Source of the DNA: Algoriphagus ratkowskyi
GTDB taxonomy: Bacteria > Bacteroidota > Bacteroidia > Cytophagales > Cyclobacteriaceae
NCBI RefSeq assembly: GCF_002150505.1
Contig: NZ_MSSV01000001.1
Location: 248,001-312,000 of the forward strand
Length of the DNA stretch: 64,000 nucleotides
Reading direction: 5' to 3'
The translations under genes were made by a program, and so were the position numbers. Below, in pieces: positions 1 to 64,000 of this stretch. Position 1 is the first letter of the stretch, and each line of letters opens with the position of its first letter. A model generated the notes under the pieces. The model was not told where the DNA came from and made no database searches. It was given only the letters and a program-made list of their open reading frames with translations.

Positions 1-860
1 TCATTTGAGTCAAAAACCTGTGGATGAATTGTCAAAGTAGCCACCTTGATGTTTTGCGAAGTCCACGCAACCGTAGGATCCTCTATTGGCATGGCGTCTG
101 CATCCGTTTGAAACTGTACAAAAAAATCAAATTTAGCCTCGTTGTCATGCAAAGTTTGAGCAAGATTATATCTCAAGAAATTGTCATCCGTAGTGTTTTC
201 TACTACTATTAAATTGCTGGGAGAGGGCCTAAGATGATATTTGACTGCTTGGCCTTTCCCGTATTGATAAGGTTGCGTACTCCAATAGGGGATTTCTAGA
301 GGGTTTCTGCATTTAACCTTTCTTTTGATTGCTCGCCCTAGTGTAGGCCAGAGAAGTGGGTTTAGAAAAAAAAGGTTGCTTTTTATGAGATTCGCTGAAG
401 TCATTGGTTTAAGCAGTTTGCTCAATTCCTTGACTGTTTTTGCAAAAAATGTCTCGGAACTCATTAATAGGAAATCCTGTGTTTCTGCATTTATCTCATC
501 ATTCAGAATCTTTTCTCCCTGTACTCCCAAGAGCTTGATCGCTACTCCACGAATATCTTTTTTCTTATCTTTTTCAGGTTTTGTGTTTCCGTTAGAAAAG
601 CGAACCCAGGCATGATAGTTTTTTGGCTCTCCGGCAAAAACTCCGACTATCAATGCCTCTGGGAGATGTTTTTCCACATTAAAGGAAGCTTTCACGCAAC
701 CATGCATTTTGGTGTGAACCTGCCGAAGCATTTTCTTATCCTTGTACATTCTGGTTACCTGAGCTTCGAATTCTTGGATCATTTTAAATGCAATTTGATC
801 CTCATCATTTTGCACATATTCACGGCCTATTATTTTTGGAGAAACAGTCGTATTTGCCAT
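1..860 (-). CDS. catalase-family heme protein, C-terminus cut by window edge
   Basis: Reading the minus strand from an ATG at 860 gives an uninterrupted frame of 286 codons that runs off the left edge. The protein matches the catalase fold: a conserved His in VHTKMHGCVKASF, followed by WVRFSNGN, then DIRGVAIKLLG, then QDFLLMSSETFFA. These correspond to the usual HAKG, RFST, RDPRGFAVKFY and TPVFF blocks of catalase. The divergence from textbook motifs suggests a catalase-like clade rather than a classical KatA/KatE enzyme. The heme-ligand Tyr region would lie beyond the edge, so peroxidase or catalase activity cannot be judged. No signal peptide is seen, so a cytoplasmic location is likely. 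The gene is divergent from the cyclase gene across about 200 bp. No Shine-Dalgarno precedes the ATG on this strand. Confidence 0.8.
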   Translation of the reverse strand, partial: MANTTVSPKIIGREYVQNDEDQIAFKMIQEFEAQVTRMYKDKKMLRQVHTKMHGCVKASFNVEKHLPEALIVGVFAGEPKNYHAWVRFSNGNTKPEKDKKKDIRGVAIKLLGVQGEKILNDEINAETQDFLLMSSETFFAKTVKELSKLLKPMTSANLIKSNLFFLNPLLWPTLGRAIKRKVKCRNPLEIPYWSTQPYQYGKGQAVKYHLRPSPSNLIVVENTTDDNFLRYNLAQTLHDNEAKFDFFVQFQTDADAMPIEDPTVAWTSQNIKVATLTIHPQVFDSN

Positions 861-1061
861 CACGGTCTTTTAAAAGGAGGTTAAAAAGGGCTAAAAATCA
901 AATGGAATTTAATTAAAAATATGGTAAATCTCGTGTAATTTGAAATTTAATTTTGTGTTTTATTTACTAGAAATTGTATTAAATTTAGTAATCATGTTTT
1001 TTCAAAATAACCTATTGATAAAGTCTAAACATGTATCCTATAGTTAAAAAATTCTTTTTCG

Positions 1062-4000
1062 ATGAAATGGCAAATTTTATACTCAGTTAATGATTCACAT
1101 ACGCAGCATCCAGAATCAGGCTTGAGTACTAGTTTTGTTTCCAAAAATATACTGCTGTCAACGCTCTCACAGATCGAATCATTAAAGGCTAATAATGAGG
1201 CTGCCTTTTTTAGCCTATCAATTCCTGGCTTTAGGAAAATCTTAGCATGTGAGAATAACGGCACTGAACTTAATTTGAAACTTCAGTATATAAAAGGGCA
1301 AACGCTAAAAGAGCTGCTGACTAAAAAACTTACTATTGGAGAGAAAGTCCAAATTTGTATTGACTTAGTGAAACAACTTAAGGAGGTCCATCGAAAGGAG
1401 TTTGTTCATCTCAATCTCACTCCAGAGCATATTTTAATTGAAGATGAAACGAGTCAAGTATTTTTCATAAGTCTTGGACTAGCTACTCGAATAAAGCGGA
1501 AAATTGGAATTGAGAAAAGGCTGGTTTTTTTTGAGGCTGACTATGATTTTATAGCACCAGAACAAACGGGGAGAATCAGTGCCGACATTGGATTTTACAC
1601 CGATATCTATGCCCTTGGAATTATATTTTACTGGATTTTTGCGAAGCAAGTTCCCTTCGAGTCCAAGGAAGGTGCGGCTAAAATTCATGCACACATCGCC
1701 TTAACTCCAAAGCAGCCCATAGAATTATCCAAAATCCCCCAAGTTCTTTCTGATTTGATTATGAAAATGATCGAAAAGGACGTTCAAAACCGATATCACT
1801 CTACTCAAGGGGTGCTCTATGATTTGGAAATGATTCTTTACTCCATTCAAAAGGAGCTGGATATTGATGGGTTTTTACTAGGTACGCAGGATTCCTCAGG
1901 CTTGCTGATGTTTTCAGATCAACTTTACGCTAGGGAAAAACAAATCAAGGCGCTGAGAGAAGCATTTTCACGGACAGTGGAAGGAGAAAAAAATCTCCTC
2001 TATGTTTTAGGAAATTCCGGCGTCGGCAAATCAGCCTTGGTGGAGCGAATGTATAGACCTGTGGTTCAAGCTGGCGGATTTTTTATCTCCGGTAAGTTTG
2101 ATCAATTGCGAGCTGATGTTCCTTATTCTGCATTTTCTCAAGCTTTGGGAAAGTTGATCTACCAGATTTTACTCCTAAATGAGACAGAGCTGAATAGATG
2201 GAAATCAAAGCTTCATGAATTGCTGCAGCCTATAGGAAGAGTATTGTTCGAGGTAATTCCGGGTTTGGAAAAGTTTCTTGACAACGAGCCTGAAATACCT
2301 GTATTGACCGGTGCAGAGGCTCAGCTGAGATTTAATTATGCCTTCATAAAGTTCTTCAAGGTGTTTGCTGAATTGGGCAAACCCGTATTTATATTCATAG
2401 ATGATCTGCAATGGAGTGATGTATCGTCTCTTGACTTGATGAAAACTGTTCTTGTCAACAAAGAACTCAATAATATCCTGATCGTAGGCGCCTACCGTGA
2501 CAATGAGATTACTCCAGGTCATCAATTTCAGCAGTTTAAATTGGAGCTGGAGCAAGATGGGCTAAAGCCTGAGGAGATTCTTTTGGAAAATTTACAGGAG
2601 GAAGATATCAGGCTTTTAGTTAAAAATGTACTTGGGAAATCTGAAAGATCCTTAGATGAGTTAGCGAGCATTGTTTATAAAAAATCAGTAGGCAATGCCT
2701 TGTTTGCCAATCAGTTTATTAAGGCGATTTACAAAAATGAGATGCTGTTTTTTGACAGTGATGCAGGCTCATGGAACTGGGATATTGATAAGCTGATCAG
2801 CTACAATGTGGAGGGGGATATTGTCAATTTGTTCCTTGAAACAATCAATGATCTACCTACCCAAACATTATCAATACTCAAGATTGCATCCTGTATAGGC
2901 AACAAATTCTGGCTGGGAGATTTGGTGAAAATATCCGAGCAAGAAAGTGAAATTGTCATCAAAGATTTTAATCTAGCCTTAGATTTAGACCTAGTTATTG
3001 AGAGTTTGGATGGTAGCTTTTACTTCGTCCACGACAGGGTGCAGCAAGCAATTTATTCGCTGATAGAAGATGCCGGAAGTAAAGAAAACCATCTAAAAAT
3101 CGGTAGGATTCTTTTAAAAAACACCAAAGGGAAAGACCTGCGAGAACAAATATTTGATATTGTAAATCAGTTTAATTTTGGAAAGGATTTAATCTCTGAA
3201 TCACTAGAAATCAAAAAGCTATGTGAGTTGAATAGCATAGCAGGACAGCGAGCACAAAATTCCACTGCCTACACGCTGGCAATGCAATATTTTGACAATG
3301 CATTGCAGCTTCTGCAGTCAGATTCATGGAAAAGTGACCGGGATTTCACGTACGACCTTTACCTGAAATCTGCTGTTGCAGCCTACCAGTGTAACAATCA
3401 AAAATTGTTTGGAGAGTTCACCAAGTTGTTAGATACCCATGCTTCAAGTGCGTTGGATAAGTTGAGACTTGCTGACTTGAAGATCCAGAATGCTAATGTA
3501 GAAAACGATCAAAAACGGGTTATAGAGATAGGATTGGAGGCACTTCATCTTATTCAAATAAACCTAAATCGTAATCCTACTCAGCTGCATGTGCTTTTTG
3601 GGTTTTTTCGCACAAATTTGAGATTGGCCTTGAGTTCAGAGGACAAGATTCTTAAACTTCCTGTGATCAAAGATGAGAAACTGCTAATAGGAATGTCTAT
3701 TATGCACCACATGTCTTTGGCGGCTTATCTCACAGCGCCCAATTTACTGCCTTTGATCATGTTTGAGTTGATTAGGCTCACCCTGAAAAATGGTTTAGGC
3801 TCAAAAACTCCCGTTGCTTTTGTAGTCTTTGGCTATATCAATATCGCTTTTATGGGTAATATGGCCAAAGGGCTCAAGATGGGGCAGTTGGGCAACAGTG
3901 TATTCGAAGTTCTCCAAAACGAGAAAGAATTTGTCTCTTTCAAACAGGTTTATGTGATGTTCATTTCACATTGGTTGAAACATTTGGCTGATAGCATTCC

Positions 4001-6182
4001 TGAATTGGAGGAGGCCTTGAAAAAAGGACTGGAAACAGGAGATTTTGAATTCACCTCAATTATTGGGCAGTTGATCATTTATTGGAATTTCTATGGAGGG
4101 GAGCCGTTATCCAAGATTTTGCATCGCGGAGAATTGCTCAGCAAGCAAATCGCTCCATTAAATCAAATCATGCAAATTAAGCGGATTGATTTGTTTCGTC
4201 AGTCCACCAGCTGCCTGATAGAAGGAGTCGAGGATTTTGAATTTTTGAGTGGGGAGATTTTTGATGAGCGCGCAATTGAGTTTCCCGATGAACCTGCTTT
4301 CAGTTTGTATTTTCACAATTTATATGCTCAGAAGACAGTTTTGAGCCTAGTTTTCAACCAGAATGAAGCTGCTTGGAAGTTTTCCGGCCTGGCCAAATTG
4401 CATCTGATTCCAGTGAAGGGATCTATTACTGAGATGTTGTTTTTCTACTACGAAAACCTCTGCATTACCCCAATTTTTCATAGCAGGTCCGCATCTGAGC
4501 AAAAATCACTTTTGAAAATATGTAAAAAAAATCTGAAGCTAATCGGCGGGCTGGTAAGTCACTCTGAGATGAATTTCCAACATCGTTACGAATTCATGAA
4601 AGCAGAATACGAAGTGCTTAGAGGACATTTTGACTTGGCCGTCAAATCTTTTACCTATGCCATCAGATACGCGCGAGTTCATAAATATGTGCAGGATGAG
4701 GCATTGATGTGGGAGAGGGCAGGAACCTACTTTGCATCTCAAAAGCAACCCGAAGCTGCTCAATTCTACCTGTCAAATGCCTATAAATCCTATGAAAAAT
4801 GGGGAGCAAAGGCAAAGTTGATTCAGATGAAGGAGGTTTATAGTGAATTTATTTCGGCTGAAGAAATTGGTCAAAATGCCAACATTCTTGACTTGGATAC
4901 TATCTTAAAGACGATCAATCTTATCTCTGGTGAAATGAAATTAGAGAATATCCTCAGGGGCTTGATGCAGTTAGTGAGCGAAAATGCCGGAGCAGATCGG
5001 GCATTTCTTATTACTATCGAAAAGGAAAAGAAGCTGATCAAAGCTTCAATTGACAATTCCACCAATGAGATCGAGGTCATGCAAAATATCATATACGATG
5101 AATTTGAAGAAATCAGCCACTCAGTGATCAACTATGTGCTGAGATCTGGTGAGACCCTTGTGCTGGATGATGCCACGAAGACCTTGCCTTATTCCGATGA
5201 GGAGTACATCAGTACAAATGCTATAAAATCTATTCTCTGCATTCCTCAGAAACATTCTGGACTTGGTTTTTCGCTGTTATACTTGGAAAATAGCTCCCTT
5301 TCTGGAGCTTTCACCAGAGAGCGAATTGAGATCCTACAAGTGATGGCTACGCAGACTGCAATCTCACTTCAAAATGCCATGCTTCTGGAAAGTACCAATA
5401 AGCTGAATGAGCAATTGCTTCAGGAAGTAGAAGTAAGAAAAGAGGTGGAGGAAAATCTGATATTGAATGAGAAAAGATTGGAGGACTACAATGCAAATCT
5501 CGAATCAAAAGTGAAAGAGAGAACCTTGGATCTTCAGAATGAAAAAGAGAAATCGGATATCTTATTGTTAAATATCCTTCCGCTTGATATTGCTAGAGAG
5601 TTAAAGGAAAAAGGATTTGCCGAGTCCAAAAAATATGAGAGCGTGACCGTGATATTTACTGATTTCAAGGGATTTTCAATTATTGCAGAGCAAATGAATG
5701 CAGTAGATCTTGTCTCAGAAATTGATTTTTGTTTTAAGGAATTTGATCGAATCATTGAAAAGCATGGCATAGAAAAGATCAAAACTATAGGAGATTCTTA
5801 CATGGCTGTTGGAGGGATTCCAGTGGAAAATAGCACACATCCAATCGATGTAATCCATGCGGCATTTGATATTCAAGATTTTATAGAAGTTCATAAGGAA
5901 AAATGCATTCGAGAAAAAAGGCCTGTTTTCGAGTTGAGGATAGGGATTCATACCGGAAATGTGGTGGCTGGAATTGTCGGCTTGAACAAGTTCGCCTACG
6001 ATATCTGGGGAGATACAGTCAATCTGGCCTCTCGAATGGAAAGTGGTAGCGAAGCAGGCAAAATCAACATATCAGGTGCAACTTACGAGCTCGTCAAAGA
6101 GCATTTCACCTGCACTTACCGAGGAAAAATAGAGGCTAAAAATAAAGGAGAGGTGGATATGTATTTCGTGGAGAGGAAGTAG
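1062..6182 (+). CDS. pseudokinase-AAA ATPase-GAF-adenylate cyclase signalling protein
   Basis: A 1706-residue cytoplasmic multidomain regulator. Residues about 80-275 are protein-kinase-like, but the HRD motif is HLN (H116-N118) and DFG is SLG, with no clear catalytic Lys, so this domain is probably a pseudokinase. Residues about 285-560 form a PknK/MalT-like AAA module with Walker A GNSGVGKS (about 317-324) and Walker B FIFIDDLQW (about 445-455). Residues about 650-1260 are helical and TPR-like. Residues about 1285-1430 are a GAF domain, then a coiled coil (about 1435-1510). The C-terminal class III cyclase domain keeps both metal Asp residues (D1534 in FTDFKGF, D1578 in TIGDSYMA). It also has the adenine-selecting Lys/Asp pair (KIKTIGD, YDIWGDTVN) and the NLASRM Asn/Arg. 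It therefore likely makes cAMP, gated by the upstream modules. It stands alone, with no operon partner. Confidence 0.88.
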   Translation: MKWQILYSVNDSHTQHPESGLSTSFVSKNILLSTLSQIESLKANNEAAFFSLSIPGFRKILACENNGTELNLKLQYIKGQTLKELLTKKLTIGEKVQICIDLVKQLKEVHRKEFVHLNLTPEHILIEDETSQVFFISLGLATRIKRKIGIEKRLVFFEADYDFIAPEQTGRISADIGFYTDIYALGIIFYWIFAKQVPFESKEGAAKIHAHIALTPKQPIELSKIPQVLSDLIMKMIEKDVQNRYHSTQGVLYDLEMILYSIQKELDIDGFLLGTQDSSGLLMFSDQLYAREKQIKALREAFSRTVEGEKNLLYVLGNSGVGKSALVERMYRPVVQAGGFFISGKFDQLRADVPYSAFSQALGKLIYQILLLNETELNRWKSKLHELLQPIGRVLFEVIPGLEKFLDNEPEIPVLTGAEAQLRFNYAFIKFFKVFAELGKPVFIFIDDLQWSDVSSLDLMKTVLVNKELNNILIVGAYRDNEITPGHQFQQFKLELEQDGLKPEEILLENLQEEDIRLLVKNVLGKSERSLDELASIVYKKSVGNALFANQFIKAIYKNEMLFFDSDAGSWNWDIDKLISYNVEGDIVNLFLETINDLPTQTLSILKIASCIGNKFWLGDLVKISEQESEIVIKDFNLALDLDLVIESLDGSFYFVHDRVQQAIYSLIEDAGSKENHLKIGRILLKNTKGKDLREQIFDIVNQFNFGKDLISESLEIKKLCELNSIAGQRAQNSTAYTLAMQYFDNALQLLQSDSWKSDRDFTYDLYLKSAVAAYQCNNQKLFGEFTKLLDTHASSALDKLRLADLKIQNANVENDQKRVIEIGLEALHLIQINLNRNPTQLHVLFGFFRTNLRLALSSEDKILKLPVIKDEKLLIGMSIMHHMSLAAYLTAPNLLPLIMFELIRLTLKNGLGSKTPVAFVVFGYINIAFMGNMAKGLKMGQLGNSVFEVLQNEKEFVSFKQVYVMFISHWLKHLADSIPELEEALKKGLETGDFEFTSIIGQLIIYWNFYGGEPLSKILHRGELLSKQIAPLNQIMQIKRIDLFRQSTSCLIEGVEDFEFLSGEIFDERAIEFPDEPAFSLYFHNLYAQKTVLSLVFNQNEAAWKFSGLAKLHLIPVKGSITEMLFFYYENLCITPIFHSRSASEQKSLLKICKKNLKLIGGLVSHSEMNFQHRYEFMKAEYEVLRGHFDLAVKSFTYAIRYARVHKYVQDEALMWERAGTYFASQKQPEAAQFYLSNAYKSYEKWGAKAKLIQMKEVYSEFISAEEIGQNANILDLDTILKTINLISGEMKLENILRGLMQLVSENAGADRAFLITIEKEKKLIKASIDNSTNEIEVMQNIIYDEFEEISHSVINYVLRSGETLVLDDATKTLPYSDEEYISTNAIKSILCIPQKHSGLGFSLLYLENSSLSGAFTRERIEILQVMATQTAISLQNAMLLESTNKLNEQLLQEVEVRKEVEENLILNEKRLEDYNANLESKVKERTLDLQNEKEKSDILLLNILPLDIARELKEKGFAESKKYESVTVIFTDFKGFSIIAEQMNAVDLVSEIDFCFKEFDRIIEKHGIEKIKTIGDSYMAVGGIPVENSTHPIDVIHAAFDIQDFIEVHKEKCIREKRPVFELRIGIHTGNVVAGIVGLNKFAYDIWGDTVNLASRMESGSEAGKINISGATYELVKEHFTCTYRGKIEAKNKGEVDMYFVERK

Positions 6183-6282
6183 TTAATGCCTCGGCAATTT
6201 GGTTTCGTTAATAGCTTCATAGATGTCAAGTCAATAGGAATAAGACTTGATAGTATAACCTGCTTCTTTGACTAGATTTCGT

Positions 6283-6372
6283 GACAATTGATTGTTCGAT
6301 TGAACTGCCTCCTGCTTTAGCTGGAGGACAATTGATTGTTCGATTGAATTGCCTCCTGCTTTAGCTGGAGGC
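6283..6372. repeat. 45-bp direct tandem duplication
   Basis: A 45-bp unit starting ACAATTGATTG and ending with the palindrome GCCTCC-tgctttagct-GGAGG occurs at 6283-6327 and again at 6328-6372 with about one mismatch. A third occurrence at 6773 begins the second copy of the larger 445-bp duplication. This suggests repeated slippage or unequal exchange around the palindrome. Confidence 0.7.
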
Positions 6373-7214
6373 GATGAAATGATTGGTATCCTTGCTGGGC
6401 TTTAGCCCAATTTTTCTTTGGCTAGAAATAATTTGAAGAATGGGCTAAAGCCCAATTCCTGTTGAATTGAAATCATCCTTTACAATGGGCTGAATGCAGT
6501 TTTTATAATCCTGCCCAATTCCTATTCCTTTGAATTTAATGCTTTAGCTGGAAGCAATGAATAGATTTAAATTTTATGGAATTTTAGCCCAAAAATTACT
6601 TTTTCCCGATGGTTCAATAAACTACCTTGAAAGTGCAAAACACTATTCTCATGAAAAAGCTATTTTCACTCTTCCTGCTTTTGTTTTCCTTTTCTGCTAT
6701 TCAAGCTCAGCAAAAACCTTGGATGCTAGGGCCCTTTCTTAGAGCCAAGGCCGCCAAACCAATCATTGAGTGACAATTGATTGTTCTATTGAATTGCCTC
6801 CTGCTTTAGCTGGAGGCCATGAAATGATTTGTATCCTTGCTGGGCTTTAGCCCAATTTTTCTTCGGTTAGAAATAATTTGAAGAATGGGCTAAAGCCCAA
6901 TTCCTGTTGAATTGAAATCATCCGTTACAATGGGCTGAATGCAGTTTTTATAATCCTGCCCAATTCCTATTCCTATGAATTTAATGCATTAGCTGGAAGC
7001 AATGAATAGATTTAAATTTTATGGAATTTTAGCCCTATTCCTACTTTTTCCCGATGGTTCAATAAACTACCTTGAAAGGGCAAAACACTATTCTCATGAA
7101 AAAGCTATTTTCACTCTTCCTGCTTTTATTTTCCTTTTATACTCTTCAAGCACAGCAAAAGTCTTGGATGCTAGGGCCTTTTCTTAGACCCGAGGCCGCC
7201 AAACCAATCATTGC
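6328..7214. repeat. 445-bp tandem duplication spanning GH130 upstream region and 5' coding end
   Basis: Copy 1 (6328-6769) and copy 2 (6773-7214) align with an offset of 445 bp. The two ATGs are at 6651 and 7096, with few substitutions and small indels. Each copy holds inverted repeats (GGGCTTTAGCCC and GGGCTAAAGCCC) upstream of the gene start, so the leader can form hairpins. The duplicated segment ends about 40 codons inside the GH130 reading frame, leaving a short minigene upstream of the intact gene. The region 6183-7095 holds no other gene I can support. Confidence 0.8.
6651..6773 (+). pseudogene. truncated copy of GH130 gene (signal-peptide minigene)
   Basis: From ATG 6651 the frame encodes 40 residues: a signal peptide (MKKLFSLFLLLFSF...QAQQ) and the first mature residues (PWMLGPFLRAKAAKPIIE), then TGA at 6771. 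It is nearly identical to the start of the intact GH130 gene at 7096 and arose by the 445-bp tandem duplication. If transcribed it would make an exported peptide. It is more likely a fossil, but its frame is intact up to the junction. Confidence 0.7.
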
Positions 7215-8199
7215 CCCTCAAGCATCCACCAGCTTTGTAGATCCTATGTCTGGGAAAACCGTGTTTTGGGAATCTATGGCCACTTTTAATCCCGCAGCTA
7301 TCGCTAAGGATGGAAAAGTATTTGTGCTCTATCGGGCGGAGGAAAAGTTGGGCGAAAAAGAAATTGGTGGTCATACATCGAGAATTGGAATGGCTATCTC
7401 CGCTGATGGATATTCCTTTGATAGAGAGCCAGAACCGTTTTTTTACCCAAAAGATGACAATCAAAAGGAATTTGAATGGACTGGCGGCACAGAGGATCCT
7501 CGAATCGTGGAAACCAAGGAGGGATTGTTCGTGCTCACCTACACACAGTGGAATCGCGATGTACCGAGACTTGCGGTTGCTACTTCCAAAGACCTCAGAC
7601 ATTGGGAGAAGCATGGCCCGATTTTCAAAGATTGGAAGGATGGGAAATATCATACTACCGAATCAAAATCCGGAGCAATCGTCACCGAACTGAAAGATGG
7701 GAAGTTGACAGCAGCCAAAATCGATGGAAAGTATTGGATGTATTATGGAGTGCCGCATATCTGGCTGGCCACTTCAGAGGATTTAATTCACTGGCAACCC
7801 GTAGAAAATCACGAAGGCAACCGAGTGCCTGTGTTGAGTCCGAGACCTGGATACTTTGATTCTTGGTTGGTAGAGGCTGGACCGCCGCCAGTTTTGACTA
7901 AAGATGGAATAGTCGTGCTATACAATGCCGGAAATTCCCAGCAAGTAGGAGTGAAGAACCTTGGAAACCGAGTTTACACTGGAGGACAGGCGCTTTTCTC
8001 TGCTACCGAACCTTGGAAGCTCTTAGATAGGGTAGAGGCTCCTTTTATCCAGCCAATGTTGTCATTCGAGAAGTCTGGGCAATATCCAGAGGGAACAACA
8101 TTTTTGGAAGGGCTAGTTTATTTCCAAGGTAAGTGGTTACTCTATTACGGCACCGCGGATAGTATGGTTGGAGTTGTGTCTTGGGATCCAGAGAAATGA
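7096..8199 (+). CDS. secreted GH130-family glycoside phosphorylase/hydrolase
   Basis: A 367-residue protein with a Sec signal peptide (residues 1 to about 20, cleavage near QAQQ). The five-bladed propeller motifs of GH130 are visible: FNPAAI, GTEDPRIV, EAGPPPV followed by VVLYNAG, and LEGLVYFQGKWLLYYGTAD at the end. Characterised members phosphorolyse or hydrolyse beta-mannosides; here the exact activity is unknown. The export signal would favour a periplasmic hydrolase-type member over an intracellular phosphorylase, which is inference. The start at 7096 is preferred because the signal peptide begins there and the same ATG is conserved in the truncated upstream copy; an in-frame start at 7072 would put eight extra residues before it. 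It is followed by repeat array A. Confidence 0.82.
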   Translation: MKKLFSLFLLLFSFYTLQAQQKSWMLGPFLRPEAAKPIIAPQASTSFVDPMSGKTVFWESMATFNPAAIAKDGKVFVLYRAEEKLGEKEIGGHTSRIGMAISADGYSFDREPEPFFYPKDDNQKEFEWTGGTEDPRIVETKEGLFVLTYTQWNRDVPRLAVATSKDLRHWEKHGPIFKDWKDGKYHTTESKSGAIVTELKDGKLTAAKIDGKYWMYYGVPHIWLATSEDLIHWQPVENHEGNRVPVLSPRPGYFDSWLVEAGPPPVLTKDGIVVLYNAGNSQQVGVKNLGNRVYTGGQALFSATEPWKLLDRVEAPFIQPMLSFEKSGQYPEGTTFLEGLVYFQGKWLLYYGTADSMVGVVSWDPEK

Positions 8200-8299
8200 G
8201 TTTTATTTCAAAAAAGGAAGTATGTGTCTTATGAAATTAGATCCGACTACAGTAGGAATCCCTCCTCAATTCAATTAATCTTTCGACTAAACTAAGTAA

Positions 8300-9470
8300 G
8301 ATCCTATTCAATTTGCAGGAGTATGGACCTCTGGCTAGGAGATAAATCATCCCTATGGGACTTTTAAGAAATAATGCTGCAAGCATGATTGATTATGTAG
8401 CCAGCCATTTCAATGGCTGGAAAAAGGTTGAACATCAGTTTCCGAAAATACATTGAGCATGACAGATAGTGGTTGACGAGATCTGATTTTAGTCATTGTT
8501 TAACTATGAAAAATTATCGTCCGTCCCGATGGGACTTTGTGAGACCTCTTTGTCATTCAACATCCAGAGGTTAAAACCTCTGGCTAGGAAATGAAGCGTC
8601 CCTATGGGACTATAAAGAAATAATACCGTAGTCATGCCAACTTAGTAGCCAGCCATATCAATGGCTGGAAAAAGGTTGAACATCAGTTTTCGAAAATGCT
8701 GTAGGCATGACTGATCTTGATTGACGAGATCTGATTTTAGTCATTGTTTATCTATGAAAAATTATCGTTTGTCCTGATGGGACTTTGTGAGACCACATAT
8801 ATAATTCAACATCCAGAAGTTAAGACCTCTGGCTAGGAAATGAAGCGTCCCTATGGGACTATAAAGAAATAATTCCGTAGTCATGCCAACTTAGTAGCCA
8901 GCCATATCAATGGCTGGAAAAAGGTTGAACATCAGTTTTCGAAAATGCTGTAGGCATGACTGATCTTGGTTGACGAGATCTGATTTTAGTCATTGTTTAT
9001 CTATGAAAAATTATCGTTTGTCCTGATGGGACTTTGTGAGACCACATATATAATTCATCATCCAGAGGTTAAAACCTCTGGCTAGGAGATAAATCGTCCC
9101 TATGGGACTGTAAAGTAAAATGCCGTAGGCATGACTGATTAGGTAGCCAGCCATATCAATGGCTGGAAAAAGGTTGAACATCAGTTTTCGAAAATGCTGT
9201 AGGCATGACTGATCTTGGTTGACGAGATCTGATTTTGGTCATTGTTAAACTATGAAAAATTATCGTCCATCCTGATGGGACTTTGTTAGACCACATTTAT
9301 AATTCATCATCCAAAGATTAAAACCTCTGGCTAGGAGATAAATCGTCCCTATGGGACTGTAAAGTAAAAATGCCGTAGGCATGACCGATTAGGTAGCCAG
9401 CCATTTCAATGGCTGGTGGAGAATATCAATTGAGAATTTAGCAGAATGCCGTAGGCATGACTGATTTTGT
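8300..9470. repeat. composite-palindrome tandem array A, left part
   Basis: Five units with a period of about 249 bp (landmark CCAGCCATTTCAATGGCTGG-type palindromes at 8401, 8649, 8898, 9147 and 9397). Each unit carries four different palindromes: CCAGAGGTTAAAACCTCTGG, GTCCCTATGGGAC, ATGCCGTAGGCAT and the CCAGCC one. The array stops about 35 bp before the transposase ATG with an end segment (9410-9466) that recurs at the right end of the array (10539-10595). No coding frame here is convincing. Confidence 0.85.
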
Positions 9471-9504
9471 TTAAATTAGTTCATGTATTTAAAATGAATG
9501 TCCT

Positions 9505-9966
9505 ATGCCAAATACCTATACAAAAATGTATTGCCAGGCTGTCTTTGCTGTCAAACACAGAAAAGCAGTTATTCAAGATGCCTTCAAAGGGGATCTTTAT
9601 GCAGTTATAGGGAATCTGGTTAACGAGACCGAAGCAAAGATTTTAATAGTTAATGGGCATTTTGACCATGTCCACTGCTTATTCCAGTTTTTTCCAAAAC
9701 AATCTGTTTCAGATATTATGAAAAATGCTAAAGCCAAATCTTCCAAGTGGATAAATGAATCTCAATTGCTTGAAAATAGATTTGAATGGCAATCAGCATT
9801 TGGAGCATTCACATATAGTGAAAAGGAAATACAAAAGGTTTTTGACTATGTGAAAAATCAAGAAATGCATCACCAAAAAATGACTTTTAGAGAAGAATAT
9901 CTCATGATGCTTAAGGCTCATGCTATTGATTTCTCTCCAGAATATCTCTTCAAAGAGTTGGAGTAG
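9505..9966 (+). mobile_element. single-domain IS200/Y1 (HUH) transposase, REP-associated type
   Basis: A 153-residue transposase of the IS200/RAYT-like superfamily. The HUH motif is H55-V-H57 in FDHVHCL, and the likely catalytic tyrosine is Y115 in FDYVKNQEMHH. Such enzymes nick single-stranded DNA at hairpins and form a 5'-phosphotyrosine bond. No TnpB is present. The gene is embedded in array A, with the same palindromic units on both sides, the arrangement expected of a REP/RAYT pair in which the enzyme acts on the neighbouring palindromes. The frame is intact and full length for the family (about 140-160 residues), so it may be active or domesticated. Confidence 0.88.
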
Positions 9967-10600
9967 AAATCGCCCGTCCCAATTGGGCTGTAAAGATATA
10001 ATGCCGTAGGCATGCCAACTTAGTAGCCAGCCATTTCAATGGCTGGAAAAAGGTTGAACATCAGTTTTCGAAAATATATTGAGCATGACAGATAGTGGTT
10101 GACGAGATCTGATTTTAGTCATTGTTTAACTATGAAAAATTATCGTCCGTCCCGATGGGACTTTGCGAGACCTCTTTGTAATTCAACATCCAGAGGTTAA
10201 AACCTCTGGCTAGGAAATGAATCGTCCCTAAGGGACTTTAAAGAAATAATGCTGCAAGCATGATTGATTATGTAGCCAGCCTTTTCAATGGCTGGAAAAA
10301 GGTTGAACATCAGTTTCCGAAATTACATTGAGCATGACTGATTTTGGTTGACGAGATCTGATTTTGGTCATTGTTAAACTATGAAAAATTATCGTCCGTC
10401 CTGATGGGACTGTGTTAGACCACATTTATAATTCATCATATAAAGGTTAAAACCTCAGGCTAGGAAATGAATCGTCCCTATGGGACTTTAAAGAAATAAT
10501 GCTGCAAGCAAGATTGATTATGAACCCAGCCATTTCAATGGCTGGTAGAGAATATCGATTGAGAGTTTAGCAGAATTCCGTAGTCATGGCTGATTAAAAA
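9967..10600. repeat. composite-palindrome tandem array A, right part
   Basis: Three more units of the same 249-bp family (palindrome landmarks at 10027, 10276 and 10526), in the same orientation as the left part. It ends with the terminal segment GGCTGGTAGAGAATATC..., which matches the segment ending the left half just upstream of the transposase. This edge symmetry suggests that the transposase gene with one unit end was duplicated or inserted as a block. Confidence 0.83.
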
Positions 10601-10632
10601 GAAATCGCGAAGCTCCTGTTTATAATAAAGGA

Positions 10633-11685
10633 TTACAGCCAACCTATAGAAACACATTTCGCACTAAACCAATCCATTCCATCAGGATTCTGAAGGTCGT
10701 GGATTTCTTTGATCACCGTCATCGTATTGGTGTCAATTACTACCAGCTTTTTTCCTTTGCTTACCGTGTAGTATGCCCGAGGACGTACCGGATCGATGAA
10801 GATGCCTTCACCACCGGCACCCACGTCAATACCTTTGAGCTCCTTTCGTGTAGCAACATCCCAAACACGTAACTCATTGCCCTGAAGCTCATTCATCAAA
10901 AGGTATTTTCCGTCTTTTGTAAACTTAATACGGTTGTTCAATCCACCTTCAAAGGAAATTGTGCTGATTAGTTTTTTCTCCCGCACGTTAATGATCGATA
11001 GTTTCTTAGCATTCATGTGAAGAGCCCAAAATTCATTTCCATCGGGTGAAAGCGCCATTCCTTCCATGCGGGTGTCTCCGGGAAAAGTAGTAAACAATAA
11101 ATTTTTCTGGCCTCTTTCATTGCTTACCCTATCGATAATTGCAATCAGGCTACCATTGCTGCTTGCTGTGAAAATGCGCTGCTCATCGGGAGTGACTAGC
11201 AACATGTGAGATCCACCCGGCAATCCTATGACTTCGTCAAACTTTTTTGTTGCCGGATCATAGCGTGAGATCAGGCGCTGGTTCTCATGGCCGAGATAAA
11301 GATGTGTTCCTGCAAAAGTAATGGCGTGAGCGGCTCCATATGCGCTGATGTCAATGGGCTCAACCCGCTTTTGGGCCATTACATCCACTACCGTAATTCC
11401 CGGAAGATTTGATCCTATATATACATACCGCCCATCGCTTGCCAGTTCATGAAGGTTTCCACCTGCTGGAATACGCGCAACAATTTCGAGCGTTTCTGGA
11501 TCGATGATCACCAGGCGGCCAGCATCCTTCTCACCTACGAGCAAAGCCTCCTTAGGAGAAGGCCCAAAGCTCACTACCGGCGAATCCGGATCGACTGCTC
11601 GTGCTCCGCCTTGGGCAAGTACTGTCTGTAATTCGAGTAGGAATAGGCTTATTAAGAGCAGTAAAAAACCAGTTGTTTTTATCAT
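10633..11685 (-). CDS. secreted YncE-like beta-propeller protein
   Basis: 350 residues with a signal peptide (about 1-24, ending VLAQ). The body consists of repeated blades of the YVTN/YncE type, for example GRLVIIDPETLEIVARIPAG, GITVVDVMAQKRVE, KLSIINVREKKLI and KLVVIDTNTMTVIKEI. It is likely a periplasmic or extracellular seven-bladed propeller. The ligand or enzymatic role of this family is mostly unknown. No redox motif such as CXXCH is present. It is monocistronic, and its 3' end lies about 35 bp from array A. Confidence 0.75.
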   Translation of the reverse strand: MIKTTGFLLLLISLFLLELQTVLAQGGARAVDPDSPVVSFGPSPKEALLVGEKDAGRLVIIDPETLEIVARIPAGGNLHELASDGRYVYIGSNLPGITVVDVMAQKRVEPIDISAYGAAHAITFAGTHLYLGHENQRLISRYDPATKKFDEVIGLPGGSHMLLVTPDEQRIFTASSNGSLIAIIDRVSNERGQKNLLFTTFPGDTRMEGMALSPDGNEFWALHMNAKKLSIINVREKKLISTISFEGGLNNRIKFTKDGKYLLMNELQGNELRVWDVATRKELKGIDVGAGGEGIFIDPVRPRAYYTVSKGKKLVVIDTNTMTVIKEIHDLQNPDGMDWFSAKCVSIGWL

Positions 11686-12119
11686 GACGTGAATATTGAA
11701 TAGTCATATTTTATGAATACTAATCTAAGAAATTGTCCTGTGGTGTCTTGAAACTTATGGATTCAATTTTCCCGTAAGTAAATGCAGTAGCGAATGGAAA
11801 ATACTGCTTGGCTTTTTAATTTGGTATAGCTAGTGGCAAAAAATTCTTTTCAGCAAATCCCCGTTCCCCGATTAGAGGAAAGTAATCCCCGTCCGGTAAT
11901 TGTTTGTTGAGGCGATTTAAGTGCAAAATTATAGGGAATCACATAATCGTTAGGGAAGGTAAAAGGCGTTGCAAACGTCAATAAATAGGCCAGGCTAGGC
12001 GGGAAGGAATTCAATTCCAATATCTATGCTGATGCTTACCCAACTGTTTAGATCCAGTCTGATCAAAATATCTCTACTGGCATGATTGTGGAAACCACGG
12101 ACTTTAAAATAATATTCTT
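11686..12119. other. intergenic region, 434 bp
   Basis: No supported gene. The last 50 bp, from about 12076, are conserved upstream of the second copy of the 62-residue gene and contain GTGG-aaa-CCAC. They also resemble a MITE end (CTACTGGCATGATTGTGG), so the small gene's promoter may derive from a repeat. Confidence 0.4.
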
Positions 12120-12308
12120 ATGAATTTGAAAAGAATTTTCGGAGCCATACTTACAATTTTGGGTATAGTAGGACTTATTTATGCCGCTGTCACATTTGCA
12201 AATGACTCAGCAACTACTAAGCAAATGATGGTATTTGGAGTATTGGGGCTAATATTTTTTGTAGCTGGAATCGGCTTAGTCAAAACCACCAAAGATGAAG
12301 GCTTATAA
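12120..12308 (+). CDS. small two-helix membrane protein, copy 1
   Basis: 62 residues with two hydrophobic segments (about residues 7-26, ILTILGIVGLIYAAV, and 36-54, MMVFGVLGLIFFVAGIGLV), a short NDSATTKQ loop and a charged tail. Function is unknown; it is most likely a small inner-membrane protein. An identical protein is encoded at 14101. The two genes differ at only three silent positions, and about 50 bp upstream are also conserved. That conservation supports a real expressed gene. Confidence 0.7.
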   Translation: MNLKRIFGAILTILGIVGLIYAAVTFANDSATTKQMMVFGVLGLIFFVAGIGLVKTTKDEGL

Positions 12309-12736
12309 GTACGTTTGGAATTAAGCCAAAAAATCAATGAGCTCTTAGCAAGGTTAATTTTATGAAGTTTGTTTGGATTATATAGCATCGATGGCTGAGG
12401 GAAGTTTGTAACTTCATCTTAGTATCGTTATCAATTTTTAATTGTTTGAGTGTCTGTATATTCGAGCTGAGTACTAAAAAATTCAAATTTTTACAGAAAG
12501 AAAGGTATATATACAAATTGAACCTAGGGTATTATTCTGAACTTAGGGGAGTTCAAATTCATTAAAATCGCTTTTAAATTCACTGCTAGCATTCACAAAT
12601 TTGATTTAAAATAAACTCCCGAAGTTATAGAAATCGTGAGTAAAATGTTAGTCTTATTCATAAATGGATTTGTAAAATAATTATCGTGAACATCTCCTAT
12701 AATCAAAGTAAGAGACCGTCAGCAGTAGCATGCTCT
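12309..12736. other. intergenic region, 428 bp
   Basis: AT-rich stretch between the convergent 62-residue gene and the DUF5700 gene. Short minus-strand frames exist but show no recognisable protein features. I see no terminator with a clear T-run. Confidence 0.3.
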
Positions 12737-13846
12737 TTATACTTTATTGGGTAAAGTAGTGACATTTTTTATCCAATATTTCTTTTCCAATCCTCTAACA
12801 TACTTTATCGAATTTTCTGAAAAGATTGGAGGGTTTTTTTTATCTTTTTTGGCTGCCTTGTTGTACAGGTAAATAAATGCGAATGGATTTTGAACGTTCT
12901 TTACTAATTGTTTTTTATAGCCATTTCTCACAATGATGTCTGCCATATAATAGCCTGGATTATGGCCGCTTGACCAATTAAAAAGGTTCCTGTAGTCTAT
13001 TTCAGTTTTAAATAACTCACCATCCGATTGGGCAGATTCAGTTAAGTTAGCATCGAGCTGAATGACTATACTATCTGGATTGGTAAGTAGAAATTCTGTA
13101 AAAACAAGTTCAAATGGCAGTTTATCTTTGCTGTCTAAACTTATTTTCTTATCTATCATGTCAGCGCTACCTTCATTTAAAATTCCATTCAATGCATACA
13201 AAATGCCTATGTCCTGCTCCTGAATATTTTTAAATGATATGGGTTCTCTAAGGATGTGGTGCATCTCATGCCCAGTAAGGACGCCCATTTCTAATTTCTC
13301 ATAATTGTAAGCCGACCATAGCGTCAAAATCATGAGTTCTCCACCAGCTATAGCGTCATTTTCTATCCCTAACAGATAAACATTAGTTGCAGGCGCTTTC
13401 CTATGTAAACGCTTAGGCAACCATTCCCACGCATTTTTATAAAAAGTATCAACGTAATCCGGTTGCTGGAATTTTTTTTGAAATTCTTTTAGTTCCCCTT
13501 CATTAATTTTATAGTTGCTTACTTTGTAGGTGAGCCAATTAGTAATAGGATCTTTTAGTAGTTCTTGCACGATACTGTCATTCCCAGGTTTATAAACCAT
13601 CTCTATAGTTTTTCTTAACCTATTTAAATAATCTTGATCAAATGCTTGGTTCTTAATATAAATATCGTTTGCCTCTATTTCCAGAAACGCCAGCCACTCT
13701 TTATCAGCTAAAGTATGGCCTGATTTAAGTTTTTCTGTTAATTCCCAGTAGGCATCTAAAGGTGCTGTATTGATGGTTTGTGCTGTACTCGTTAAAGAGT
13801 AAGAAATTGTCAAAAAGGACAGGAATATTTTTACAATTGGTTTCAT
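12737..13846 (-). CDS. secreted DUF5700-type zinc metallopeptidase
   Basis: 369 residues with a signal peptide (1 to about 22, TSTAQ). The zinc motif HExxH is H193-E194-M-H-H197 in TGHEMHHIL. It is followed about 30 residues later by ILNEGSADMID, whose Glu is the expected third ligand of a gluzincin. This pattern matches the DUF5700 family of putative zinc peptidases in Bacteroidota; the substrate is unknown. It lies between the two copies of the 62-residue gene, on the opposite strand. Confidence 0.7.
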   Translation of the reverse strand: MKPIVKIFLSFLTISYSLTSTAQTINTAPLDAYWELTEKLKSGHTLADKEWLAFLEIEANDIYIKNQAFDQDYLNRLRKTIEMVYKPGNDSIVQELLKDPITNWLTYKVSNYKINEGELKEFQKKFQQPDYVDTFYKNAWEWLPKRLHRKAPATNVYLLGIENDAIAGGELMILTLWSAYNYEKLEMGVLTGHEMHHILREPISFKNIQEQDIGILYALNGILNEGSADMIDKKISLDSKDKLPFELVFTEFLLTNPDSIVIQLDANLTESAQSDGELFKTEIDYRNLFNWSSGHNPGYYMADIIVRNGYKKQLVKNVQNPFAFIYLYNKAAKKDKKNPPIFSENSIKYVRGLEKKYWIKNVTTLPNKV

Positions 13847-14100
13847 TCTTCTTCTTTAATATATTTTACCTAGCGGATTGCTACCATCCATTGTAGCTGA
13901 TAGCTGTCAGAAAAGTGATGTTGAAGCTAGTATTGATGATATTTATTGTAAAGTTATTCGAAAGAGTTACATAATGTAGGTGCCAAGTGAATTTATTGTT
14001 TGATCGATTCCTTTTGTGAAAAAATTGTAAATATTACAAATCCCAGCTTGTTCCTACCGTCATGATTGTGGAGGCCACGGAACTTTAAAATATCTTTCTT

Positions 14101-14289
14101 ATGAATTTGAAAAGAATTTTCGGGGCCATACTTACAATTTTGGGTATAGTAGGACTTATTTATGCCGCTGTCACATTTGCAAATGACTCAGCAACTACTA
14201 AGCAAATGATGGTATTTGGAGTATTGGGGCTAATATTTTTTGTAGCTGGAATCGGCTTAGTCAAAACTACCAAGGATGAAGGCTTATAA
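14101..14289 (+). CDS. small two-helix membrane protein, copy 2
   Basis: The protein is identical to the one at 12120 (62 residues, two membrane helices). Three synonymous differences (GGA/GGG, ACC/ACT, AAA/AAG) are the only changes in 189 bp. The upstream 50 bp, including CATGATTGTGGAGGCCACGG, are conserved; sequences beyond the stop codon diverge at once. It is a recent duplication or a copy kept identical by gene conversion. Confidence 0.7.
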   Translation: MNLKRIFGAILTILGIVGLIYAAVTFANDSATTKQMMVFGVLGLIFFVAGIGLVKTTKDEGL

Positions 14290-14397
14290 GTAGTTGTTTG
14301 TAACAAACAAAACAAGTATCCCTTTGCAGGTTTGAAGTTCTGGTAGGTTATTGGTAGAATTCTGGAGGACGTACTGGTGGAAATTTCAAATTCTACC

Positions 14398-14469
14398 TGA
14401 TAGGAAGGTGTAATTACATCCGACTGCTGTACGGATTACACCTAAGCTGGCGATCTACGCCTAGTGGGG
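14398..14469 (+). repeat. three-arm hairpin element, copy a
   Basis: Arms AGGTGTAAT and ATTACACCT form a 9-bp hairpin around a loop holding ACTGCTGTACGG, followed by the shared tail CTACGCCTAGTGGGG. Same strand orientation as the other eight copies. Confidence 0.65.
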
Positions 14470-14599
14470 AATTGAAAATCTCTAATTCCGGCGCATCTTG
14501 ACCCATTTAATTATTTATTAAAAAAATGGTTACTGAAGTAGCATTTTTTAGGTTTTAAGGTACTTGACTTTAATTGTGTTACAAATTCCAAACATTAAA

Positions 14600-14645
14600 A
14601 AAGCGTAGTTTTATACTACGCTTAGTTTGTCGATCGCTATACTTA
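14600..14645 (+). repeat. three-arm hairpin element, copy b (partial tail)
   Basis: AAGCGTAGT-tttat-ACTACGCTT hairpin with a degraded tail. It lies 20-60 nt past the stop codon of the minus-strand small lipoprotein gene and could act as its terminator. Confidence 0.6.
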
Positions 14646-14664
14646 CCGCAGGGAAATTTAATGT

Positions 14665-14832
14665 TTACTTGAATAGTTTTTTTATAACCCAAAAGACAAT
14701 AGCAATAACCAGCACAACAATGATAACCCCAACCCATAGACCGGCTTCAAAAATGTCACCGACTACACTGCAACCGGTCATAGTGATCATCAACACTAAA
14801 AAAACAAAAGCTTGAGTTAAGTGATTTTTCAT
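14665..14832 (-). CDS. small lipoprotein-like single-helix protein
   Basis: A 55-residue frame on the minus strand from ATG 14832. The N-terminal hydrophobic segment ends in a lipobox-like TGCS (Cys21), then VVGDIFEAGLW, a second hydrophobic helix (about 33-50) and a basic end KKLFK. Similar very short GC-S/A-x-x-GDIF-KAG proteins are common in Bacteroidota and are of unknown function. A hairpin (copy b) follows 20-60 nt downstream. Confidence 0.65.
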   Translation of the reverse strand: MKNHLTQAFVFLVLMITMTGCSVVGDIFEAGLWVGVIIVVLVIAIVFWVIKKLFK

Positions 14833-15109
14833 AATATTAAAATTTATAGCAGTTTCCTTTATTAAATAATTTTAGTTTCTATTATTAAATATTTACAAAA
14901 ACTTTACCATAAGATTTTTCTATCCATCTTTTCAATCAATTGGTCCTTTTCGGCTCAAACTATAACATAACAGTGCTTCTCTGTTTTCTGAACGGTGAAA
15001 TGGTATTCAGAAAATGTAGCGTTGTGGGGAATCTTTTCCATTATTGATTTAATTGGTTAAAAGACAAAATTCTCATTAGGATACGTATCGCCTGAATTAT
15101 AAATACTAA

Positions 15110-15168
15110 ATGATAGAAAGGTGTACTTACATCGGACTACTGTACGGATTACAGCTAGGCTAGCGGAG
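15110..15168 (+). repeat. three-arm hairpin element, copy c (lacks third arm)
   Basis: GATAGAAAGGTGTACTTAC, a loop with ACTACTGTACGG, ATTACAGCT, then AGGCTAGCGGAG. It resembles copy a, but the CTACGCC arm is missing. It lies downstream of the Fic gene. Confidence 0.6.
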
Positions 15169-15195
15169 AAAAGGAATTACAAATTCCTTCCAATA

Positions 15196-15283
15196 TAAAA
15201 GCGTAGTTACAAGCTGCGCTTAGCCAAGTTCTCTACATCTAGAAGGGCATTACCCATAGGCTGGCGTTCTATACCTAGCGGAG
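15196..15283 (+). repeat. three-arm hairpin element, copy d
   Basis: AAAGCGTAGTT-aca-AGCTGCGCTT, then a longer middle part and the end CCTAGCGGAGG. It sits 57 nt beyond the stop codon of the minus-strand Fic gene and is preceded by the flank GGAATTACAAATTCC. Confidence 0.6.
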
Positions 15284-15339
15284 GAATGTAATTTTAATAG
15301 GGTCCTCAGCGATACCGTCTGCTATCTTTTCAGAATGTT

Positions 15340-16227
15340 TTAATCAATCTCCTCGTAATAGTAAGAATAGTCTATTCCTTTCAGATACATTTCTCGGCTA
15401 TCGATTTGATCAGTCAATGCTTTTTGCAACAATTCTTTCAGGTCGCTACTATTCACCGTACTCCTTACCATGGCACTCATGTATTCGGTCTTACCAATCA
15501 TACTCCAATCCACGCATTTCTTTAGACGTTTTTTCAAGATCAAATCCAGCCAGATTCGGGTGGTTCTGCCATTGCCTTCCATAAAGGGGTGAGCAATATT
15601 CATCTCTACATATTTGTCCATTATTTCGTCAAAGGTGTTTTCGGGCATTGCACTTATTCGTTGTAGGGTAGTCTCTAGAAAGCGAGCCACGGCAAATTGA
15701 AAGCCACCCTTAGAGATATTCTTCTGCCTGATTTGACCCGAAAAATCATACAATCCGCCAAACAAATACGCGTGCATTTGTTGTAAACCGTTTATGCTTC
15801 CTACTTCTATGTTGGCGATTAATGAGCTTTCAAATAAGGCATAAGCTTTAGTTTTGCTTTTGCCATCAATGGACTTATCGCTGTAGGTGAACCATTCTAT
15901 AAATCGATTGGCTTTGGTACCCGGAAAGGTCTTGCCCAAGGCTATGATGCCATCGTAATCGAGTACGTCAGCTGTGCGCTTTTTTCCGTCAGGGGCGAGT
16001 AATATCAACTGGGTAGTAGCACTAACCACTTGACTATTTTCTTTCTTGAGTTTGGCTTTGAGGTATTTCCAGTAGTTGCGGGTTTTGGAATAGTCGTCTT
16101 GGTCGGTAAGCACAGCTACTATATCCAATACCGAAAACCACCACTTAGCATTTTGCTCATCCCAAATTGCACGGACTTCACGGTCGTCAAAAAATCGAAT
16201 GGATATTTTTTGCTGCTCTTTACTCAT
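15340..16227 (-). CDS. BRO-N / Fic domain fusion protein
   Basis: 295 residues. The N-terminal part (about 1-115) is BRO-like: [40 protein letters not shown], then LDYDGIIAL. The C-terminal part (about 130-290) is a Fic domain with [25 protein letters not shown] and the full active-site motif [12 protein letters not shown] (catalytic H213). Fic enzymes usually transfer AMP from ATP to target proteins. The BRO-N part suggests a DNA-linked or phage-derived origin. No certain inhibitory (S/T)xxxE(G/N) helix was found within the protein. A 29-codon frame overlaps the start by 4 nt. Confidence 0.82.
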
Positions 16228-16313
16228 TCTCCAATTTCATCATTTTGGTATTCTGTTTCAACTTCACACCCCATATTCTCTAAATGGCTATCGGGATCTT
16301 TGTACTGTGTCAT
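16224..16313 (-). CDS. possible 29-residue peptide overlapping the Fic start
   Basis: ATG 16313 opens a 29-codon frame ([20 protein letters not shown]...). Its TGA overlaps the Fic ATG as ATGA, a layout typical of translational coupling. The peptide is very acidic. It could be a leader, a relic, or a tiny antitoxin-like partner; none of these is shown. Confidence 0.3.
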
Positions 16314-16372
16314 CGAAACTCAAACATTAAAACTTCAATCTCATTTATTTTTTATCGTGTACTTTTAGTATT

Positions 16373-16579
16373 GTGTATATCCGCAATTCTACCAGTACCC
16401 AGACTAAAGCAATACAATATAAGCTCAAGTCTAAATTTCAGGCCACTTCGGCCTGCCTACCGTTAGGCAGGTCACCTGTCTCCCGATAGCTATCGGGAGG
16501 TCTTCCCTGCCTACCGGCCAGGCAGGCAGCCGGATGAGCAAAGATTTAATGGCTACTGGCAAGATTGCGGATAATTATA
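16373..16579. mobile_element. MITE copy 1 (207 bp)
   Basis: Imperfect terminal inverted repeats: the left end reads TATCCGCAATTCTACCAGTA and the right end is the complement of TATCCGCAATCTTGCCAGTA. The interior holds further palindromes (GCCTGCCTACC, CCCGATAGCTATCGGG) and no gene. It ends about 30 bp upstream of ppx, so it probably forms part of that gene's promoter region. Confidence 0.75.
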
Positions 16580-16608
16580 TTTAATATTCATCAAATCCAA
16601 AAAGATCA

Positions 16609-18141
16609 ATGAATCTAGCTGCCATCGATATCGGTACCAATTCCATTCATATGATAATCGTCAAAGTCACCTCAAGACAAAGTTATGAGGTGTTGGTTCA
16701 GGAGAAGGAAATGGTCAAACTGGGTGCGGGGGTTTTTGCAAATAAGGTAATCAGTCAGGAAGCATTTGACAATGGTTTGGAAACCATTTCCAGGTATGTG
16801 CAGCTTGCCGACCAATATGGGGTGGAACATATCATCACTGCTGCTACATCCGCCACTCGTGAAGCCAAAAACGGCAGGGAATTTTTAGATAGATTGATCC
16901 AGGATGTGGGGCTATCACCCCAGATGATCTCCGGAAAAGAGGAGTCCAGACTGATTTTTTTGGCAGTGAATAAAACCATAGATCTAGGAAAAGAAAATGC
17001 CCTAGTCCTTGATATCGGCGGTGGAAGTACTGAGGCAGTGGTAGGAAATCGGGAAGAAGTACTTTTCATGAGCAGTATGAAACTCGGTGTCCTGAGACTA
17101 TTAGATCTGGTAGGAAATCAGGATCCACTGGACAAAAAACAGCAAAAAGACCTGAAAGAACATATCCGTTCAATTGCTGGTAAAATCATTTCAAAAGCTT
17201 CACAGGTGGGTTTTTCCAAGGTAGTAGGCACTTCAGGTACCATCCGGACCTTGGGAGAGGCAGCTTTGGCCCTAAATGATAAAACCATCATCAGTTCCGT
17301 CAATGCTGAGGTGGTCAGAATAAAGGATCTTGAAAAAATCATCGCTAAGCTCTTGGAACTTGAGCCTGGAAAAAGAGCAGCTATTCCCGGCATCAGTGCC
17401 AACCGCGTGGATGCCATCCATCTGGGTGGACTTTTGCTTTTGGAGTTGTTGAAAATGTCTAAGGTGGAAGAAATCACCCTTTCGGATGCTTCCTTGAGAG
17501 ACGGATTGATTATAGACTATTTGGAGAAAAATGGCCAGAAACTAGACCGCCTGGAGCAGGGTAGAGATGTCCGTGAAAGCAGTTCGCTGATGATGGCTCT
17601 GCGCTATGATACAGATATCGAGGAGAAAAAGCATATCTCGAAGTTAGCACTTCAGCTTTTTGACCAACTGAAAGACCTGCACGGCCTGGAGGATTCAAGC
17701 CGGGAGTTGCTTCACCATGCAAGTCTGATCTATGATATAGGTCAATTTGTGAATTTTAAGGATTTCCATAAGCATTCCAGGTATTTGATTTTGAAGGGAA
17801 GGCTGAGGGGCTTCAACAATGATGAACTAACAATACTAGCCCATCTGTCCAGATACCACAGGAAATCCGGCCCAAAAAAACGTCACAAAAAGTTCAAAAA
17901 GCTGGATAAGAATTTGCGAAGATTGGTCAAAGGACTTTCAGGAATTTTGAGGGTCGCGGTGGGATTGGATAAAACCAAAAATCAATGGGTGGAAAACGTC
18001 TATTGCATCCCTTCGGAGGATAAGCTGTGCATCAAGCTATTTGGCGAAGAGAGCCTGGACCTGGAGATCTGGGAAGCACAGCGTTTTTCGGATACCTTGG
18101 AAGAATTTTTAGGCTTGGAAGTGGAAATTGTCAAAGGTTGA
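16609..18141 (+). CDS. ppx: exopolyphosphatase / pppGpp phosphohydrolase (Ppx/GppA)
   Basis: 510 residues. The N-terminal actin-like ATPase fold carries the phosphate loop AAIDIGTNSIHMIIV (residues 4-18) and the second one LDIGGGSTEAVVG (about 134-146). The motif VVGTSGTIRTLGEAA follows near 215. The C-terminal part (about 330-505) is HD-like: LLHHASLIYDIG and FHKHSRYLI. This two-part architecture is that of bacterial Ppx/GppA, which release phosphate from polyphosphate or pppGpp. It is a housekeeping gene in the middle of an accessory region, flanked by a MITE and a hairpin element. Confidence 0.9.
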   Translation: MNLAAIDIGTNSIHMIIVKVTSRQSYEVLVQEKEMVKLGAGVFANKVISQEAFDNGLETISRYVQLADQYGVEHIITAATSATREAKNGREFLDRLIQDVGLSPQMISGKEESRLIFLAVNKTIDLGKENALVLDIGGGSTEAVVGNREEVLFMSSMKLGVLRLLDLVGNQDPLDKKQQKDLKEHIRSIAGKIISKASQVGFSKVVGTSGTIRTLGEAALALNDKTIISSVNAEVVRIKDLEKIIAKLLELEPGKRAAIPGISANRVDAIHLGGLLLLELLKMSKVEEITLSDASLRDGLIIDYLEKNGQKLDRLEQGRDVRESSSLMMALRYDTDIEEKKHISKLALQLFDQLKDLHGLEDSSRELLHHASLIYDIGQFVNFKDFHKHSRYLILKGRLRGFNNDELTILAHLSRYHRKSGPKKRHKKFKKLDKNLRRLVKGLSGILRVAVGLDKTKNQWVENVYCIPSEDKLCIKLFGEESLDLEIWEAQRFSDTLEEFLGLEVEIVKG

Positions 18142-18308
18142 GTCAATTACCTGAACTGAGAATCTCGCTTGAGTGATTCTTGCCTACATTTTAAAGATCT
18201 TCAATTGCTCGATTTCTTGATCTCTAACCTGATAGGCTCCTCCCATAGAATGAAAATAAATCTTATCGCCCGAATTGCTCCCGACTGCTGTACGGGATTC
18301 TTATAAAA

Positions 18309-18379
18309 TAAAAGCGTTTTGCTCCCAACAATTGTCGCGGACTACGCTTAAGCTAGGATTCTACGCCTAGAGGAGGGGG
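18309..18379 (+). repeat. three-arm hairpin element, copy e
   Basis: AAGCGTTTT, a loop, ACTACGCTT, then TTCTACGCCTAG and AGGAGGGG. It starts 10 nt beyond the stop codon of the minus-strand RhuM-type gene. Confidence 0.6.
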
Positions 18380-18389
18380 AGACTTCAGT

Positions 18390-19253
18390 TTACTCTTTCA
18401 GTAATTTTATTTCGGACATAATGCTACTTACACTCTCTTTTTCTAGCCTAGAAAAGGCAAACCACTTTTTACCCAAATCTTTGAGAGATGCGCCTAAATG
18501 GTACACTTCTGCGCCGTCAATAATTAAGAATCGGTCGTGGCTTTGCGCAAAAGATTTGAGTGTAAAGTTTCCGTATTGTTCTTCAGCTTTTTGAATGTCT
18601 AAGCTTAGCTGTTTGCTAACGGTTTTGGTGAGCAGTAGCACTTGCACTTCTTTTCGTTTTTTAGATAAAAGCGTCAGTGTACTTTCGTCAATAAAGTTAT
18701 CTATCAATACGATACTTTGCTTGGCAGATCGGATGATTTTAGAAGTTAAGGCATAGGCGTCAAACACTTGGCCGTTAAAAAACACGCCTTGATTGGGAAT
18801 GAACTCCGTATTTATCTGTAATTCAAAATCGTTCACCTTGTTTTTCAAGATTTCAAATTTGTCTTCCAACCTATTCATACGGTTGTTTATGGAATAACCT
18901 TTCAGAAGGTAATCCTTCAAAACTCCATTTGCCCAAATCCGAAATTGTGTGCCTTGTTTGGATTTTACGCGATAACCAACTGAGATTATCACATCTAAGC
19001 TGTAGTACTCTATTTTTCGCTTGACTTTTCGATTCCCTTCTGTTTGAACTGTCAAGGAATCCTTGACAGTTGCTTCCCTTTCCAGCTCATTCTCTCTAAA
19101 GCAATTATTTATATGTAAACTAATATTCTGTTTAGTTTGCCCAAATAATGCAGCCATTTGCTGTTGTGAAAGCCAAACAGTTTCATCCTCAATTCTCACC
19201 TCAATATGCTCGGCAAGTGCATCAGGGCGATATAAGATGATTTCATTTTTCAT
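18390..19253 (-). CDS. RhuM-family protein with PLD-like C-terminal half
   Basis: 287 residues from ATG 19253. The N-terminal half is the RhuM virulence-family domain: IILYRPDALAEHIEVRIEDE, TVWLSQQQMAALFGQTKQNISLHINN (a helix-turn-helix-like region) and YYSLDVIISVGYRVKSKQGTQFRIWA. The C-terminal half has a single H-x-R-x4-D motif (HDRFLIID) resembling one half of a phospholipase D/Nuc active site. The start is placed at the second Met because the truncated paralogue begins MKNEIILYRPDE. RhuM proteins are common on islands next to restriction systems; the function is unsettled. Confidence 0.75.
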   Translation of the reverse strand: MKNEIILYRPDALAEHIEVRIEDETVWLSQQQMAALFGQTKQNISLHINNCFRENELEREATVKDSLTVQTEGNRKVKRKIEYYSLDVIISVGYRVKSKQGTQFRIWANGVLKDYLLKGYSINNRMNRLEDKFEILKNKVNDFELQINTEFIPNQGVFFNGQVFDAYALTSKIIRSAKQSIVLIDNFIDESTLTLLSKKRKEVQVLLLTKTVSKQLSLDIQKAEEQYGNFTLKSFAQSHDRFLIIDGAEVYHLGASLKDLGKKWFAFSRLEKESVSSIMSEIKLLKE

Positions 19254-19393
19254 ATCCATAAAAAATTGAGTTTAAGATCTCAGACTTCTATTTCGGGAAG
19301 AAGTTGATTTTCTTGAAAAGTTTCGGAACAAAGTGGAATTTAAGGAGATAAAAAACCTTTTCAAATACTTGCTGTGGATCGGTTGAAAGGGGG
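19251..19393. repeat. duplicated RhuM upstream region, copy 1
   Basis: About 143 bp upstream of the intact RhuM gene. It includes the ATG and the motif AAGGAGATAAAAAACC on the plus strand, and recurs at 19818-19964 with roughly 85 percent identity by eye. Confidence 0.65.
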
Positions 19394-19411
19394 AACTACA
19401 AGTTCCTGAAA

Positions 19412-19469
19412 AATATGAAAGCGTAGTTACAAACGCTTAGTCGAGCACGCTACGCCTAGCGGGGGGTGG
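19412..19469 (+). repeat. three-arm hairpin element, copy f
   Basis: AAAGCGTAGTT-aca-AACGCTT, then GCTACGCCTAGCGGGG. It forms the new 3' end of the truncated RhuM paralogue, whose last 15 codons and stop lie inside it. Confidence 0.7.
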
Positions 19470-19726
19470 GGATTATAGTGTTCCACTTGTCTTTCAACTA
19501 GCCTTCCATCTTCATTTTGAACTATCGCAAATTTTGCGACAGTTCCGCTTTCTTTCAGTTCACCCTCAGCAAAAACATTATTAATATGTTTACCAATAGT
19601 TTTTATATCTCGATTGAACAATCCAGAGATCTGATGACGGTTGAGCCAAACAGTTTCATCCTCAATTTTTACCTCTATGTGCTCGGCAAGTTCATCAGGA
19701 CGATATAAGATAATTTCATTTTTCAT
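19427..19726 (-). pseudogene. truncated RhuM paralogue
   Basis: Residues 1-84 match the N-terminus of the intact RhuM gene (MKNEIILYRPDELAEHIEV..., RQVEHYN). Homology then stops, and the tail PHPPLGVACSTKRL is encoded by hairpin element f. The helix-turn-helix-like region is kept (LNRHQISGLFNRDIKTIGKHINN), so a short DNA-binding fragment could still be made. The breakpoint coincides with the repeat boundary. Confidence 0.75.
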
Positions 19727-19817
19727 GTGTTTATAATTTGTTTTTTAATGGCCACATGGAATCTTCGCAAGCATTACAATCATACCTCTGTGTGTCGTTT
19801 AGGATCATGCTCGATTT

Positions 19818-19964
19818 CATATCCATAAAAAATTGAGTTTTAGATCTTAGGCTACGACTCAGGGAAGAAGTTTATTTTCTTGAAAAATTCTGATTCTAAG
19901 TGGAATTTAAGGAGATAAAAAACCTTTTCAAATACTTTCTGTGGATCAGGTGAAAGGGGGGACT
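19818..19964. repeat. duplicated RhuM upstream region, copy 2
   Basis: Matches 19251-19393, starting at the same ATG (reads MDMK, then diverges). It marks a third, almost completely lost RhuM start. The sequence 19965-20116 holds another small palindrome (ATCCCGTACAGCTGTCGGGAT) but no gene. Confidence 0.6.
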
Positions 19965-20116
19965 AGAAATTCTGCTCTTATCAGGGAGTTAGCTGGGTGA
20001 TGTTTGTAACTTCACCCTAATATCCTTACCATCCCGTACAGCTGTCGGGATGTAACTGTTTTGGCTTTTATTACACTCGAGGGCACTATAATAAAATTAC
20101 AAATTCCTAAAAATAT

Positions 20117-20171
20117 AAAAGCGTAGTTACAAACTACGCTTAGGCTAGCGCTCTACGCCTAGCGGGGGGAA
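20117..20171 (+). repeat. three-arm hairpin element, copy g (best preserved)
   Basis: AAAGCGTAGTT-aca-AACTACGCTT, then AGGCTAGCG-ct-CTACGCC and TAGCGGGGG. Arm 1 (GCGTAG) can pair with arm 2 (CTACGC) or arm 3 (CTACGC). Confidence 0.7.
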
Positions 20172-20192
20172 TTACAAATTCCTGAATAATAT

Positions 20193-20230
20193 AAAAGCGT
20201 AGATACAATCTACGCTTAGGCAAGCAATGA
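20193..20230 (+). repeat. three-arm hairpin element, copy h (truncated)
   Basis: AAGCGTAGAT-aca-ATCTACGCTT. The stem keeps pairing despite a changed base pair compared with copy g (AGTT/AACT against AGAT/ATCT). The tail is lost. Confidence 0.65.
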
Positions 20231-20328
20231 ATGCAGCATCGACCCTTTCCTTTTTTTTAAGCTTGGGAAAGCCAATTCCATTTTAAAAAGTATCTTAGTT
20301 GAAAAATTATTCTTTAGATATAGTAGCA

Positions 20329-23300
20329 ATGGAGATCAATATATTGAAACCTAGAAAGGCGCTCAATAAAGCTTTTTTGAAAGTAAAACCCAATCGGATT
20401 GAAATAGAAGGATTTAAAACCAATCTCATCAAGCTACTCGATAGTACAAATGAAACGGAATCGGAAGAGTTTCATAAAAACTTGGTCATAGATTTTTTGA
20501 AAAGAACCTACTATGACCCAAACCATTTCATCAATACCAAAGGTAGAAACGACCTAGTAATCCATAATGGGGACAAAGCTAAAAGCACGGTTGGCGTAAT
20601 CATCGAAGCAAAGAAACCGACTAATAAAAGTGAGATGATGACGACTGATAAGCTGAATACCAAGGCTTTTCAGGAATTAGTACTCTACTATTTGCGAGAG
20701 AGAATTACCCATAAAAATCTTGATGTAAAGCACTTAATCGCAACCAACATCAATGAGTGGTTTATTTTTGATGAACATCTGTTTGAAAGACTTTTTGCTC
20801 AAAACAAATCATTGGTAAGACAATTTGAGAATTTTGAAGCGAGTAAAAAATCGACTGAAGTATTCTACAAAGAAATTGCCGAGCCGTTTATCGCAGAGAT
20901 CACAAGTGAAATTGAGTTTACCTACTTCAATTTTCAGGATTATCAGAAGCCACTTCGGAATGATGATAGGACAGACGATAACAAACTGATCGCACTTTTC
21001 AAGTTGCTTTCACCCGAACATCTGCTTAAGCTACCCTTTACCAATGACAGCAACAGCCTTGACAAACGCTTTTACAGTGAGTTGTTGCACATTATTGGGT
21101 TGACTGAAACCAAAGAAGGAAGTAAAAAGCTGATCGAGCGAAACAAATCAGGTCAAAGAAACACGGGAACCCTCCTCGAAGACGCCATTATTCAGCTGGA
21201 CAGTTTGGATAAAATCAGCAGACTAGCACGGCCAAGTCAATATGGTTCTACTAATCCCGAAAGGCTCTTTAATGTTGCCTTAGAACTTTCGATCACCTGG
21301 ATTAATCGAATCCTCTTTCTCAAATTGATGGAGGGCCAACTCATCACGTATCACAAAGGAGACAAGTCGTATTCGGTTCTCAATCTTGACAAAATCAAAA
21401 GCTACGATGACCTGAACAGCTTGTTTTTTCAGGTGTTGGCGCGGAAAGCTGAACATAGAAATGAAGATGTAATCAAACTCTTTGAGAAGGTACCTTACCT
21501 TAACTCTTCCCTCTTCGAACCTACCGAAATGGAACAGGATACGATTTTCATCAGCAATCTGAGAGATGATAAAACCATTCCTATCATTTCCTCTACCGTG
21601 CTGAAGAATGAGCAGGGGAAGAAAAGAACAGGGAGCTTGACTACACTTCACTACCTTTTTGAGTTTCTGGACTCCTATGATTTCAGCAGTGAAGGCTCAG
21701 AAGACATCCAAGAGGAAAACAAATCTTTGATAAATGCTTCCGTACTGGGATTGATTTTCGAGAAAATAAACGGGTATAAGGATGGGTCATTTTTCACACC
21801 GGGTTTCATCACCATGTATATGTCGAGGGAGACCATTAGAAAGGCCGTCGTTCAAAAATTTAATGAAGCAAAAGGATGGGGTTGCAATTCCTTCGAAGAA
21901 CTGAAGGAAGACATTAGGGAAGAGATAAAATTAGGTAATCGTAAGAGTGTAAGAAAGCTTGCAAATGAAATTATCAATAGCCTAAAAATTGTGGATCCTG
22001 CCGTGGGTTCGGGACATTTTTTGGTATCGGTTTTAAACGAACTAATTGCCATCAAAAGTGAATTGAGCATCCTAGTTGATACTGACTTTGAACCCATTAA
22101 TAATTATACGGTGGAGGTGGTCAACGACGAGCTAATTATTTATGATGAGGATGGAATCTTATATCAATACAATTACAATAACAGAGAAAGCCAACGAATA
22201 CAGGAAACCATTTTTCACGAGAAGCAAACTATCATTGAAAGTTGTCTTTTCGGTGTGGACATCAACCCCAACTCTGTAAAGATTTGTCGCTTGCGTTTGT
22301 GGATAGAACTATTGAAAAATGCCTATTATAAAAACGCTACCGAACTTGAAACGCTTCCAAACATTGACATCAACATCAAGTGTGGCAATTCCTTAGTGAG
22401 CCGTTTTGACATTGACGCTGATATAAAGCAAGCGCTGAAAAAAAGTAAGTGGTCGATAGACAGTTACCGTATAGCGGTAGACACGTACCGAAATGCAGAA
22501 AGCAAAGAGCAGAAACGAGAAATGGAGCGACTAATATCTGACATCAAGTCGGATTTCAGAAGTGAGATTTCTTTGAACGACCCTAAAGTAAAGAGGCTTC
22601 GTAAACTATCGGGTGAATTATTTCAAATGACCCAACAACAGCAGCTTTTTGAAATGTCCAAAAAGGAAAAAGCAGCTTGGAACAAAAAAGTAGCACAATT
22701 AACAGCAGACACTAGAAAGCTTGAAACTGAAATTGAGGAAATTAAAGCAAATAAAATTTTTGAAAACGCCTTTGAGTGGCGTTTTGAATTTCCTGAAGTG
22801 CTAAATGATGCCGGTGATTTTGTGGGCTTTGATGTGGTGATTGGGAATCCGCCTTATGTTGTATTGAGTTCATTTGAAGGACCTGAATTTAAGTATCTAC
22901 AAGAAACTTATAAAACTGCTTATGGAAGAATAAACACCTTTGCAATTTTCCTTGAGAGAATTACAGCTTTGACAAGCAATAAAGGAGAATGTTCTGTAAT
23001 AATTCCGGACTCCCTTTGTTTGATTGATTACTATTCCATGCTGAGAAAATATATACTTGACAAAACAACTATCAATGAAATAATTGAATTGGGAGATGGT
23101 GTATTTGAAGAAGCAGTTGTGCCAGCAATCATTTTTTCTTTTAGAAATAAGTATACTAAAAATAATGTAATCAAAATTGGTTTTGGGAAAGAATTACTGG
23201 AGAGTAATGATGCAACAACTATAAAGCAAGATTACTATTTAAAAACCCCTAAGTATTCTTTTAATCTTCAAGTTGATTCAATATTTATCAAACTACAATC

Positions 23301-23949
23301 ATTGATTGAAGAAAATAAAGCACAGCGTTTGGTTGATGTGGCGACAATAAAAATAGGAGTTTGCACAGGAAGCAACAAAAAGTTTCTTGCAGATTCAGCG
23401 ATATTCAGCAACTCAAAAAAAGTATTGCAAGGTAGAGACATAAACCGATATTCTTTAAACTATACAGGTCAATTTATTAATTACTCTCGTAACGACTTAT
23501 TAAGAGCTAGAGATGAATCAATCTTTTTAAAAAAAGAGAAACTACTGATGCGACAGACTTCAGATAAATTAATCTTAACCTATGATGATTCTCAATTTTA
23601 TACAATTGATTCTTTATTCATAATATTTAATGATGATGAAAAGATAAACTTGAAATACCTACTTGCATTACTAAACTCAAAACTCTTAAACAGACAGTAC
23701 CAAAAATTGAATCCTGAAAAAGGAAGAGTATTTGCACAAGTCAAAATTGATTTTGTAAATGAGTTGCCAATCGTTGTTGCAAATATTAAAGAACAAAACG
23801 AAATTTCAATATTGGTTGAGAAAATAATAGTCTCAAAAAACAATGATATGCAATCTGATACAATAGACCTTGAGAACCAAATAGACCAATTGGTTTACCA
23901 GCTTTATGATTTGACGGAAGAGGAAATTGAGGTAATTGAGAACAGCTAA
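20329..23949 (+). CDS. type IIG restriction-modification enzyme (Eco57I-like)
   Basis: 1206 residues from ATG 20329; an in-frame TTG at 20299 would add 10. The N-terminus carries a PD-(D/E)xK-type nuclease motif: GRNDLVI (D75), then VIIEAKKP (E93, K95). The middle holds a gamma-class N6-adenine methyltransferase with the SAM motif I DPAVGSGHFL (about 556) and motif IV IGNPPYVV (about 840). The C-terminal third (about 1000-1190) is a TaqI/Eco57I-like target-recognition region (VATIKIGVCTGSNKKF, then LLALLNSKLLNRQY). One polypeptide would therefore cut and methylate DNA. The next gene overlaps its stop codon by 1 nt. Confidence 0.87.
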   Translation: MEINILKPRKALNKAFLKVKPNRIEIEGFKTNLIKLLDSTNETESEEFHKNLVIDFLKRTYYDPNHFINTKGRNDLVIHNGDKAKSTVGVIIEAKKPTNKSEMMTTDKLNTKAFQELVLYYLRERITHKNLDVKHLIATNINEWFIFDEHLFERLFAQNKSLVRQFENFEASKKSTEVFYKEIAEPFIAEITSEIEFTYFNFQDYQKPLRNDDRTDDNKLIALFKLLSPEHLLKLPFTNDSNSLDKRFYSELLHIIGLTETKEGSKKLIERNKSGQRNTGTLLEDAIIQLDSLDKISRLARPSQYGSTNPERLFNVALELSITWINRILFLKLMEGQLITYHKGDKSYSVLNLDKIKSYDDLNSLFFQVLARKAEHRNEDVIKLFEKVPYLNSSLFEPTEMEQDTIFISNLRDDKTIPIISSTVLKNEQGKKRTGSLTTLHYLFEFLDSYDFSSEGSEDIQEENKSLINASVLGLIFEKINGYKDGSFFTPGFITMYMSRETIRKAVVQKFNEAKGWGCNSFEELKEDIREEIKLGNRKSVRKLANEIINSLKIVDPAVGSGHFLVSVLNELIAIKSELSILVDTDFEPINNYTVEVVNDELIIYDEDGILYQYNYNNRESQRIQETIFHEKQTIIESCLFGVDINPNSVKICRLRLWIELLKNAYYKNATELETLPNIDINIKCGNSLVSRFDIDADIKQALKKSKWSIDSYRIAVDTYRNAESKEQKREMERLISDIKSDFRSEISLNDPKVKRLRKLSGELFQMTQQQQLFEMSKKEKAAWNKKVAQLTADTRKLETEIEEIKANKIFENAFEWRFEFPEVLNDAGDFVGFDVVIGNPPYVVLSSFEGPEFKYLQETYKTAYGRINTFAIFLERITALTSNKGECSVIIPDSLCLIDYYSMLRKYILDKTTINEIIELGDGVFEEAVVPAIIFSFRNKYTKNNVIKIGFGKELLESNDATTIKQDYYLKTPKYSFNLQVDSIFIKLQSLIEENKAQRLVDVATIKIGVCTGSNKKFLADSAIFSNSKKVLQGRDINRYSLNYTGQFINYSRNDLLRARDESIFLKKEKLLMRQTSDKLILTYDDSQFYTIDSLFIIFNDDEKINLKYLLALLNSKLLNRQYQKLNPEKGRVFAQVKIDFVNELPIVVANIKEQNEISILVEKIIVSKNNDMQSDTIDLENQIDQLVYQLYDLTEEEIEVIENS

Positions 23950-24914
23950 TGGTAAGTTTTGAAGACATGTTAAAATCAATTCAGTTGAGCCAAAATATTC
24001 TGAAATCTTCAGGGCTCAGTTCTCAAATTTCAGAAATACTAAAATCCCAAGAAGGCATTACCAAAAGTTTAAGCGGATTTAATATGATGGCTGAAATTGC
24101 TAAAAGTATTCAATTTCAAAAAATGTTTGTAGGTCCTGATTTGTCAGCGATTGAAGCAAGGTCAAAATCAATTAGCCATCAAATAGAATTCGCAATTCCA
24201 CAAACTACGATTGATTCAATCTCATCTATAAATAGACAACACGAGCAATTTATTAGCGGAATAAGAGCATTGGCAGAAACTGTAAGAATTCAGTCGCCAG
24301 TTTTGAGGCAATTTAACGAACTGAATTTTGCGCTAAATAGGATTTCAGGACAGATTGCAGCTCTAGCAGCACAGCAAAGAAATTGGGCAGTAATTGATGA
24401 CTATGAAGAAATAACCGGACAAGCAATTGAATTTTCTGAAAGTCTAACAGAAGAAGTTACAGAAGAACAACAAAGACAGTTTCAAGTATTACTTACTTTA
24501 GTGTCGGCATTTATAAAGAAATATGGCGTTCAAGCTTATCTAATTATTGACATCATTTTACGATTTGCAGGGTTTCATCAATATTATGACTTTTTAAAAG
24601 AGAAACCTGTATTAGCAACAAAAGCAGAAGTCCATCAAATTTCGAACAAACAAGATTCAATAAGTCATTTTATACAAATACTTTCAGAACAATTAAAACA
24701 AACAAATGACTATCGAATTACAAATCGACATTGTGATGTGAAATTGAAACCCAAGACAAAAACTTTAACAGTTTCTAGACTACCTAAAGATTTTGAATTG
24801 GTTGTTTTACAAGTCAATCATAAATGGGTTTTAGTAAGCTTCTTTGACCCAAAAGATAACTTGCCACAGACAGGTTGGGTAATGAAAAAATATTTGAGCA
24901 GACCAGCTCTTTGA
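23949..24914 (+). CDS. unknown protein coupled to the type IIG enzyme (coiled coil + SH3-like)
   Basis: 321 residues. The TAATG overlap (stop 23947-23949, ATG 23949) implies translational coupling with the restriction-modification gene. The N-terminal about 130 residues are helical and polar (LSQNILKSSGLSSQISEIL, IQFQKMFVGPDLSAIEA). Then come a central acidic helix (EFSESLTEEVTEEQQRQFQ) and a weakly hydrophobic stretch (VQAYLIIDIILRFAGF). The C-terminus (about 262-321) looks like a bacterial SH3-type domain (RHCDVKLKPKT, LVVLQVNHKWVLVSFFD, GWVMKKYL). I do not recognise the family as a whole. The context suggests an accessory or regulatory subunit, or an added effector. Confidence 0.7.
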   Translation: MVSFEDMLKSIQLSQNILKSSGLSSQISEILKSQEGITKSLSGFNMMAEIAKSIQFQKMFVGPDLSAIEARSKSISHQIEFAIPQTTIDSISSINRQHEQFISGIRALAETVRIQSPVLRQFNELNFALNRISGQIAALAAQQRNWAVIDDYEEITGQAIEFSESLTEEVTEEQQRQFQVLLTLVSAFIKKYGVQAYLIIDIILRFAGFHQYYDFLKEKPVLATKAEVHQISNKQDSISHFIQILSEQLKQTNDYRITNRHCDVKLKPKTKTLTVSRLPKDFELVVLQVNHKWVLVSFFDPKDNLPQTGWVMKKYLSRPAL

Positions 24915-25118
24915 GGTTTGCCCCTTCAACCGCCTGCCAAGAGTTTTGTATTTCCTCAAAAAATCCCAAGTCCCCACTTTATCACCTTCACACCACCTCA
25001 GATCACATAGTTATCAGTTCAACACCGTTGGCTGGGTGAATCCCGATTATCGGGATGTAATTGGAATAGCATGCTTTTCCTATCGGAAAGCCTAGGTCAT
25101 TAGAATTACAAATTCTAA

Positions 25119-25176
25119 TTGATAGAAAGGTGTAATTGCAAATTGCACCTAGGATAACATTACACCTAGCGGGGGT
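25119..25176 (+). repeat. three-arm hairpin element, copy i
   Basis: AGGTGTAATT-gca-AATTGCACCT, then AGGATAACATTACACCTAG and CGGGGG. Arm 1 matches both later arms (ATTgCACCT and ATTACACCT), so all three arms have changed together compared with copy g. Confidence 0.65.
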
Positions 25177-25308
25177 AGAACCAGAAAAAATAGTTGGGCA
25201 GTAGCTCAGAGTCAAATCCTGAACACTACCATAACTTTATCTCGCCTAAGAAGAAAGGATACGAATCGATGCTTTCTTACTACCTCAAAACGCAACCTAC
25301 AATCCAAT

Positions 25309-25390
25309 GAACCACCGTATACGAGACCCGTACGTGCGGTGGTGTGATAGGCGCACCGTGGGCATATGACTCACGGCCGTCTCTCGATTG
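25309..25390 (+). ncRNA. group II intron remnant (domains V and VI)
   Basis: ACCACCGTA...TGCGGTGGT forms a domain V-like hairpin with a GAGA-type loop (ACGAGACCCGTACG). It is followed by a second hairpin, CCGTGggcatatgactCACGG, resembling domain VI, and by a CTCGAT-like 3' end. This is the 3' end pattern seen next to bacterial group II reverse-transcriptase genes. No reverse transcriptase or 5' domains are nearby, so this is a truncated, non-autonomous relic. The rest of 24915-25402 holds hairpin element i and no gene. Confidence 0.55.
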
Positions 25391-25402
25391 TGCAAAGTTC
25401 TT

Positions 25403-26479
25403 TCATAGTTTGAAGGGTTTAATTTCTTTTTGATTCACTACTTCAACTTGTTCAGCGACATCTGTAAAGGGAATTATATTTTTACTTTGAAGTTTGCTGC
25501 GTAGATTGATAAATTCAATATCTTGTTCTGTTTTAAGATTTAATATTTCTCTTCCTGCAATTCCTTTGGGTGTAATTTCATCTCTTTCGTTTTTGCCAAA
25601 ATGAGCAAAAATAAATTTATTTTGATTAGTTTCAATATCGTCTAAAATCATTGAAAACTCAAAACCAACCCCACCCTTCATTGTGTCTGCTTTTTGCTTG
25701 TATGTTGGAGAAAGTATTGTTATTATTTTCTGATTAGAACTAAACGCTTCAATCATCATTTTTTTAAAATGGATAGCAGTTTCTTCTTGAGTTTTTAATC
25801 TATCCATCGATGCACTATAGCCTTTTTCTCTTAGAAAGTTTACAAATGAAATTACAGTGTCGTTATGTTGGTTATTCTCCCAAGCATACGTAACAAATAC
25901 ATCAATTTTCTCCCTAACTACTGTAGTATTAACTTCTTTTATATCGCTTTTCTGTGATGTTGGCTTAGCTGATTTTTGTAATCTCTTTAGGTGTTGTATA
26001 AGTTTCTCTCTTACTACTGTTAAAATATTTTGAAGGTTACTTTTTCCGAATTGATGAAAAGCTTCCAGTACGGTTATGTTAGGATTATTGTATTTAACGA
26101 TGTGGTTCAATGAACTTACGAGTTCTTGTGGTAGCTGTCTCTTTAAAATATCTTTAGTAATATTTTTTAAGTTGTCTTGAATAAATCCTATACCATCAGG
26201 GATGTGAATGATTGTGAAATCAAAACCTGCTTGCTTAGAAGCTGTTGATAAATCAATAGGAGTATTGTTTTGAATACCATATGCAGTTTGAATTGTGCAT
26301 ATAATTTCACCTTTTATTTTCCTGTAGGATGGTATTTCTGCATTGTATCCGTTCAATTCGTAATTAACAAATTGTTCGAGGTCAGAATCATTATAGGATT
26401 CTGCATATTCATTAGCTTCGAGGAGTAATAAGTTTAATTCTCCATCTCCTATTAAAAGTCTTTGTATGAGTACATTCAT
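25403..26479 (-). CDS. AbiTii-SEFIR domain protein (candidate abortive-infection gene)
   Basis: 358 residues, soluble. The N-terminal part (about 1-90) resembles AbiTii: LLIGDGELNLLLLEANEYAE, DLEQFVNYELNGY, YRKIKGEI. The C-terminal part (about 191-330) is a SEFIR/TIR-like domain: KIDVFVTYAWENNQHNDTV, FVNFLREKGYSASMDRL, KIITILSPTYKQKAD, then GGVGFEFSMI with a conserved Glu. SEFIR domains are TIR relatives and in bacteria often serve as effectors that respond to phage infection, some through NAD breakdown. AbiTii is named for phage abortive infection. Position next to a restriction-modification gene strengthens the defence reading; function is inferred. Confidence 0.75.
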   Translation of the reverse strand: MNVLIQRLLIGDGELNLLLLEANEYAESYNDSDLEQFVNYELNGYNAEIPSYRKIKGEIICTIQTAYGIQNNTPIDLSTASKQAGFDFTIIHIPDGIGFIQDNLKNITKDILKRQLPQELVSSLNHIVKYNNPNITVLEAFHQFGKSNLQNILTVVREKLIQHLKRLQKSAKPTSQKSDIKEVNTTVVREKIDVFVTYAWENNQHNDTVISFVNFLREKGYSASMDRLKTQEETAIHFKKMMIEAFSSNQKIITILSPTYKQKADTMKGGVGFEFSMILDDIETNQNKFIFAHFGKNERDEITPKGIAGREILNLKTEQDIEFINLRSKLQSKNIIPFTDVAEQVEVVNQKEIKPFKL

Positions 26480-26654
26480 TTTTTAAAATTTTGCACAACC
26501 TCTTTATTTATTCATCTTTTTGATAGAAAGTTATCAGAATTGGTCAAATAATCACACCTTTTTGCCTTCTATTCCCAAACCCCAATAACCCCAATTCTCC
26601 TCCCCCCCCACAATACCCTATACAGGGTATATTTTACAAAATCTGCATCTTTTT

Positions 26655-28478
26655 TCACTTCACCGCCTTCTCCATCCTCCCTTTTCCTCCCACGATCGGC
26701 AGGGTCAGCACCGTACCAACTAGATCTATCGTCAGTTCTGTGCCTGGCTTTGGAAGCAGCGTGTACTCTGCGTCTGAGGAGAAGATCATTAGTCCGATCT
26801 GCTGTCCTGCGGGGATGATCTGATCGTCTGGCTGTAGGTCGAAAGTGACCTCGTAAAACTTCCCTGGCACTAGTGGTTCGCCTTTTCGGATGGAGGAGTG
26901 GTTTTGTGGATCTGCCCAGCCTCGGGTGATGATATTGTCTGTGATTTTGGCATTTCTCCCTTCCGTCCAAGGCAAGGAAACCAGCCATACTGAAAGGTTA
27001 GCTGCAGGTTTATTCGAAGCGAGTTTTACGGTGATCTTCGGAATTCCAGAAATATGAATCGGCTCGGTTAGCACCGGGCTGAGATAGATCAATCTATGCT
27101 CGGTATAGTCTGCCTGCGCCAAGGCTGAACCAGAAAAGGAATAGTTGTCTACTAGCGTTTCTTGTTTGCCAGTAGTCTTTTTCTTCAGACTCATACTTCC
27201 TGCTGCCGGAGCTCCTGCTTTCAGGTAGAAGTTCACGTCTGAAGCCTCAGGATTTGGGAAGTCTTCATAAGGAGTTGGATTGCTTTGTTCGTCTCGCTCT
27301 CGGACGATATAGGCTTTTGGTCCTTCTTCCACACCGTTATCAACGCCATGAAGGTATTTGGTAAACCATTGATTCATCATAGCAAATGGGGGAGGTCCGC
27401 CATGGCCGTTTTGGTGATAATAGATTTTGGCAGGAATCCCTTTGGCGCGAGCCGCATCATAAATCCTATAGCTGTGTTCGGGCATCACGTTCCAGTCATT
27501 GAAGCCATGCGACATCAGCAAAGCTGCTTTCATCGGGCCCATATCATTGATGTAGTCACGGCCAGCCCAGAAGTCATTGTAGTCACCGGTAGCTCGATCC
27601 ATGCCTTGCGCCATTTCGGTATCACGGACCGTCTTGTTGTTGTAGGCACGTTTTGACTCATCTCCACTATGGATGAAATCATACAAGACATCGATATCCT
27701 CTCCCAAATATCCGCCCGGTGAGCGAACTAGTCCATTGGATCGGTAATAGTGATAATAGGAGGTATTGGGAGCGATGGGGATAATGGCTTCCAGGCCTTT
27801 TACGCCGGTAGTTGCCGCTGCCAGTGGGAGCGTGCCATTATAGGAAGTTCCGGTCATGCCCACTTTCCCAATGGACCAAAAGGCCATCACTTTTTCATTT
27901 CCGTCGGGCGTGGTATAGCCATTGTCTTTGCCTGTTAGCCATTCGATCACAGCCTTTGGTGCCAAAGATTCATTGTCTCCACCGACGGTGGGCGAGCCCT
28001 GCGAAAGTCCGGTGCCGGGAGAGGAGGAGTGCACCACGATGTAGCCACGAGGAACCCAAAGCATAATTTCAGTATTGGATATAATTGGCCGCTTACCTGT
28101 GCGAACTACCTCTGCTTTGTTTCTTGGCTTGGCTACTGCACCAAGTTCATGCTTTACATCCCAAAAGATGGGAGCTGATCCAGCAGTTCCTGCATAATAA
28201 GGGCTGCTGGCATAGACCACAGGAAGCTTGAGTCCTTCCGTTTCGGTTTGTTGCGGACGGGTTACATCCACATGCATCCGATCTTTTTTGCCATCTCCAT
28301 CGGTGTCAAACTCCGTTTCCACCCAGAGATCAGTACGAATCCAGTTGGCAGAATCCTTCAGTTCTGGGATGATTTGAGCTTCCCCATTTATAAAAATGGG
28401 TTTGACTTGTGCCAGTAGGTTGTGCGTTCCGAATACGAGTACCAGTAGAAAAAGTAGGGAGGGTTTGAAGAATTTCAT
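26655..28478 (-). CDS. secreted S15-family Xaa-Pro dipeptidyl-peptidase
   Basis: 607 residues with a signal peptide (1 to about 23, NLLAQ). Family marks: the nucleophile motif GMTGTSYNG, Asp in SHGFNDWNV, His in YYHQNGHGGPP, and the C-terminal beta-sandwich region (IHISGIPKITVKL, PGKFYEVTFDLQPDD, PAGQQIGLMIFSSD) of the CocE/NonD and X-Pro dipeptidyl-peptidase group. It likely removes Xaa-Pro dipeptides in the periplasm. Upstream sequence and the first about 45 codons are duplicated at 39746-39960. The frame 26569-26988 on the same strand is a shadow. Confidence 0.88.
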   Translation of the reverse strand: MKFFKPSLLFLLVLVFGTHNLLAQVKPIFINGEAQIIPELKDSANWIRTDLWVETEFDTDGDGKKDRMHVDVTRPQQTETEGLKLPVVYASSPYYAGTAGSAPIFWDVKHELGAVAKPRNKAEVVRTGKRPIISNTEIMLWVPRGYIVVHSSSPGTGLSQGSPTVGGDNESLAPKAVIEWLTGKDNGYTTPDGNEKVMAFWSIGKVGMTGTSYNGTLPLAAATTGVKGLEAIIPIAPNTSYYHYYRSNGLVRSPGGYLGEDIDVLYDFIHSGDESKRAYNNKTVRDTEMAQGMDRATGDYNDFWAGRDYINDMGPMKAALLMSHGFNDWNVMPEHSYRIYDAARAKGIPAKIYYHQNGHGGPPPFAMMNQWFTKYLHGVDNGVEEGPKAYIVRERDEQSNPTPYEDFPNPEASDVNFYLKAGAPAAGSMSLKKKTTGKQETLVDNYSFSGSALAQADYTEHRLIYLSPVLTEPIHISGIPKITVKLASNKPAANLSVWLVSLPWTEGRNAKITDNIITRGWADPQNHSSIRKGEPLVPGKFYEVTFDLQPDDQIIPAGQQIGLMIFSSDAEYTLLPKPGTELTIDLVGTVLTLPIVGGKGRMEKAVK

Positions 28479-28576
28479 AAAGCGGAATTTAATGTCGTTT
28501 TAATGGAATTCTTAAGATAAGGTAAAATGGGTTATTTGGAGAGGTTTCTTATTTGAATGATCGGTAGAAGGTAAAT

Positions 28577-29482
28577 ACCGATCGTGCCCTTGGCACTCTT
28601 GGTCTTTGTTTTCGATCTTACCCCGAATTTCGCTGCGCTGTATTCGGGGCTAATACGGGTTTTGCCTTTGGCAAAAGGGTAGTGCATAAGAAAATCCCTA
28701 ATGTCTGTTGTGTTTCTTTTTTAAGATAAGGCAGAGGAAACAAAGTATTAATTTGCTGCCTCATAAAAAAACTTGCTGTGATTACTGAACCCTTGCCAAA
28801 GGCAAGGCTAGTAAAAGCCCAGAATATAATTCTGGGTTTGAAACATATGTGATTTATTTATAGAGTGCCAAAGGCACGATCGGTGCTAAACAATGTTACA
28901 TCATCTATTTGGTTAACCTTTCCCCGAATTTCGCTGCGCTGTATTCGGGGCTGATACGGGTTTTGCCTTTGGCAAAAGGGTAGTGCATAAAAAAATCCCT
29001 AATGTGTGATGTGTTTCTTTTTTATGATAAGGCAGAGGAAACAAATTATAAATTTGCCGCCTCATAAAAAAACTTGCTCCGATTGCTGAACCCTTGCCAA
29101 GGGCTAGGCTGGTAAAAGCCTAGAATGTGATTTTGGGTTATGTTTCAGATTAAATTTTCGGAAAAAGGAAATACCGATCGTGCCCTTGGCACTCTCATAA
29201 TCTTTCTTGTTGATCTTACCCCGAATTTCGCTACGCTGTATTCGGGGCTGATACGGGTTTTGCCTTTGGCAAAAGGGTAGTGCATAAAAAAATCCCTAAT
29301 GTGTGATGTGTTTCTTTTTTATGATAAGGCAGAGGAAACAAATTATAAATTTGCCGCCTCATAAAAAAACTTGCTCCGATTGCTGAACCCTTGCCACGGC
29401 AAGGCTGGTAAAAGCCCAGAATATAATTCTGGGTATCGAAATCTAATCGATATATTTATAGAGTGCCAAAGGCACGATCGGT
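28577..29482. repeat. composite-palindrome array B, left part
   Basis: Units bounded by inverted 20-mers CGATCGTGCCCTTGGCACTC and GAGTGCCAAAGGCACGATCG. Each core contains CCCCGAATTTCGCTGCGC (copies at 28621, 28922 and 29219), CCTTTGGCAAAAGG and TTGCCAAAGGCAAG palindromes, and CCCAGAATATAATTCTGGG. The array stops about 26 bp before the transposase ATG. Confidence 0.85.
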
Positions 29483-29508
29483 ATTAAATATTTATAAGTA
29501 ATAGGACT

Positions 29509-29955
29509 ATGCCACAATCCCTTGCAAAAGTATATCTCCATGTTATTTTTTCAACAAAGGATAGAAAACCTTTTATTTCTCCAGAAACAAAACCAATCCT
29601 GCAGGCTTACATCATTGCTTTAGCTTCCGAACTTGGAATTTACACTCTAGAAATCTTCGCTAATCCAGATCATATACATTGGCTTTGTACTCTTCCAAGA
29701 ACACTGAGCATTGCCGACATGATTCAAAAGATTAAAATTCCCAGTTCAAATAAGATGGCTAGAATTGGTCCCAAGGAATTTCATTGGCAGAAAGGATACG
29801 CCGCTTATTCAGTAAGTCAATCAAAATTGGAAACAGTTAAAAAGTACATTCAAAACCAGGAAGAGCATCATCGTAAAATAACTTTTCAAGAGGAGTATAT
29901 TCAATTTTTGGAAGAATATGAAATCGAATATGATTTGAGATACGTCTGGGATTGA
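29509..29955 (+). mobile_element. second single-domain IS200/Y1 (HUH) transposase
   Basis: 148 residues. HUH motif H55-I-H57 in NPDHIHWLC and probable catalytic Y113 in VKKYIQNQEEHH. It is clearly related to, but well diverged from, the protein at 9505. It lies between two boundary inverted repeats of array B: the left boundary (ends 29482) and right boundary (starts 29976) face outward on each side. No TnpB is present. The coupling of a distinct repeat family to a distinct enzyme suggests an independent enzyme/substrate pair. Confidence 0.88.
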
Positions 29956-29975
29956 ATTATCGAAAGTCAGTAAAT

Positions 29976-32070
29976 ACCGATCGTGCCCTTGGCACTCTTG
30001 AAAGAGAGGATGCTAAACTCACCCCGAATTTCGCTGCGCTGTATTCGGGGCTGATACGGGTTTTGCCTTTGGCAAAAAGAGCTGTCGCGTCATTGCCGAA
30101 CCCTTGCCAACGGCAAGGTTGGTAAAAGCCCAGAATGCAATTCTGGGCTTGAAATATAGGAGATGTTTTTATAGAGTGCCAAAGGCTCGATCGGTGATAA
30201 ACAATCTCGTATGATCTATTTGGTAAACCTTACCCCGAATTTCGCTGCGCTGTATTCGGGGCTGATACGGGTTTTGCCTTTGGCAAAAAGAGCTGTCGCG
30301 TCATTGCCGAACCCTTGCCAACGGCAAGGTTGGTAAAAGCCCAGAATGCAATTCTGGGCTTGAAATATAGGAGATGTTTTTATAGAGTGCCAAAGGCACG
30401 ATCGGTACTAAACAATCTCGTATGATCTATTTGGTCAACATCACCCCGAATTTCGCTGCGCTGCATTCGGGGCTGATACGGGTTTTGCCTTTGGCAAAAT
30501 AGCTGTCGAATTATTGCCGATTCCTTGCCAAAGGCAAGGTTGGTAAAAGCCCAGAATACAATTCTGGGTTTAAAATAAATTAGAATTTTTTTGTAGAGTG
30601 CCAAAGGCACGATCGGTGATGAACATTTTTTTCTCATGAGTAAATCAAAATTTTCAACCTCTATAAATTGAATTGAAATATATATGGGATTGGATTATGG
30701 TAGAATTTAATACCGATCGTGCCCTTGGCACTCTTGTTCTATGATTTCGAATTTACCCCGAATTTCGCTGCGCTGTATTCGGGGCTGATACGGGTTTTGC
30801 CTTTGGCAAAATAGCTGTCGAATTATTGCTGAACCCTTGCCAAAGGCAAGCCTGGTAATAGCCCAGAATGTAATTCTGGGTTATGTTTCTGATTAAATTA
30901 TCGAAAAAAGGAAATACCAATCGTGCCCTTGGCACTCTCATAATCTTTCTTGTTGATCTTACCCCGAATTTCGCTTCGCTGCATTTGGGGCTGATACGGG
31001 TTTTGCCTTTGGCAAAAGGGTAGTCGAATTATTACTGAACCCTTGCCAAGGGAAAGGCCAGTAAAAGCCTAGAATGTGATTTTGGGTTATGTTTCTGATT
31101 AAATTTTCGGAAAAAGGAAATACCGATCGTGCCCTTGGCACTCGCATGATCTTTCTGGCTGATCTTACCCCGAATTTCGCTGCGCTGCATTCGGGGCTGA
31201 TACGGGTTTTGCCTTTGGCAAAAGGGCAGTCGAATTATTGCTGAACCCTTGCCAAGGGCAAGGCTAGTAAAAGCCCAGAATGGAATTCTGGGTTTGGAAC
31301 GTATGTGATTTATTTATAGAGTGCCAAAGGCACGATCGGTAATGAAAATTTTCATCCCATGAGTAAATCAAAATTTTCAACCTCTGCAAATTGAAATTCA
31401 TTACATATAGGTTCGGGATTGAATTATCGGGGTCAGGTAAATACCGATCGTGCCCTTGGCACTCTTGTTCTATGATTTCGAATTTACCCCGAATTTCGCT
31501 GCGCTGTATTCGGGGCTGATACGGGTTTTGCCTTTGGCAAAAGGGCAGTCGAATTATTGCTGAACCCTTGCCAAAGGCAAGCCTGGTAATAGCCCAGAAT
31601 GTAATTCTGGGTTATGTTTCTGATTAAATTATCGAAAAAAGGAAATACCAATCGTGCCCTTGGCACTCTCATAATCTTTCTTGTTGATCTTACCCCGAAT
31701 TTCGCTTCGCTGCATTCGGGGCTGATACGGGTTTTGCCTTTGGCAAAATGGCAGTCGAATTATTGCTGAACCCTTGCCAAGGGCAAGGCTGGTATAAGCC
31801 AAGGATGTGATTTTGGGTTATGTTTCTGATTAAATTTTCGGAAAAAGGAAATACCGATCGTGCCCTTGGCACTCTTCTTCTATGATTTTGATTTTACCCC
31901 GAATTTCGCTTCCCTGCATTCGGGGCTGATATGGGTTTTGCCTTTGGCAAAAGGGCAATCGAATTATTGCTGAACCCTTGCCAAAGGAAAGGCCAGTAAA
32001 AGCCCAGAATGTAATTCTGGGTTTTGAAACGTATGTGATTTATCTATAGAGTGCCAAAGGCACGATCGGT
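29976..32070. repeat. composite-palindrome array B, right part
   Basis: Nine more core copies (CCCCGAATTTCGCT at about 30021, 30233, 30442, 30755, 30961, 31167, 31487, 31692 and 31896). Some units are complete, with both inverted ends; others are half units. A larger block of three half units (30710-31340) recurs at 31440-32070, so multi-unit blocks have also been duplicated. The minus-strand frames starting MRVPRAR are translations of the repeat, not genes. Confidence 0.85.
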
Positions 32071-32144
32071 GCTAAATAATCTCAATAGAACAATATTATT
32101 ATTTATACTTACAGTACTATATAATACCTTTTCTTAAATTAATT

Positions 32145-32290
32145 TATGTATATCCGCTTTTCTACCAGTAAGACGTCAAAAGCAATGTAAGATATGTTAA
32201 ACTTAAGAATTGAGGCCACTTCAGTCTTAGGTCATCCAACCTGATAAGCAAAGAATCTAAGGTGACTGGCATCATTGCGGATAATCATAA
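32145..32290. mobile_element. MITE copy 2 (146 bp)
   Basis: Left end TATGTATATCCGCTTTTCTA followed by CCAGTA; right end TGACTGGCATCATTGCGG followed by ATAATCATA, its imperfect complement. The interior is shorter than in copy 1. It ends 10 bp from the stop codon of the DUF1206 gene, so it may shape that gene's 3' end. Confidence 0.75.
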
Positions 32291-32299
32291 TTAATAAAA

Positions 32300-33103
32300 C
32301 TATTCTATTTCGCTAATGTCTGAATGTCTCGCTACCATAAAACAAAATATGCCATAGCCCAGCATACCCAACGCTACTGCTCCCATCAAAAAATTCCCAT
32401 AGGGCAGACTAAGCAAATATTGTAAAGCGCCTTCCGTTCCCTGTAGTTCATCACTGTCATGAGCCAAAATAACTTTAATTAAAAAGAAGGAAATTACACC
32501 GAAAACTACTCCTCTTGCTATATACCCGTATTTTCCAGCTCGTTTTACCAGTTGGTATTCTTTATTGTTATCAGGATTTTCGTCTAACTTTTTCATGTGT
32601 TTTCCACTAAATCCTATATAGGCTTGCCAAATAGCATTTATTCCTGAGCCTATAGCAATTATCCAGATCACCCAAACTCCCCATTCCTTTTCGAGCAACA
32701 TGTTTAATGCTGCTTTTTTAGAATCATCTCCTGATGAACCTCCACTAGTAAAGAGAGGTTTAGCAAAGGAATAAGCAATGAATGCGTACAAAATTCCCGA
32801 ATAAGCGTATTTGATTCTAGAAGCAATTCTCTTTTTGCCTTCATCGCCGTTGGGGTCAACTGCAGCTTGATACAAACGCCATAAGCTATACGATAATAAG
32901 CCTAATGCAACAATGCTTGTAAGGATCACTCCACCAGGCAATTCTTGGAGGAAACGTACAATTCCAGATTTTCCTTTTATATCACCTCCTAAACCAAATG
33001 CGGCCATTGCAGCTAATATTCCGATCAAAGCATATACTAAACCTTTACTATAATAACCGAATTGTTTTACCTTTTTTACTTTGTCTTTCTTTGAGTTTTC
33101 CAT
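32300..33103 (-). CDS. DUF1206 membrane protein, paralogue 1
   Basis: 267 residues with about six membrane segments arranged as three pairs, the DUF1206 pattern. Each pair starts with a KxxGxxxxGLVYxxIG-like motif: FGYYSKGLVYALIGILAA, YAYSGILYAFIAYSFAKPLF, and KYGYIARGVVFGVISFFLI. The N-terminus is very basic. Function is unknown; it probably acts in the inner membrane. A close paralogue lies 294 bp upstream in the same orientation. Confidence 0.8.
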   Translation of the reverse strand: MENSKKDKVKKVKQFGYYSKGLVYALIGILAAMAAFGLGGDIKGKSGIVRFLQELPGGVILTSIVALGLLSYSLWRLYQAAVDPNGDEGKKRIASRIKYAYSGILYAFIAYSFAKPLFTSGGSSGDDSKKAALNMLLEKEWGVWVIWIIAIGSGINAIWQAYIGFSGKHMKKLDENPDNNKEYQLVKRAGKYGYIARGVVFGVISFFLIKVILAHDSDELQGTEGALQYLLSLPYGNFLMGAVALGMLGYGIFCFMVARHSDISEIE

Positions 33104-33299
33104 ATGCTAAAGCTGCTGCAAGGTTGATTATATTTATGATCCAAGGGTGCATGTGTTGTGCCAAATAAACTAGAGAGCAATTTAATTTGAGCCTCGTTCA
33201 TCTAATCTTATATATTGGGATTTCAATTTAGCTATTTAAAGTTAAGGCTGTTTGCTCAAGACTAACTGCTTATTTGTTCCTTCTCGAGGTGATCTTGAC

Positions 33300-33352
33300 T
33301 CCGCCATTGCGAGGAACAGTCTGTCCCGACATGTCGGGGAAGCAATCTCATT
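33300..33352. repeat. short intergenic palindromic repeat (CATTGCGAGG type)
   Basis: CATTGCGAGGAACAG, a hairpin TGTCCCGACATGTCGGGG, then AAGCAATCTC. A related, longer and inverted copy lies at about 40085-40196. Small repeats of this kind are widespread in bacterial intergenic regions; no function is assigned. Confidence 0.45.
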
Positions 33353-33397
33353 GATAATTCCTAATTCCTTAAAATACCTTTTCTTAAATTGATAAGG

Positions 33398-34201
33398 CTA
33401 CTCCATTCCGCTAATAGCAGAATGTCGGGCAACCATAATACAAAAGATGCCAAAACCTAGCATTCCCAAGGCCACTGCTCCCATAAGAAAACTGCCATAG
33501 GGCAAACTCAATAAATAATGAAAAGCACCCTCTGTGTCTTTCAGAGCATTGGCATTATGAGCCAAGCTAACCAATACTAAAAAATATGAAATAACTCCAA
33601 AAACTACTCCTCTTGCCATATAGCCATATCTTCCGCTGCGTTTCACCAATTTGTACTCATTTTTGGTATTAGGGTTTTCATCTATCTGAATCATAAACTT
33701 GCCACTAATTCCCAGATATACCTGCCAAATAGCATTCCCGGCCATACCTATGGCAAAAATCCACATCACCCAGATTCCCCAATCCTTTTCCAACAGTATA
33801 CTTAATGCAGCTTTTTGAGACTCACCTTCCGATGAAACTACAGAACTGAAAAGTGGTTTGGCAAACGAATAGGCTATGGCTCCATAAAAAAATCCTGAAT
33901 AAGCGAATTGAATTCTTGGCCCAATTCGAGTTTTGCCTTCTTCGCCGTGGGGATCAACTGCGGCTTCATAAAAGCGCCATAGGCCATGTGCTAATAATCC
34001 TAAAGCTACAATTGCTGTAAGAACTATACCACCAGGCAAGTCATGAAGAAATTGGGCAATACCAGCTTTACCTTTAATATCTCCTCCCAAGCCAAAGGCA
34101 ACTAGTGCAGCTAATATACCAATCAGGGAATACACCAAGCCTTTACTGTAGAAGCCGAATTGCTTCACCTTTTTTATTTTTTCTTTTTTTGATTTTTCCA
34201 T
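33398..34201 (-). CDS. DUF1206 membrane protein, paralogue 2
   Basis: 267 residues, the same length as paralogue 1 and similar throughout (FGFYSKGLVYSLIGILAA, FAYSGFFYGAIAYSFAKPLF, RYGYMARGVVFGVISYFLV). The central loop differs (SSVVSSEGESQKAA against SGGSSGDDSKKAA). The two are tandem duplicates, probably old, since nucleotide identity is moderate. The gap between them contains the CATTGCGAGG repeat and may hold a separate promoter. Confidence 0.8.
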   Translation of the reverse strand: MEKSKKEKIKKVKQFGFYSKGLVYSLIGILAALVAFGLGGDIKGKAGIAQFLHDLPGGIVLTAIVALGLLAHGLWRFYEAAVDPHGEEGKTRIGPRIQFAYSGFFYGAIAYSFAKPLFSSVVSSEGESQKAALSILLEKDWGIWVMWIFAIGMAGNAIWQVYLGISGKFMIQIDENPNTKNEYKLVKRSGRYGYMARGVVFGVISYFLVLVSLAHNANALKDTEGAFHYLLSLPYGSFLMGAVALGMLGFGIFCIMVARHSAISGME

Positions 34202-34367
34202 TTCCTAATACTTTCTAAAGGGCTGTCTCTTTCCTCGGTTTAGGAGATGGACTGTAACTGTAAGGGGTTTAGCTTACTTAAATAAAGTAGTGTGGTTTAC
34301 AGTAATTACGCATTTAATAGGTTATAAAAAATAATTAATACCTATTACACTAAGGATTGTGAGTTTA

Positions 34368-34808
34368 TCAATTCGCCAGAGTTGTTAAATTCAGCCAGAA
34401 TTGCTCAATTTTTAATATAGCACCTAGAAATTCATCCATATTTAGTGGTTTTTTCACATAACTGTTGCAGTGGTTATCATAGGCTTTATCAATATCCTTC
34501 TGACTGGATGAAGTCGTCAGCATTATGACAGGGATTTTTTTTAGGCCTGGATCAGCTTTGATTTGCTTTAAAACCTCATGTCCATTATATATGGGAATGT
34601 TGATGTCCAAAAGCACCAGGTCAGGTTTTTTGCTATTGATATATTCCCCTCTCTTAAATAAAAAGTCAAGCGCTTCTTGACCATTTTTGACGACAGTTAT
34701 CTCTGCTTTTATTTTAAGATCTTCGAAAGATTCTAATATGAGAAATATATCACCTTCGTTGTCTTCCACTAAAAGGATATGGGCCATTTTCATTTTGTTA
34801 TTATCCAT
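34368..34808 (-). CDS. Rcp1-like single-domain response regulator
   Basis: 146 residues, a stand-alone receiver domain. Acidic pair ED in LLVEDNEGD, phosphorylation site Asp in DLVLLDINIP, conserved Thr in VIMLTTSS, Lys in YVKKPLN. The long insert YNGHEVLKQIKADPGL and the KIPVIMLTTSS pattern are typical of the Rcp1 class that partners phytochrome-like kinases. There is no output domain. Its ATG lies one base after the stop codon of the hybrid-less giant kinase, so the two are co-translated and likely form a phosphorelay pair. Confidence 0.88.
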   Translation of the reverse strand: MDNNKMKMAHILLVEDNEGDIFLILESFEDLKIKAEITVVKNGQEALDFLFKRGEYINSKKPDLVLLDINIPIYNGHEVLKQIKADPGLKKIPVIMLTTSSSQKDIDKAYDNHCNSYVKKPLNMDEFLGAILKIEQFWLNLTTLAN

Positions 34809-34809
34809 T

Positions 34810-37800
34810 CTATTTGATTTTAGAAATTGTGAAATAAAATACTGTGCCTTCGCCGAGGATGGACTCCAACCAAATCTTGCCCCCTAAAAATGCTACATGC
34901 CTTTTGGCAATTGAAAGACCTATTCCTGTCCCAGCAAATTCATCCTTATTTTGTAATCTTTGGAACATGACAAATATTTTATCGTGGAATTGAGGATCTA
35001 TTCCAACCCCATTGTCTTTGATTGAAAATTTCCATTCATGTTCGTATTCCACTCCTTCAATCTCGATTTGTACTGGATTATCAGAGTACTTCAGTGCATT
35101 GTCAAGCAGGCAATGAAAGATTTGCGTTACCACTGCTTTATACGTTTTTAAGGTTGGTAGTTCCTGAAGTGTAAAAGAGGCCGATTTCTCTGAAATGAGT
35201 TTTCTCCGTAATTGCTTAAAATCAGCAATTACTTGGTTTAGATTTAGCTCTTCTGTTCCTTCAGTAGGTTTACTTGCTCTAGAATACTCCAATAAATCAA
35301 GAATGATCTGCTTCATTCTTTTGGCGCCATCTGTTGCAAAGTGAATATACTGGTGTCCTTTTTCGTCCAATTGATCTCCGTATTTCCGCTTCAATAGATC
35401 CATAAAGCTTGCAATCATTCTCAGTGGTTCCTGTAGATCATGGGAAGCAACAAAAGCAAATTGTTCTAATTCTTCATTAGAACGCTCAAGTTCCTGCGTG
35501 TATTTTTGAAGTTCTTGATTCAGATCATTTAACTGAATTTGCATCACTTTTTGCTCCGTCACGTTAGCCATAGCTCCAACCATACGGACCGCTTTCCCTT
35601 CTATATCTCTGACTATAATTCCCCGATCGATTACATACAGTATTTCACCTTTTTCATTATATACTCTATATTCTAGTTCCCATCGGGAACATAATGGATC
35701 TGAAATAGCATCATCCAAGCTCGCCTGTATTTTGGGAAGGTCTTCTAGATGAAATTTATCTTTCCAGAATTCACTTTCCTTAAGAGAAGCGGAAGCTTCT
35801 TTTCCAAAAAACCTTTCAATTGAACTGGATCGGTAAAATGTATGGTTGACTAGATCCCAATCCCAAATAGAATCCTTGGTTGCTTCAGTTACTTTTTCAA
35901 ATCGCTCGTGTGCTTGGAGGATACTTAATTCTGCTTTTTTACGCTCGGTAATATCCAGGATAATTGCTAAAAATCTTTTGTTGTACCCTTCTATTATAAA
36001 TTGTAAATGGACTTCCACAGGGTAAGTACTTCCGTCTTTCCGTTGATGATTGGTGAAAAATATAATTTTCTTCTGATCATCAGTTACCAATGGATTTATA
36101 AGCTCTTTGAAAGAAGTAGATGTGAAATCGGGCTTTATATCAAGAGGTGATATTTCTTTTATTTCCTCCTCTGAATAGCCAAGATTATTAAGCGCACCTT
36201 TGTTGACATATATAAATTGGAGTGTATCAGCATCGAATATATAAATTTCATTTAGGCTGTTTTCTATGGTTGCCTGCAGACTAGACCTTTTCTCTTCCGC
36301 TTCCTTACGTTCTGTTATATCTCTCGTTATTCCCAATAATGAAGTGATAAGCCCTTGCTCGTTCTTCATCGGTACAGAATGTGTCTCTAACCAGCGGTGA
36401 GTGCCTTGAAGCCCTTCAATCTCATATATGAGTTTCCCAGCCTCTCCTCTAAATACATTTTTTATAAGATCAGCAAATGCTTTTCTATGATCCGGCAATA
36501 GAATATTTATTACAGCTTTCCCTAGCACTTGCTCCTCGCTCTCAGCTTCCAACATTGCCAAACCTGCTTGGTTCATCATTAAAAGTTTACCATCCGAGTC
36601 TAATAATTTTACGCATTCTGGTTCTGCTTCTAAAATAGTGCGAAACTTATTTTCGCTTTCCGCCAGTTTTATTTCTGATTTCTTTCGTTCATCAATGTCC
36701 TGAAAACTTCCAAAAATCCGTTTGCATTCACCTTCTATAAATTCAGAATTACCGGTGGCACGCACCCACAATTCAGTCTTGTTTTTAGTAATTAAAATAG
36801 CTTCATAATCAAATGGGGTTCCGAAGGAGATAGAATTTTCTATGTTTTGCTGTACTAATTCGCGAAAATCCTCTCTGAAGAAGTTGATACCTGTTTCTAA
36901 TTTTGGTATAAATAATTTAGGGTCCGTTTCATGCATTTTATGAACCTCATCTGACCAAAAAAGGCTTTGATTCACTAAATCAATATCCCAACTTCCAATT
37001 TTGGCCAACTGATTAGCCTGACGATTTAATTCCCTAAGTTTCTTTTCTTCCGTAATATCCTTTGCAACCGCATAGATAATACCATGCTCCGGTGCTGAAG
37101 TTGCCGACCAGCTCAACCACACTATTTTGCCCTGTTTGGTGATGTACCGGTTTTCATAATTGGATTGTCTTCCCCCACTGTATAGATTGAATTGCTGATC
37201 TTTGGTCTTCAGCCTATCATCCTCATGAACAAATGATCTGATCGGCTGTGAGCACATTTCTTCTAATGAATATCCCAGTAATTCTAAACCAGCTGGGTTG
37301 ATCCGTTTTAGATAGCCATCAAAACCTGCAACACAAATGATTCCAGGGATGAAGTCAAAAATCTGAGCCAATTCGATTTCAATTTTCTTACGACTTAGTT
37401 CGGCACCGATAGAAGACTCTAATTTTTGCAGTAGAGCTGAATAATGGACTAAAGCCGATTTCGTTTTTTGCGTACCTAACAGCAGCACACCTATAACCTC
37501 TTCTTTATCTTTCAATGGCACTCCCATCATGGCCACTATACCTGCATTCATCGCAGCCACTTTTCTGCTTGTAAGCCACTGACCCTCGAAATTCCCCCAA
37601 ATCTCTGTCGTTTGATATTCCCAAACATAGCCGGGCATTCCCTCGCCTATGGCACAAGTCTTTATTTCTTTGGTCGCTTCATAAAAGGTATTTCCAGCCT
37701 TGCCTTCAGCGTAATTAGTGACCCGATTAATTGTTTTAGCGTCAATAGCAGGCAACCAAATTTCAGCGAAATCAAAGTCTCCAAACTTAGTTATGTGCGC

Positions 37801-39744
37801 GCAAAGTTTCGTCAGACATTTTGTCAAGTCATTGTCAATACTTTGATTGAATATTTTACTTATTTCATTAATCAGATCTTTTTCAAGTTCCTTGGTTTTT
37901 TTCTCAGTGACATCCCGTTCAATAGAAATCCAATGGGTGTACCAGCCATTTTCATCTGCTACCGGAGTCAACGAAAAGTTTATCCAAAATTCTTCTCCGC
38001 TTTTTTTATAGTTTATGGTGGTTAATTCGCAAGGCTCCCAATTTCTCATTTTACGGCCTAGCTTTGCCAGTTCTTCTCTATTGGAATTAGGTCCCTGAAG
38101 AATTCTTGGTGTTTTTCCTAGGACTTCATTGGCTGTATATCCAGTCATTTTGGTAAATGCCTCATTGATATAAATGATCTTGGGTCCAGGTTCGTCAAAT
38201 GGCTCCGCTTCGGTTATCAAAACGGCATCATTTGTATTGGTAATGACACTTTCGAGGAGTTTTAGTTTCTGTTCCTCTTCTATTTTATCTGTGATGTCCC
38301 TTGAGTTCGCTACAATTCCTCTCACTACAGGATTATCCAACATATTAGTAACCACTGTTTCAACCCAACGCCATTCCTTTTTCTTGTTTAGAAAACGAAA
38401 GGGTTTTAAACTAATCCTGCTTTCAATTGCTATTTTCTGCAAACCTTCTGCTGTTCTTTCTACATCATCAGGGTGGATGAATTCAAATGCACTTTTACCA
38501 ATAAATTCTTCTGGAGCAATTCCTAGAACAGCAATACTTGTAGGACTTACATATGTGTATCTTCCTTCTGCGTCTAGTATTCCTATTAGGTCAGAGCCAT
38601 CTTGAACCAGCGCTCTAAATCGTTGCTCGCTTAGAAGAACTTTTTCTTCATGCTCAACTTTTTCCGTGATATCTCTTGAATTGACTACAATGCCGTTTAT
38701 TGTAGGGTTATCGATCATATTTGATAACACAGTCTCAACCCATCGCCATTCATTTTTTTGGTTTTTAGCTCGGTACATGGGGACTGATACCCTTCTTTCG
38801 CTCGCTACTTTTTTTAGGCTGGCTAGGGTTCGTTCAGCGTCATCTGGATGAATAAACTCAAAAGCATATTTGCCAATAAATTCTTCTGGAGGAATGCCTA
38901 TAATTCCTGTACTGGAAGGACTCATATAAATATAATATCCTTCCAAATTTATAATCGCGAAAAGGTCATAACCTTCCTGAACCAAGGCTTTGAACCGTTG
39001 CTCGCTTTGGAGAATCTTTTCATCCTGCTCAATTTTTTCCTTACCATCTCTGGCTACACAATACATCAGTTGAGTAGCTGGGTCCCATCTTACTGACCAA
39101 ATATTATAAGCGATATCACCATTTTTTTTGATATACCTGTTCACAAAAGACCTAATGTCCTGACCACTTAGTATGCTTGCAGATATTTCAATGGTTTTGG
39201 GAAAATCCTCTTCCAAAACAAAATTCATGTAAGGTTTACCTACCAGCTCTGCGGGTGCGTAACCCCAATGATTTGTGCTGGCAGCACTAACATATACAAA
39301 GTTGCCATGTTTATTAATTGTACAAAAAACATCTAACGAGGAGTCTATCAATTGATTCGCTTCAGATCGTTGTTTTACTATCCGTGTGATATCTTTTGAT
39401 CGGCAGGCAACGGCAAAAATCTTACTATCCTCTCCTGATACTGGTTCAAAAGTAGTTTGACCATATTGAATTTCATTTGCCTTGGGGTTGAAGTGATGAT
39501 CTTCTATTTCAAAATACTCTCCCTTAAAAGCTCTCTTATAATAGGTTTTCCATTTTTCGATAACTTCCTCTCCAAAGTCTTCTATAAAGATAGATTCGTA
39601 TAGTTTGTGTTCAGTCCCTCTGACTGTTTTCACAATGCTTAAATACTTTTTATTGGCGTAAATCAATTGGAAATCAAGGTTGATGATCCAAAAAAGGTCT
39701 CTGCTTTGATCAAGTAAGAGGTGGGGCAGCTGAGTTTGTTCCAT
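34810..39744 (-). CDS. giant soluble multi-PAS/GAF histidine kinase
   Basis: 1644 residues without membrane segments. In order: about five PAS domains (1-110, 120-235, 250-365, 375-490, 495-620), a GAF domain (about 635-790), about five further PAS domains (800-1425), then HisKA with FVASHDLQEPLR (phosphoacceptor H1435) and a HATPase (LLDNALKYS, DNGVGIDPQ, GTGIGLSIAKR). The fifth PAS resembles a LOV domain (VLGKTPRILQGPNSN) but lacks the flavin-binding Cys, so blue-light sensing by adduct formation is unlikely. PAS 3 and 4 are near-duplicates. The response regulator follows with a 1-nt gap. The upstream side abuts a duplicated peptidase fragment. Confidence 0.88.
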   Translation of the reverse strand: MEQTQLPHLLLDQSRDLFWIINLDFQLIYANKKYLSIVKTVRGTEHKLYESIFIEDFGEEVIEKWKTYYKRAFKGEYFEIEDHHFNPKANEIQYGQTTFEPVSGEDSKIFAVACRSKDITRIVKQRSEANQLIDSSLDVFCTINKHGNFVYVSAASTNHWGYAPAELVGKPYMNFVLEEDFPKTIEISASILSGQDIRSFVNRYIKKNGDIAYNIWSVRWDPATQLMYCVARDGKEKIEQDEKILQSEQRFKALVQEGYDLFAIINLEGYYIYMSPSSTGIIGIPPEEFIGKYAFEFIHPDDAERTLASLKKVASERRVSVPMYRAKNQKNEWRWVETVLSNMIDNPTINGIVVNSRDITEKVEHEEKVLLSEQRFRALVQDGSDLIGILDAEGRYTYVSPTSIAVLGIAPEEFIGKSAFEFIHPDDVERTAEGLQKIAIESRISLKPFRFLNKKKEWRWVETVVTNMLDNPVVRGIVANSRDITDKIEEEQKLKLLESVITNTNDAVLITEAEPFDEPGPKIIYINEAFTKMTGYTANEVLGKTPRILQGPNSNREELAKLGRKMRNWEPCELTTINYKKSGEEFWINFSLTPVADENGWYTHWISIERDVTEKKTKELEKDLINEISKIFNQSIDNDLTKCLTKLCAHITKFGDFDFAEIWLPAIDAKTINRVTNYAEGKAGNTFYEATKEIKTCAIGEGMPGYVWEYQTTEIWGNFEGQWLTSRKVAAMNAGIVAMMGVPLKDKEEVIGVLLLGTQKTKSALVHYSALLQKLESSIGAELSRKKIEIELAQIFDFIPGIICVAGFDGYLKRINPAGLELLGYSLEEMCSQPIRSFVHEDDRLKTKDQQFNLYSGGRQSNYENRYITKQGKIVWLSWSATSAPEHGIIYAVAKDITEEKKLRELNRQANQLAKIGSWDIDLVNQSLFWSDEVHKMHETDPKLFIPKLETGINFFREDFRELVQQNIENSISFGTPFDYEAILITKNKTELWVRATGNSEFIEGECKRIFGSFQDIDERKKSEIKLAESENKFRTILEAEPECVKLLDSDGKLLMMNQAGLAMLEAESEEQVLGKAVINILLPDHRKAFADLIKNVFRGEAGKLIYEIEGLQGTHRWLETHSVPMKNEQGLITSLLGITRDITERKEAEEKRSSLQATIENSLNEIYIFDADTLQFIYVNKGALNNLGYSEEEIKEISPLDIKPDFTSTSFKELINPLVTDDQKKIIFFTNHQRKDGSTYPVEVHLQFIIEGYNKRFLAIILDITERKKAELSILQAHERFEKVTEATKDSIWDWDLVNHTFYRSSSIERFFGKEASASLKESEFWKDKFHLEDLPKIQASLDDAISDPLCSRWELEYRVYNEKGEILYVIDRGIIVRDIEGKAVRMVGAMANVTEQKVMQIQLNDLNQELQKYTQELERSNEELEQFAFVASHDLQEPLRMIASFMDLLKRKYGDQLDEKGHQYIHFATDGAKRMKQIILDLLEYSRASKPTEGTEELNLNQVIADFKQLRRKLISEKSASFTLQELPTLKTYKAVVTQIFHCLLDNALKYSDNPVQIEIEGVEYEHEWKFSIKDNGVGIDPQFHDKIFVMFQRLQNKDEFAGTGIGLSIAKRHVAFLGGKIWLESILGEGTVFYFTISKIK

Positions 39745-39745
39745 G

Positions 39746-39928
39746 CTATAAACCTGTTTTTATAGTATTTATAAAAAGTTCAAGTGGAATCCAGTTGGAT
39801 GAATCTTTCCGTGCAGGGATAATCTGAGCTTCCCCATTTTCAAAAATAGGTTTCACTTGTGCATGTAGATTATAACTTTCTATGAATAGTAACAGCGTAA
39901 AAAGTACGGTCTGTTTAAAGGACTTCAT
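39746..39928 (-). pseudogene. 5' fragment of the S15 peptidase gene
   Basis: A 60-codon frame starting MKSFKQTVLFTLLLFIESYNLHAQVKPIF..., matching residues 1 to about 48 of the S15 peptidase at 28478 (PIFxNGEAQIIP, KDSxNWI). The match continues upstream of the ATG (GTTTTAATGGAATTCTTAAG at 28495 and at 39945). After about codon 48 it diverges into a short tail ending TAG one base before the kinase ATG. It is a duplicated promoter-plus-start block and probably supplies transcription and translational coupling to the kinase. Confidence 0.72.
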
Positions 39929-40084
39929 ATAGCGTGCGATAAAGTGGTTTTAATGGAATTCTTAAGTTAAGGCAAAATGGGGTATAGGCGGGGTAAACGA
40001 TTCAATTTTGCAGATATAATTACTTTTATGGAAGTTTTCTTCGTCTTTTCCATATGTAATTGCTATACATAGCTACCATGTTGT

Positions 40085-40196
40085 GATGTGGAATCAGTCA
40101 AAACAGAGCAATTCCAACGAAGCAATCTGACTAACACGAGCAGACCGCTTCTTCCACGAAGAATTGGGAAAGGAAGTAGCTCCTCGCAGTGACTAG
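40085..40196. repeat. degenerate palindromic intergenic repeat (inverted CATTGCGAGG type)
   Basis: AACGAAGCAATCTGAC ... GAAGTAGCTCCTCGCAGTGACT is the inverse of the motif seen at 33300. No gene is seen in 39960-40299. Confidence 0.4.
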
Positions 40197-40299
40197 GGTG
40201 AGAAACATTGAAATTAGCTTTCTGAATCTTTTTCACTCTCCTTCCGTTATTCTGATCTTTGCTATTCTACTTGCTTTAATGTGCTATTGAACTTCTCAA

Positions 40300-40331
40300 T
40301 TTGGCAATTGCAAGGGGCAAAAGTATCTTTG
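40300..40331 (+). promoter_or_regulatory. Bacteroidota-type promoter of aguBA
   Basis: TTTG at 40300-40303, a 20-nt spacer, then TATCTTTG at 40324-40331. This matches the -33 TTTG / -7 TAnnTTTG consensus of the Bacteroidota primary sigma factor. It lies 27 bp upstream of the aguB start. Confidence 0.65.
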
Positions 40332-40358
40332 TATTGAATTCATTTAAACCGAACTATT

Positions 40359-41234
40359 TTGGCAAATAAAACTGTAAAAGTGGGCTTAGTCCAGTTGACT
40401 TGTTCTGGAGACGTAGCCGAAAACATGACCAAAACCATTGCAGGTGTGCGTGATGCTGCGGCAAAGGGCGCTCAAGTCGTGGTACTTCAGGAGCTTTTCC
40501 GCTCGCTATATTTTTGTGATGTGGAAGATTACGAGAATTTTAAACTTGCCGAGTCTATCCCCGGCCCATCCACAGATTCTATGAGCTCATTGGCCAAAGA
40601 ACTTGGTGTCGTGATCGTAGCTTCACTTTTTGAAAAACGTGCTGAAGGATTGTATCACAATACCACGGCTGTTTTGGATGCAGACGGCAGCTATCTGGGT
40701 AAATACAGAAAAATGCATATCCCAGATGATCCGGGATATTATGAGAAATTTTACTTCACTCCAGGTGATCTAGGGTATAAGGTATTCCCAACCAAATTCG
40801 GAAAAATAGGAGTGCTAATCTGTTGGGATCAATGGTATCCAGAAGCAGCTAGAATTACTGCACTTAAAGGTGCTGACTTCTTGGTTTACCCTACTGCTAT
40901 CGGTTGGGCAGGTACTCAGGACGAAGCAACAAACGACGAGCAATATGGCGCATGGCAAACCATCCAACGCTCGCATGCAGTAGCGAATGGAATTCCAGTA
41001 GTGTCTGTTAACCGTACTGGAGTGGAAGGACCAATGCAGTTCTGGGGTGGAAGTTTTGTTTCCAATGCCTTCGGTCGGGTGACTTACAAAGCACCTCATT
41101 TGGAAGAGGAAGTTCACGTAGAAGAATTGGATCTGACAGGTTCGGATCGATACCGGACTCACTGGCCATTCCTTCGTGATCGAAGAATCGACTCTTACCA
41201 ACCTATCACTCAGCGCTACCTCGACGAAGAATAA
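40359..41234 (+). CDS. aguB: N-carbamoylputrescine amidase
   Basis: 291 residues from a TTG start (no upstream ATG in frame near the promoter). A nitrilase-superfamily protein with the Glu-Lys-Cys triad: E in VVLQELFRS, K in GKYRKMHIPDD, C in GVLICWDQWYPEAA. The motifs YFCDVED, RTHWPFLRDRRID and YGAWQTIQRSHA are characteristic of N-carbamoylputrescine amidase. It hydrolyses N-carbamoylputrescine to putrescine, CO2 and ammonia. The agmatine deiminase gene follows 3 nt downstream, giving the two-step agmatine-to-putrescine route. Confidence 0.92.
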   Translation: MANKTVKVGLVQLTCSGDVAENMTKTIAGVRDAAAKGAQVVVLQELFRSLYFCDVEDYENFKLAESIPGPSTDSMSSLAKELGVVIVASLFEKRAEGLYHNTTAVLDADGSYLGKYRKMHIPDDPGYYEKFYFTPGDLGYKVFPTKFGKIGVLICWDQWYPEAARITALKGADFLVYPTAIGWAGTQDEATNDEQYGAWQTIQRSHAVANGIPVVSVNRTGVEGPMQFWGGSFVSNAFGRVTYKAPHLEEEVHVEELDLTGSDRYRTHWPFLRDRRIDSYQPITQRYLDEE

Positions 41235-41237
41235 GCT

Positions 41238-42311
41238 ATGGAAGATATTTTTGAACTCGCCAAAACAGGTGCGGCTACTCCCGCTAGTCTTGGATATTAT
41301 TTTCCGGCAGAATTCGATCCTCAGGAGTCCATGTGGCTAAGTTGGCCGCATAAGGAAGCTTCTTGGCCTGGCAAAATCGAAACAATCTATGCCCCTTATT
41401 CTCTATTTATCAAGGAGGTTTCCAAAGGCCAAAAAGTAAATATCAATGTGGCTGATGAAGCTATGAAAACTTTTGCACTAGCACATCTGGAAAAAGCTGG
41501 AGTAGATCTAAGTCAGATCCGATTTCATTTTTTTCCAACCAATGATGCGTGGTGTCGTGATCATGGACCAGCGTTTTTGATCAATCCAAAAGCTGATGTG
41601 AAGAAAGTGCTCGTGAAGTGGAACTATAATGCTTGGGGTGAAAAATATCCACCTCACGATCTAGATAACCAGATTCCGATTAAAATCGCTGAAGAACTTG
41701 GGATTCCTTATTTCACTCCAGGGATGGTCATGGAAGGAGGCTCTGTAGAATTTAATGGTAAAGGGACACTCTTGACATCTGAAGCTTGCCTATTGAATGA
41801 AAATAGAAATCCGCATCTTAAACAAGCTCAGATTGAGCGCTACCTTCAGGATTTCTATGGAGTAAATCACATTCTTTGGGTAGGAGATGGCATCGTGGGT
41901 GATGATACTGATGGACACATCGATGACATCACACGATTCGTCAATGAAGATACTGTGGTGACTGTAGTGGAGGAAAATGTAGCCGATGAAAATCATGGCT
42001 TGCTTACCGAGAATTTGAAGCGTCTTAATAAGATGCGACTAGAGAATGGCAAGCAACTTAATGTGGTTGAGCTACCTATGCCAGCTCCAGTGATCTATGA
42101 TGATCAGAGACTACCTGCTTCATATGCGAATTTCTACATAGCCAATGAATCTGTAATCGTTCCGACTTTCCGTGATAAAAATGATCAGAAAGCCTTGGAT
42201 ATCCTTACTGATTGCTTTCCAACGCGTAGAATTGTAGGGATTGATAGCACGGATATTATCTGGGGACTTGGGAGTTTTCACTGCTTGAGTCAGCAGGAAC
42301 CTTCTGTTTAG
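41238..42311 (+). CDS. aguA: agmatine deiminase
   Basis: 357 residues of the peptidyl-arginine-deiminase fold. Substrate and catalytic motifs: MWLSWPHKEASWPG, NDAWCRDHGPAF, MEGGSVEFNGKG, DGIVGDDTDGHIDD and the nucleophile Cys in GSFHCLSQQEP near the C-terminus. It converts agmatine to N-carbamoylputrescine and ammonia. The 3-nt gap to aguB indicates co-translation. A strong terminator follows. Confidence 0.93.
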   Translation: MEDIFELAKTGAATPASLGYYFPAEFDPQESMWLSWPHKEASWPGKIETIYAPYSLFIKEVSKGQKVNINVADEAMKTFALAHLEKAGVDLSQIRFHFFPTNDAWCRDHGPAFLINPKADVKKVLVKWNYNAWGEKYPPHDLDNQIPIKIAEELGIPYFTPGMVMEGGSVEFNGKGTLLTSEACLLNENRNPHLKQAQIERYLQDFYGVNHILWVGDGIVGDDTDGHIDDITRFVNEDTVVTVVEENVADENHGLLTENLKRLNKMRLENGKQLNVVELPMPAPVIYDDQRLPASYANFYIANESVIVPTFRDKNDQKALDILTDCFPTRRIVGIDSTDIIWGLGSFHCLSQQEPSV

Positions 42312-42353
42312 AAAATTAGCCTCTCGCAAAGACTCTAAGGCGCAACGTTATAT

Positions 42354-42406
42354 AACCTTCTAAGTCTATTCAGATCACTTTCTGAATTGACTTCGAAGGT
42401 TTTTTT
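42354..42406 (+). terminator. rho-independent terminator of aguBA
   Basis: AACCTTC...GAAGGTT outer stem with an inner ATTCAGA/TCTGAAT stem, followed by a run of T (TTTTTTT) at 42400-42406. Confidence 0.75.
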
Positions 42407-42571
42407 ATGCCATGAAATATTGTACATAAAATATAGATTTTCAGTTAGATGGGATGATTTGTAATCAAATGTTTCAGACCATTTTTGCTCAATAGAGAAA
42501 GCCAAATAGCCATTGCGGGATCTTTTTCTCAAAGCTAATTTCTAGTTCATCCAAAGCCCAGAAGCTATATT

Positions 42572-42679
42572 TTAATCCTTTGATTTGTTCTTCTTCTTTT
42601 GATTTGCCAATGATATAATATCGAAAAAAAGATAGCTAATCCATCCTAATGAGATTAGAATAAAAAGATTTTTTTCCAT
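42572..42679 (-). CDS. possible 35-residue membrane peptide
   Basis: The frame from ATG 42679 encodes MEKNLFILISLGWISYLFFDI followed by a basic tail (NQKKKNKSKD). It has one membrane helix, a pattern common in genuine small proteins. No homology is recognised. It is the only candidate in the 42407-42799 gap. Confidence 0.35.
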   Translation of the reverse strand: MEKNLFILISLGWISYLFFDIISLANQKKKNKSKD

Positions 42680-42799
42680 GGAAACTGTCTTGACTTCAAT
42701 ACAATTATGAAGTCCTTCAAAGCGGGCAAATACTTTTATCAGATACTAGACAGAATAGTGACAATCGAAATCAGGCATCGTCAATGCAACTAATAACAA

Positions 42800-44041
42800 C
42801 TAACTCCTAACCTGCCCATTTCCTCTCACAATCCACTTGTAGCTGCAAAGTTCATTCAAAGCCATTGGTCCCCGCGCATGAAGTTTCTGGGTGCTGATGC
42901 CTATCTCGGCTCCCAAGCCGAACTGAGCACCATCGGTGAAAGCAGTAGAAGCATTTGCGTAAACAGCAGCAGCATCTACTTCGAGGAGAAAGCGATCTAT
43001 GGTTTCCTGATTTTCTGCGATGATAGCTTCGGAATGCTTGGAAGAATAGGCCTCGATATGATCCAGCGCTTCATCCAGATTCCCCACCGTTTTTATGGAT
43101 AATTTCAGTCCGAGGAATTCTGTTCCAAAATGGGATTCGTCAGCTTTAGAAATCAATTCGTTGGAATTTAAAGCTGCAAAGGCTTTTTCATCGGCAAATA
43201 CCTGAACCTTGCTTTCCAGCATTGGTTGGATTAAGTCATTTAAGATTGGCAAATGATCTTCATGAACAATCAGGCAATCCAAAGAATTACACACGCTTGG
43301 TCGTCGGGTTTTGGCATTGAAGGCAATTTCTTTGGCCTTTTCCAGATCTGCAGATTCATCCACATAGGTATGCACGATTCCAGCTCCAGTTTCTATTACA
43401 GGCACTTTTGCATTTTCTCTGACGAAATTGATTAGCCCCTGAGAACCACGTGGAATAATCACATCTACAAAACCTACAGCTTCCAAGAGTGCTTTTGTCG
43501 CAGCTCGATCGGCAGGTAAAAGTTGGAATGCTGAAGTAGGTAATTCATTAAGTTCAAGTACCTGATGGATCAAACTCATGATCGCGCGATTGGAGAAATC
43601 TGCATCCGAACCGCCTTTCAGTACGAGTCCGTTACCGGATTTGAGTGCCAGAGTAAATACATCAAAAGTTACATTTGGCCTAGCCTCGTAGATAATTCCT
43701 ATCACGCCAAGAGGCACAGTAGTTTTCTCCAGAGAAAGCCCATTTTCCAGCGTTTTACTTTCCAATACATGATGTAAAGGACTTGGTAAAGCAGACACCT
43801 GAATAATCTCTCCGGCGATATTTAGGATGCGTTCTTCTGTAAGCAACAAGCGATCATACATGGGATTGTCCTTATCCATGCGATCCAGATCTTTTTGATT
43901 TTCTTCCAGAAGAAAGTAGGTGTTCTCTACCGCCAAAATCGCCAGATTGTGCAAGACCTGATTGACTTTATTATTTGAGAGTCCAGTCAGTTTTCTAGCT
44001 CCTTTTTTTACTCCTTCAAAAATATGTTGATACTCAGTCAT
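42800..44041 (-). CDS. proA: glutamate-5-semialdehyde dehydrogenase
   Basis: 413 residues, normal family length. Recognised by [52 protein letters not shown], the catalytic Cys in [14 protein letters not shown], and [26 protein letters not shown] near the end. It reduces glutamyl-5-phosphate with NADPH in proline synthesis. Its start overlaps the proB stop region by 8 nt, so the two are translated together. Confidence 0.95.
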
Positions 44042-45116
44042 GATCGAAAATATAGAGGTAATCGTAGTGAATTAATGCTTTTTGGTTCTTTTGTCCAACT
44101 CGTTCATTGGCTACTTTGGAAGAATACTCTGCGCGGCCTAGTCCTATTTTGTGGCCAGACTCATCTCGAATCAGCAAGATATCGCCCTTGGAAAACTCAC
44201 CCTCCAGTTTAATAATTCCAATTGGCAACAGACTTCGGATCACTTCGGCGGTCAGTGAGATTTTAGCTCCTTCGTTTATGGTCACTTCTCCCACGTAATA
44301 CTGTTCGCCATGAGCGAGCCATTTCTTCGCACCCTGTTTTACTTTTTGAGGTTCAAACCATGTACAGCGAAGTGTTTTGTCTGCAAACTCACCCAACACA
44401 TTCTCCCGCTTACCGTTTGCGATGACCACTTGTATTCCTAGATCGGCAGATTTCTTGGCCATGGCATACTTGGTGAGCATACCACCGCGCCCGAAAGAAG
44501 ACTTAGAAGCTGAAATATAGTTGGAAACTTCGGGCATGCTCGACTCCACTTTTTCTATAAGTTTCGAATTAGGGTCTGAAGGGTTACCGGTGAAAATCCC
44601 ATCCACATTCGTCAGCAGCATCATAGTATCTGCATTGATCATCGCAGCGGTGAGACTTGCGAGTTCGTCGTTGTCGGTGAACATCAGCTCGGTGATCGTA
44701 ACGGTGTCATTTTCATTTATGATTGGCAAAATACCCTGTGAAAGAAGCGCCTGCACGCAGTTCTTCATATTTAGAAAATGCTTTCTGTCTCGAAAATCCT
44801 CCTTAGTAACCAAGATCTGAGCCACCGGCTGTTCGTGCTTTTCGAAGAAATTTTGGTACTGATTGATTAGACGTATTTGACCAGTAGAAGCCCAGATTTG
44901 TTTTTTTATTATAGGGTTGAGTTTCTCAGGAAGAGAGATGGCTTGCCGGCCAAAAGCTACTGCACCAGAACTCACCAAAGCGACTTTCTTTCCGCTTGAA
45001 ATCAAAGCCTGGATTTGTGCCACAAGTTTCTCCATGCGGTCCAAATCAGGAAGTCCATTTTCCTGAGTCAAAACGTTTGACCCGATCTTGATTACAAGTA
45101 ATTTGCTGTCTAGCAT
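44034..45116 (-). CDS. proB: glutamate 5-kinase
   Basis: 360 residues. The amino-acid-kinase domain (about 1-255) shows [47 protein letters not shown] and [21 protein letters not shown]. The C-terminal about 90 residues are the PUA domain ([41 protein letters not shown]). It phosphorylates glutamate and normally is inhibited by proline. It is first in the proBA operon. Confidence 0.95.
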
Positions 45117-45210
45117 TATTGCGAAATTTGCATGAAAATAGGGAAGATGATGTGGAATAGCTAAGAAATGAACTGTTTCATTTACGAATTTAGGTTTGTC
45201 ATTAGTGAGA

Positions 45211-45588
45211 TATGTATATCTACTTTTGTACCATTAGCTAAATTTATAACATATCTATGTATCATGAATTTAATCCAGAGTTCGAAAAAGATCCGAAGGA
45301 TTGAAACGATTCATGGACCTCGGCAAAGCCGGGGGTCGTGAACTTATATGCGTTTGTAGTCCTGAAAGGGCGAAACCGTGAAGCTGCACCCTTTCAGAGC
45401 TACAGTTTATAATTTCATCAACCTCCCTGAACTTACATACCGGGTCATGAATCGTTTGGCACGTCCGTAAAGTTATAGGGACGGCGCCACATGTAACTGC
45501 AAATTCAGAATCCTAAAAATATTATCATTTTGCTAGATCATATACTGATTAGGGTTCTGTACTGGCAAGATTGTGGATAATCATATTA
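45211..45588. mobile_element. MITE copy 4, longer or composite (378 bp)
   Basis: Left end TATGTATATCTACTTTTGTA then CCATTA; right end GTACTGGCAAGATTGTGGAT then AATCATATTA. Both match the ends of the other MITE copies. The interior is different and holds palindromes (CGGCAAAGCCGGGG, CCTGAAAGGG/CCCTTTCAG), perhaps another repeat inserted in it. It occupies most of the 45117-45668 gap between proB and ubiA; no gene is seen there. Confidence 0.65.
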
Positions 45589-45668
45589 CGGGATCAACTC
45601 GCTAGTAGATTTCATTTTTTCCTAATTAAGCATCCGTATTAGGTGATGTCGTAAATCGTAATTCCTAA

Positions 45669-46541
45669 TTACAATAACCCCATGCTCAGCGTACCCACCA
45701 GCATCAAAACCTTGGCAATTGTGCTCAATCTAGTGAAGTGGTCTTTGCGGTCAGCAATGTAAATCCTATACATAAAATAGGTGAAAAAGATCCCTAAGCC
45801 TCCAAAATAGTAATAAATCAATGGGCGATCTAGCTTGATAGTGACTACTAGGATCGCACAGACAAATACTGTTGCGATCAGAAATATAACTGCCTTAGTC
45901 TTTCGAAATCCTAGAACAATCGGCAATGTGCGACATCCGTGCTTTCTATCTCCTTGTCGATCCTCTATGTCTTTGATAATCTCTCGGATGAGATTTAAGA
46001 AGAAAGCGAAAATAGCATAAGTCATTACCAGTAGCTCTGATTTTTGGAAATAAAAACCAATCAAAAAAATGGAAATACCAGTAAGGAGTGCGACGGTAAA
46101 ATTACCGATAAAAGGCTGTCTTTTGAGTTGATTGCTATAAACCCAAAGTAAAAATGCTGCAACAAAGTTGATCAAAGCGAAGCTTGGGCTTACAATTAAT
46201 CCAATGGCAATGGCAGTGAAATTAAGTAGTGTATGAAGAAATAATACCATACGGCGTTTGATTCCTTTGCCTACTACTACATTTCTTGGGCGGTTGACAT
46301 AATCGATTTTAACGTCATAATAATCATTGATCATGTAGCCTGCTGCGGTGATCATCAAGGTGGATACAATGATAAGGTAAAGGTTAGGATCTCTAAGGAC
46401 TGGGAGACCAGAATTGGAAGTTCCAACTAAAAAATAGGCCGTCATTAACTGAGCAAAAGCCACCATCAGCAGATTAATCGGTCTGCTGATCCGAAAAAGT
46501 CCTCGGACCGAAATAATTCTTTCAGCACTCATGGTGTTCAT
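45669..46541 (-). CDS. UbiA-family prenyltransferase
   Basis: 290 residues with about eight membrane helices. The two Asp-rich motifs are NDYYDVKIDYVNRPRN (about 93-108) and the second loop EIIKDIEDRQGDRKHGCRTLP (about 190-210), both needed for Mg-prenyl-diphosphate binding. The pattern is closest to geranylgeranylglycerol-phosphate or related UbiA proteins of Bacteroidota, but the acceptor cannot be told from sequence. An alternative ATG lies three codons downstream. It is likely monocistronic. Confidence 0.82.
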   Translation of the reverse strand: MNTMSAERIISVRGLFRISRPINLLMVAFAQLMTAYFLVGTSNSGLPVLRDPNLYLIIVSTLMITAAGYMINDYYDVKIDYVNRPRNVVVGKGIKRRMVLFLHTLLNFTAIAIGLIVSPSFALINFVAAFLLWVYSNQLKRQPFIGNFTVALLTGISIFLIGFYFQKSELLVMTYAIFAFFLNLIREIIKDIEDRQGDRKHGCRTLPIVLGFRKTKAVIFLIATVFVCAILVVTIKLDRPLIYYYFGGLGIFFTYFMYRIYIADRKDHFTRLSTIAKVLMLVGTLSMGLL

Positions 46542-47017
46542 CTGTATTATTTTGTTTTTTTGGTCAGATGGAATCTCGCATGGCTTAGAGCATGCCAGAG
46601 TGTGACGTTTTGGTCAAACTCGATTTCATACTTCAAAAATAGATTCAATTCCTTACACATTTATAGAAATGTCTCGGTATGTGGATTTATTACCGCAGAG
46701 CACACTGAGGTTTCGCGGAGGGCGCGCAAAAGGATATAATTTGATTATGTGGAGGTATCAACTGTTGATGAGAAAGTACGGTTGTAAATAAATGTACAGC
46801 AGTAACATTTTTTAAAACCTTTTCTTCCCATTTTCAGTCCAGATGGGGCAGGCTTGCAAAGCCATAGAAGTTGATTAATGAAATATTATTCGTTCGTGGA
46901 GACTCGGACAAAGGCGGTATTGAACTCTATTGAAAACCCATTGATGCTCAAAATGATAGATTGGATGTCCCTACTCATTTACGAAAACTTTGTGCCTCTT
47001 TGTGTTTAAAAAAAAAC
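46542..47017. other. intergenic region, 476 bp
   Basis: Contains the short degenerate sequence CGCAGAGCACACTGAGGTTT and similar debris, of a kind that also appears near 42320, 53815 and 62130 (CGCAAAG/GCGCAACG types). No reading frame or hairpin terminator is convincing. Confidence 0.3.
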
Positions 47018-47971
47018 TTATTCATACTTCACACTCGTCTGCCTCTCCCGATTCACACTTAGCTGCAGCACATCAGGACGAGAATAATGCCCAACCGGAT
47101 CAAAGTTTTGACGCTCTTCCAATACTCGATTAAAATCCAAGGTCGCTATCAGTAAGCCTTCTTTATTTTCCACAGGCTCTATGACCCATTTACCATCCGG
47201 TCCGGCAATACATGATCCACCGTCCGCCAAAACTTCAGGAGCATTTTTTAAAATTAAATCTAGATGAGGTGTGTCAGACGGAAAGTCTATTTTTCTCATC
47301 AAACTGGATACAGAAATCACAAAAGACCTGCTTTCCTGAGCGATCATTCGAGTGATGTTTTCTGTGTTTCTAACCGACCCAGGCCATACGGCGATATGCA
47401 GATTTTCCCCCAATCCATACAGTGCAGTTCTAGCTAGCGGCATCCAATTTTCCCAGCAGTTCAAACCACCAACTGTAAACTCTTTCAGTGGGTGAACTTG
47501 CAAGCCATGTCCATCTCCAGGTGCCCACGTGAGCCGCTCTTCGTATGTTGGCTGAAGTTTGCGATGCACAGATTTAATCTCCCCGTCAGAGTTGATATAG
47601 ACTAAGGAGCAATAAATGCTGTGTCCACCACGATCAAATGGTCGCTCAATAATGCCTAAATAGATAGCTATTTTTAAGGATTTAGCGAGTTCTTGAATCT
47701 CCCGAAGCTCTCCATTCTCAATTTGAACAGCATTTCTCACATAATGTGCATGAATTTCTTTTTGCACTTGATCATCCCAAGCAGCTCCATTTGTCATGGC
47801 CAGCCAAAATGGATATCCTGGAACTGTGCCCTCGCCAAAAACAATCAGTTCGCAACCTTGAGCTGCGGCTTCAGTGATGGAGGTTTTTACCTTTTCAAGG
47901 GTTGCTGTTTTATTGAGCCAGATGGGTGAAATCTGTGCTATGGCTACTTTCAAGAGATTGGAAGGGATCAT
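47018..47971 (-). CDS. nitrilase-family carbon-nitrogen hydrolase
   Basis: 317 residues from ATG 47971 (a TTG three codons upstream is less likely). The catalytic triad is visible: E in LIVFGEGTVPGYP, K in VHRKLQPTYEERLTW, C in GGLNCWENWMPL. The GLNCWENWMPLAR and YPxW motifs place it with true nitrilases (nitrile to carboxylic acid plus ammonia) rather than amidases. The physiological substrate is unknown. It stands alone between ubiA and a MITE. Confidence 0.85.
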   Translation of the reverse strand: MIPSNLLKVAIAQISPIWLNKTATLEKVKTSITEAAAQGCELIVFGEGTVPGYPFWLAMTNGAAWDDQVQKEIHAHYVRNAVQIENGELREIQELAKSLKIAIYLGIIERPFDRGGHSIYCSLVYINSDGEIKSVHRKLQPTYEERLTWAPGDGHGLQVHPLKEFTVGGLNCWENWMPLARTALYGLGENLHIAVWPGSVRNTENITRMIAQESRSFVISVSSLMRKIDFPSDTPHLDLILKNAPEVLADGGSCIAGPDGKWVIEPVENKEGLLIATLDFNRVLEERQNFDPVGHYSRPDVLQLSVNRERQTSVKYE

Positions 47972-48259
47972 GTAAATCAAGTTTAATCGAAATTACCAGA
48001 ATGTGATCTCCGATCAAAATTGAAGTTAGGAGTAAGAGTTGTGTCATGCAGGTGAACTTGTTGCTTAAATATTCTCAGTTGACCTCGGCATTGTATTACC
48101 TCTATCAAAAGATCGATATATAGGAAAAGCCAAACTGTGGTCTTATCATACTTTTTCCTCCCCATAACAAGACTAAATATCTCCGGACACCGAGCTTGTC
48201 GAGGTGCTAAAGAATATTATTTATCTATTGTCACGATTGCGTACAATCATATTATATAA

Positions 48260-48412
48260 TATGTATATCCGCTTTGTTACCAGTAAAGAATCAAAAGCAT
48301 AATAGGATTTGGTCAACTCAAGAATTTAGGCCGCTTCGGTCACCCTTCTTCGGTCTTCTGACCTGATGAGCAAAGAATTTTTGGGTACTGGCATGATTGC
48401 AAATAATCATAT
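48260..48412. mobile_element. MITE copy 3 (153 bp)
   Basis: Left end TATGTATATCCGCTTTGTTA then CCAGTA; right end TACTGGCATGATTGCAAATA then ATCATATTA. Just to its left, 48227-48254 (GTCACGATTGCGTACAATCA) resembles another right end, suggesting a degraded neighbour. No gene lies in 47972-48556. Confidence 0.72.
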
Positions 48413-48556
48413 TATTTAATTCGTAGTTTTCCTATTAAACGCTTTTACACCTGCTTGTCCTTTAATTTCACTTTCAATCATGATTTCTACCCAACTACTT
48501 ACTTTTTTTAATAAGTTCACTAACAGAAATTGCATATCAACAAACCAATCATTCGT

Positions 48557-50716
48557 ATGAGATTAAAAAATATAACAGTTTTATCGGTCTTACTTCTCTG
48601 GAGTTGCCTGTTGGCGGCTCAAGACAAAAAGCCAATCCAACTCAGTGATATGGTCAAGATCGTGACGGTTTCTGATCCTGAATTTATGCCTGATGGCAAG
48701 AATGTTATTTTCGTAAAAAGCTTTATCGAGACAAACAAAGAGAAGGAATACGAGTACAAAAGCCAGGTGTTGATGATGGATGTAGCAAATCCTGAAATCG
48801 TAAAAGTTCTAAATAGTCCTTCTTACGATCTTTCCAGCTACAGCCTTTCTCCTGACGGAAAAAAACTAGCTTTTACCAAAGCATGGGAAGGCAAGTCTCA
48901 GGTTTGGATTTTGCCGCTTGACGGCGGTGAAGCGCAGGTGCTCACTTCTGAGAAGCACGGAGCTTCTGGGCCTACTTGGTCGCCAGATAGCAAGAAGATT
49001 TTATTTTCTATATCAATGCCGATGTGGGCGATGGAAGGTGCTCCAAGCTGGACTTATCCACGTCCAGGTCGCGAGTTTGGCGATGAGCCAAATTATGCAG
49101 CTATAAAAGATGGCCTATCCAAAGATTCCACCAAGACGGATATGGATGGAAATGTTGCCGAATTGAGAGCGTGGCTGGCTAAGAATGCCTCCAAAAATGA
49201 CCCTACAGTAATCGATCGAGTGAATTTCCTAGGTGAGCGAGGGCTTTCCACCGATATAAGTTTCAGACATTTAGGAGTAATCGATGTAGCAACCAAAAAA
49301 TCCGAGATCCTGACTTCTGGCTACCAAAGTTTCGGTGGAGCAGCATGGTCGCCAGATGGCACTTATATTTTGGCTAGTAGTATAAAAAGCGAAGAGCATC
49401 CTGACGATATTCAGGATTCGGATCTGTATAAAATCAATCTTTCAGACAAAGCTATATCTATATTTCTTCAGAAAGAGAATTACCGTCTCAGCAGTCCTCA
49501 ATTTTCTCCTGACGGCAAACTGATTTTGATTTCAGGTCAGCAGACAGAAGATAGAGCATTCAACCAAAGTCTCATCGGTACAGTAAAGACGGATGGTTCT
49601 GGACTTAAGTGGTTTACTGAGGAATTAGATCGTAGAGTTGGCGATGCCAAATGGTCTGGAGATAGTAAGAGTGTATACTTCTCAGGAGCAAATGAAGGAG
49701 GTATTGCATTGTATCGTGCAACTGTTTCTAACGGAAAGGTAAATACGGTGATTTCTGGGCCTGTCGGCATTAATAGTTTTGATGTTCTGGGAGAGAAATT
49801 AGTTTATTCCAAAACAGAAGTCTCTAACCCAAGTGAAATATATGCAGCTACTATCGAAGGGAAAAATGAAAAAGTTCTAACTCATTACAACAGCGTTTGG
49901 TTAGCAGATCGATGGGTTTCTCAACCTATTGCACATCGATTCGAGCAAGATGGCTTTAATGTGGATTACTGGGTGATGCCTCCTTACGGCTTGAAAGAAG
50001 GTCAAAAATACCCTACATTACTTGAGATGCACGGTGGGCCTACAGCGATGTGGGGTCCAGGCGAATCAAGCATGTGGCATGAATTCCAGGTGTTGGCCGG
50101 TAGAGGTTACGGAGTTGTTTATGCCAATCCTAGAGGAAGTGGTGGATATGGAAAAAGCTTCCAAAAAGGAAATTATCAGGATTGGGGCGATGGTCCAGCG
50201 AAGGATGTTTTGACTGCCCTGGATAAAGCAGGAGAGGAATATTCTTGGATCGATGAAGATCAATTGGTATTAACCGGCGGATCTTATGCGGGTTATTTGG
50301 CAGCTTGGATTGTTGGTCATGACAATCGATTCAAGGCTGCGCTTGCGCAAAGAGGGGTCTATGAGTTGACTTTCTTTATGGGAGAAGGGAATGCTTGGAG
50401 ACTGGTGCCAAATTATTTCGGTTACCCATGGGAAGAAGGGGTAAAGGAGATATTAGAATACAACAGTCCTCAGACTTATGTGCAGAATATTGAAACTCCA
50501 CTGATGATTTTTCACGGAGACAATGACCTGAGAACAGGAGTGAGACAGTCTGAGTTGCTTTACAAAAGTTTGAAAATATTGGGCAAGCCAGTAGAATACG
50601 TCCGCTATCCAAATGAAGGACATGAGCTATCACGCTCAGGTGCTGTGCATCGCAGATTAGATAGAATGGGTAGAATTGTCGAATTCTTTGAACGCTATGT
50701 AGAGCATCCAAATTGA
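48557..50716 (+). CDS. secreted S9-family prolyl oligopeptidase / acylaminoacyl-peptidase-like
   Basis: 719 residues from ATG 48557, chosen because it begins a signal peptide (MRLKNITVLSVLLLWSCLLAAQ); a TTG 9 codons upstream is unlikely. The N-terminal about 400 residues form a WD40-like propeller (repeats such as YSLSPDGKKLAFTK, FSPDGKLILISG). The C-terminal hydrolase has the nucleophile in LTGGSYAGYLAAW, Asp in FHGDNDLRTGV and His in YPNEGHELSRSG. It likely degrades oligopeptides in the periplasm. A terminator follows. Confidence 0.9.
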   Translation: MRLKNITVLSVLLLWSCLLAAQDKKPIQLSDMVKIVTVSDPEFMPDGKNVIFVKSFIETNKEKEYEYKSQVLMMDVANPEIVKVLNSPSYDLSSYSLSPDGKKLAFTKAWEGKSQVWILPLDGGEAQVLTSEKHGASGPTWSPDSKKILFSISMPMWAMEGAPSWTYPRPGREFGDEPNYAAIKDGLSKDSTKTDMDGNVAELRAWLAKNASKNDPTVIDRVNFLGERGLSTDISFRHLGVIDVATKKSEILTSGYQSFGGAAWSPDGTYILASSIKSEEHPDDIQDSDLYKINLSDKAISIFLQKENYRLSSPQFSPDGKLILISGQQTEDRAFNQSLIGTVKTDGSGLKWFTEELDRRVGDAKWSGDSKSVYFSGANEGGIALYRATVSNGKVNTVISGPVGINSFDVLGEKLVYSKTEVSNPSEIYAATIEGKNEKVLTHYNSVWLADRWVSQPIAHRFEQDGFNVDYWVMPPYGLKEGQKYPTLLEMHGGPTAMWGPGESSMWHEFQVLAGRGYGVVYANPRGSGGYGKSFQKGNYQDWGDGPAKDVLTALDKAGEEYSWIDEDQLVLTGGSYAGYLAAWIVGHDNRFKAALAQRGVYELTFFMGEGNAWRLVPNYFGYPWEEGVKEILEYNSPQTYVQNIETPLMIFHGDNDLRTGVRQSELLYKSLKILGKPVEYVRYPNEGHELSRSGAVHRRLDRMGRIVEFFERYVEHPN

Positions 50717-50744
50717 TGCGCAATTAATTAATTCTTAGATATTT

Positions 50745-50795
50745 TAAAAGTTGTATGCCCCTCTAATTATCAAAATTATTGGGGCATACTTTTGT
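50745..50795 (+). terminator. rho-independent terminator of S9 peptidase gene
   Basis: GTATGCCCC (50753-50761) pairs with GGGGCATAC (50781-50789). It is flanked by AAAAG on the left and CTTTTGTG on the right, so it may work in both directions. Confidence 0.7.
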
Positions 50796-50812
50796 GTACA
50801 CCTACTGATTAA

Positions 50813-51205
50813 TCATTTCAATCGAACAAGTTTCCCTTTCCGTTTGACTATGTTTTTATAGTCCCATTGGATGTTTTTTGATTTCTCGAGCCAGTGAATC
50901 AATTTGTCTTCATCGATTTCTGCTATGGTGTTGTAAAAAATAGAAGCGTCTTTGAATTTTTTACCCTTCTTATTTAAATCCTCTTCTTCAAAATCTGCCC
51001 CACTCCAAAACATAAGACGAATGCCAGCCTTCTGTTTACTGTATCCTACAATTGGGTTTTCGTCTAAAAACCATACAGGATGTGCATGCCAAATTTTACA
51101 CGTTGCATCTGTTAAGACAGAATCAATAGTCGCAGCTAAACTCTCGCAAATTACTTGGTCTGAAGGAGTTTGATTTTGGTTGTATGATTTGATTTCGGGA
51201 TTCAT
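50813..51205 (-). CDS. DUF1801-family protein
   Basis: 130 residues. The DUF1801 (YdhG-like) fold is suggested by KIWHAHPVWFLDENPIVGYSKQ, IRLMFWSGADF and the C-terminal basic end. Function is unknown. The upstream GDPD gene ends 6 bp before its start, so the two probably form a two-gene operon. Confidence 0.65.
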   Translation of the reverse strand: MNPEIKSYNQNQTPSDQVICESLAATIDSVLTDATCKIWHAHPVWFLDENPIVGYSKQKAGIRLMFWSGADFEEEDLNKKGKKFKDASIFYNTIAEIDEDKLIHWLEKSKNIQWDYKNIVKRKGKLVRLK

Positions 51206-51211
51206 TTAGTT

Positions 51212-51994
51212 TTACTTTCTCGCATCTATCAGTCTGAACAGTAACTCAGGCTCGTCGGTTGTGATGAAATCTGGGTTGTGGTCCAGTATCCAATTCAAAT
51301 CAGCCTCAGAGTTTACTGTCCAGGCATTCACCGTCAAACCTAATTCCTGAGCTTCTTTGATCCAATGAGGATTCTTCTTTAGCACATTGATATTGTAGTC
51401 AAAACCGAAGAAACCGGCTTCTTTTAATTCAGCAGGAGTTTTGTTTCCTGTCAGGTAAGCCACATTTGCATTTGGATCCATTTCGATTGCTTTCAAACCT
51501 CCTTCGTAACTGAAAGTGATGTACTCCACCCATTTCTCGGCTTTCATTTTCTTCACGGCTAGCACAGATTTTTCGGCTATTTCTATACTTCTCTCTACTG
51601 AGATTTTAGAAGGCTTAAATTCAAAAATCAATTTGGTTACTTTCTGCTTTTTTCCAGCCTTCAGGTATTCTTTCACGGTAGAAATTTTTTCGCCGTTCGC
51701 ATGTCTTTGGGTCAAAAGCTCCTTATAGGTAGAAGTTTCGATATCAATTCCCTCAAAATCCGCATCGTGATTCACCACCAAAATGCCATCAGAAGTCATC
51801 CAAACATCAAATTCCGAACCTTCACAACCCAGTTTTACAGCTTCTTTCAGCGAAGCCAATGTGTTTTGTGGAATGTCTTGTGTTTTCCATGCACCACGGT
51901 GAGCGATCACCTTATTTTTATTAAAGGAATTTTGTGCGAAAGTAGCTGAGCTGGCTATCAAAAAAGTAAGTAGTGTGAGGAAGATTGATTTCAT
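51212..51994 (-). CDS. secreted glycerophosphodiester phosphodiesterase
   Basis: 260 residues with a signal peptide (1 to about 20, ATFAQ). GDPD motifs: VIAHRGAWK (catalytic His and Arg), NTLASLKEAVKLGCEGSEFDVWMTSDG (metal Glu and Asp), LVVNHD (second catalytic His), LIFEFKPSK, and VNAWTVNSEADL near the end. It likely hydrolyses glycerophosphodiesters in the periplasm to glycerol-3-phosphate and an alcohol. Confidence 0.88.
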   Translation of the reverse strand: MKSIFLTLLTFLIASSATFAQNSFNKNKVIAHRGAWKTQDIPQNTLASLKEAVKLGCEGSEFDVWMTSDGILVVNHDADFEGIDIETSTYKELLTQRHANGEKISTVKEYLKAGKKQKVTKLIFEFKPSKISVERSIEIAEKSVLAVKKMKAEKWVEYITFSYEGGLKAIEMDPNANVAYLTGNKTPAELKEAGFFGFDYNINVLKKNPHWIKEAQELGLTVNAWTVNSEADLNWILDHNPDFITTDEPELLFRLIDARK

Positions 51995-52312
51995 GAGGTA
52001 AGGTTATTTACATTTAAACTAGGAAATCAAAGCTATAAAATCGGGGGATACGAACTATCCCGTTTGTCAGAATTCACAAAAACTTAATCATTTAGAGTTT
52101 CAACCGTAGTGGACACGGTGCGAAACGTGGAGATCAGAAATAGGTATTTGACCTATATGATCATTGAGTTTGAGCATTGACTAATGATGGTTTTAGGCTA
52201 TTCCGGCTTCTGGATAAGCAGGAAAATCTCATAGCAGAAAATTCACAAAGCGGGACAAGTAGGGCAACATTGACTTGCTCCCACAGCAAAATCTCTGCGT
52301 GCACTGCTGTAA
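51995..52312. other. intergenic region, 318 bp
   Basis: No gene or repeat array is seen. It lies between the GDPD gene start and the terminator of the lipoprotein gene and probably holds the GDPD promoter. Confidence 0.3.
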
Positions 52313-52349
52313 TAAAAAAAACACCTTAGAATCTTTAGGCTCTAAGGTG
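52313..52349 (-). terminator. rho-independent terminator of lipoprotein gene
   Basis: On the minus strand, CACCTTAGA...TCTAAGGTG is followed by an uninterrupted run of eight T (A-run at 52314-52321 on the plus strand). Confidence 0.85.
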
Positions 52350-52388
52350 AGTAGGTTAGTATTCCAATTGCACTGGGCTTAACTGCAA

Positions 52389-53654
52389 TTAATTCTTTGG
52401 ATAGGATTGTCGAATGGATAAGATTTCAACTTTTTTTAGTGTTGGAACCTCCACAAATTCATCAACAATATACTGATCATAGGAAGTACTGCTTTTAATA
52501 ATATCTATTGACTCTACTTGCATTTTGCTTAGATCTGAAAGCAGGGGATAAGTGGTCTTTATCTCTGCAGGTAGTTCAAGACCAAAGGAAGAAGTGTTGC
52601 CTCGAACAAACCACCTCACATTTTTAATTGGCTCTGGGTAGCTGTATAAATTTGGATAATCAAATACGACGACAAAATCTGTTGCTTCTGGTGAAAGAGA
52701 GAAACTGAAATCAGTGATTTCTTTCTTCTGCACTTGGATTTCAGGGATATTAAGAAAGTTGATCTTTTCAGGCACATCACCAAGTTTATAATAATGAGAA
52801 GTAGTCTTAGCATCTTTTTGCGGAGATGCCTCAACTCTCGTGGAATAAATTTTAAATTCATTCAAATAACCTAGCTCTCGAGATGGACTACCAAACTTGT
52901 TACTACTTACTAAGTAGCTAGGAACATAAAATCCATTATTCTCAATCATTGCATTCACTGAATAATAAAGGTAGGTAGAGGATAGGTTTTCTATTTTAAT
53001 CGTCTTGTCGTAAGATTTCAGAGATTCGAAATTGAAACTATATGACTTGTCTTTCTCCGGGTCTGTCAAAAAGGTGTATCGTGTTTGACCACTACTATTT
53101 CCCACAGACACTAAGTATTTCTTTTCATTAGCATAAAGAGGAGTAGTGAGGTGTATGTCGTACTCAAGGTTATAGGAGGAAGTTTGATACGTATTAAATG
53201 AAGATGACGCATAGGCAGAATTCCCATAATCGTTGAGCTTAATGGTCACATCAAAATTCCCAGTAGGTGCTGGGGTGCTTCTCCCTGCTTTTGCTAATCC
53301 AAAATTAATGTTCCTTGTGACTTTGATGTTTGTGAAAGTCTGGATGAAATTAATATCCATGTCGGATGACATATTCCTCATGAATAAACTTAAATGATAT
53401 CTCTTCTCTCTATCCACATCAAATTCTGTCTCCCCGGCTGCATCAACTTTTGCGTAATCAATAGGTTTGCCATCCAAATCATGGAGAATAAGCCAAACTT
53501 CGTTTCTCGTAGATAGATAGGTTGAGGGAATATTTACGGTAAAAGGGCCTTGTGAAGGCACTTCAGGTTCATTGTCAATTATTGGGTCTTCATCTCCAGT
53601 TTCACATGAAAACAAAGGCAGAAATAGCAGAAAAATCAGCAAGTTTTTTTTCAT
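52389..53654 (-). CDS. lipoprotein of unknown function
   Basis: 421 residues. A lipoprotein signal peptide ends in the lipobox PLFSC (Cys about 17), followed by an acidic stretch (ETGDEDPIIDNEPEVP) typical of surface-exposed lipoproteins in Bacteroidota. The rest is rich in Ser, Tyr and Asn and beta-strand-like (VNIPSTYLSTRNEVWLILHD, FDVTIKLNDYG, ISDFSFSLSP-like). I do not recognise the family. It has its own terminator. Confidence 0.7.
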   Translation of the reverse strand: MKKNLLIFLLFLPLFSCETGDEDPIIDNEPEVPSQGPFTVNIPSTYLSTRNEVWLILHDLDGKPIDYAKVDAAGETEFDVDREKRYHLSLFMRNMSSDMDINFIQTFTNIKVTRNINFGLAKAGRSTPAPTGNFDVTIKLNDYGNSAYASSSFNTYQTSSYNLEYDIHLTTPLYANEKKYLVSVGNSSGQTRYTFLTDPEKDKSYSFNFESLKSYDKTIKIENLSSTYLYYSVNAMIENNGFYVPSYLVSSNKFGSPSRELGYLNEFKIYSTRVEASPQKDAKTTSHYYKLGDVPEKINFLNIPEIQVQKKEITDFSFSLSPEATDFVVVFDYPNLYSYPEPIKNVRWFVRGNTSSFGLELPAEIKTTYPLLSDLSKMQVESIDIIKSSTSYDQYIVDEFVEVPTLKKVEILSIRQSYPKN

Positions 53655-53894
53655 TTGGGATGGACTATTTTGAGATTCAAATGTATAATTCAGTTCAAAT
53701 TAAAAAACAATTCTAAACTAAAAAATTATACCAATTAAAAACTGATTTATCGTCGAACCTTAAATTTTCAATATCATGGATTTTTATAGCTTCCGATATT
53801 TATCATTAGACGCAGAGTTAGCCAAGAAAATTGCTAGGACTTATACATTCCTTAAAAAAAATCTTTGCGACAAACTCAGCGATCTTCGCGGTGA

Positions 53895-55187
53895 AAAAAG
53901 TTCAACCCCTTCAGGGTTACCATGTCCAAAATGGGTTTAACTGTTCCACGGGTTTCACCCGTGGCTATTGAAAGGTTCGACCACTTTGTGGTCATTTTAA
54001 TAAAATCATTTTTCGGTGAACACCATTCTAATTGTGCTATTTCCAATTGATGATCCTGAAAGGATCGAACCATGAATAGCCATGTGTGAAACCCATGGTT
54101 TGAAAATCAATCAAAAGATTGGACGACCCCGAAGGGTGTCGAACACAAATAATTTTCAACTCTATGGTGGGAAATTAACATTTGAAGCAGTCCGAAGATA
54201 GCATAATCCTGGAGTCCAAATCTGAAGACTTGAGCCATAAAGGGAATTAAATCCCAATTTGTGGCCTCTGCGTTAACCTCAGTGTTCCCCGCTGTTTAAT
54301 CCTTTTTTATTTTTAGCTATTTGTAATTCTTTTCAAAAAAGTTCAACCCCTTCAGGGTTGCCATGTCCAAAATGGGTTTAATTGTTCCACGCGTTTCACC
54401 CGTGTCTATTGAAAGGTTCGACCACTTTGTGGTCATTTTAACAAAATCATTTTTCGGTGACCACCATTCTCATTATGCTATTTCCAATTGATGATCCTGA
54501 AAGGATCGAACCATGAATAGCCGTGGGTGAAACCCATGGTTTGAAGATCAACCAAAAGATTGGACGACCCCGAAGGGCGTCGAACACAAATAATTTTAAC
54601 TCACCCTATAATGTGAAATTAACATTGGAAGCAGTCCGAAGATAGCATTGTCCTGAGTCCAAATCTAAAGACATGAGCCATACAGGGAATTAAATCCCAA
54701 TTTGTTGCCTCTGCGTAAACCTCCGTGTTCAAAGCAGTTTAATCTTTTTTTATTTTTAGGGATTTGTAATCCTTTTCAAAAAAGTTCAACCCTTCAGGGT
54801 TGCCATGTCCAAAATGGGTTTAACTGTTCCACGGGTTTCACCCGTGGCTATTGAAAAGTTCGACCACTTTGTGGTCTTTTTAACAAAATCATTTTTCGGT
54901 GAACACCATTCTAATTGTGCTATTTCCAATTGATGATCCTGAAAGGATCGAACCATGAATAGCCATGTGTGAAACCCATGGTTTGAAGATCAACCAAAAG
55001 ATTGGACGACCCCGAAGGGCGTCGAATACAAATAATTTTCAATTCATTCTATGGTGGGAAATTAACATTGGAAGCAGTCCGAAGATAGCATTGTCCTGAG
55101 TCCAAATTTAAAGACTTGAGCCATACAGGGAGTTAAATCTCAATTTGTGGCCTCTGCGTAAACCCCTGTGTTCCCCGCGGTTTAATC
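53895..55187. repeat. composite-palindrome tandem array C (three units)
   Basis: Three direct units of about 442 bp (GTTCAACCCCTTCAGGGTT-type starts at 53900, 54341 and 54784). Each unit holds many different palindromes: AACCCCTTCAGGGTT, CCACGGGTTTCACCCGTGG, GACCACTTTGTGGTC, and CGACCCCGAAGGGCGTCG. The structural style is the same as arrays A and B, but the sequence is unrelated and no transposase lies in or next to it. No real gene: the minus-strand frame at 53876-54073 is translated repeat. Confidence 0.83.
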
Positions 55188-55188
55188 C

Positions 55189-55225
55189 AAAAAAAAACAC
55201 CTTGGAATACTTGAATCCCAAGGTG
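55189..55225 (-). terminator. rho-independent terminator of cytochrome-propeller gene
   Basis: On the minus strand, CACCTTGGGATTC...CCAAGGTG is followed by a long T-run (A-run 55189-55197 on the plus strand). It is very similar in plan to the terminator at 52313. Confidence 0.85.
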
Positions 55226-55255
55226 CTTAGATAAGAAGATCAAACGAGCTGAAAC

Positions 55256-57919
55256 TTACTTCTGCTGCTGCAAATAAGTGATCAATGAAGCTAATTCCTC
55301 ATAGGAAAGTGAATTGACCAAGCCTGCAGGCATCATAGATGTTTCCATGATCTTACGTGTTTTGATTGTGTTCTTGTCTAGTTTGGTAGCTGTGCCTGTA
55401 ATATCTGTCAGCACCACTTCGTCTGCCGTTTCTGCTGTGACAAAGCCCATGTAGCTTTTATCGTCATTGGTAGAAATAAGCACAGAAGCAAAGCCCTGAG
55501 AGATGGATGCATTCGGCTTAAGGATAGACTCAGTGATCTGGGAGCGGTTCATAATGGAGCCGACTTGTCCCATAAATGGACCTTTCAGTGGCTGACCTTT
55601 TTCGATGCTATGACATGCTACACAACCTTGGCTGGTGAATAGTGCTTTTCCTTTGATAGGATCGCCTTTAAGATCTTGTACTGCAATCATCACATCTTCA
55701 ATAGACGAGTTGCCCACTTGGCCTTTCTTGTTTTTGATTTTCTCCAAATCAACCTCAGTTTCTTGGATTACTAAATTGGATTGATCTTCACCAAACTCTT
55801 CAATATTCATTCTGTTACGCTCATTAAGCTCAGTGAAATATTGTCTTTTGGTAGGGTCTTCGTAGGAATTACGCTCTCCTAATAAAAAGTCCTTGATTTG
55901 GTCAGATGATTCCCAGGTTATTCCTTTATAATAAGGGCCATGAGTGTCAGGTCGAGTTCCCCACCACCAAGATCCATCGTAAGGAGCTTCTTTGGTGTAT
56001 AATCTAGACAGCACACCCAGGATCTCTGCCTTCAGCTCCATGTCCTCTGTAGCTCCATAAGCTTTGATAAGTCCATTAACAGCCTTTTGATCGTGCATGT
56101 AACGTAAAGTCCATAGCGCAATTTTTGAATTCTCTGTGCCTATAGCATTCACAGTCTCATCGACTGCATTAAGCTCTACCAATGCTTTTACAGCTACGTG
56201 TGGAAGGATAATTGCTGAATTAGGAGTCGCATGTGGACCTTCAGTCCCTTTCTCAGGTTGCTTGAAAGAAGAGGGTACATTTACTTTTAATAGCTCTTTA
56301 GCAGCTTCTGGATTTCCTATTCTTCCCAAAGCTATGATAGCTGCTGATTTCACACGGTCATTTGGATCAGTGACCCCTTCGATGAATGGATCAATTGGAA
56401 CGCCCTGAAGACATGTTTTACGATCAGCCATTGCGCGAAGTGCGAATTCTCTTACTTTCTCATCCTGGCTTAATTTTACTAATTCTCCATTACCACTTTC
56501 GCAAGTTGCCTGAGCATAGGTGTAAATGCCTGCTACTCGCACTGCAAGAGTTAAAGTCTTGTCAGTCGCTACAGAAAGTGCAGCTGCACCAGCTTCATTG
56601 GGGAAACGAGCTAGCAATTCACGCTGTGCGTGGAAGCGTGAAACTGAGTTGTGTGCTTTAAGCATGGCAGTCAATTCTTCTACTGTTGCTGCTTTCAAAT
56701 CAGGAAAAACTTCATAAGTCCAATCTTTTGGCACCACACGAACTACGTAGCCTTTATCCTCACTACCGAAATATCCCGCTCCATCCCAAGCTGCTAGGAA
56801 CATACGTCCAGAACCATCAACATCAAGATCTGAGATCTGTGGAAGTTTGATGAATTCTTCCTGCTGCTGTGTAAATCCAGCGCCATCCATCGTCACACGG
56901 TGAATGTATAAATGGCTTCTGCCCCAATCCGCCATCATCGGCACGTGATTGTACTTGGCTGGCCAGCGATCATCATCCATGAAATAACTGCCGGTACCCG
57001 ATCCTCCTCCCACATCAACTAGTGCCGGGATCGTTTCTTCAGTGAAGTTTTTGAAAAAGTTAGGATAACCATACTCGCCTGATTGAGTGTAATGAATGAA
57101 ACGAATGTTCCAGCCACCACCATCATTCGTGTTGCCACGTGTATAAATATTCATAAATGGATCGATGGCTACATCATAGATATTTCTAGTACCATGGATG
57201 TATTCTTCCATTTCGGTGCCATCAGGGCGAACTCGTACAATGCCTCCGCCAAGCATGGTCATTTTCTTGCCATCTCTATCGGTAGCATTGTGGAATCCAA
57301 AATCACCTACAGCTATATAAATCCAGCCATCGATGCCCATTCTGATTCCGTTAGTAGAGTGATCTGTGCCACGAGAACGGATAGATTCAGGTGAAGAAAT
57401 GCTTTCTATCAGCATATTGGCAGGACCATCAGCCACACCATCATTGTCCTTGTCCTCAAAAACCACCAAGTTCATTCCTTCGGCTTTGCCGGTAGCCTTA
57501 GAAAACTGAGTGTGAAGCACGAAGACCTGATCTCTCACTGCGATAATTCCTCGAGGATTATCAACTTTCACGAATTCCGTATGAGAATCCAATTCTCCAT
57601 CGTTATTGCTATCTACCAGGCGGACAATAGCTCCTTTTCCAGCTTCTTTACCCAAAGAACCCATCATATCCACCCCTACAAATACTTTTCCGTCAGAGGA
57701 AACTGCCAAAGCTGCTGGAGATGGAACGATATCCGGGCCGGCAAAATTGGTCATGATCAGCTCAGTACTGTCGGCACCGTGCTTCGCGGTGTCTAAGGGG
57801 TATTGCGGATAATAATTGATAAGCTCTTCTAAGTCGGCTTTTCTGGTATCGGGACTTGCGCATCCAAATGCCAGTATAGAGCCAATTAATGCTACTACTG
57901 GAAGTGAAATTTTTGACAT
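55256..57919 (-). CDS. PVC-type heme-binding lipoprotein (propeller + HEAT + cytochrome c)
   Basis: 887 residues from ATG 57919, chosen because it starts a lipoprotein signal (MSKISLPVVALIGSILAFGC, Cys20); an upstream in-frame start would add 24 residues. Order: a six-bladed propeller of the PVC-type dehydrogenase group (NNDGELDSHTEFV, RVRPDGTEMEEYIHGTRN, YPNFF), HEAT-like repeats (VKSAAIIALGRIGNPEAA), then a C-terminal cytochrome c with CVACH in SQGCVACHSIEKG and the distal Met in MMPAGL. It is probably an outer-face redox enzyme, perhaps acting on sugars or alcohols. The genes upstream on this strand are secreted too. Confidence 0.85.
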   Translation of the reverse strand: MSKISLPVVALIGSILAFGCASPDTRKADLEELINYYPQYPLDTAKHGADSTELIMTNFAGPDIVPSPAALAVSSDGKVFVGVDMMGSLGKEAGKGAIVRLVDSNNDGELDSHTEFVKVDNPRGIIAVRDQVFVLHTQFSKATGKAEGMNLVVFEDKDNDGVADGPANMLIESISSPESIRSRGTDHSTNGIRMGIDGWIYIAVGDFGFHNATDRDGKKMTMLGGGIVRVRPDGTEMEEYIHGTRNIYDVAIDPFMNIYTRGNTNDGGGWNIRFIHYTQSGEYGYPNFFKNFTEETIPALVDVGGGSGTGSYFMDDDRWPAKYNHVPMMADWGRSHLYIHRVTMDGAGFTQQQEEFIKLPQISDLDVDGSGRMFLAAWDGAGYFGSEDKGYVVRVVPKDWTYEVFPDLKAATVEELTAMLKAHNSVSRFHAQRELLARFPNEAGAAALSVATDKTLTLAVRVAGIYTYAQATCESGNGELVKLSQDEKVREFALRAMADRKTCLQGVPIDPFIEGVTDPNDRVKSAAIIALGRIGNPEAAKELLKVNVPSSFKQPEKGTEGPHATPNSAIILPHVAVKALVELNAVDETVNAIGTENSKIALWTLRYMHDQKAVNGLIKAYGATEDMELKAEILGVLSRLYTKEAPYDGSWWWGTRPDTHGPYYKGITWESSDQIKDFLLGERNSYEDPTKRQYFTELNERNRMNIEEFGEDQSNLVIQETEVDLEKIKNKKGQVGNSSIEDVMIAVQDLKGDPIKGKALFTSQGCVACHSIEKGQPLKGPFMGQVGSIMNRSQITESILKPNASISQGFASVLISTNDDKSYMGFVTAETADEVVLTDITGTATKLDKNTIKTRKIMETSMMPAGLVNSLSYEELASLITYLQQQK

Positions 57920-58223
57920 ATTAATAACTAGTGTAAGAGGTTTATTATGTTGAGGCTGCTGACTCTTTGCAGTCAAAGATACCAGATTCAATTTTTTTTA
58001 AAACTGGATCCACACCTTCATTTGTTTGTAGGAACTATGCTAGGATAAATGGCGTGTAGCTGGACCAGAATAGATGATCTTGTATTGAAAAAGCCGAAAT
58101 GAATGATTTAAATCTTTCTATGGATACTAATGCAATTATTATTTTGCCTCTTAAAGGACAAAAGCATCAGACAATATCTTCTTTAAAGGATTTTGTCAAG
58201 TAGACATCTGACAACAATCATTT

Positions 58224-59399
58224 TTACCTTTTTATCTGATTTTCAAATAGAAAAATCCCGTTCTTATTTGCGATCACAATGTCAGGTTTTTGATCCTTGT
58301 TCATGTCTTGTACAGCGATGTTTAGACCAGCACCCGAGTCGTTATCAATGATGTGTTCTCGGAAAAAAGGGCTTATTGATGGAGTAAATTCTATGTAAAA
58401 TAAGTAAGGAGTGTCATCATCTCCTGCATCATTGCCGTTGTGCGCCAAATACCTTTTTCCAGCTATCATTTCCATATCTCCATCGCCATTGAGATCGGCC
58501 ATAAATGTGGCGTGAGTCTGTGAAGTGAGGTTGTTGATCAAGTGAGTTTGGAAGGTTGAATCATTGAGATACTCCTGCCACCAAACACCCATTGAATGTG
58601 CGGACGAGCTAACTACATCATTTTTTAAATCACCGTTTACATCCAAAATCTGCATGTGAGCGGCTTTGTCGCTGATGGCCGCAGGGTAAAAGATCCAATC
58701 CGCTGACTTCAGGTCTGTTTTACCTTTAAACCAGCCTTCGGAAATTATCACGTCATTGATTTTGTCACCATTGATATCGCCAAATCCAAGGCCATGAGAA
58801 AAGCGGTCTGTGCCAGGGACATTTTCTTCCGTTAGAGCAAATCGTTTCCATTCTGTCTCTCCAGGTTTTGTTGGGGCTTGTAGCCAGATGATTTGTCTGG
58901 TCTTGTAATCACCACATAGAATGTCAACTCTACCGTCTCCGTCCATATCCACAAATGCAGGAGATTCATTCGAAATCCCCACTGAGTCTGCGATGATATG
59001 CTTTTGCCAGTTGTTGCTTTCTGTTTTTGGATTTTCAAACCAATAAGCTGGAGTGCCAGGATAATCAATGATGATCACATCGTCCCAGCCATCGAGATTC
59101 ACATCCATTGCAAGATTCAAGAAGGAATTGCTGTATTCCTTTCTTGGGTCAAAAGCCCGAGACGGTGAAAGTTGATGTTGTACCCAATGGGGAGCTTCGA
59201 ACCAGTAATAACCCGCCACGATGTCGAGTTGACCATCGTTGTTAATATCAGCTACGGCTACACCTTCCGAAAGGAATTCTCGAGAGATCACTGTTTTTTT
59301 GAAATCTTGGTCTTGGCCTACAGCAAAATTTGAGAAGAGGAGTACTGCCATAAAACCGGTTAATCTCACAGTAACCTTTTTAAAAATTCTAATATTCAT
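58224..59399 (-). CDS. secreted VCBS/FG-GAP repeat protein
   Basis: 391 residues from ATG 59399, which begins a signal peptide (MNIRIFKKVTVRL..., NFAVGQ). Calcium-binding-like DxNxDGxxD repeats recur: DINNDGQLDIV, DVNLDGWDDVI, DMDGDGRVDIL, DINGDKINDVI, DLNGDGDMEMI, DMNKDQKPDIV. This is an integrin-type propeller. No enzymatic motif is seen. Its start lies 58 bp after the creatininase stop, consistent with co-transcription. Confidence 0.82.
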   Translation of the reverse strand: MNIRIFKKVTVRLTGFMAVLLFSNFAVGQDQDFKKTVISREFLSEGVAVADINNDGQLDIVAGYYWFEAPHWVQHQLSPSRAFDPRKEYSNSFLNLAMDVNLDGWDDVIIIDYPGTPAYWFENPKTESNNWQKHIIADSVGISNESPAFVDMDGDGRVDILCGDYKTRQIIWLQAPTKPGETEWKRFALTEENVPGTDRFSHGLGFGDINGDKINDVIISEGWFKGKTDLKSADWIFYPAAISDKAAHMQILDVNGDLKNDVVSSSAHSMGVWWQEYLNDSTFQTHLINNLTSQTHATFMADLNGDGDMEMIAGKRYLAHNGNDAGDDDTPYLFYIEFTPSISPFFREHIIDNDSGAGLNIAVQDMNKDQKPDIVIANKNGIFLFENQIKR

Positions 59400-59457
59400 A
59401 ACTATTAAGTTTAAAGGATTTGATTTTAGCACTTTAATTTATTTGCTGTTAAAGTAA

Positions 59458-60270
59458 TTACAGGCCCGCCAAATCCCACTTTTTAATTATCTCTTGGATG
59501 AAGGCTGATACTTTTGCATTTACTTTTTTGAAATACTCATGTGCTTGTGCCTGATCAAAATTTGGGTATCCCTGACCTTCTTTGTAAAGTCCGATAGATG
59601 ATGGGAAGGGGCTAGCAGACCAAGTTCCAGTTGCAGGATATGCAGTTGCCATGTCAGCACTGTATTTTTCCTTATGTACCAAAGTTGGGTCGATAGCCTG
59701 TATATAGGCAGTCTCATTGAGTCCGGCATGACCACCATCTTCTTTGAATACTTCCAAAGTTACATCCGAGGCAAATGACCACCAGTTCAGAACGAGGGTT
59801 CTTACGCCAAGTTCTGTGGCTACCTCAGCTGCTACTTCTTGCAAAACTTTGGTTTGACCACCACCATGGCCATTTAAGATGATGATGTTTTTGAAGCCAT
59901 TTTTTGCCAGACCTCTAAGGATATCTTTGATGAAAGGGCGATAGGCTTCTTCGGTAATTTGAAAAGCACCTGGGAAAGCTGCCATGCTTCCCGTAATGCC
60001 ATAATTAAGCGTAGGAGCGATGAGGGCATTTAGGTCATCTGCAATAGCTAAAGCCATTGCCTCAGGAGCCGTGTTATCTGCTCCATTGTTTATCACACCA
60101 TGGGGTTCTAATGTCCCAGTCGGTAATAAAACGGAATTTATATTCCCAGGAACATATTCTGCAAACTCCATCCAATTGATTCGATTCATTTCTCGGGTAG
60201 AAATTTTTTGCTGAGCATTAATCTGTAAAAGCGTAAATATCAAAATACATGTTAAAACTAAATATTTCAT
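59458..60270 (-). CDS. secreted creatininase-family metal hydrolase
   Basis: 270 residues with a signal peptide (1 to about 19, INAQQ). The metal-binding pattern of creatininase-family proteins is visible: E and H in GTLEPHGVINNGADNTA (Glu, His, Asp), H in ILNGHGGGQTK, E in GHAGLNETA. Members hydrolyse cyclic amides such as creatinine or remove formyl groups. The substrate here is unknown. It may head a unit with the VCBS protein and the PVC-type cytochrome. Confidence 0.82.
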   Translation of the reverse strand: MKYLVLTCILIFTLLQINAQQKISTREMNRINWMEFAEYVPGNINSVLLPTGTLEPHGVINNGADNTAPEAMALAIADDLNALIAPTLNYGITGSMAAFPGAFQITEEAYRPFIKDILRGLAKNGFKNIIILNGHGGGQTKVLQEVAAEVATELGVRTLVLNWWSFASDVTLEVFKEDGGHAGLNETAYIQAIDPTLVHKEKYSADMATAYPATGTWSASPFPSSIGLYKEGQGYPNFDQAQAHEYFKKVNAKVSAFIQEIIKKWDLAGL

Positions 60271-60511
60271 GGTTATATCACTTAAAAAGCATGTTATGGA
60301 TAAAGTAAGGGGAATGAGATACAGCGTATTAACTTAAAAATACTTATGAATTTTTGATTAATCTCAAAAAACTTTGGGCTTTACTAAATCCACTTGAGAG
60401 AAAGGCTTCGTAATTGTCTTTAAAGTACCAGGTCGATCAAAATAGATACTGTTTTTAGTATTTAAATATTATGAAAACCAAAACCGGATTATTAACCTAA
60501 ACAATCAGAAA

Positions 60512-61210
60512 ATGAAAAATGAATTAATTAAGCCGCAAGGACTGATTCAAAATGCTAATCGCCGACAGTTCCTTAGAACAGGCTCTCTTTCGGTAGCTGC
60601 CGCAGGACTGATCATGGTAGGCTGCAAGGATATTGTAGACATGGATCCAATGCCAACGGGCGGAGTGAAACTAGGCTCTGGCGATATTGGAATCTTGAAT
60701 TATGCTTATGCTTTGGAGCAACTAGAAGCAGCATTCTACGCAGCAGTGATCACAGGTGGATACTTCGCCAATGCAAGCGCTGAAGAAAAGACAATTTTGG
60801 GAGATGTAGAGAAGCATGAAAGAGCTCATCGTGAATTTTTCAAAGCTGCTCTTGGCTCTGCTGCCATAGCAGGTCTTGAAGTAGATTTTAGCTCTATTAA
60901 TTTTGGAGATAGAATGTCAGTGTTGAATGCTGCTAAAACCTTTGAAGATTTAGGGGTAGCTGCTTACAATGGTGCTGGACAACACCTAGAAAGTGTTGAT
61001 TATTTATTAATTGCAGGAAAGATAGTCTCAGTAGAAGCAAGACATGCGGCTGCAATCAGAGATCTATTGAATCCAGGTTCTGCAGATTTTGCAGGAGATG
61101 ATTTGATCGATGCAAATGGACTAGAGCGTACGTTGAACTTCTCGCAAGTTTTGACTGCCGCTAGTACTTACGTAAAGACGCCAATTGATTTCAGTCAATT
61201 GCCATCATAA
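60512..61210 (+). CDS. ferritin-like domain lipoprotein with Tat-like signal
   Basis: 232 residues. The N-terminus has a twin-arginine motif (NRRQFLRTGS) and a lipobox-like LIMVGC (Cys38), so it is probably exported folded and lipid-anchored. The rest is the Ferritin_2 four-helix fold: YAYALEQLEAAFYAAVI, DVEKHERAHREFFKAAL, SVEARHAAAIRDLL, with metal-ligand-like E and ExxH residues. The second ferritin-like gene follows 24 bp downstream. Proposed roles of such pairs in iron or redox stress are inference. Confidence 0.8.
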   Translation: MKNELIKPQGLIQNANRRQFLRTGSLSVAAAGLIMVGCKDIVDMDPMPTGGVKLGSGDIGILNYAYALEQLEAAFYAAVITGGYFANASAEEKTILGDVEKHERAHREFFKAALGSAAIAGLEVDFSSINFGDRMSVLNAAKTFEDLGVAAYNGAGQHLESVDYLLIAGKIVSVEARHAAAIRDLLNPGSADFAGDDLIDANGLERTLNFSQVLTAASTYVKTPIDFSQLPS

Positions 61211-61234
61211 TCCACCACCATAAACTACAAAGAC

Positions 61235-62053
61235 ATGAACTTATTGAATTTATTAGATAAAATGTGCCCGGAAACAAATACTCCGGAAGAGAATGATATA
61301 TTCTTCTCAAGAAGAGATGCTTTTCGCAAATTCGGAGATATGAGTAAGAAAGTAGCTATGGCTGCTGTACCATTGGGTATTCTATCAGCTTTGCCAAAAG
61401 TGGCTAAGGCAGATACTGCAAGTTTGATTGGCGTATTGAATTTCGCCTTAACCTTGGAGCATTTGGAGTATAGATATTATCAGATGGGTATTGAGTCAGG
61501 GGTCATTGCAGGAGCAGATGCAGCGATTTTCAACAAGATCAGAGATCATGAGAAGGCTCACGTGAAGTTCTTGACCGAAGTAATTACCAACGTTTTGAAA
61601 GGAACGGCTGTGGCAGAACCAAAATTTGACTTCACAGCAGGTGGAAATTTCTCTCCATTTACAGATTACCCTACATTTTTGGCACTTTCTCAGGCATTCG
61701 AAGATACAGGAGTAAGAGCTTACAAAGGTCAGGCAGGTAATGTAATGGAAAATGATGTAGTCTTGACTGCAGCGCTTTCAATACACTCTGTGGAAGCAAG
61801 ACATGCTTCTATGGTAAGAAGATTAAGAACGAAGAAAGGACAGGATACCGTTAAAGGTTGGATTACTGATGGATCTAGAGGAACACTTCCTGCTCCTACA
61901 CAAGCTATCTATACCGGCGAAGAAAACGTCACGCATGGGGGTGTTAATGTCGTTAATTTGACCGGTATTAGTGCTGCTGCTGTATCCGAAGGATGGGATG
62001 AGCCGCTTAACAAAGAACAAGTGTTAGGAATTGCTTCCCTTTTCCTAGCCTAA
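61235..62053 (+). CDS. ferritin-like domain protein, second member
   Basis: 272 residues. It has a Tat-like N-terminus (FSRRDAFRKFGDMSKK, then a hydrophobic stretch) and a Ferritin_2 domain (VLNFALTLEHLEYRYYQMG, IRDHEKAHVKFL, SVEARHASMVRRLR). It is about 40 residues longer than its neighbour and ends in a loop-rich tail (GEENVTHGGVNVVNLTGI). The tandem pair is common in Bacteroidota and presumably forms a complex. The strong terminator downstream closes the operon. Confidence 0.8.
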   Translation: MNLLNLLDKMCPETNTPEENDIFFSRRDAFRKFGDMSKKVAMAAVPLGILSALPKVAKADTASLIGVLNFALTLEHLEYRYYQMGIESGVIAGADAAIFNKIRDHEKAHVKFLTEVITNVLKGTAVAEPKFDFTAGGNFSPFTDYPTFLALSQAFEDTGVRAYKGQAGNVMENDVVLTAALSIHSVEARHASMVRRLRTKKGQDTVKGWITDGSRGTLPAPTQAIYTGEENVTHGGVNVVNLTGISAAAVSEGWDEPLNKEQVLGIASLFLA

Positions 62054-62083
62054 TAAGGTTATTAGTTGGGGTTGAGTGGTTTA

Positions 62084-62120
62084 GATGTCACTTCCAGTTG
62101 GAGGTGGCATCTTTTTTTTT
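62084..62120 (+). terminator. rho-independent terminator of ferritin-like operon
   Basis: GATGTCACTTCC-agtt-GGAGGTGGCATC is followed by nine or ten T (62112-62120). Confidence 0.88.
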
Positions 62121-62325
62121 GATAAATAGTCTCTCGCCAAGGCGCAACGCCGCAAAGTATTATTGTTATCCTTCGTCTCCAGAAGCCGGATTTTACCTTA
62201 AATTAGCTGGGAATTGCCATCAGAACTCCTTGCCACAGACTGGTATGAGCAGAGAAAAATGAGCAGATTTCCGCTGATTTTCCCCAATTTTTTACCACTT
62301 ACTACCTCTTACTACTTACAATTTT

Positions 62326-62475
62326 TCACCTCTTTATTTCCTTCTCTGAAAGCAGTTGCTGAAAAAAAGTCATAGTCTCCGGATCAGCATTCATAGCAGA
62401 AATAGCAGGTAAATCTGAAGGATGCCAAGTTCGGAAACCAAGTCGCTGACTTTGGAATAGGTAGGGTAAATTCAT
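62326..62475 (-). pseudogene. GNAT acetyltransferase N-terminal remnant
   Basis: A 49-codon frame from ATG 62475 matches the start of RimJ/RimL-type acetyltransferases (SQRLGFRTWHPSDLPAISAM, NADPETMTFFQQLLSEKE) and then stops at TGA, before the acetyl-CoA-binding motif. It is a decaying gene fragment. The gap 62121-62542 holds nothing else I can support. Confidence 0.5.
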
Positions 62476-62542
62476 TGTTGAATTTAATAGTTTCAGAAAA
62501 TAGTTGCTTGAATTTTTTGATTTTCAAAATCATTTAATACTT

Positions 62543-62575
62543 TAGTGTCATAATACACTATGACAGTATAACACT
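62543..62575 (+). promoter_or_regulatory. putative GntR/YtrA-like operator
   Basis: TAGTGTcataatACACTA is a perfect 6-bp inverted repeat (62543-62560), and a related half site AACACTAT follows at 62570. It overlaps the leader and touches the ABC gene start. YtrA-type GntR regulators usually control ABC pairs through such sites. No regulator gene is in the window. Confidence 0.5.
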
Positions 62576-63433
62576 ATGATCGTTTCAGTCAAAGATTTAA
62601 ATTTTTCATATCCAAAACGGCCTCAGCTTTTCGATGGGCTTCATTGGTATATTCCAGAAGGTTCGGTTGTAGGACTACTCGGGAAAAACGGCACTGGCAA
62701 GTCCACCCTTCTTCACTTGCTGTCCGGACTGCTTTTTCCCAAAAGTGGCACCATTACTCTGGCTTCACATATTCCTCGAGAGAGGAAGCCGTCTTTCTTA
62801 GCCGAAGTTTTCTTTCTCGCCGATGATATTGCCTATCCTGGGAATATGAGCATTGGAGCGTATGAAAAAATAATGGGGGCATTTTACCCGGAATTTGATT
62901 CATCTCAGTTTGATCAGATTTTGGCTGACTTTGGTTTGGAAAAGAAAGTCAAACTGAAAGAGCTTTCTCTAGGCGAGCGGAAGAAGGTGTTTTTGTCCTT
63001 TGGGCTGAGTACGAATTGCAGGTTTTTACTTTTCGACGAGCCGACTAACGGGCTGGATATTCCTTCCAAAAGTATTTTTCGAAAAGTAGTGGCCGGCAAT
63101 CTCACCGATGAGCAAACCTTGATTATTTCCACACACTTGGTTGCTGATGTGGAGAACTTGATAGATCGAGTGGCGATTTTGAATAATGGAAAGATACAGC
63201 TGGATGCAGATGTTTTGGAATTGTCTGATCGCTGGGTATTCGGTACTTCCTCCAATCTTCCTGATGAAGCTTTGCATACAGAAAAAGTTGGGACAGGCTA
63301 CCAATTTATCAGGTCAAGAAAACACCAGGAGCCTCAGACTCCTGTTAGTTTGGAATTGCTTTTCAATGCAGTGCTCCACAATAGTATTAATGAGAATTCG
63401 ATTCTACAAACTCAAAATTCCGAAGTCCTATGA
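62576..63433 (+). CDS. ABC transporter ATP-binding protein
   Basis: 285 residues. Walker A GLLGKNGTGKSTLLHLL (about 34-50), signature LSLGERKKVFLSF (about 126-138), Walker B RFLLFDEPTNGLD (about 147-159) and the switch His in IISTHLVADVE. The short length and lack of a fused membrane domain fit the YtrB/bacitracin-type exporter ATPase group. The downstream permease start overlaps by 4 nt, indicating a coupled pair. The extra C-terminal about 80 residues are family-typical. The substrate is not evident. Confidence 0.88.
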   Translation: MIVSVKDLNFSYPKRPQLFDGLHWYIPEGSVVGLLGKNGTGKSTLLHLLSGLLFPKSGTITLASHIPRERKPSFLAEVFFLADDIAYPGNMSIGAYEKIMGAFYPEFDSSQFDQILADFGLEKKVKLKELSLGERKKVFLSFGLSTNCRFLLFDEPTNGLDIPSKSIFRKVVAGNLTDEQTLIISTHLVADVENLIDRVAILNNGKIQLDADVLELSDRWVFGTSSNLPDEALHTEKVGTGYQFIRSRKHQEPQTPVSLELLFNAVLHNSINENSILQTQNSEVL

Positions 63434-64000
63434 ATGCCAACACAATCAGTTCCCGCCGTGTTTTTAATCTATTTCGATTTGAGTTTTCAAAGAATCGAAA
63501 ACTTTATTTAATGGGTATCCCCGGGACATTTTTAATATCTGCCATGTTATTCCTGGTCATTTTTTACTCGAATAAATATGCATCTAGTTGGGGTGCACAG
63601 AACTATGCGGTTTTGTATTATGCAGGTTTATTTTTCCTGACCTTGTTTGGCATAGGGTATAGTTTTATTGAGCTTAGGGACAAAAGATCAGCACAGCTTT
63701 ACTTGATATTACCGGGCTCAGCGATGGAGAAGTATTTGATCCAATTCCTGACTCGAATTGTTTTGTTTCCAATACTTTTTACACTCCTGTTTGTATTGGG
63801 AGTAGAAGTTTCCAAAAGCATATTTCAAATCAGCTCAGTCACCATATATGGTAAGTCCCCCACACTTGTGGTAGATGATTTGGATGTTTTTAATATGCTA
63901 TCTCTTTTTTATTTATGGAAATTGCCAATTCTTTATTACATGTTCATTGGTATAGGAGGGGTAATTGTCTCAATTATGTTCACCGGGGGAATAGTTTTTG
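63430..64000 (+). CDS. ABC transporter permease, cut by right window edge
   Basis: The ATGA overlap with the ABC gene stop gives a frame from 63430 that stays open to the edge (190 codons). It has an N-terminal cytoplasmic stretch (NTISSRRVFNLFRFEFSKNRK) and membrane segments at about 32-52, 66-84, 115-135 and later (LISAMLFLVIFY, LFFLTLFGIGYSF, IVLFPILFTLLFVLGV). The motif SAQLYLILPGSAMEKYLIQF is typical of small exporter permeases in Bacteroidota. Confidence 0.8.
   Translation, partial: MNANTISSRRVFNLFRFEFSKNRKLYLMGIPGTFLISAMLFLVIFYSNKYASSWGAQNYAVLYYAGLFFLTLFGIGYSFIELRDKRSAQLYLILPGSAMEKYLIQFLTRIVLFPILFTLLFVLGVEVSKSIFQISSVTIYGKSPTLVVDDLDVFNMLSLFYLWKLPILYYMFIGIGGVIVSIMFTGGIVF

Follow-up and report, generated by a model that had tools for sequence, protein, structure and literature searches.

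Organization of the array B locus

The window analyzed here, a stretch of 64,000 nucleotides from Algoriphagus ratkowskyi, contains a transposase gene (enzyme B) within a cluster of hairpin-bearing repeats (array B). As the initial annotation had counted, the array holds twelve cores, each consisting of hairpin A (CCCCGAAT...ATTCGGGG; 28621-31925, every copy on the + strand) followed by hairpin B, three of them upstream and nine downstream of the gene. A 22-nt end, ACCGATCGTGCCCTTGGCACTC, was found in 16 copies at ≤3 mismatches (9 on + and 7 on -), all within 28577-32070, and in no copy in the rest of the 64-kb window. The initial annotation gave the cores inverted 20-mer ends: both orientations do occur, but the repeat is 22 nt long, and only 5 of the 12 cores (units 1, 3, 4, 9, and 12) are preceded by a + end and followed by a - end, the neighboring ends of the other seven being like-oriented or outward. 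The features are as follows.

28577..32070, strand not assigned: array B, 12 hairpin A/B cores and 16 end copies
28577..28884, +: unit 1, LE to RE, AT-rich spacer between B and C; left half LE (P1, +) 28577-28598, A (P2) 28621-28649, B (P1, +) 28654-28676; right half C (P1, -) 28790-28807, D (P2) 28814-28836, RE (P1, -) 28863-28884
28922..29137, +: unit 2, A-B-C-D; RE at 28863 before, LE at 29173 after
29173..29482, +: unit 3, LE to RE; the gene starts 26 bp past the end of RE
29509..29955, +: enzyme B, 148-aa TnpA_Y1 (HUH/Y1) transposase with the subclass 1.2 signature
29976..30195, +: unit 4, LE to RE; LE begins 20 bp past the gene
30233..30406, +: unit 5, A-B-C-D-RE
30444..30617, +: unit 6, A-B-C-D-RE
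30712..30880, +: unit 7, LE-A-B-C-D; the C-D half is a sub-threshold RF01687 match on - (30836-30880)
30916..31086, +: unit 8, LE-A-B-C-D
31122..31340, +: unit 9, LE-A-B-C-D-RE
31443..31611, +: unit 10, LE-A-B-C-D; the C-D half is a sub-threshold RF01687 match on - (31567-31611)
31647..31817, +: unit 11, LE-A-B-C-D
31853..32070, +: unit 12, LE-A-B-C-D-RE
30709..31341, +: three-unit block, second copy at 31440-32071 (597 of 631 aligned bases identical, 94.6%)

The full repeat unit consists of two inverted half-units, and each half-unit has three hairpins: P1 at the end, then the long P2 and, past a linker of ~10 nt, another P1. More generally, the two-hairpin module consists of the long hairpin P2, a linker of ~9 to 14 nt, and the short hairpin P1. 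Inverted palindrome pairs and an enzyme flanked by palindromes, as in REPINs and REPtrons, are both present. The three-unit block bears out the proposal that multi-unit blocks were duplicated as a whole, and the unit 5 region (30226-30436) is identical to 30015-30225 at 205 of 211 bases. Beyond the two Acido-Lenti-1 (RF01687) matches, the only other Rfam matches in array B were to miRNA models, so far under threshold that they were taken as chance. An integron-like attC array was dropped because there are no cassettes between units, and a CRISPR because the units are not repeats and spacers.

Enzyme B is a TnpA_Y1 transposase

The HUH transposase that had been placed within the array was recovered by Pfam Y1_Tnp (PF01797) with an E value of 2.5e-23 (82.9 bits; threshold, 23). 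Its residues H55, W93-Q94, Y113, Q117, and H120-H121 are invariant across 24 aligned homologues and H57 is kept in 23 of them, while the first D of the DH[IV]H motif (DHIH in enzyme B, which also carries HWQ) is absent from some. The predicted structure (pLDDT 89) best matched the PDB entries of ISDra2 and IS608 TnpA (E values from 2.3e-9), many of them solved with hairpin DNA, followed by the REP transposase 4er8 (1.8e-5). Of 120 pairs, 30 had a dS that was not saturated, and in these the median dN/dS was 0.07, pointing to strong purifying selection on the B enzyme.

Enzyme B passed the NCBIfam IS200/IS605 profile NF033573 (65.4 bits; threshold, 55) and failed REP_Tyr_transpos (30.1 bits; threshold, 80), a model for which each of ten proteins scored <80 bits or gave no match. 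The Y motif ending in NP of class 2 (RAYT/TnpA_REP) is absent, with Q in its place. Multiple near-identical copies and a tnpB beside tnpA, both IS200/IS605 traits, were not seen for enzyme B; the Pfam-scanned neighbors of array B were two DUF1206 genes and an S15 peptidase, with no TnpB. Judged from its sequence against the descriptions in Quentin et al. 2018 (PMC6006769), enzyme B carries the signature of TnpA_Y1 subclass 1.2 and probably belongs to it; the accessible account of this subclass agrees with it in length (148 aa), in the motifs DH[IV]H, WQ, and Y---Q--HH, in few and diverse copies per genome, and in occurrence in Bacteroidetes.

The A. ratkowskyi genome holds nine such genes, the other eight being 32 to 78% identical to B; two of them within 20 kb, which the initial annotation took as telling, are therefore unremarkable. 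Separately, a tandem gene pair on contig C8 looks near-identical in the alignment.

Arrays without alignable sequence share one hairpin grammar

The other locus of the comparison has the following features.

8306..10600, strand not assigned: array A, ~249-bp units with P2-linker-P1 modules; 11 R1 matches at 8564-10487
9505..9966, +: enzyme A, 153-aa homologue with motifs as in enzyme B

Enzymes A and B are 31% identical, in agreement with the homology proposed for them. Their repeats had been called unrelated, and at the level of primary sequence they are: blastn of array A against array B at word size 7 gave no match longer than 14 bp. Still, both follow the P2-linker-P1 grammar, and one covariance model fits the two. 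This model, R1, was built from RF01687 matches elsewhere (18 rows, one from another contig of this genome), its training rows being 18 of the 31 RF01687 loci that had no enzyme within 1.5 kb, chosen as those that were over threshold and lay outside the Bacteroidota test genomes. In the window at an E value of ≤0.05 it gave 31 matches, 11 in array A, 15 in array B, and 5 in a third array (53.9-55.0 kb); since all fall in these three clusters, the clustering exceeds chance. Against RF01687 itself, the scores of array A (28.1 bits) and array B (23.9 bits) are both below the gathering threshold of 37, while contig C38 of the same genome carries a match over threshold (42.5 bits).

Double changes were seen at 11 of 13 pairs of the hairpin stems, and at 6 of 13 in the B clade, counts that favor paired cells because a structure model had picked the matches. 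G-U pairs occupied 1 of 216 paired cells (3 of 238 in the B clade), figures that stand without an internal RNA control for comparison.

Modules accompany the enzyme across phyla

Modules lay beside the enzyme gene at 27 of 29 loci in one set, 37 of 59 in a second, and 14 of 29 in a third, against 1 of 20 control stretches (contigs of 20 of the 29 Bacteroidota loci, mostly coding). The 29 Bacteroidota and 29 Planctomycetota loci have no genome in common with the R1 training set; in the 59-locus set G000, G070, G072, and G074 also gave training rows, so that it is not independent there. At an E value of ≤1, 60 of 61 R1 matches fell in the 29 Bacteroidota enzyme loci (99 kb) and one in the 20 controls (387 kb), with no match in 15 of the 29 loci. 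Among the Planctomycetota loci, 27 of 29 had R1 matches; within 150 bp of the enzyme gene, 44 of 49 modules pointed outward, 24 of these 44 at 44 to 64 bp.

RF01687 itself was found in 33 of 35 Planctomycetota genomes with the enzyme versus 7 of 114 others (p = 8e-24), and in all 30 genomes with an enzyme at an E value of ≤1e-40. In Bacteroidota, 19 of the 22 genomes whose RF01687 matches exceeded the threshold had the enzyme, versus 95 of 225 others (p = 5.9e-5). For these large searches 23 (Bacteroidota) or 38 (Planctomycetota) candidates per genome were scored, and absence of RF01687 therefore means not found among them. Seen from the RF01687 side, an enzyme lay within 1.5 kb of 11 of 57 loci (8/39 and 3/18), where ~0.1 would be expected by a rough estimate. 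RF01687 scored above threshold seven times within ~500 bp of the Desulfonema magnum enzyme, while no enzyme adjoins the large RF01687 arrays at 1.99 Mb and 0.166 Mb in Desulfonema. Modules also occur in tandem arrays with tens of copies. Genomes with RF01687 but without the enzyme numbered 3 of 22 in Bacteroidota when matches over threshold were counted, 13 of 49 when an E value of ≤1e-3 was used, and 7 of 40 in Planctomycetota. In four of ten such genomes examined, no Y1 transposase of any kind was found.

Enzyme clades and hairpin families in Algoriphagus and related loci

Within the genus Algoriphagus, 16 of the 19 genomes that have a B-clade enzyme carried the exact B end, versus 10 of the 53 that lack one (p = 7e-7); the 19-genome set was fixed after a gap between 57% and 44% identity was seen and includes two genes that are partial and one that is split into two pieces. 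Linked presence or absence in relatives, the check proposed in the initial annotation, is thus strong but not obligatory, since exact B ends also occur without the B enzyme (31 in G042, 21 in G056, and 8 in G069). In G042 and G056 they sit on dispersed ~230-bp units bearing inverted B ends. One unit of G042 was compared with G038, G010, G014, and G056; the intergenic region differs beyond the unit and gave no clean empty site, and the flanks were too different for insertion ends to be defined.

Hairpins on the two flanks of one gene matched in 46 of 90 loci, versus 12 ± 3 after swapping flanks among loci, a further sign that enzyme and hairpin family go together. Enzyme and hairpin distances were weakly correlated (Mantel test, rho 0.23, n = 60, 0 of 2,000 permutations as high) and the relation was not monotonic, since the most similar enzymes were not those with the most similar hairpins (mean of 0.37 for the closest enzyme pairs and 0.29 for the next band). 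Loci entered this test if the two members of their best hairpin pair were at least 60% alike, as held for 60 of the 90, and the automatic picks sometimes took P2 instead of P1. When hairpin geometry alone was searched, 40 of the 90 loci had a module on one side or both, and only 11 had one on both; outward orientation was weaker here (55 of 84; p = 0.006). The 90 loci are a 95-locus set minus four duplicates and the near-identical orthologue L081, with L030 and L146, which are one place, both kept. The 95 exclude L004, L016-L019, L032-L033, L062-L064, and L141-L143 (the last three being the same places as L024, L020, and L027), and for partial genes the flank begins at the match edge.

A putative enzyme-and-substrate locus

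The interpretation in the initial annotation is partly supported. In our view array B is probably a REPtron-like locus that combines an enzyme with its substrate, the enzyme here being a TnpA_Y1 with the subclass 1.2 signature. The recurrence of the hairpin pair beside relatives of the enzyme in several phyla suggests that it is their DNA substrate. The hairpin-bearing strand would become single-stranded, for example on the lagging-strand template, and the enzyme would bind P1, perhaps also P2, cut beside P1 via Tyr113, and rejoin the ends; units could thereby be cut out, inserted at other places, or linked head to tail. By processing the hairpins as single-stranded DNA, the enzyme would spread and multiply the units, as has been proposed for REP transposases and REPINs. 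The P2-linker-P1 pair is of one kind with Acido-Lenti-1 RNA in Rfam (RF01687), to which its canonical copies belong, and on this reading it would be a DNA element. Each enzyme clade would keep its own hairpin sequences, so that several pairs could coexist in one genome. To a wider proposal we give an even chance: Acido-Lenti-1 would be no RNA at all but DNA, the single-stranded substrate on which TnpA_Y1 subclass 1.2 acts; the subclass would be a group of hairpin-specific enzymes that spans phyla; and the nine or ten non-cross-reacting pairs that a single genome may carry would be natural orthogonal single-stranded DNA editors.

The modules might instead be genuine small RNAs, as Acido-Lenti-1 was first described, with the enzyme a mere neighbor, a regulator, or regulated. 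The accessible text of Weinberg et al. 2010 (PMC2864571) classes the motif as "probably" RNA, the stems covary, a 2026 paper, in the part available, suspects a regulatory role, and another, likewise in part, lists multiple copies for Vibrio anguillarum. We regard this as unlikely, given modules on both strands and in inverted pairs around the gene, tandem arrays with tens of copies, the near absence of G-U pairs (with the caveat on controls given above), and a presence that goes, from genome to genome, with that of a DNA-cutting enzyme. If the enzyme were an ordinary insertion sequence of the IS200/IS605 type with a preference for pre-existing palindromes, like ISPpu9, which is reported from REPs of Pseudomonas putida, this would account for the NF033573 score and for repeats away from any enzyme. 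Insertion into a single palindrome, though, would leave its halves in direct register, whereas here whole modules are inverted, often at similar distances; the hairpin sequence also follows the enzyme clade, and the other eight genome copies are far from near-identical, all of which makes this option improbable.

A slim chance is also left to the view that the enzyme once made the units and that the arrays now grow by replication slippage and recombination, the repeats being inert relics. The whole-block duplication, the persistence of repeats without the enzyme, and arrays with no adjoining enzyme fit it; the strong purifying selection on the B enzyme, its intact catalytic residues, and hairpin pairing kept through double changes speak against it.

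Relation to known systems

Among the known systems close to array B are TnpA_REP/RAYT, REPINs, and REPtrons (class 2), with which it shares a low-copy HUH/Y1 enzyme flanked by palindromes, dispersed inverted palindrome pairs, and repeat families tied to enzymes; it differs in having Y---Q--HH rather than Y--NP and, as the repeat, a two-hairpin module with a conserved linker. The IS200/IS605 TnpA enzymes (IS608, ISDra2; subclass 1.1) share the fold and HUH/Y motifs and are the closest solved structures, but here there is no TnpB among the scanned neighbors, the copies are diverse, and the end hairpins are inverted. The end hairpins of IS608 have a same-strand arrangement. For subclass 1.2, the accessible text of PMC6006769 reports that REPs are absent and that IS200-type secondary structures are generally lacking; against this, modules stand beside many members here, and members also occur in Planctomycetota and Desulfonema. 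RF01687, a probable RNA with no function given in the available part of PMC2864571, resembles array B in an 8-bp hairpin, a 12-nt linker starting CTA, a 5-bp hairpin with a 3-nt loop, and a final U. The array B copies are divergent from it, with a longer hairpin A loop, linkers CTGATACGGG or CTnTTACCAG, and sub-threshold scores. Acidobacteriota and Lentisphaerota are the phyla from which the RF01687 family was defined.

In the accessible open PubMed Central literature, including PMC6006769, PMC2864571, PMC13298647, PMC10059132, and PMC3733652, we found no link between RF01687 and a transposase and none between subclass 1.2 and a repeat. The present reading would offer a candidate substrate for an enzyme subclass described as lacking one. 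It would also suggest an identity for an orphan Rfam family still filed as small RNA, one that authors, as far as the available excerpts go, use to guess at gene regulation. The many related enzyme-hairpin pairs would lend themselves to the study of how HUH transposases and hairpins change together.

Di Nocera et al. 2013 (PMC3733652), in its accessible part, describes TIRYT tyrosine transposases with inverted repeats on either side, some of these being double palindromic, and CGTC-tagged palindromes said to lack a transposase. Array B is like the TIRtrons in its tyrosine transposase between inverted repeats; TIRYTs are mostly subclass 2.1 (20 of 26, by the available text of PMC6006769). P1 of array A begins with CGTC, the tag of the CGTC-tagged REPs, a likeness by description rather than alignment; the latter, as described there, have 8- to 9-bp stems and mostly a CCA tail, while P1 here has a 5-bp stem. 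Compared by eye with the GT[AG]G tag of REPINs and REPtrons, without background scoring, the 5' hairpin foot is GTAG before P2 in array A, mostly TAG or CAG in RF01687 copies, and TCAG, AAAG, or ATAG in array B.

Structure of array B

The hairpin repeats of array B surround the gene of an HUH/Y1 transposase, enzyme B:

28577-32070, units on +: array B, 12 cores and 16 end copies
29509-29955, +: enzyme B gene, 148 aa, with an RE end hairpin on one side and an LE end hairpin on the other

Core hairpin A (CCCCGAAT...ATTCGGGG) is present in 12 copies, all in the same direction and each followed by hairpin B (TTTTGCC...GGCAAAA), which agrees with the twelve core copies around a transposase in the initial annotation. 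The inverted 20-mer ends described there do occur in both orientations (16 copies, 9 on + and 7 on −), but they are 22 nt long; none was found in the window outside the array. In a complete unit the order is LE - A - B - spacer - C - D - RE. The short hairpins LE, B, C, and RE (P1) have the core TGCC-NNN-GGCA, the longer A and D (P2) have the form CCCxGAAT...ATTCxGGG, and the distance from B to A and from C to D is ~10 nt. Given this order and these two types, the unit consists of two inverted halves, each P1-P2-P1. Only 5 of the 12 cores had an LE before and an RE after, with an intervening end in either orientation elsewhere. A three-unit block (30709-31341) was copied whole with 597 of 631 bases identical, bearing out the annotated duplication of multi-unit blocks. 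Two adjacent DUF1206 genes (32300-34201) directly follow the array.

Enzyme B and its homologues

The A. ratkowskyi genome has nine such enzyme genes: enzymes A and B in the window, a third at C1:422677 (78% identical to B), a tandem pair on contig C8, and single genes on C18, C14, C51, and C3. All eight that were scanned passed the Y1_Tnp or IS200/IS605 threshold, and named Algoriphagus species carry orthologues. Across 24 aligned homologues H55, W93-Q94, Y113, Q117, H120, and H121 were invariant, and residues 54 to 57 of enzyme B are DHIH. Judged by sequence, this signature is the one published for TnpA_Y1 subclass 1.2 (148 aa, DH[IV]H, WQ, YIKNQKEHH), for which the same study gives a REP entry of "no" and a general absence of IS200-type secondary structures (Quentin et al. 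2018, PMC6006769). The AlphaFold model of enzyme B (pLDDT 89, pTM 0.82) matched the TnpA of ISDra2 and IS608 with E values from 2.3e-9, as well as the REP transposase 4er8 (1.8e-5). Among its closest relatives (the B clade), dN/dS ranged from 0.03 to 0.15 (median 0.07) across the 30 pairs, out of 120, in which dS was unsaturated.

The two-hairpin module and RF01687

An Rfam scan of twelve loci gave seven Acido-Lenti-1 (RF01687) matches over threshold around the enzyme of Desulfonema magnum. The RF01687 consensus opens with an 8-bp hairpin; a 12-nt linker starting with CUA leads to a second hairpin (5 bp, 3-nt loop), which a U follows. Matches below the threshold of 37 bits came from the C8 family (30.0 bits), a Gemmataceae locus (29.5), array A (28.1), and array B (23.9). 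The B-clade consensus of 22 modules, CCCAGAATTGnATTCTGGG-CTnTTACAGGnC-GTGCCTTTGGCACT, links array B to RF01687, and we identify the P2-linker-P1 module beside these enzymes as RF01687. In Acidobacteria and Lentisphaerae the motif was listed as a probable RNA and as not cis-regulatory (Weinberg et al. 2010, PMC2864571); in later papers, a regulatory role is guessed (2026, PMC13298647) and multiple copies are noted in Vibrio anguillarum (2023, PMC10059132). The portions covered of the open PubMed Central literature on Acido-Lenti-1, REP/RAYT, TIRYT, and REPIN yielded no link between RF01687 and a transposase. Elsewhere in D. magnum (G072:C1:1989500-1999500), tens of RF01687 modules form a tandem array with a ~68-bp period; no enzyme was found in these 10 kb.

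Association of module and enzyme

The link in position was assessed with R1, a covariance model built on an alignment of 18 matches to RF01687 that the Rfam model had picked out and that lacked an enzyme within 1.5 kb. For Bacteroidota, 29 enzyme loci from other genomes (99 kb) were set against 20 control stretches of ≤20 kb (387 kb) from contigs of 20 of these loci. At E ≤ 1, 60 of 61 matches fell in enzyme loci, with 14/29 loci and 1/20 controls matched (9/29 and 1/20 at E ≤ 0.01); the other 15 loci had no match at E ≤ 1. In a mixed set, 37/59 loci of the enzyme's subclass were matched at E ≤ 0.01, and the 18 loci of more distant Y1 transposases, from Cyanobacteria, Bacilli, staphylococci, and others, remained unmatched even at E ≤ 1. 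In Planctomycetota, the phylum of the Gemmataceae genome, 27/29 enzyme loci were matched at E ≤ 0.01, 18 loci having matches on both sides of the gene. P1 pointed away from the gene in 44 of the 49 matches at ≤150 bp, 24 of these 44 lying 44 to 64 bp from it. Seen from the RF01687 side, an enzyme lay within 1.5 kb of 8/39 and 3/18 loci.

Genome by genome, 149 Planctomycetota comprised 33 with both, 7 with RF01687 only, 2 with the enzyme only, and 107 with neither (P = 7.6e-24, uncorrected for genome kinship); RF01687 was present in 30/30 genomes with an enzyme at E ≤ 1e-40. Among 247 Bacteroidota, the enzyme occurred in 19/22 genomes with RF01687 over threshold versus 95/225 others (P = 5.9e-5) and, at RF01687 E ≤ 1e-3, in 36/49 versus 78/198 (P = 1.6e-5), likewise with kinship uncorrected. 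RF01687 misses are likely, since only part of the candidates per genome was scored. None was found in fourteen well-known control genomes. Another Y1 protein was present in six of the ten RF01687 genomes without the enzyme (three Bacteroidota over threshold and seven Planctomycetota), and none was found in the other four.

Hairpins beside other enzyme genes

On inspection, the DNA flanking the nine genes and relatives contained hairpins, often inverted on both sides, whose sequences differ by enzyme clade: GTGCC-GGCAC for B, GCCCTTTCAGGGC in the C8 clade (six Algoriphagus genomes and Chryseobacterium), and GTCCCTACGGGAC and others elsewhere. Hairpins matched across the two sides in 46/90 loci versus 12 ± 3 (maximum 20) over 50 flank swaps among loci, and the upstream flank resembled the reverse complement of the downstream one (z ≥ 4) in 17/29 Bacteroidota loci versus 3/120 control windows. 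A search for the P2-linker-P1 geometry, ignoring sequence, gave 0.27 modules per kb in the 29 Bacteroidota loci (11 matched) versus 0.005 in the 20 controls (2 matched). With flanks of 200 bp, 40/90 loci had a module in one flank or more and 11/90 in both (shuffled flanks, mean 0.4, maximum 1); 55/84 modules pointed outward (P = 0.006), and 79/84 linkers measured 9 to 13 nt. A 445-bp direct duplication in the window (6327-7071) has GGGCTAAAGCCC palindromes of the type flanking the C3 enzyme gene.

Array repeats with and without their enzyme

The initial annotation held that arrays A and B share no sequence. This is true of blastn, with no match above 14 bp, but R1 recognized both: its 31 window matches at E ≤ 0.05 were split among array A (11), array B (15), and a third array (5, within 53.9 to 55.0 kb), with none elsewhere. 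The third array (53895-55187) consists of three ~442-bp tandem units with the module CCACGGGTTTCACCCGTGG-CTATTGAAAGGTTC-GACCACTTTGTGGTC, and none of the nine enzyme genes lies there.

Linked presence of enzyme and repeat in relatives, also proposed as a check, was strong, with exceptions. The exact B end occurred in 16/19 Algoriphagus-genus genomes with a B-clade enzyme versus 10/53 without (P = 7e-7), or 10/33 without among genomes ≥90% complete (16/19 with; P = 2e-4), but G042, G056, and G069 carry 31, 21, and 8 copies without a B enzyme. In G042 and G056, some of these copies serve as the inverted ends of dispersed elements of ~230 bp. The nearest enzyme in all three genomes belongs to the C8 clade and carries C8 hairpins. 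These copies fit units that have outlived their enzyme or the action of another enzyme. No clean empty site was found on comparing one G042 unit with four genomes. Several dispersed G042 units (L091-L106) share up to ~585 bp with one another, which exceeds the unit; a larger repeat may therefore have carried some of them. Enzyme and hairpin distances correlated weakly (rho 0.23, n = 60; highest of 2,000 permutations, 0.22).

DNA or RNA hairpin and proposed mechanism

The stems covary: double changes affected 11/13 stem pairs in 18 RF01687 copies (0/500 shuffles as high) and 6/13 in 19 distinct B-clade modules, both sets having been preselected by structure model. G-U accounted for 1/216 paired cells in the RF01687 copies and 3/238 in the B-clade modules, counts that have no internal RNA control. 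The few G-U pairs, together with the inverted placement and tandem arrays, lead us to favor a DNA hairpin.

The TnpA of IS608 and ISDra2 and TnpA_REP bind hairpins in single-stranded DNA, cut adjacent to them, and rejoin the ends. By analogy, enzyme B would bind its hairpins in single-stranded DNA, Tyr113 would cut beside the hairpin before the ends are rejoined, and a dimer could hold both unit ends thanks to the inverted half-units. Joining of excised units would yield head-to-tail arrays, and their reinsertion dispersed copies. GTAG, or a variant of it, may act as the tag beside the hairpin: GTAG precedes P2 in array A, where RF01687 copies mostly have TAG or CAG.

Other repeats in the window

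A two-hairpin element of other sequence (GGAATTACAAATTCC, ~12 nt, AAGCGTAGTTACAAACTACGCTT) has six copies, some imperfect, at 14567-25158, among RhuM, Fic, Eco57I-type restriction-modification, and AbiTii-SEFIR genes, a stretch that looks like a defense island. An ~82-bp repeat starting with TGTATATCCGC occurs at 16372, 32145, and 48260, the other copies being 72 to 79% alike to the one at 32145.
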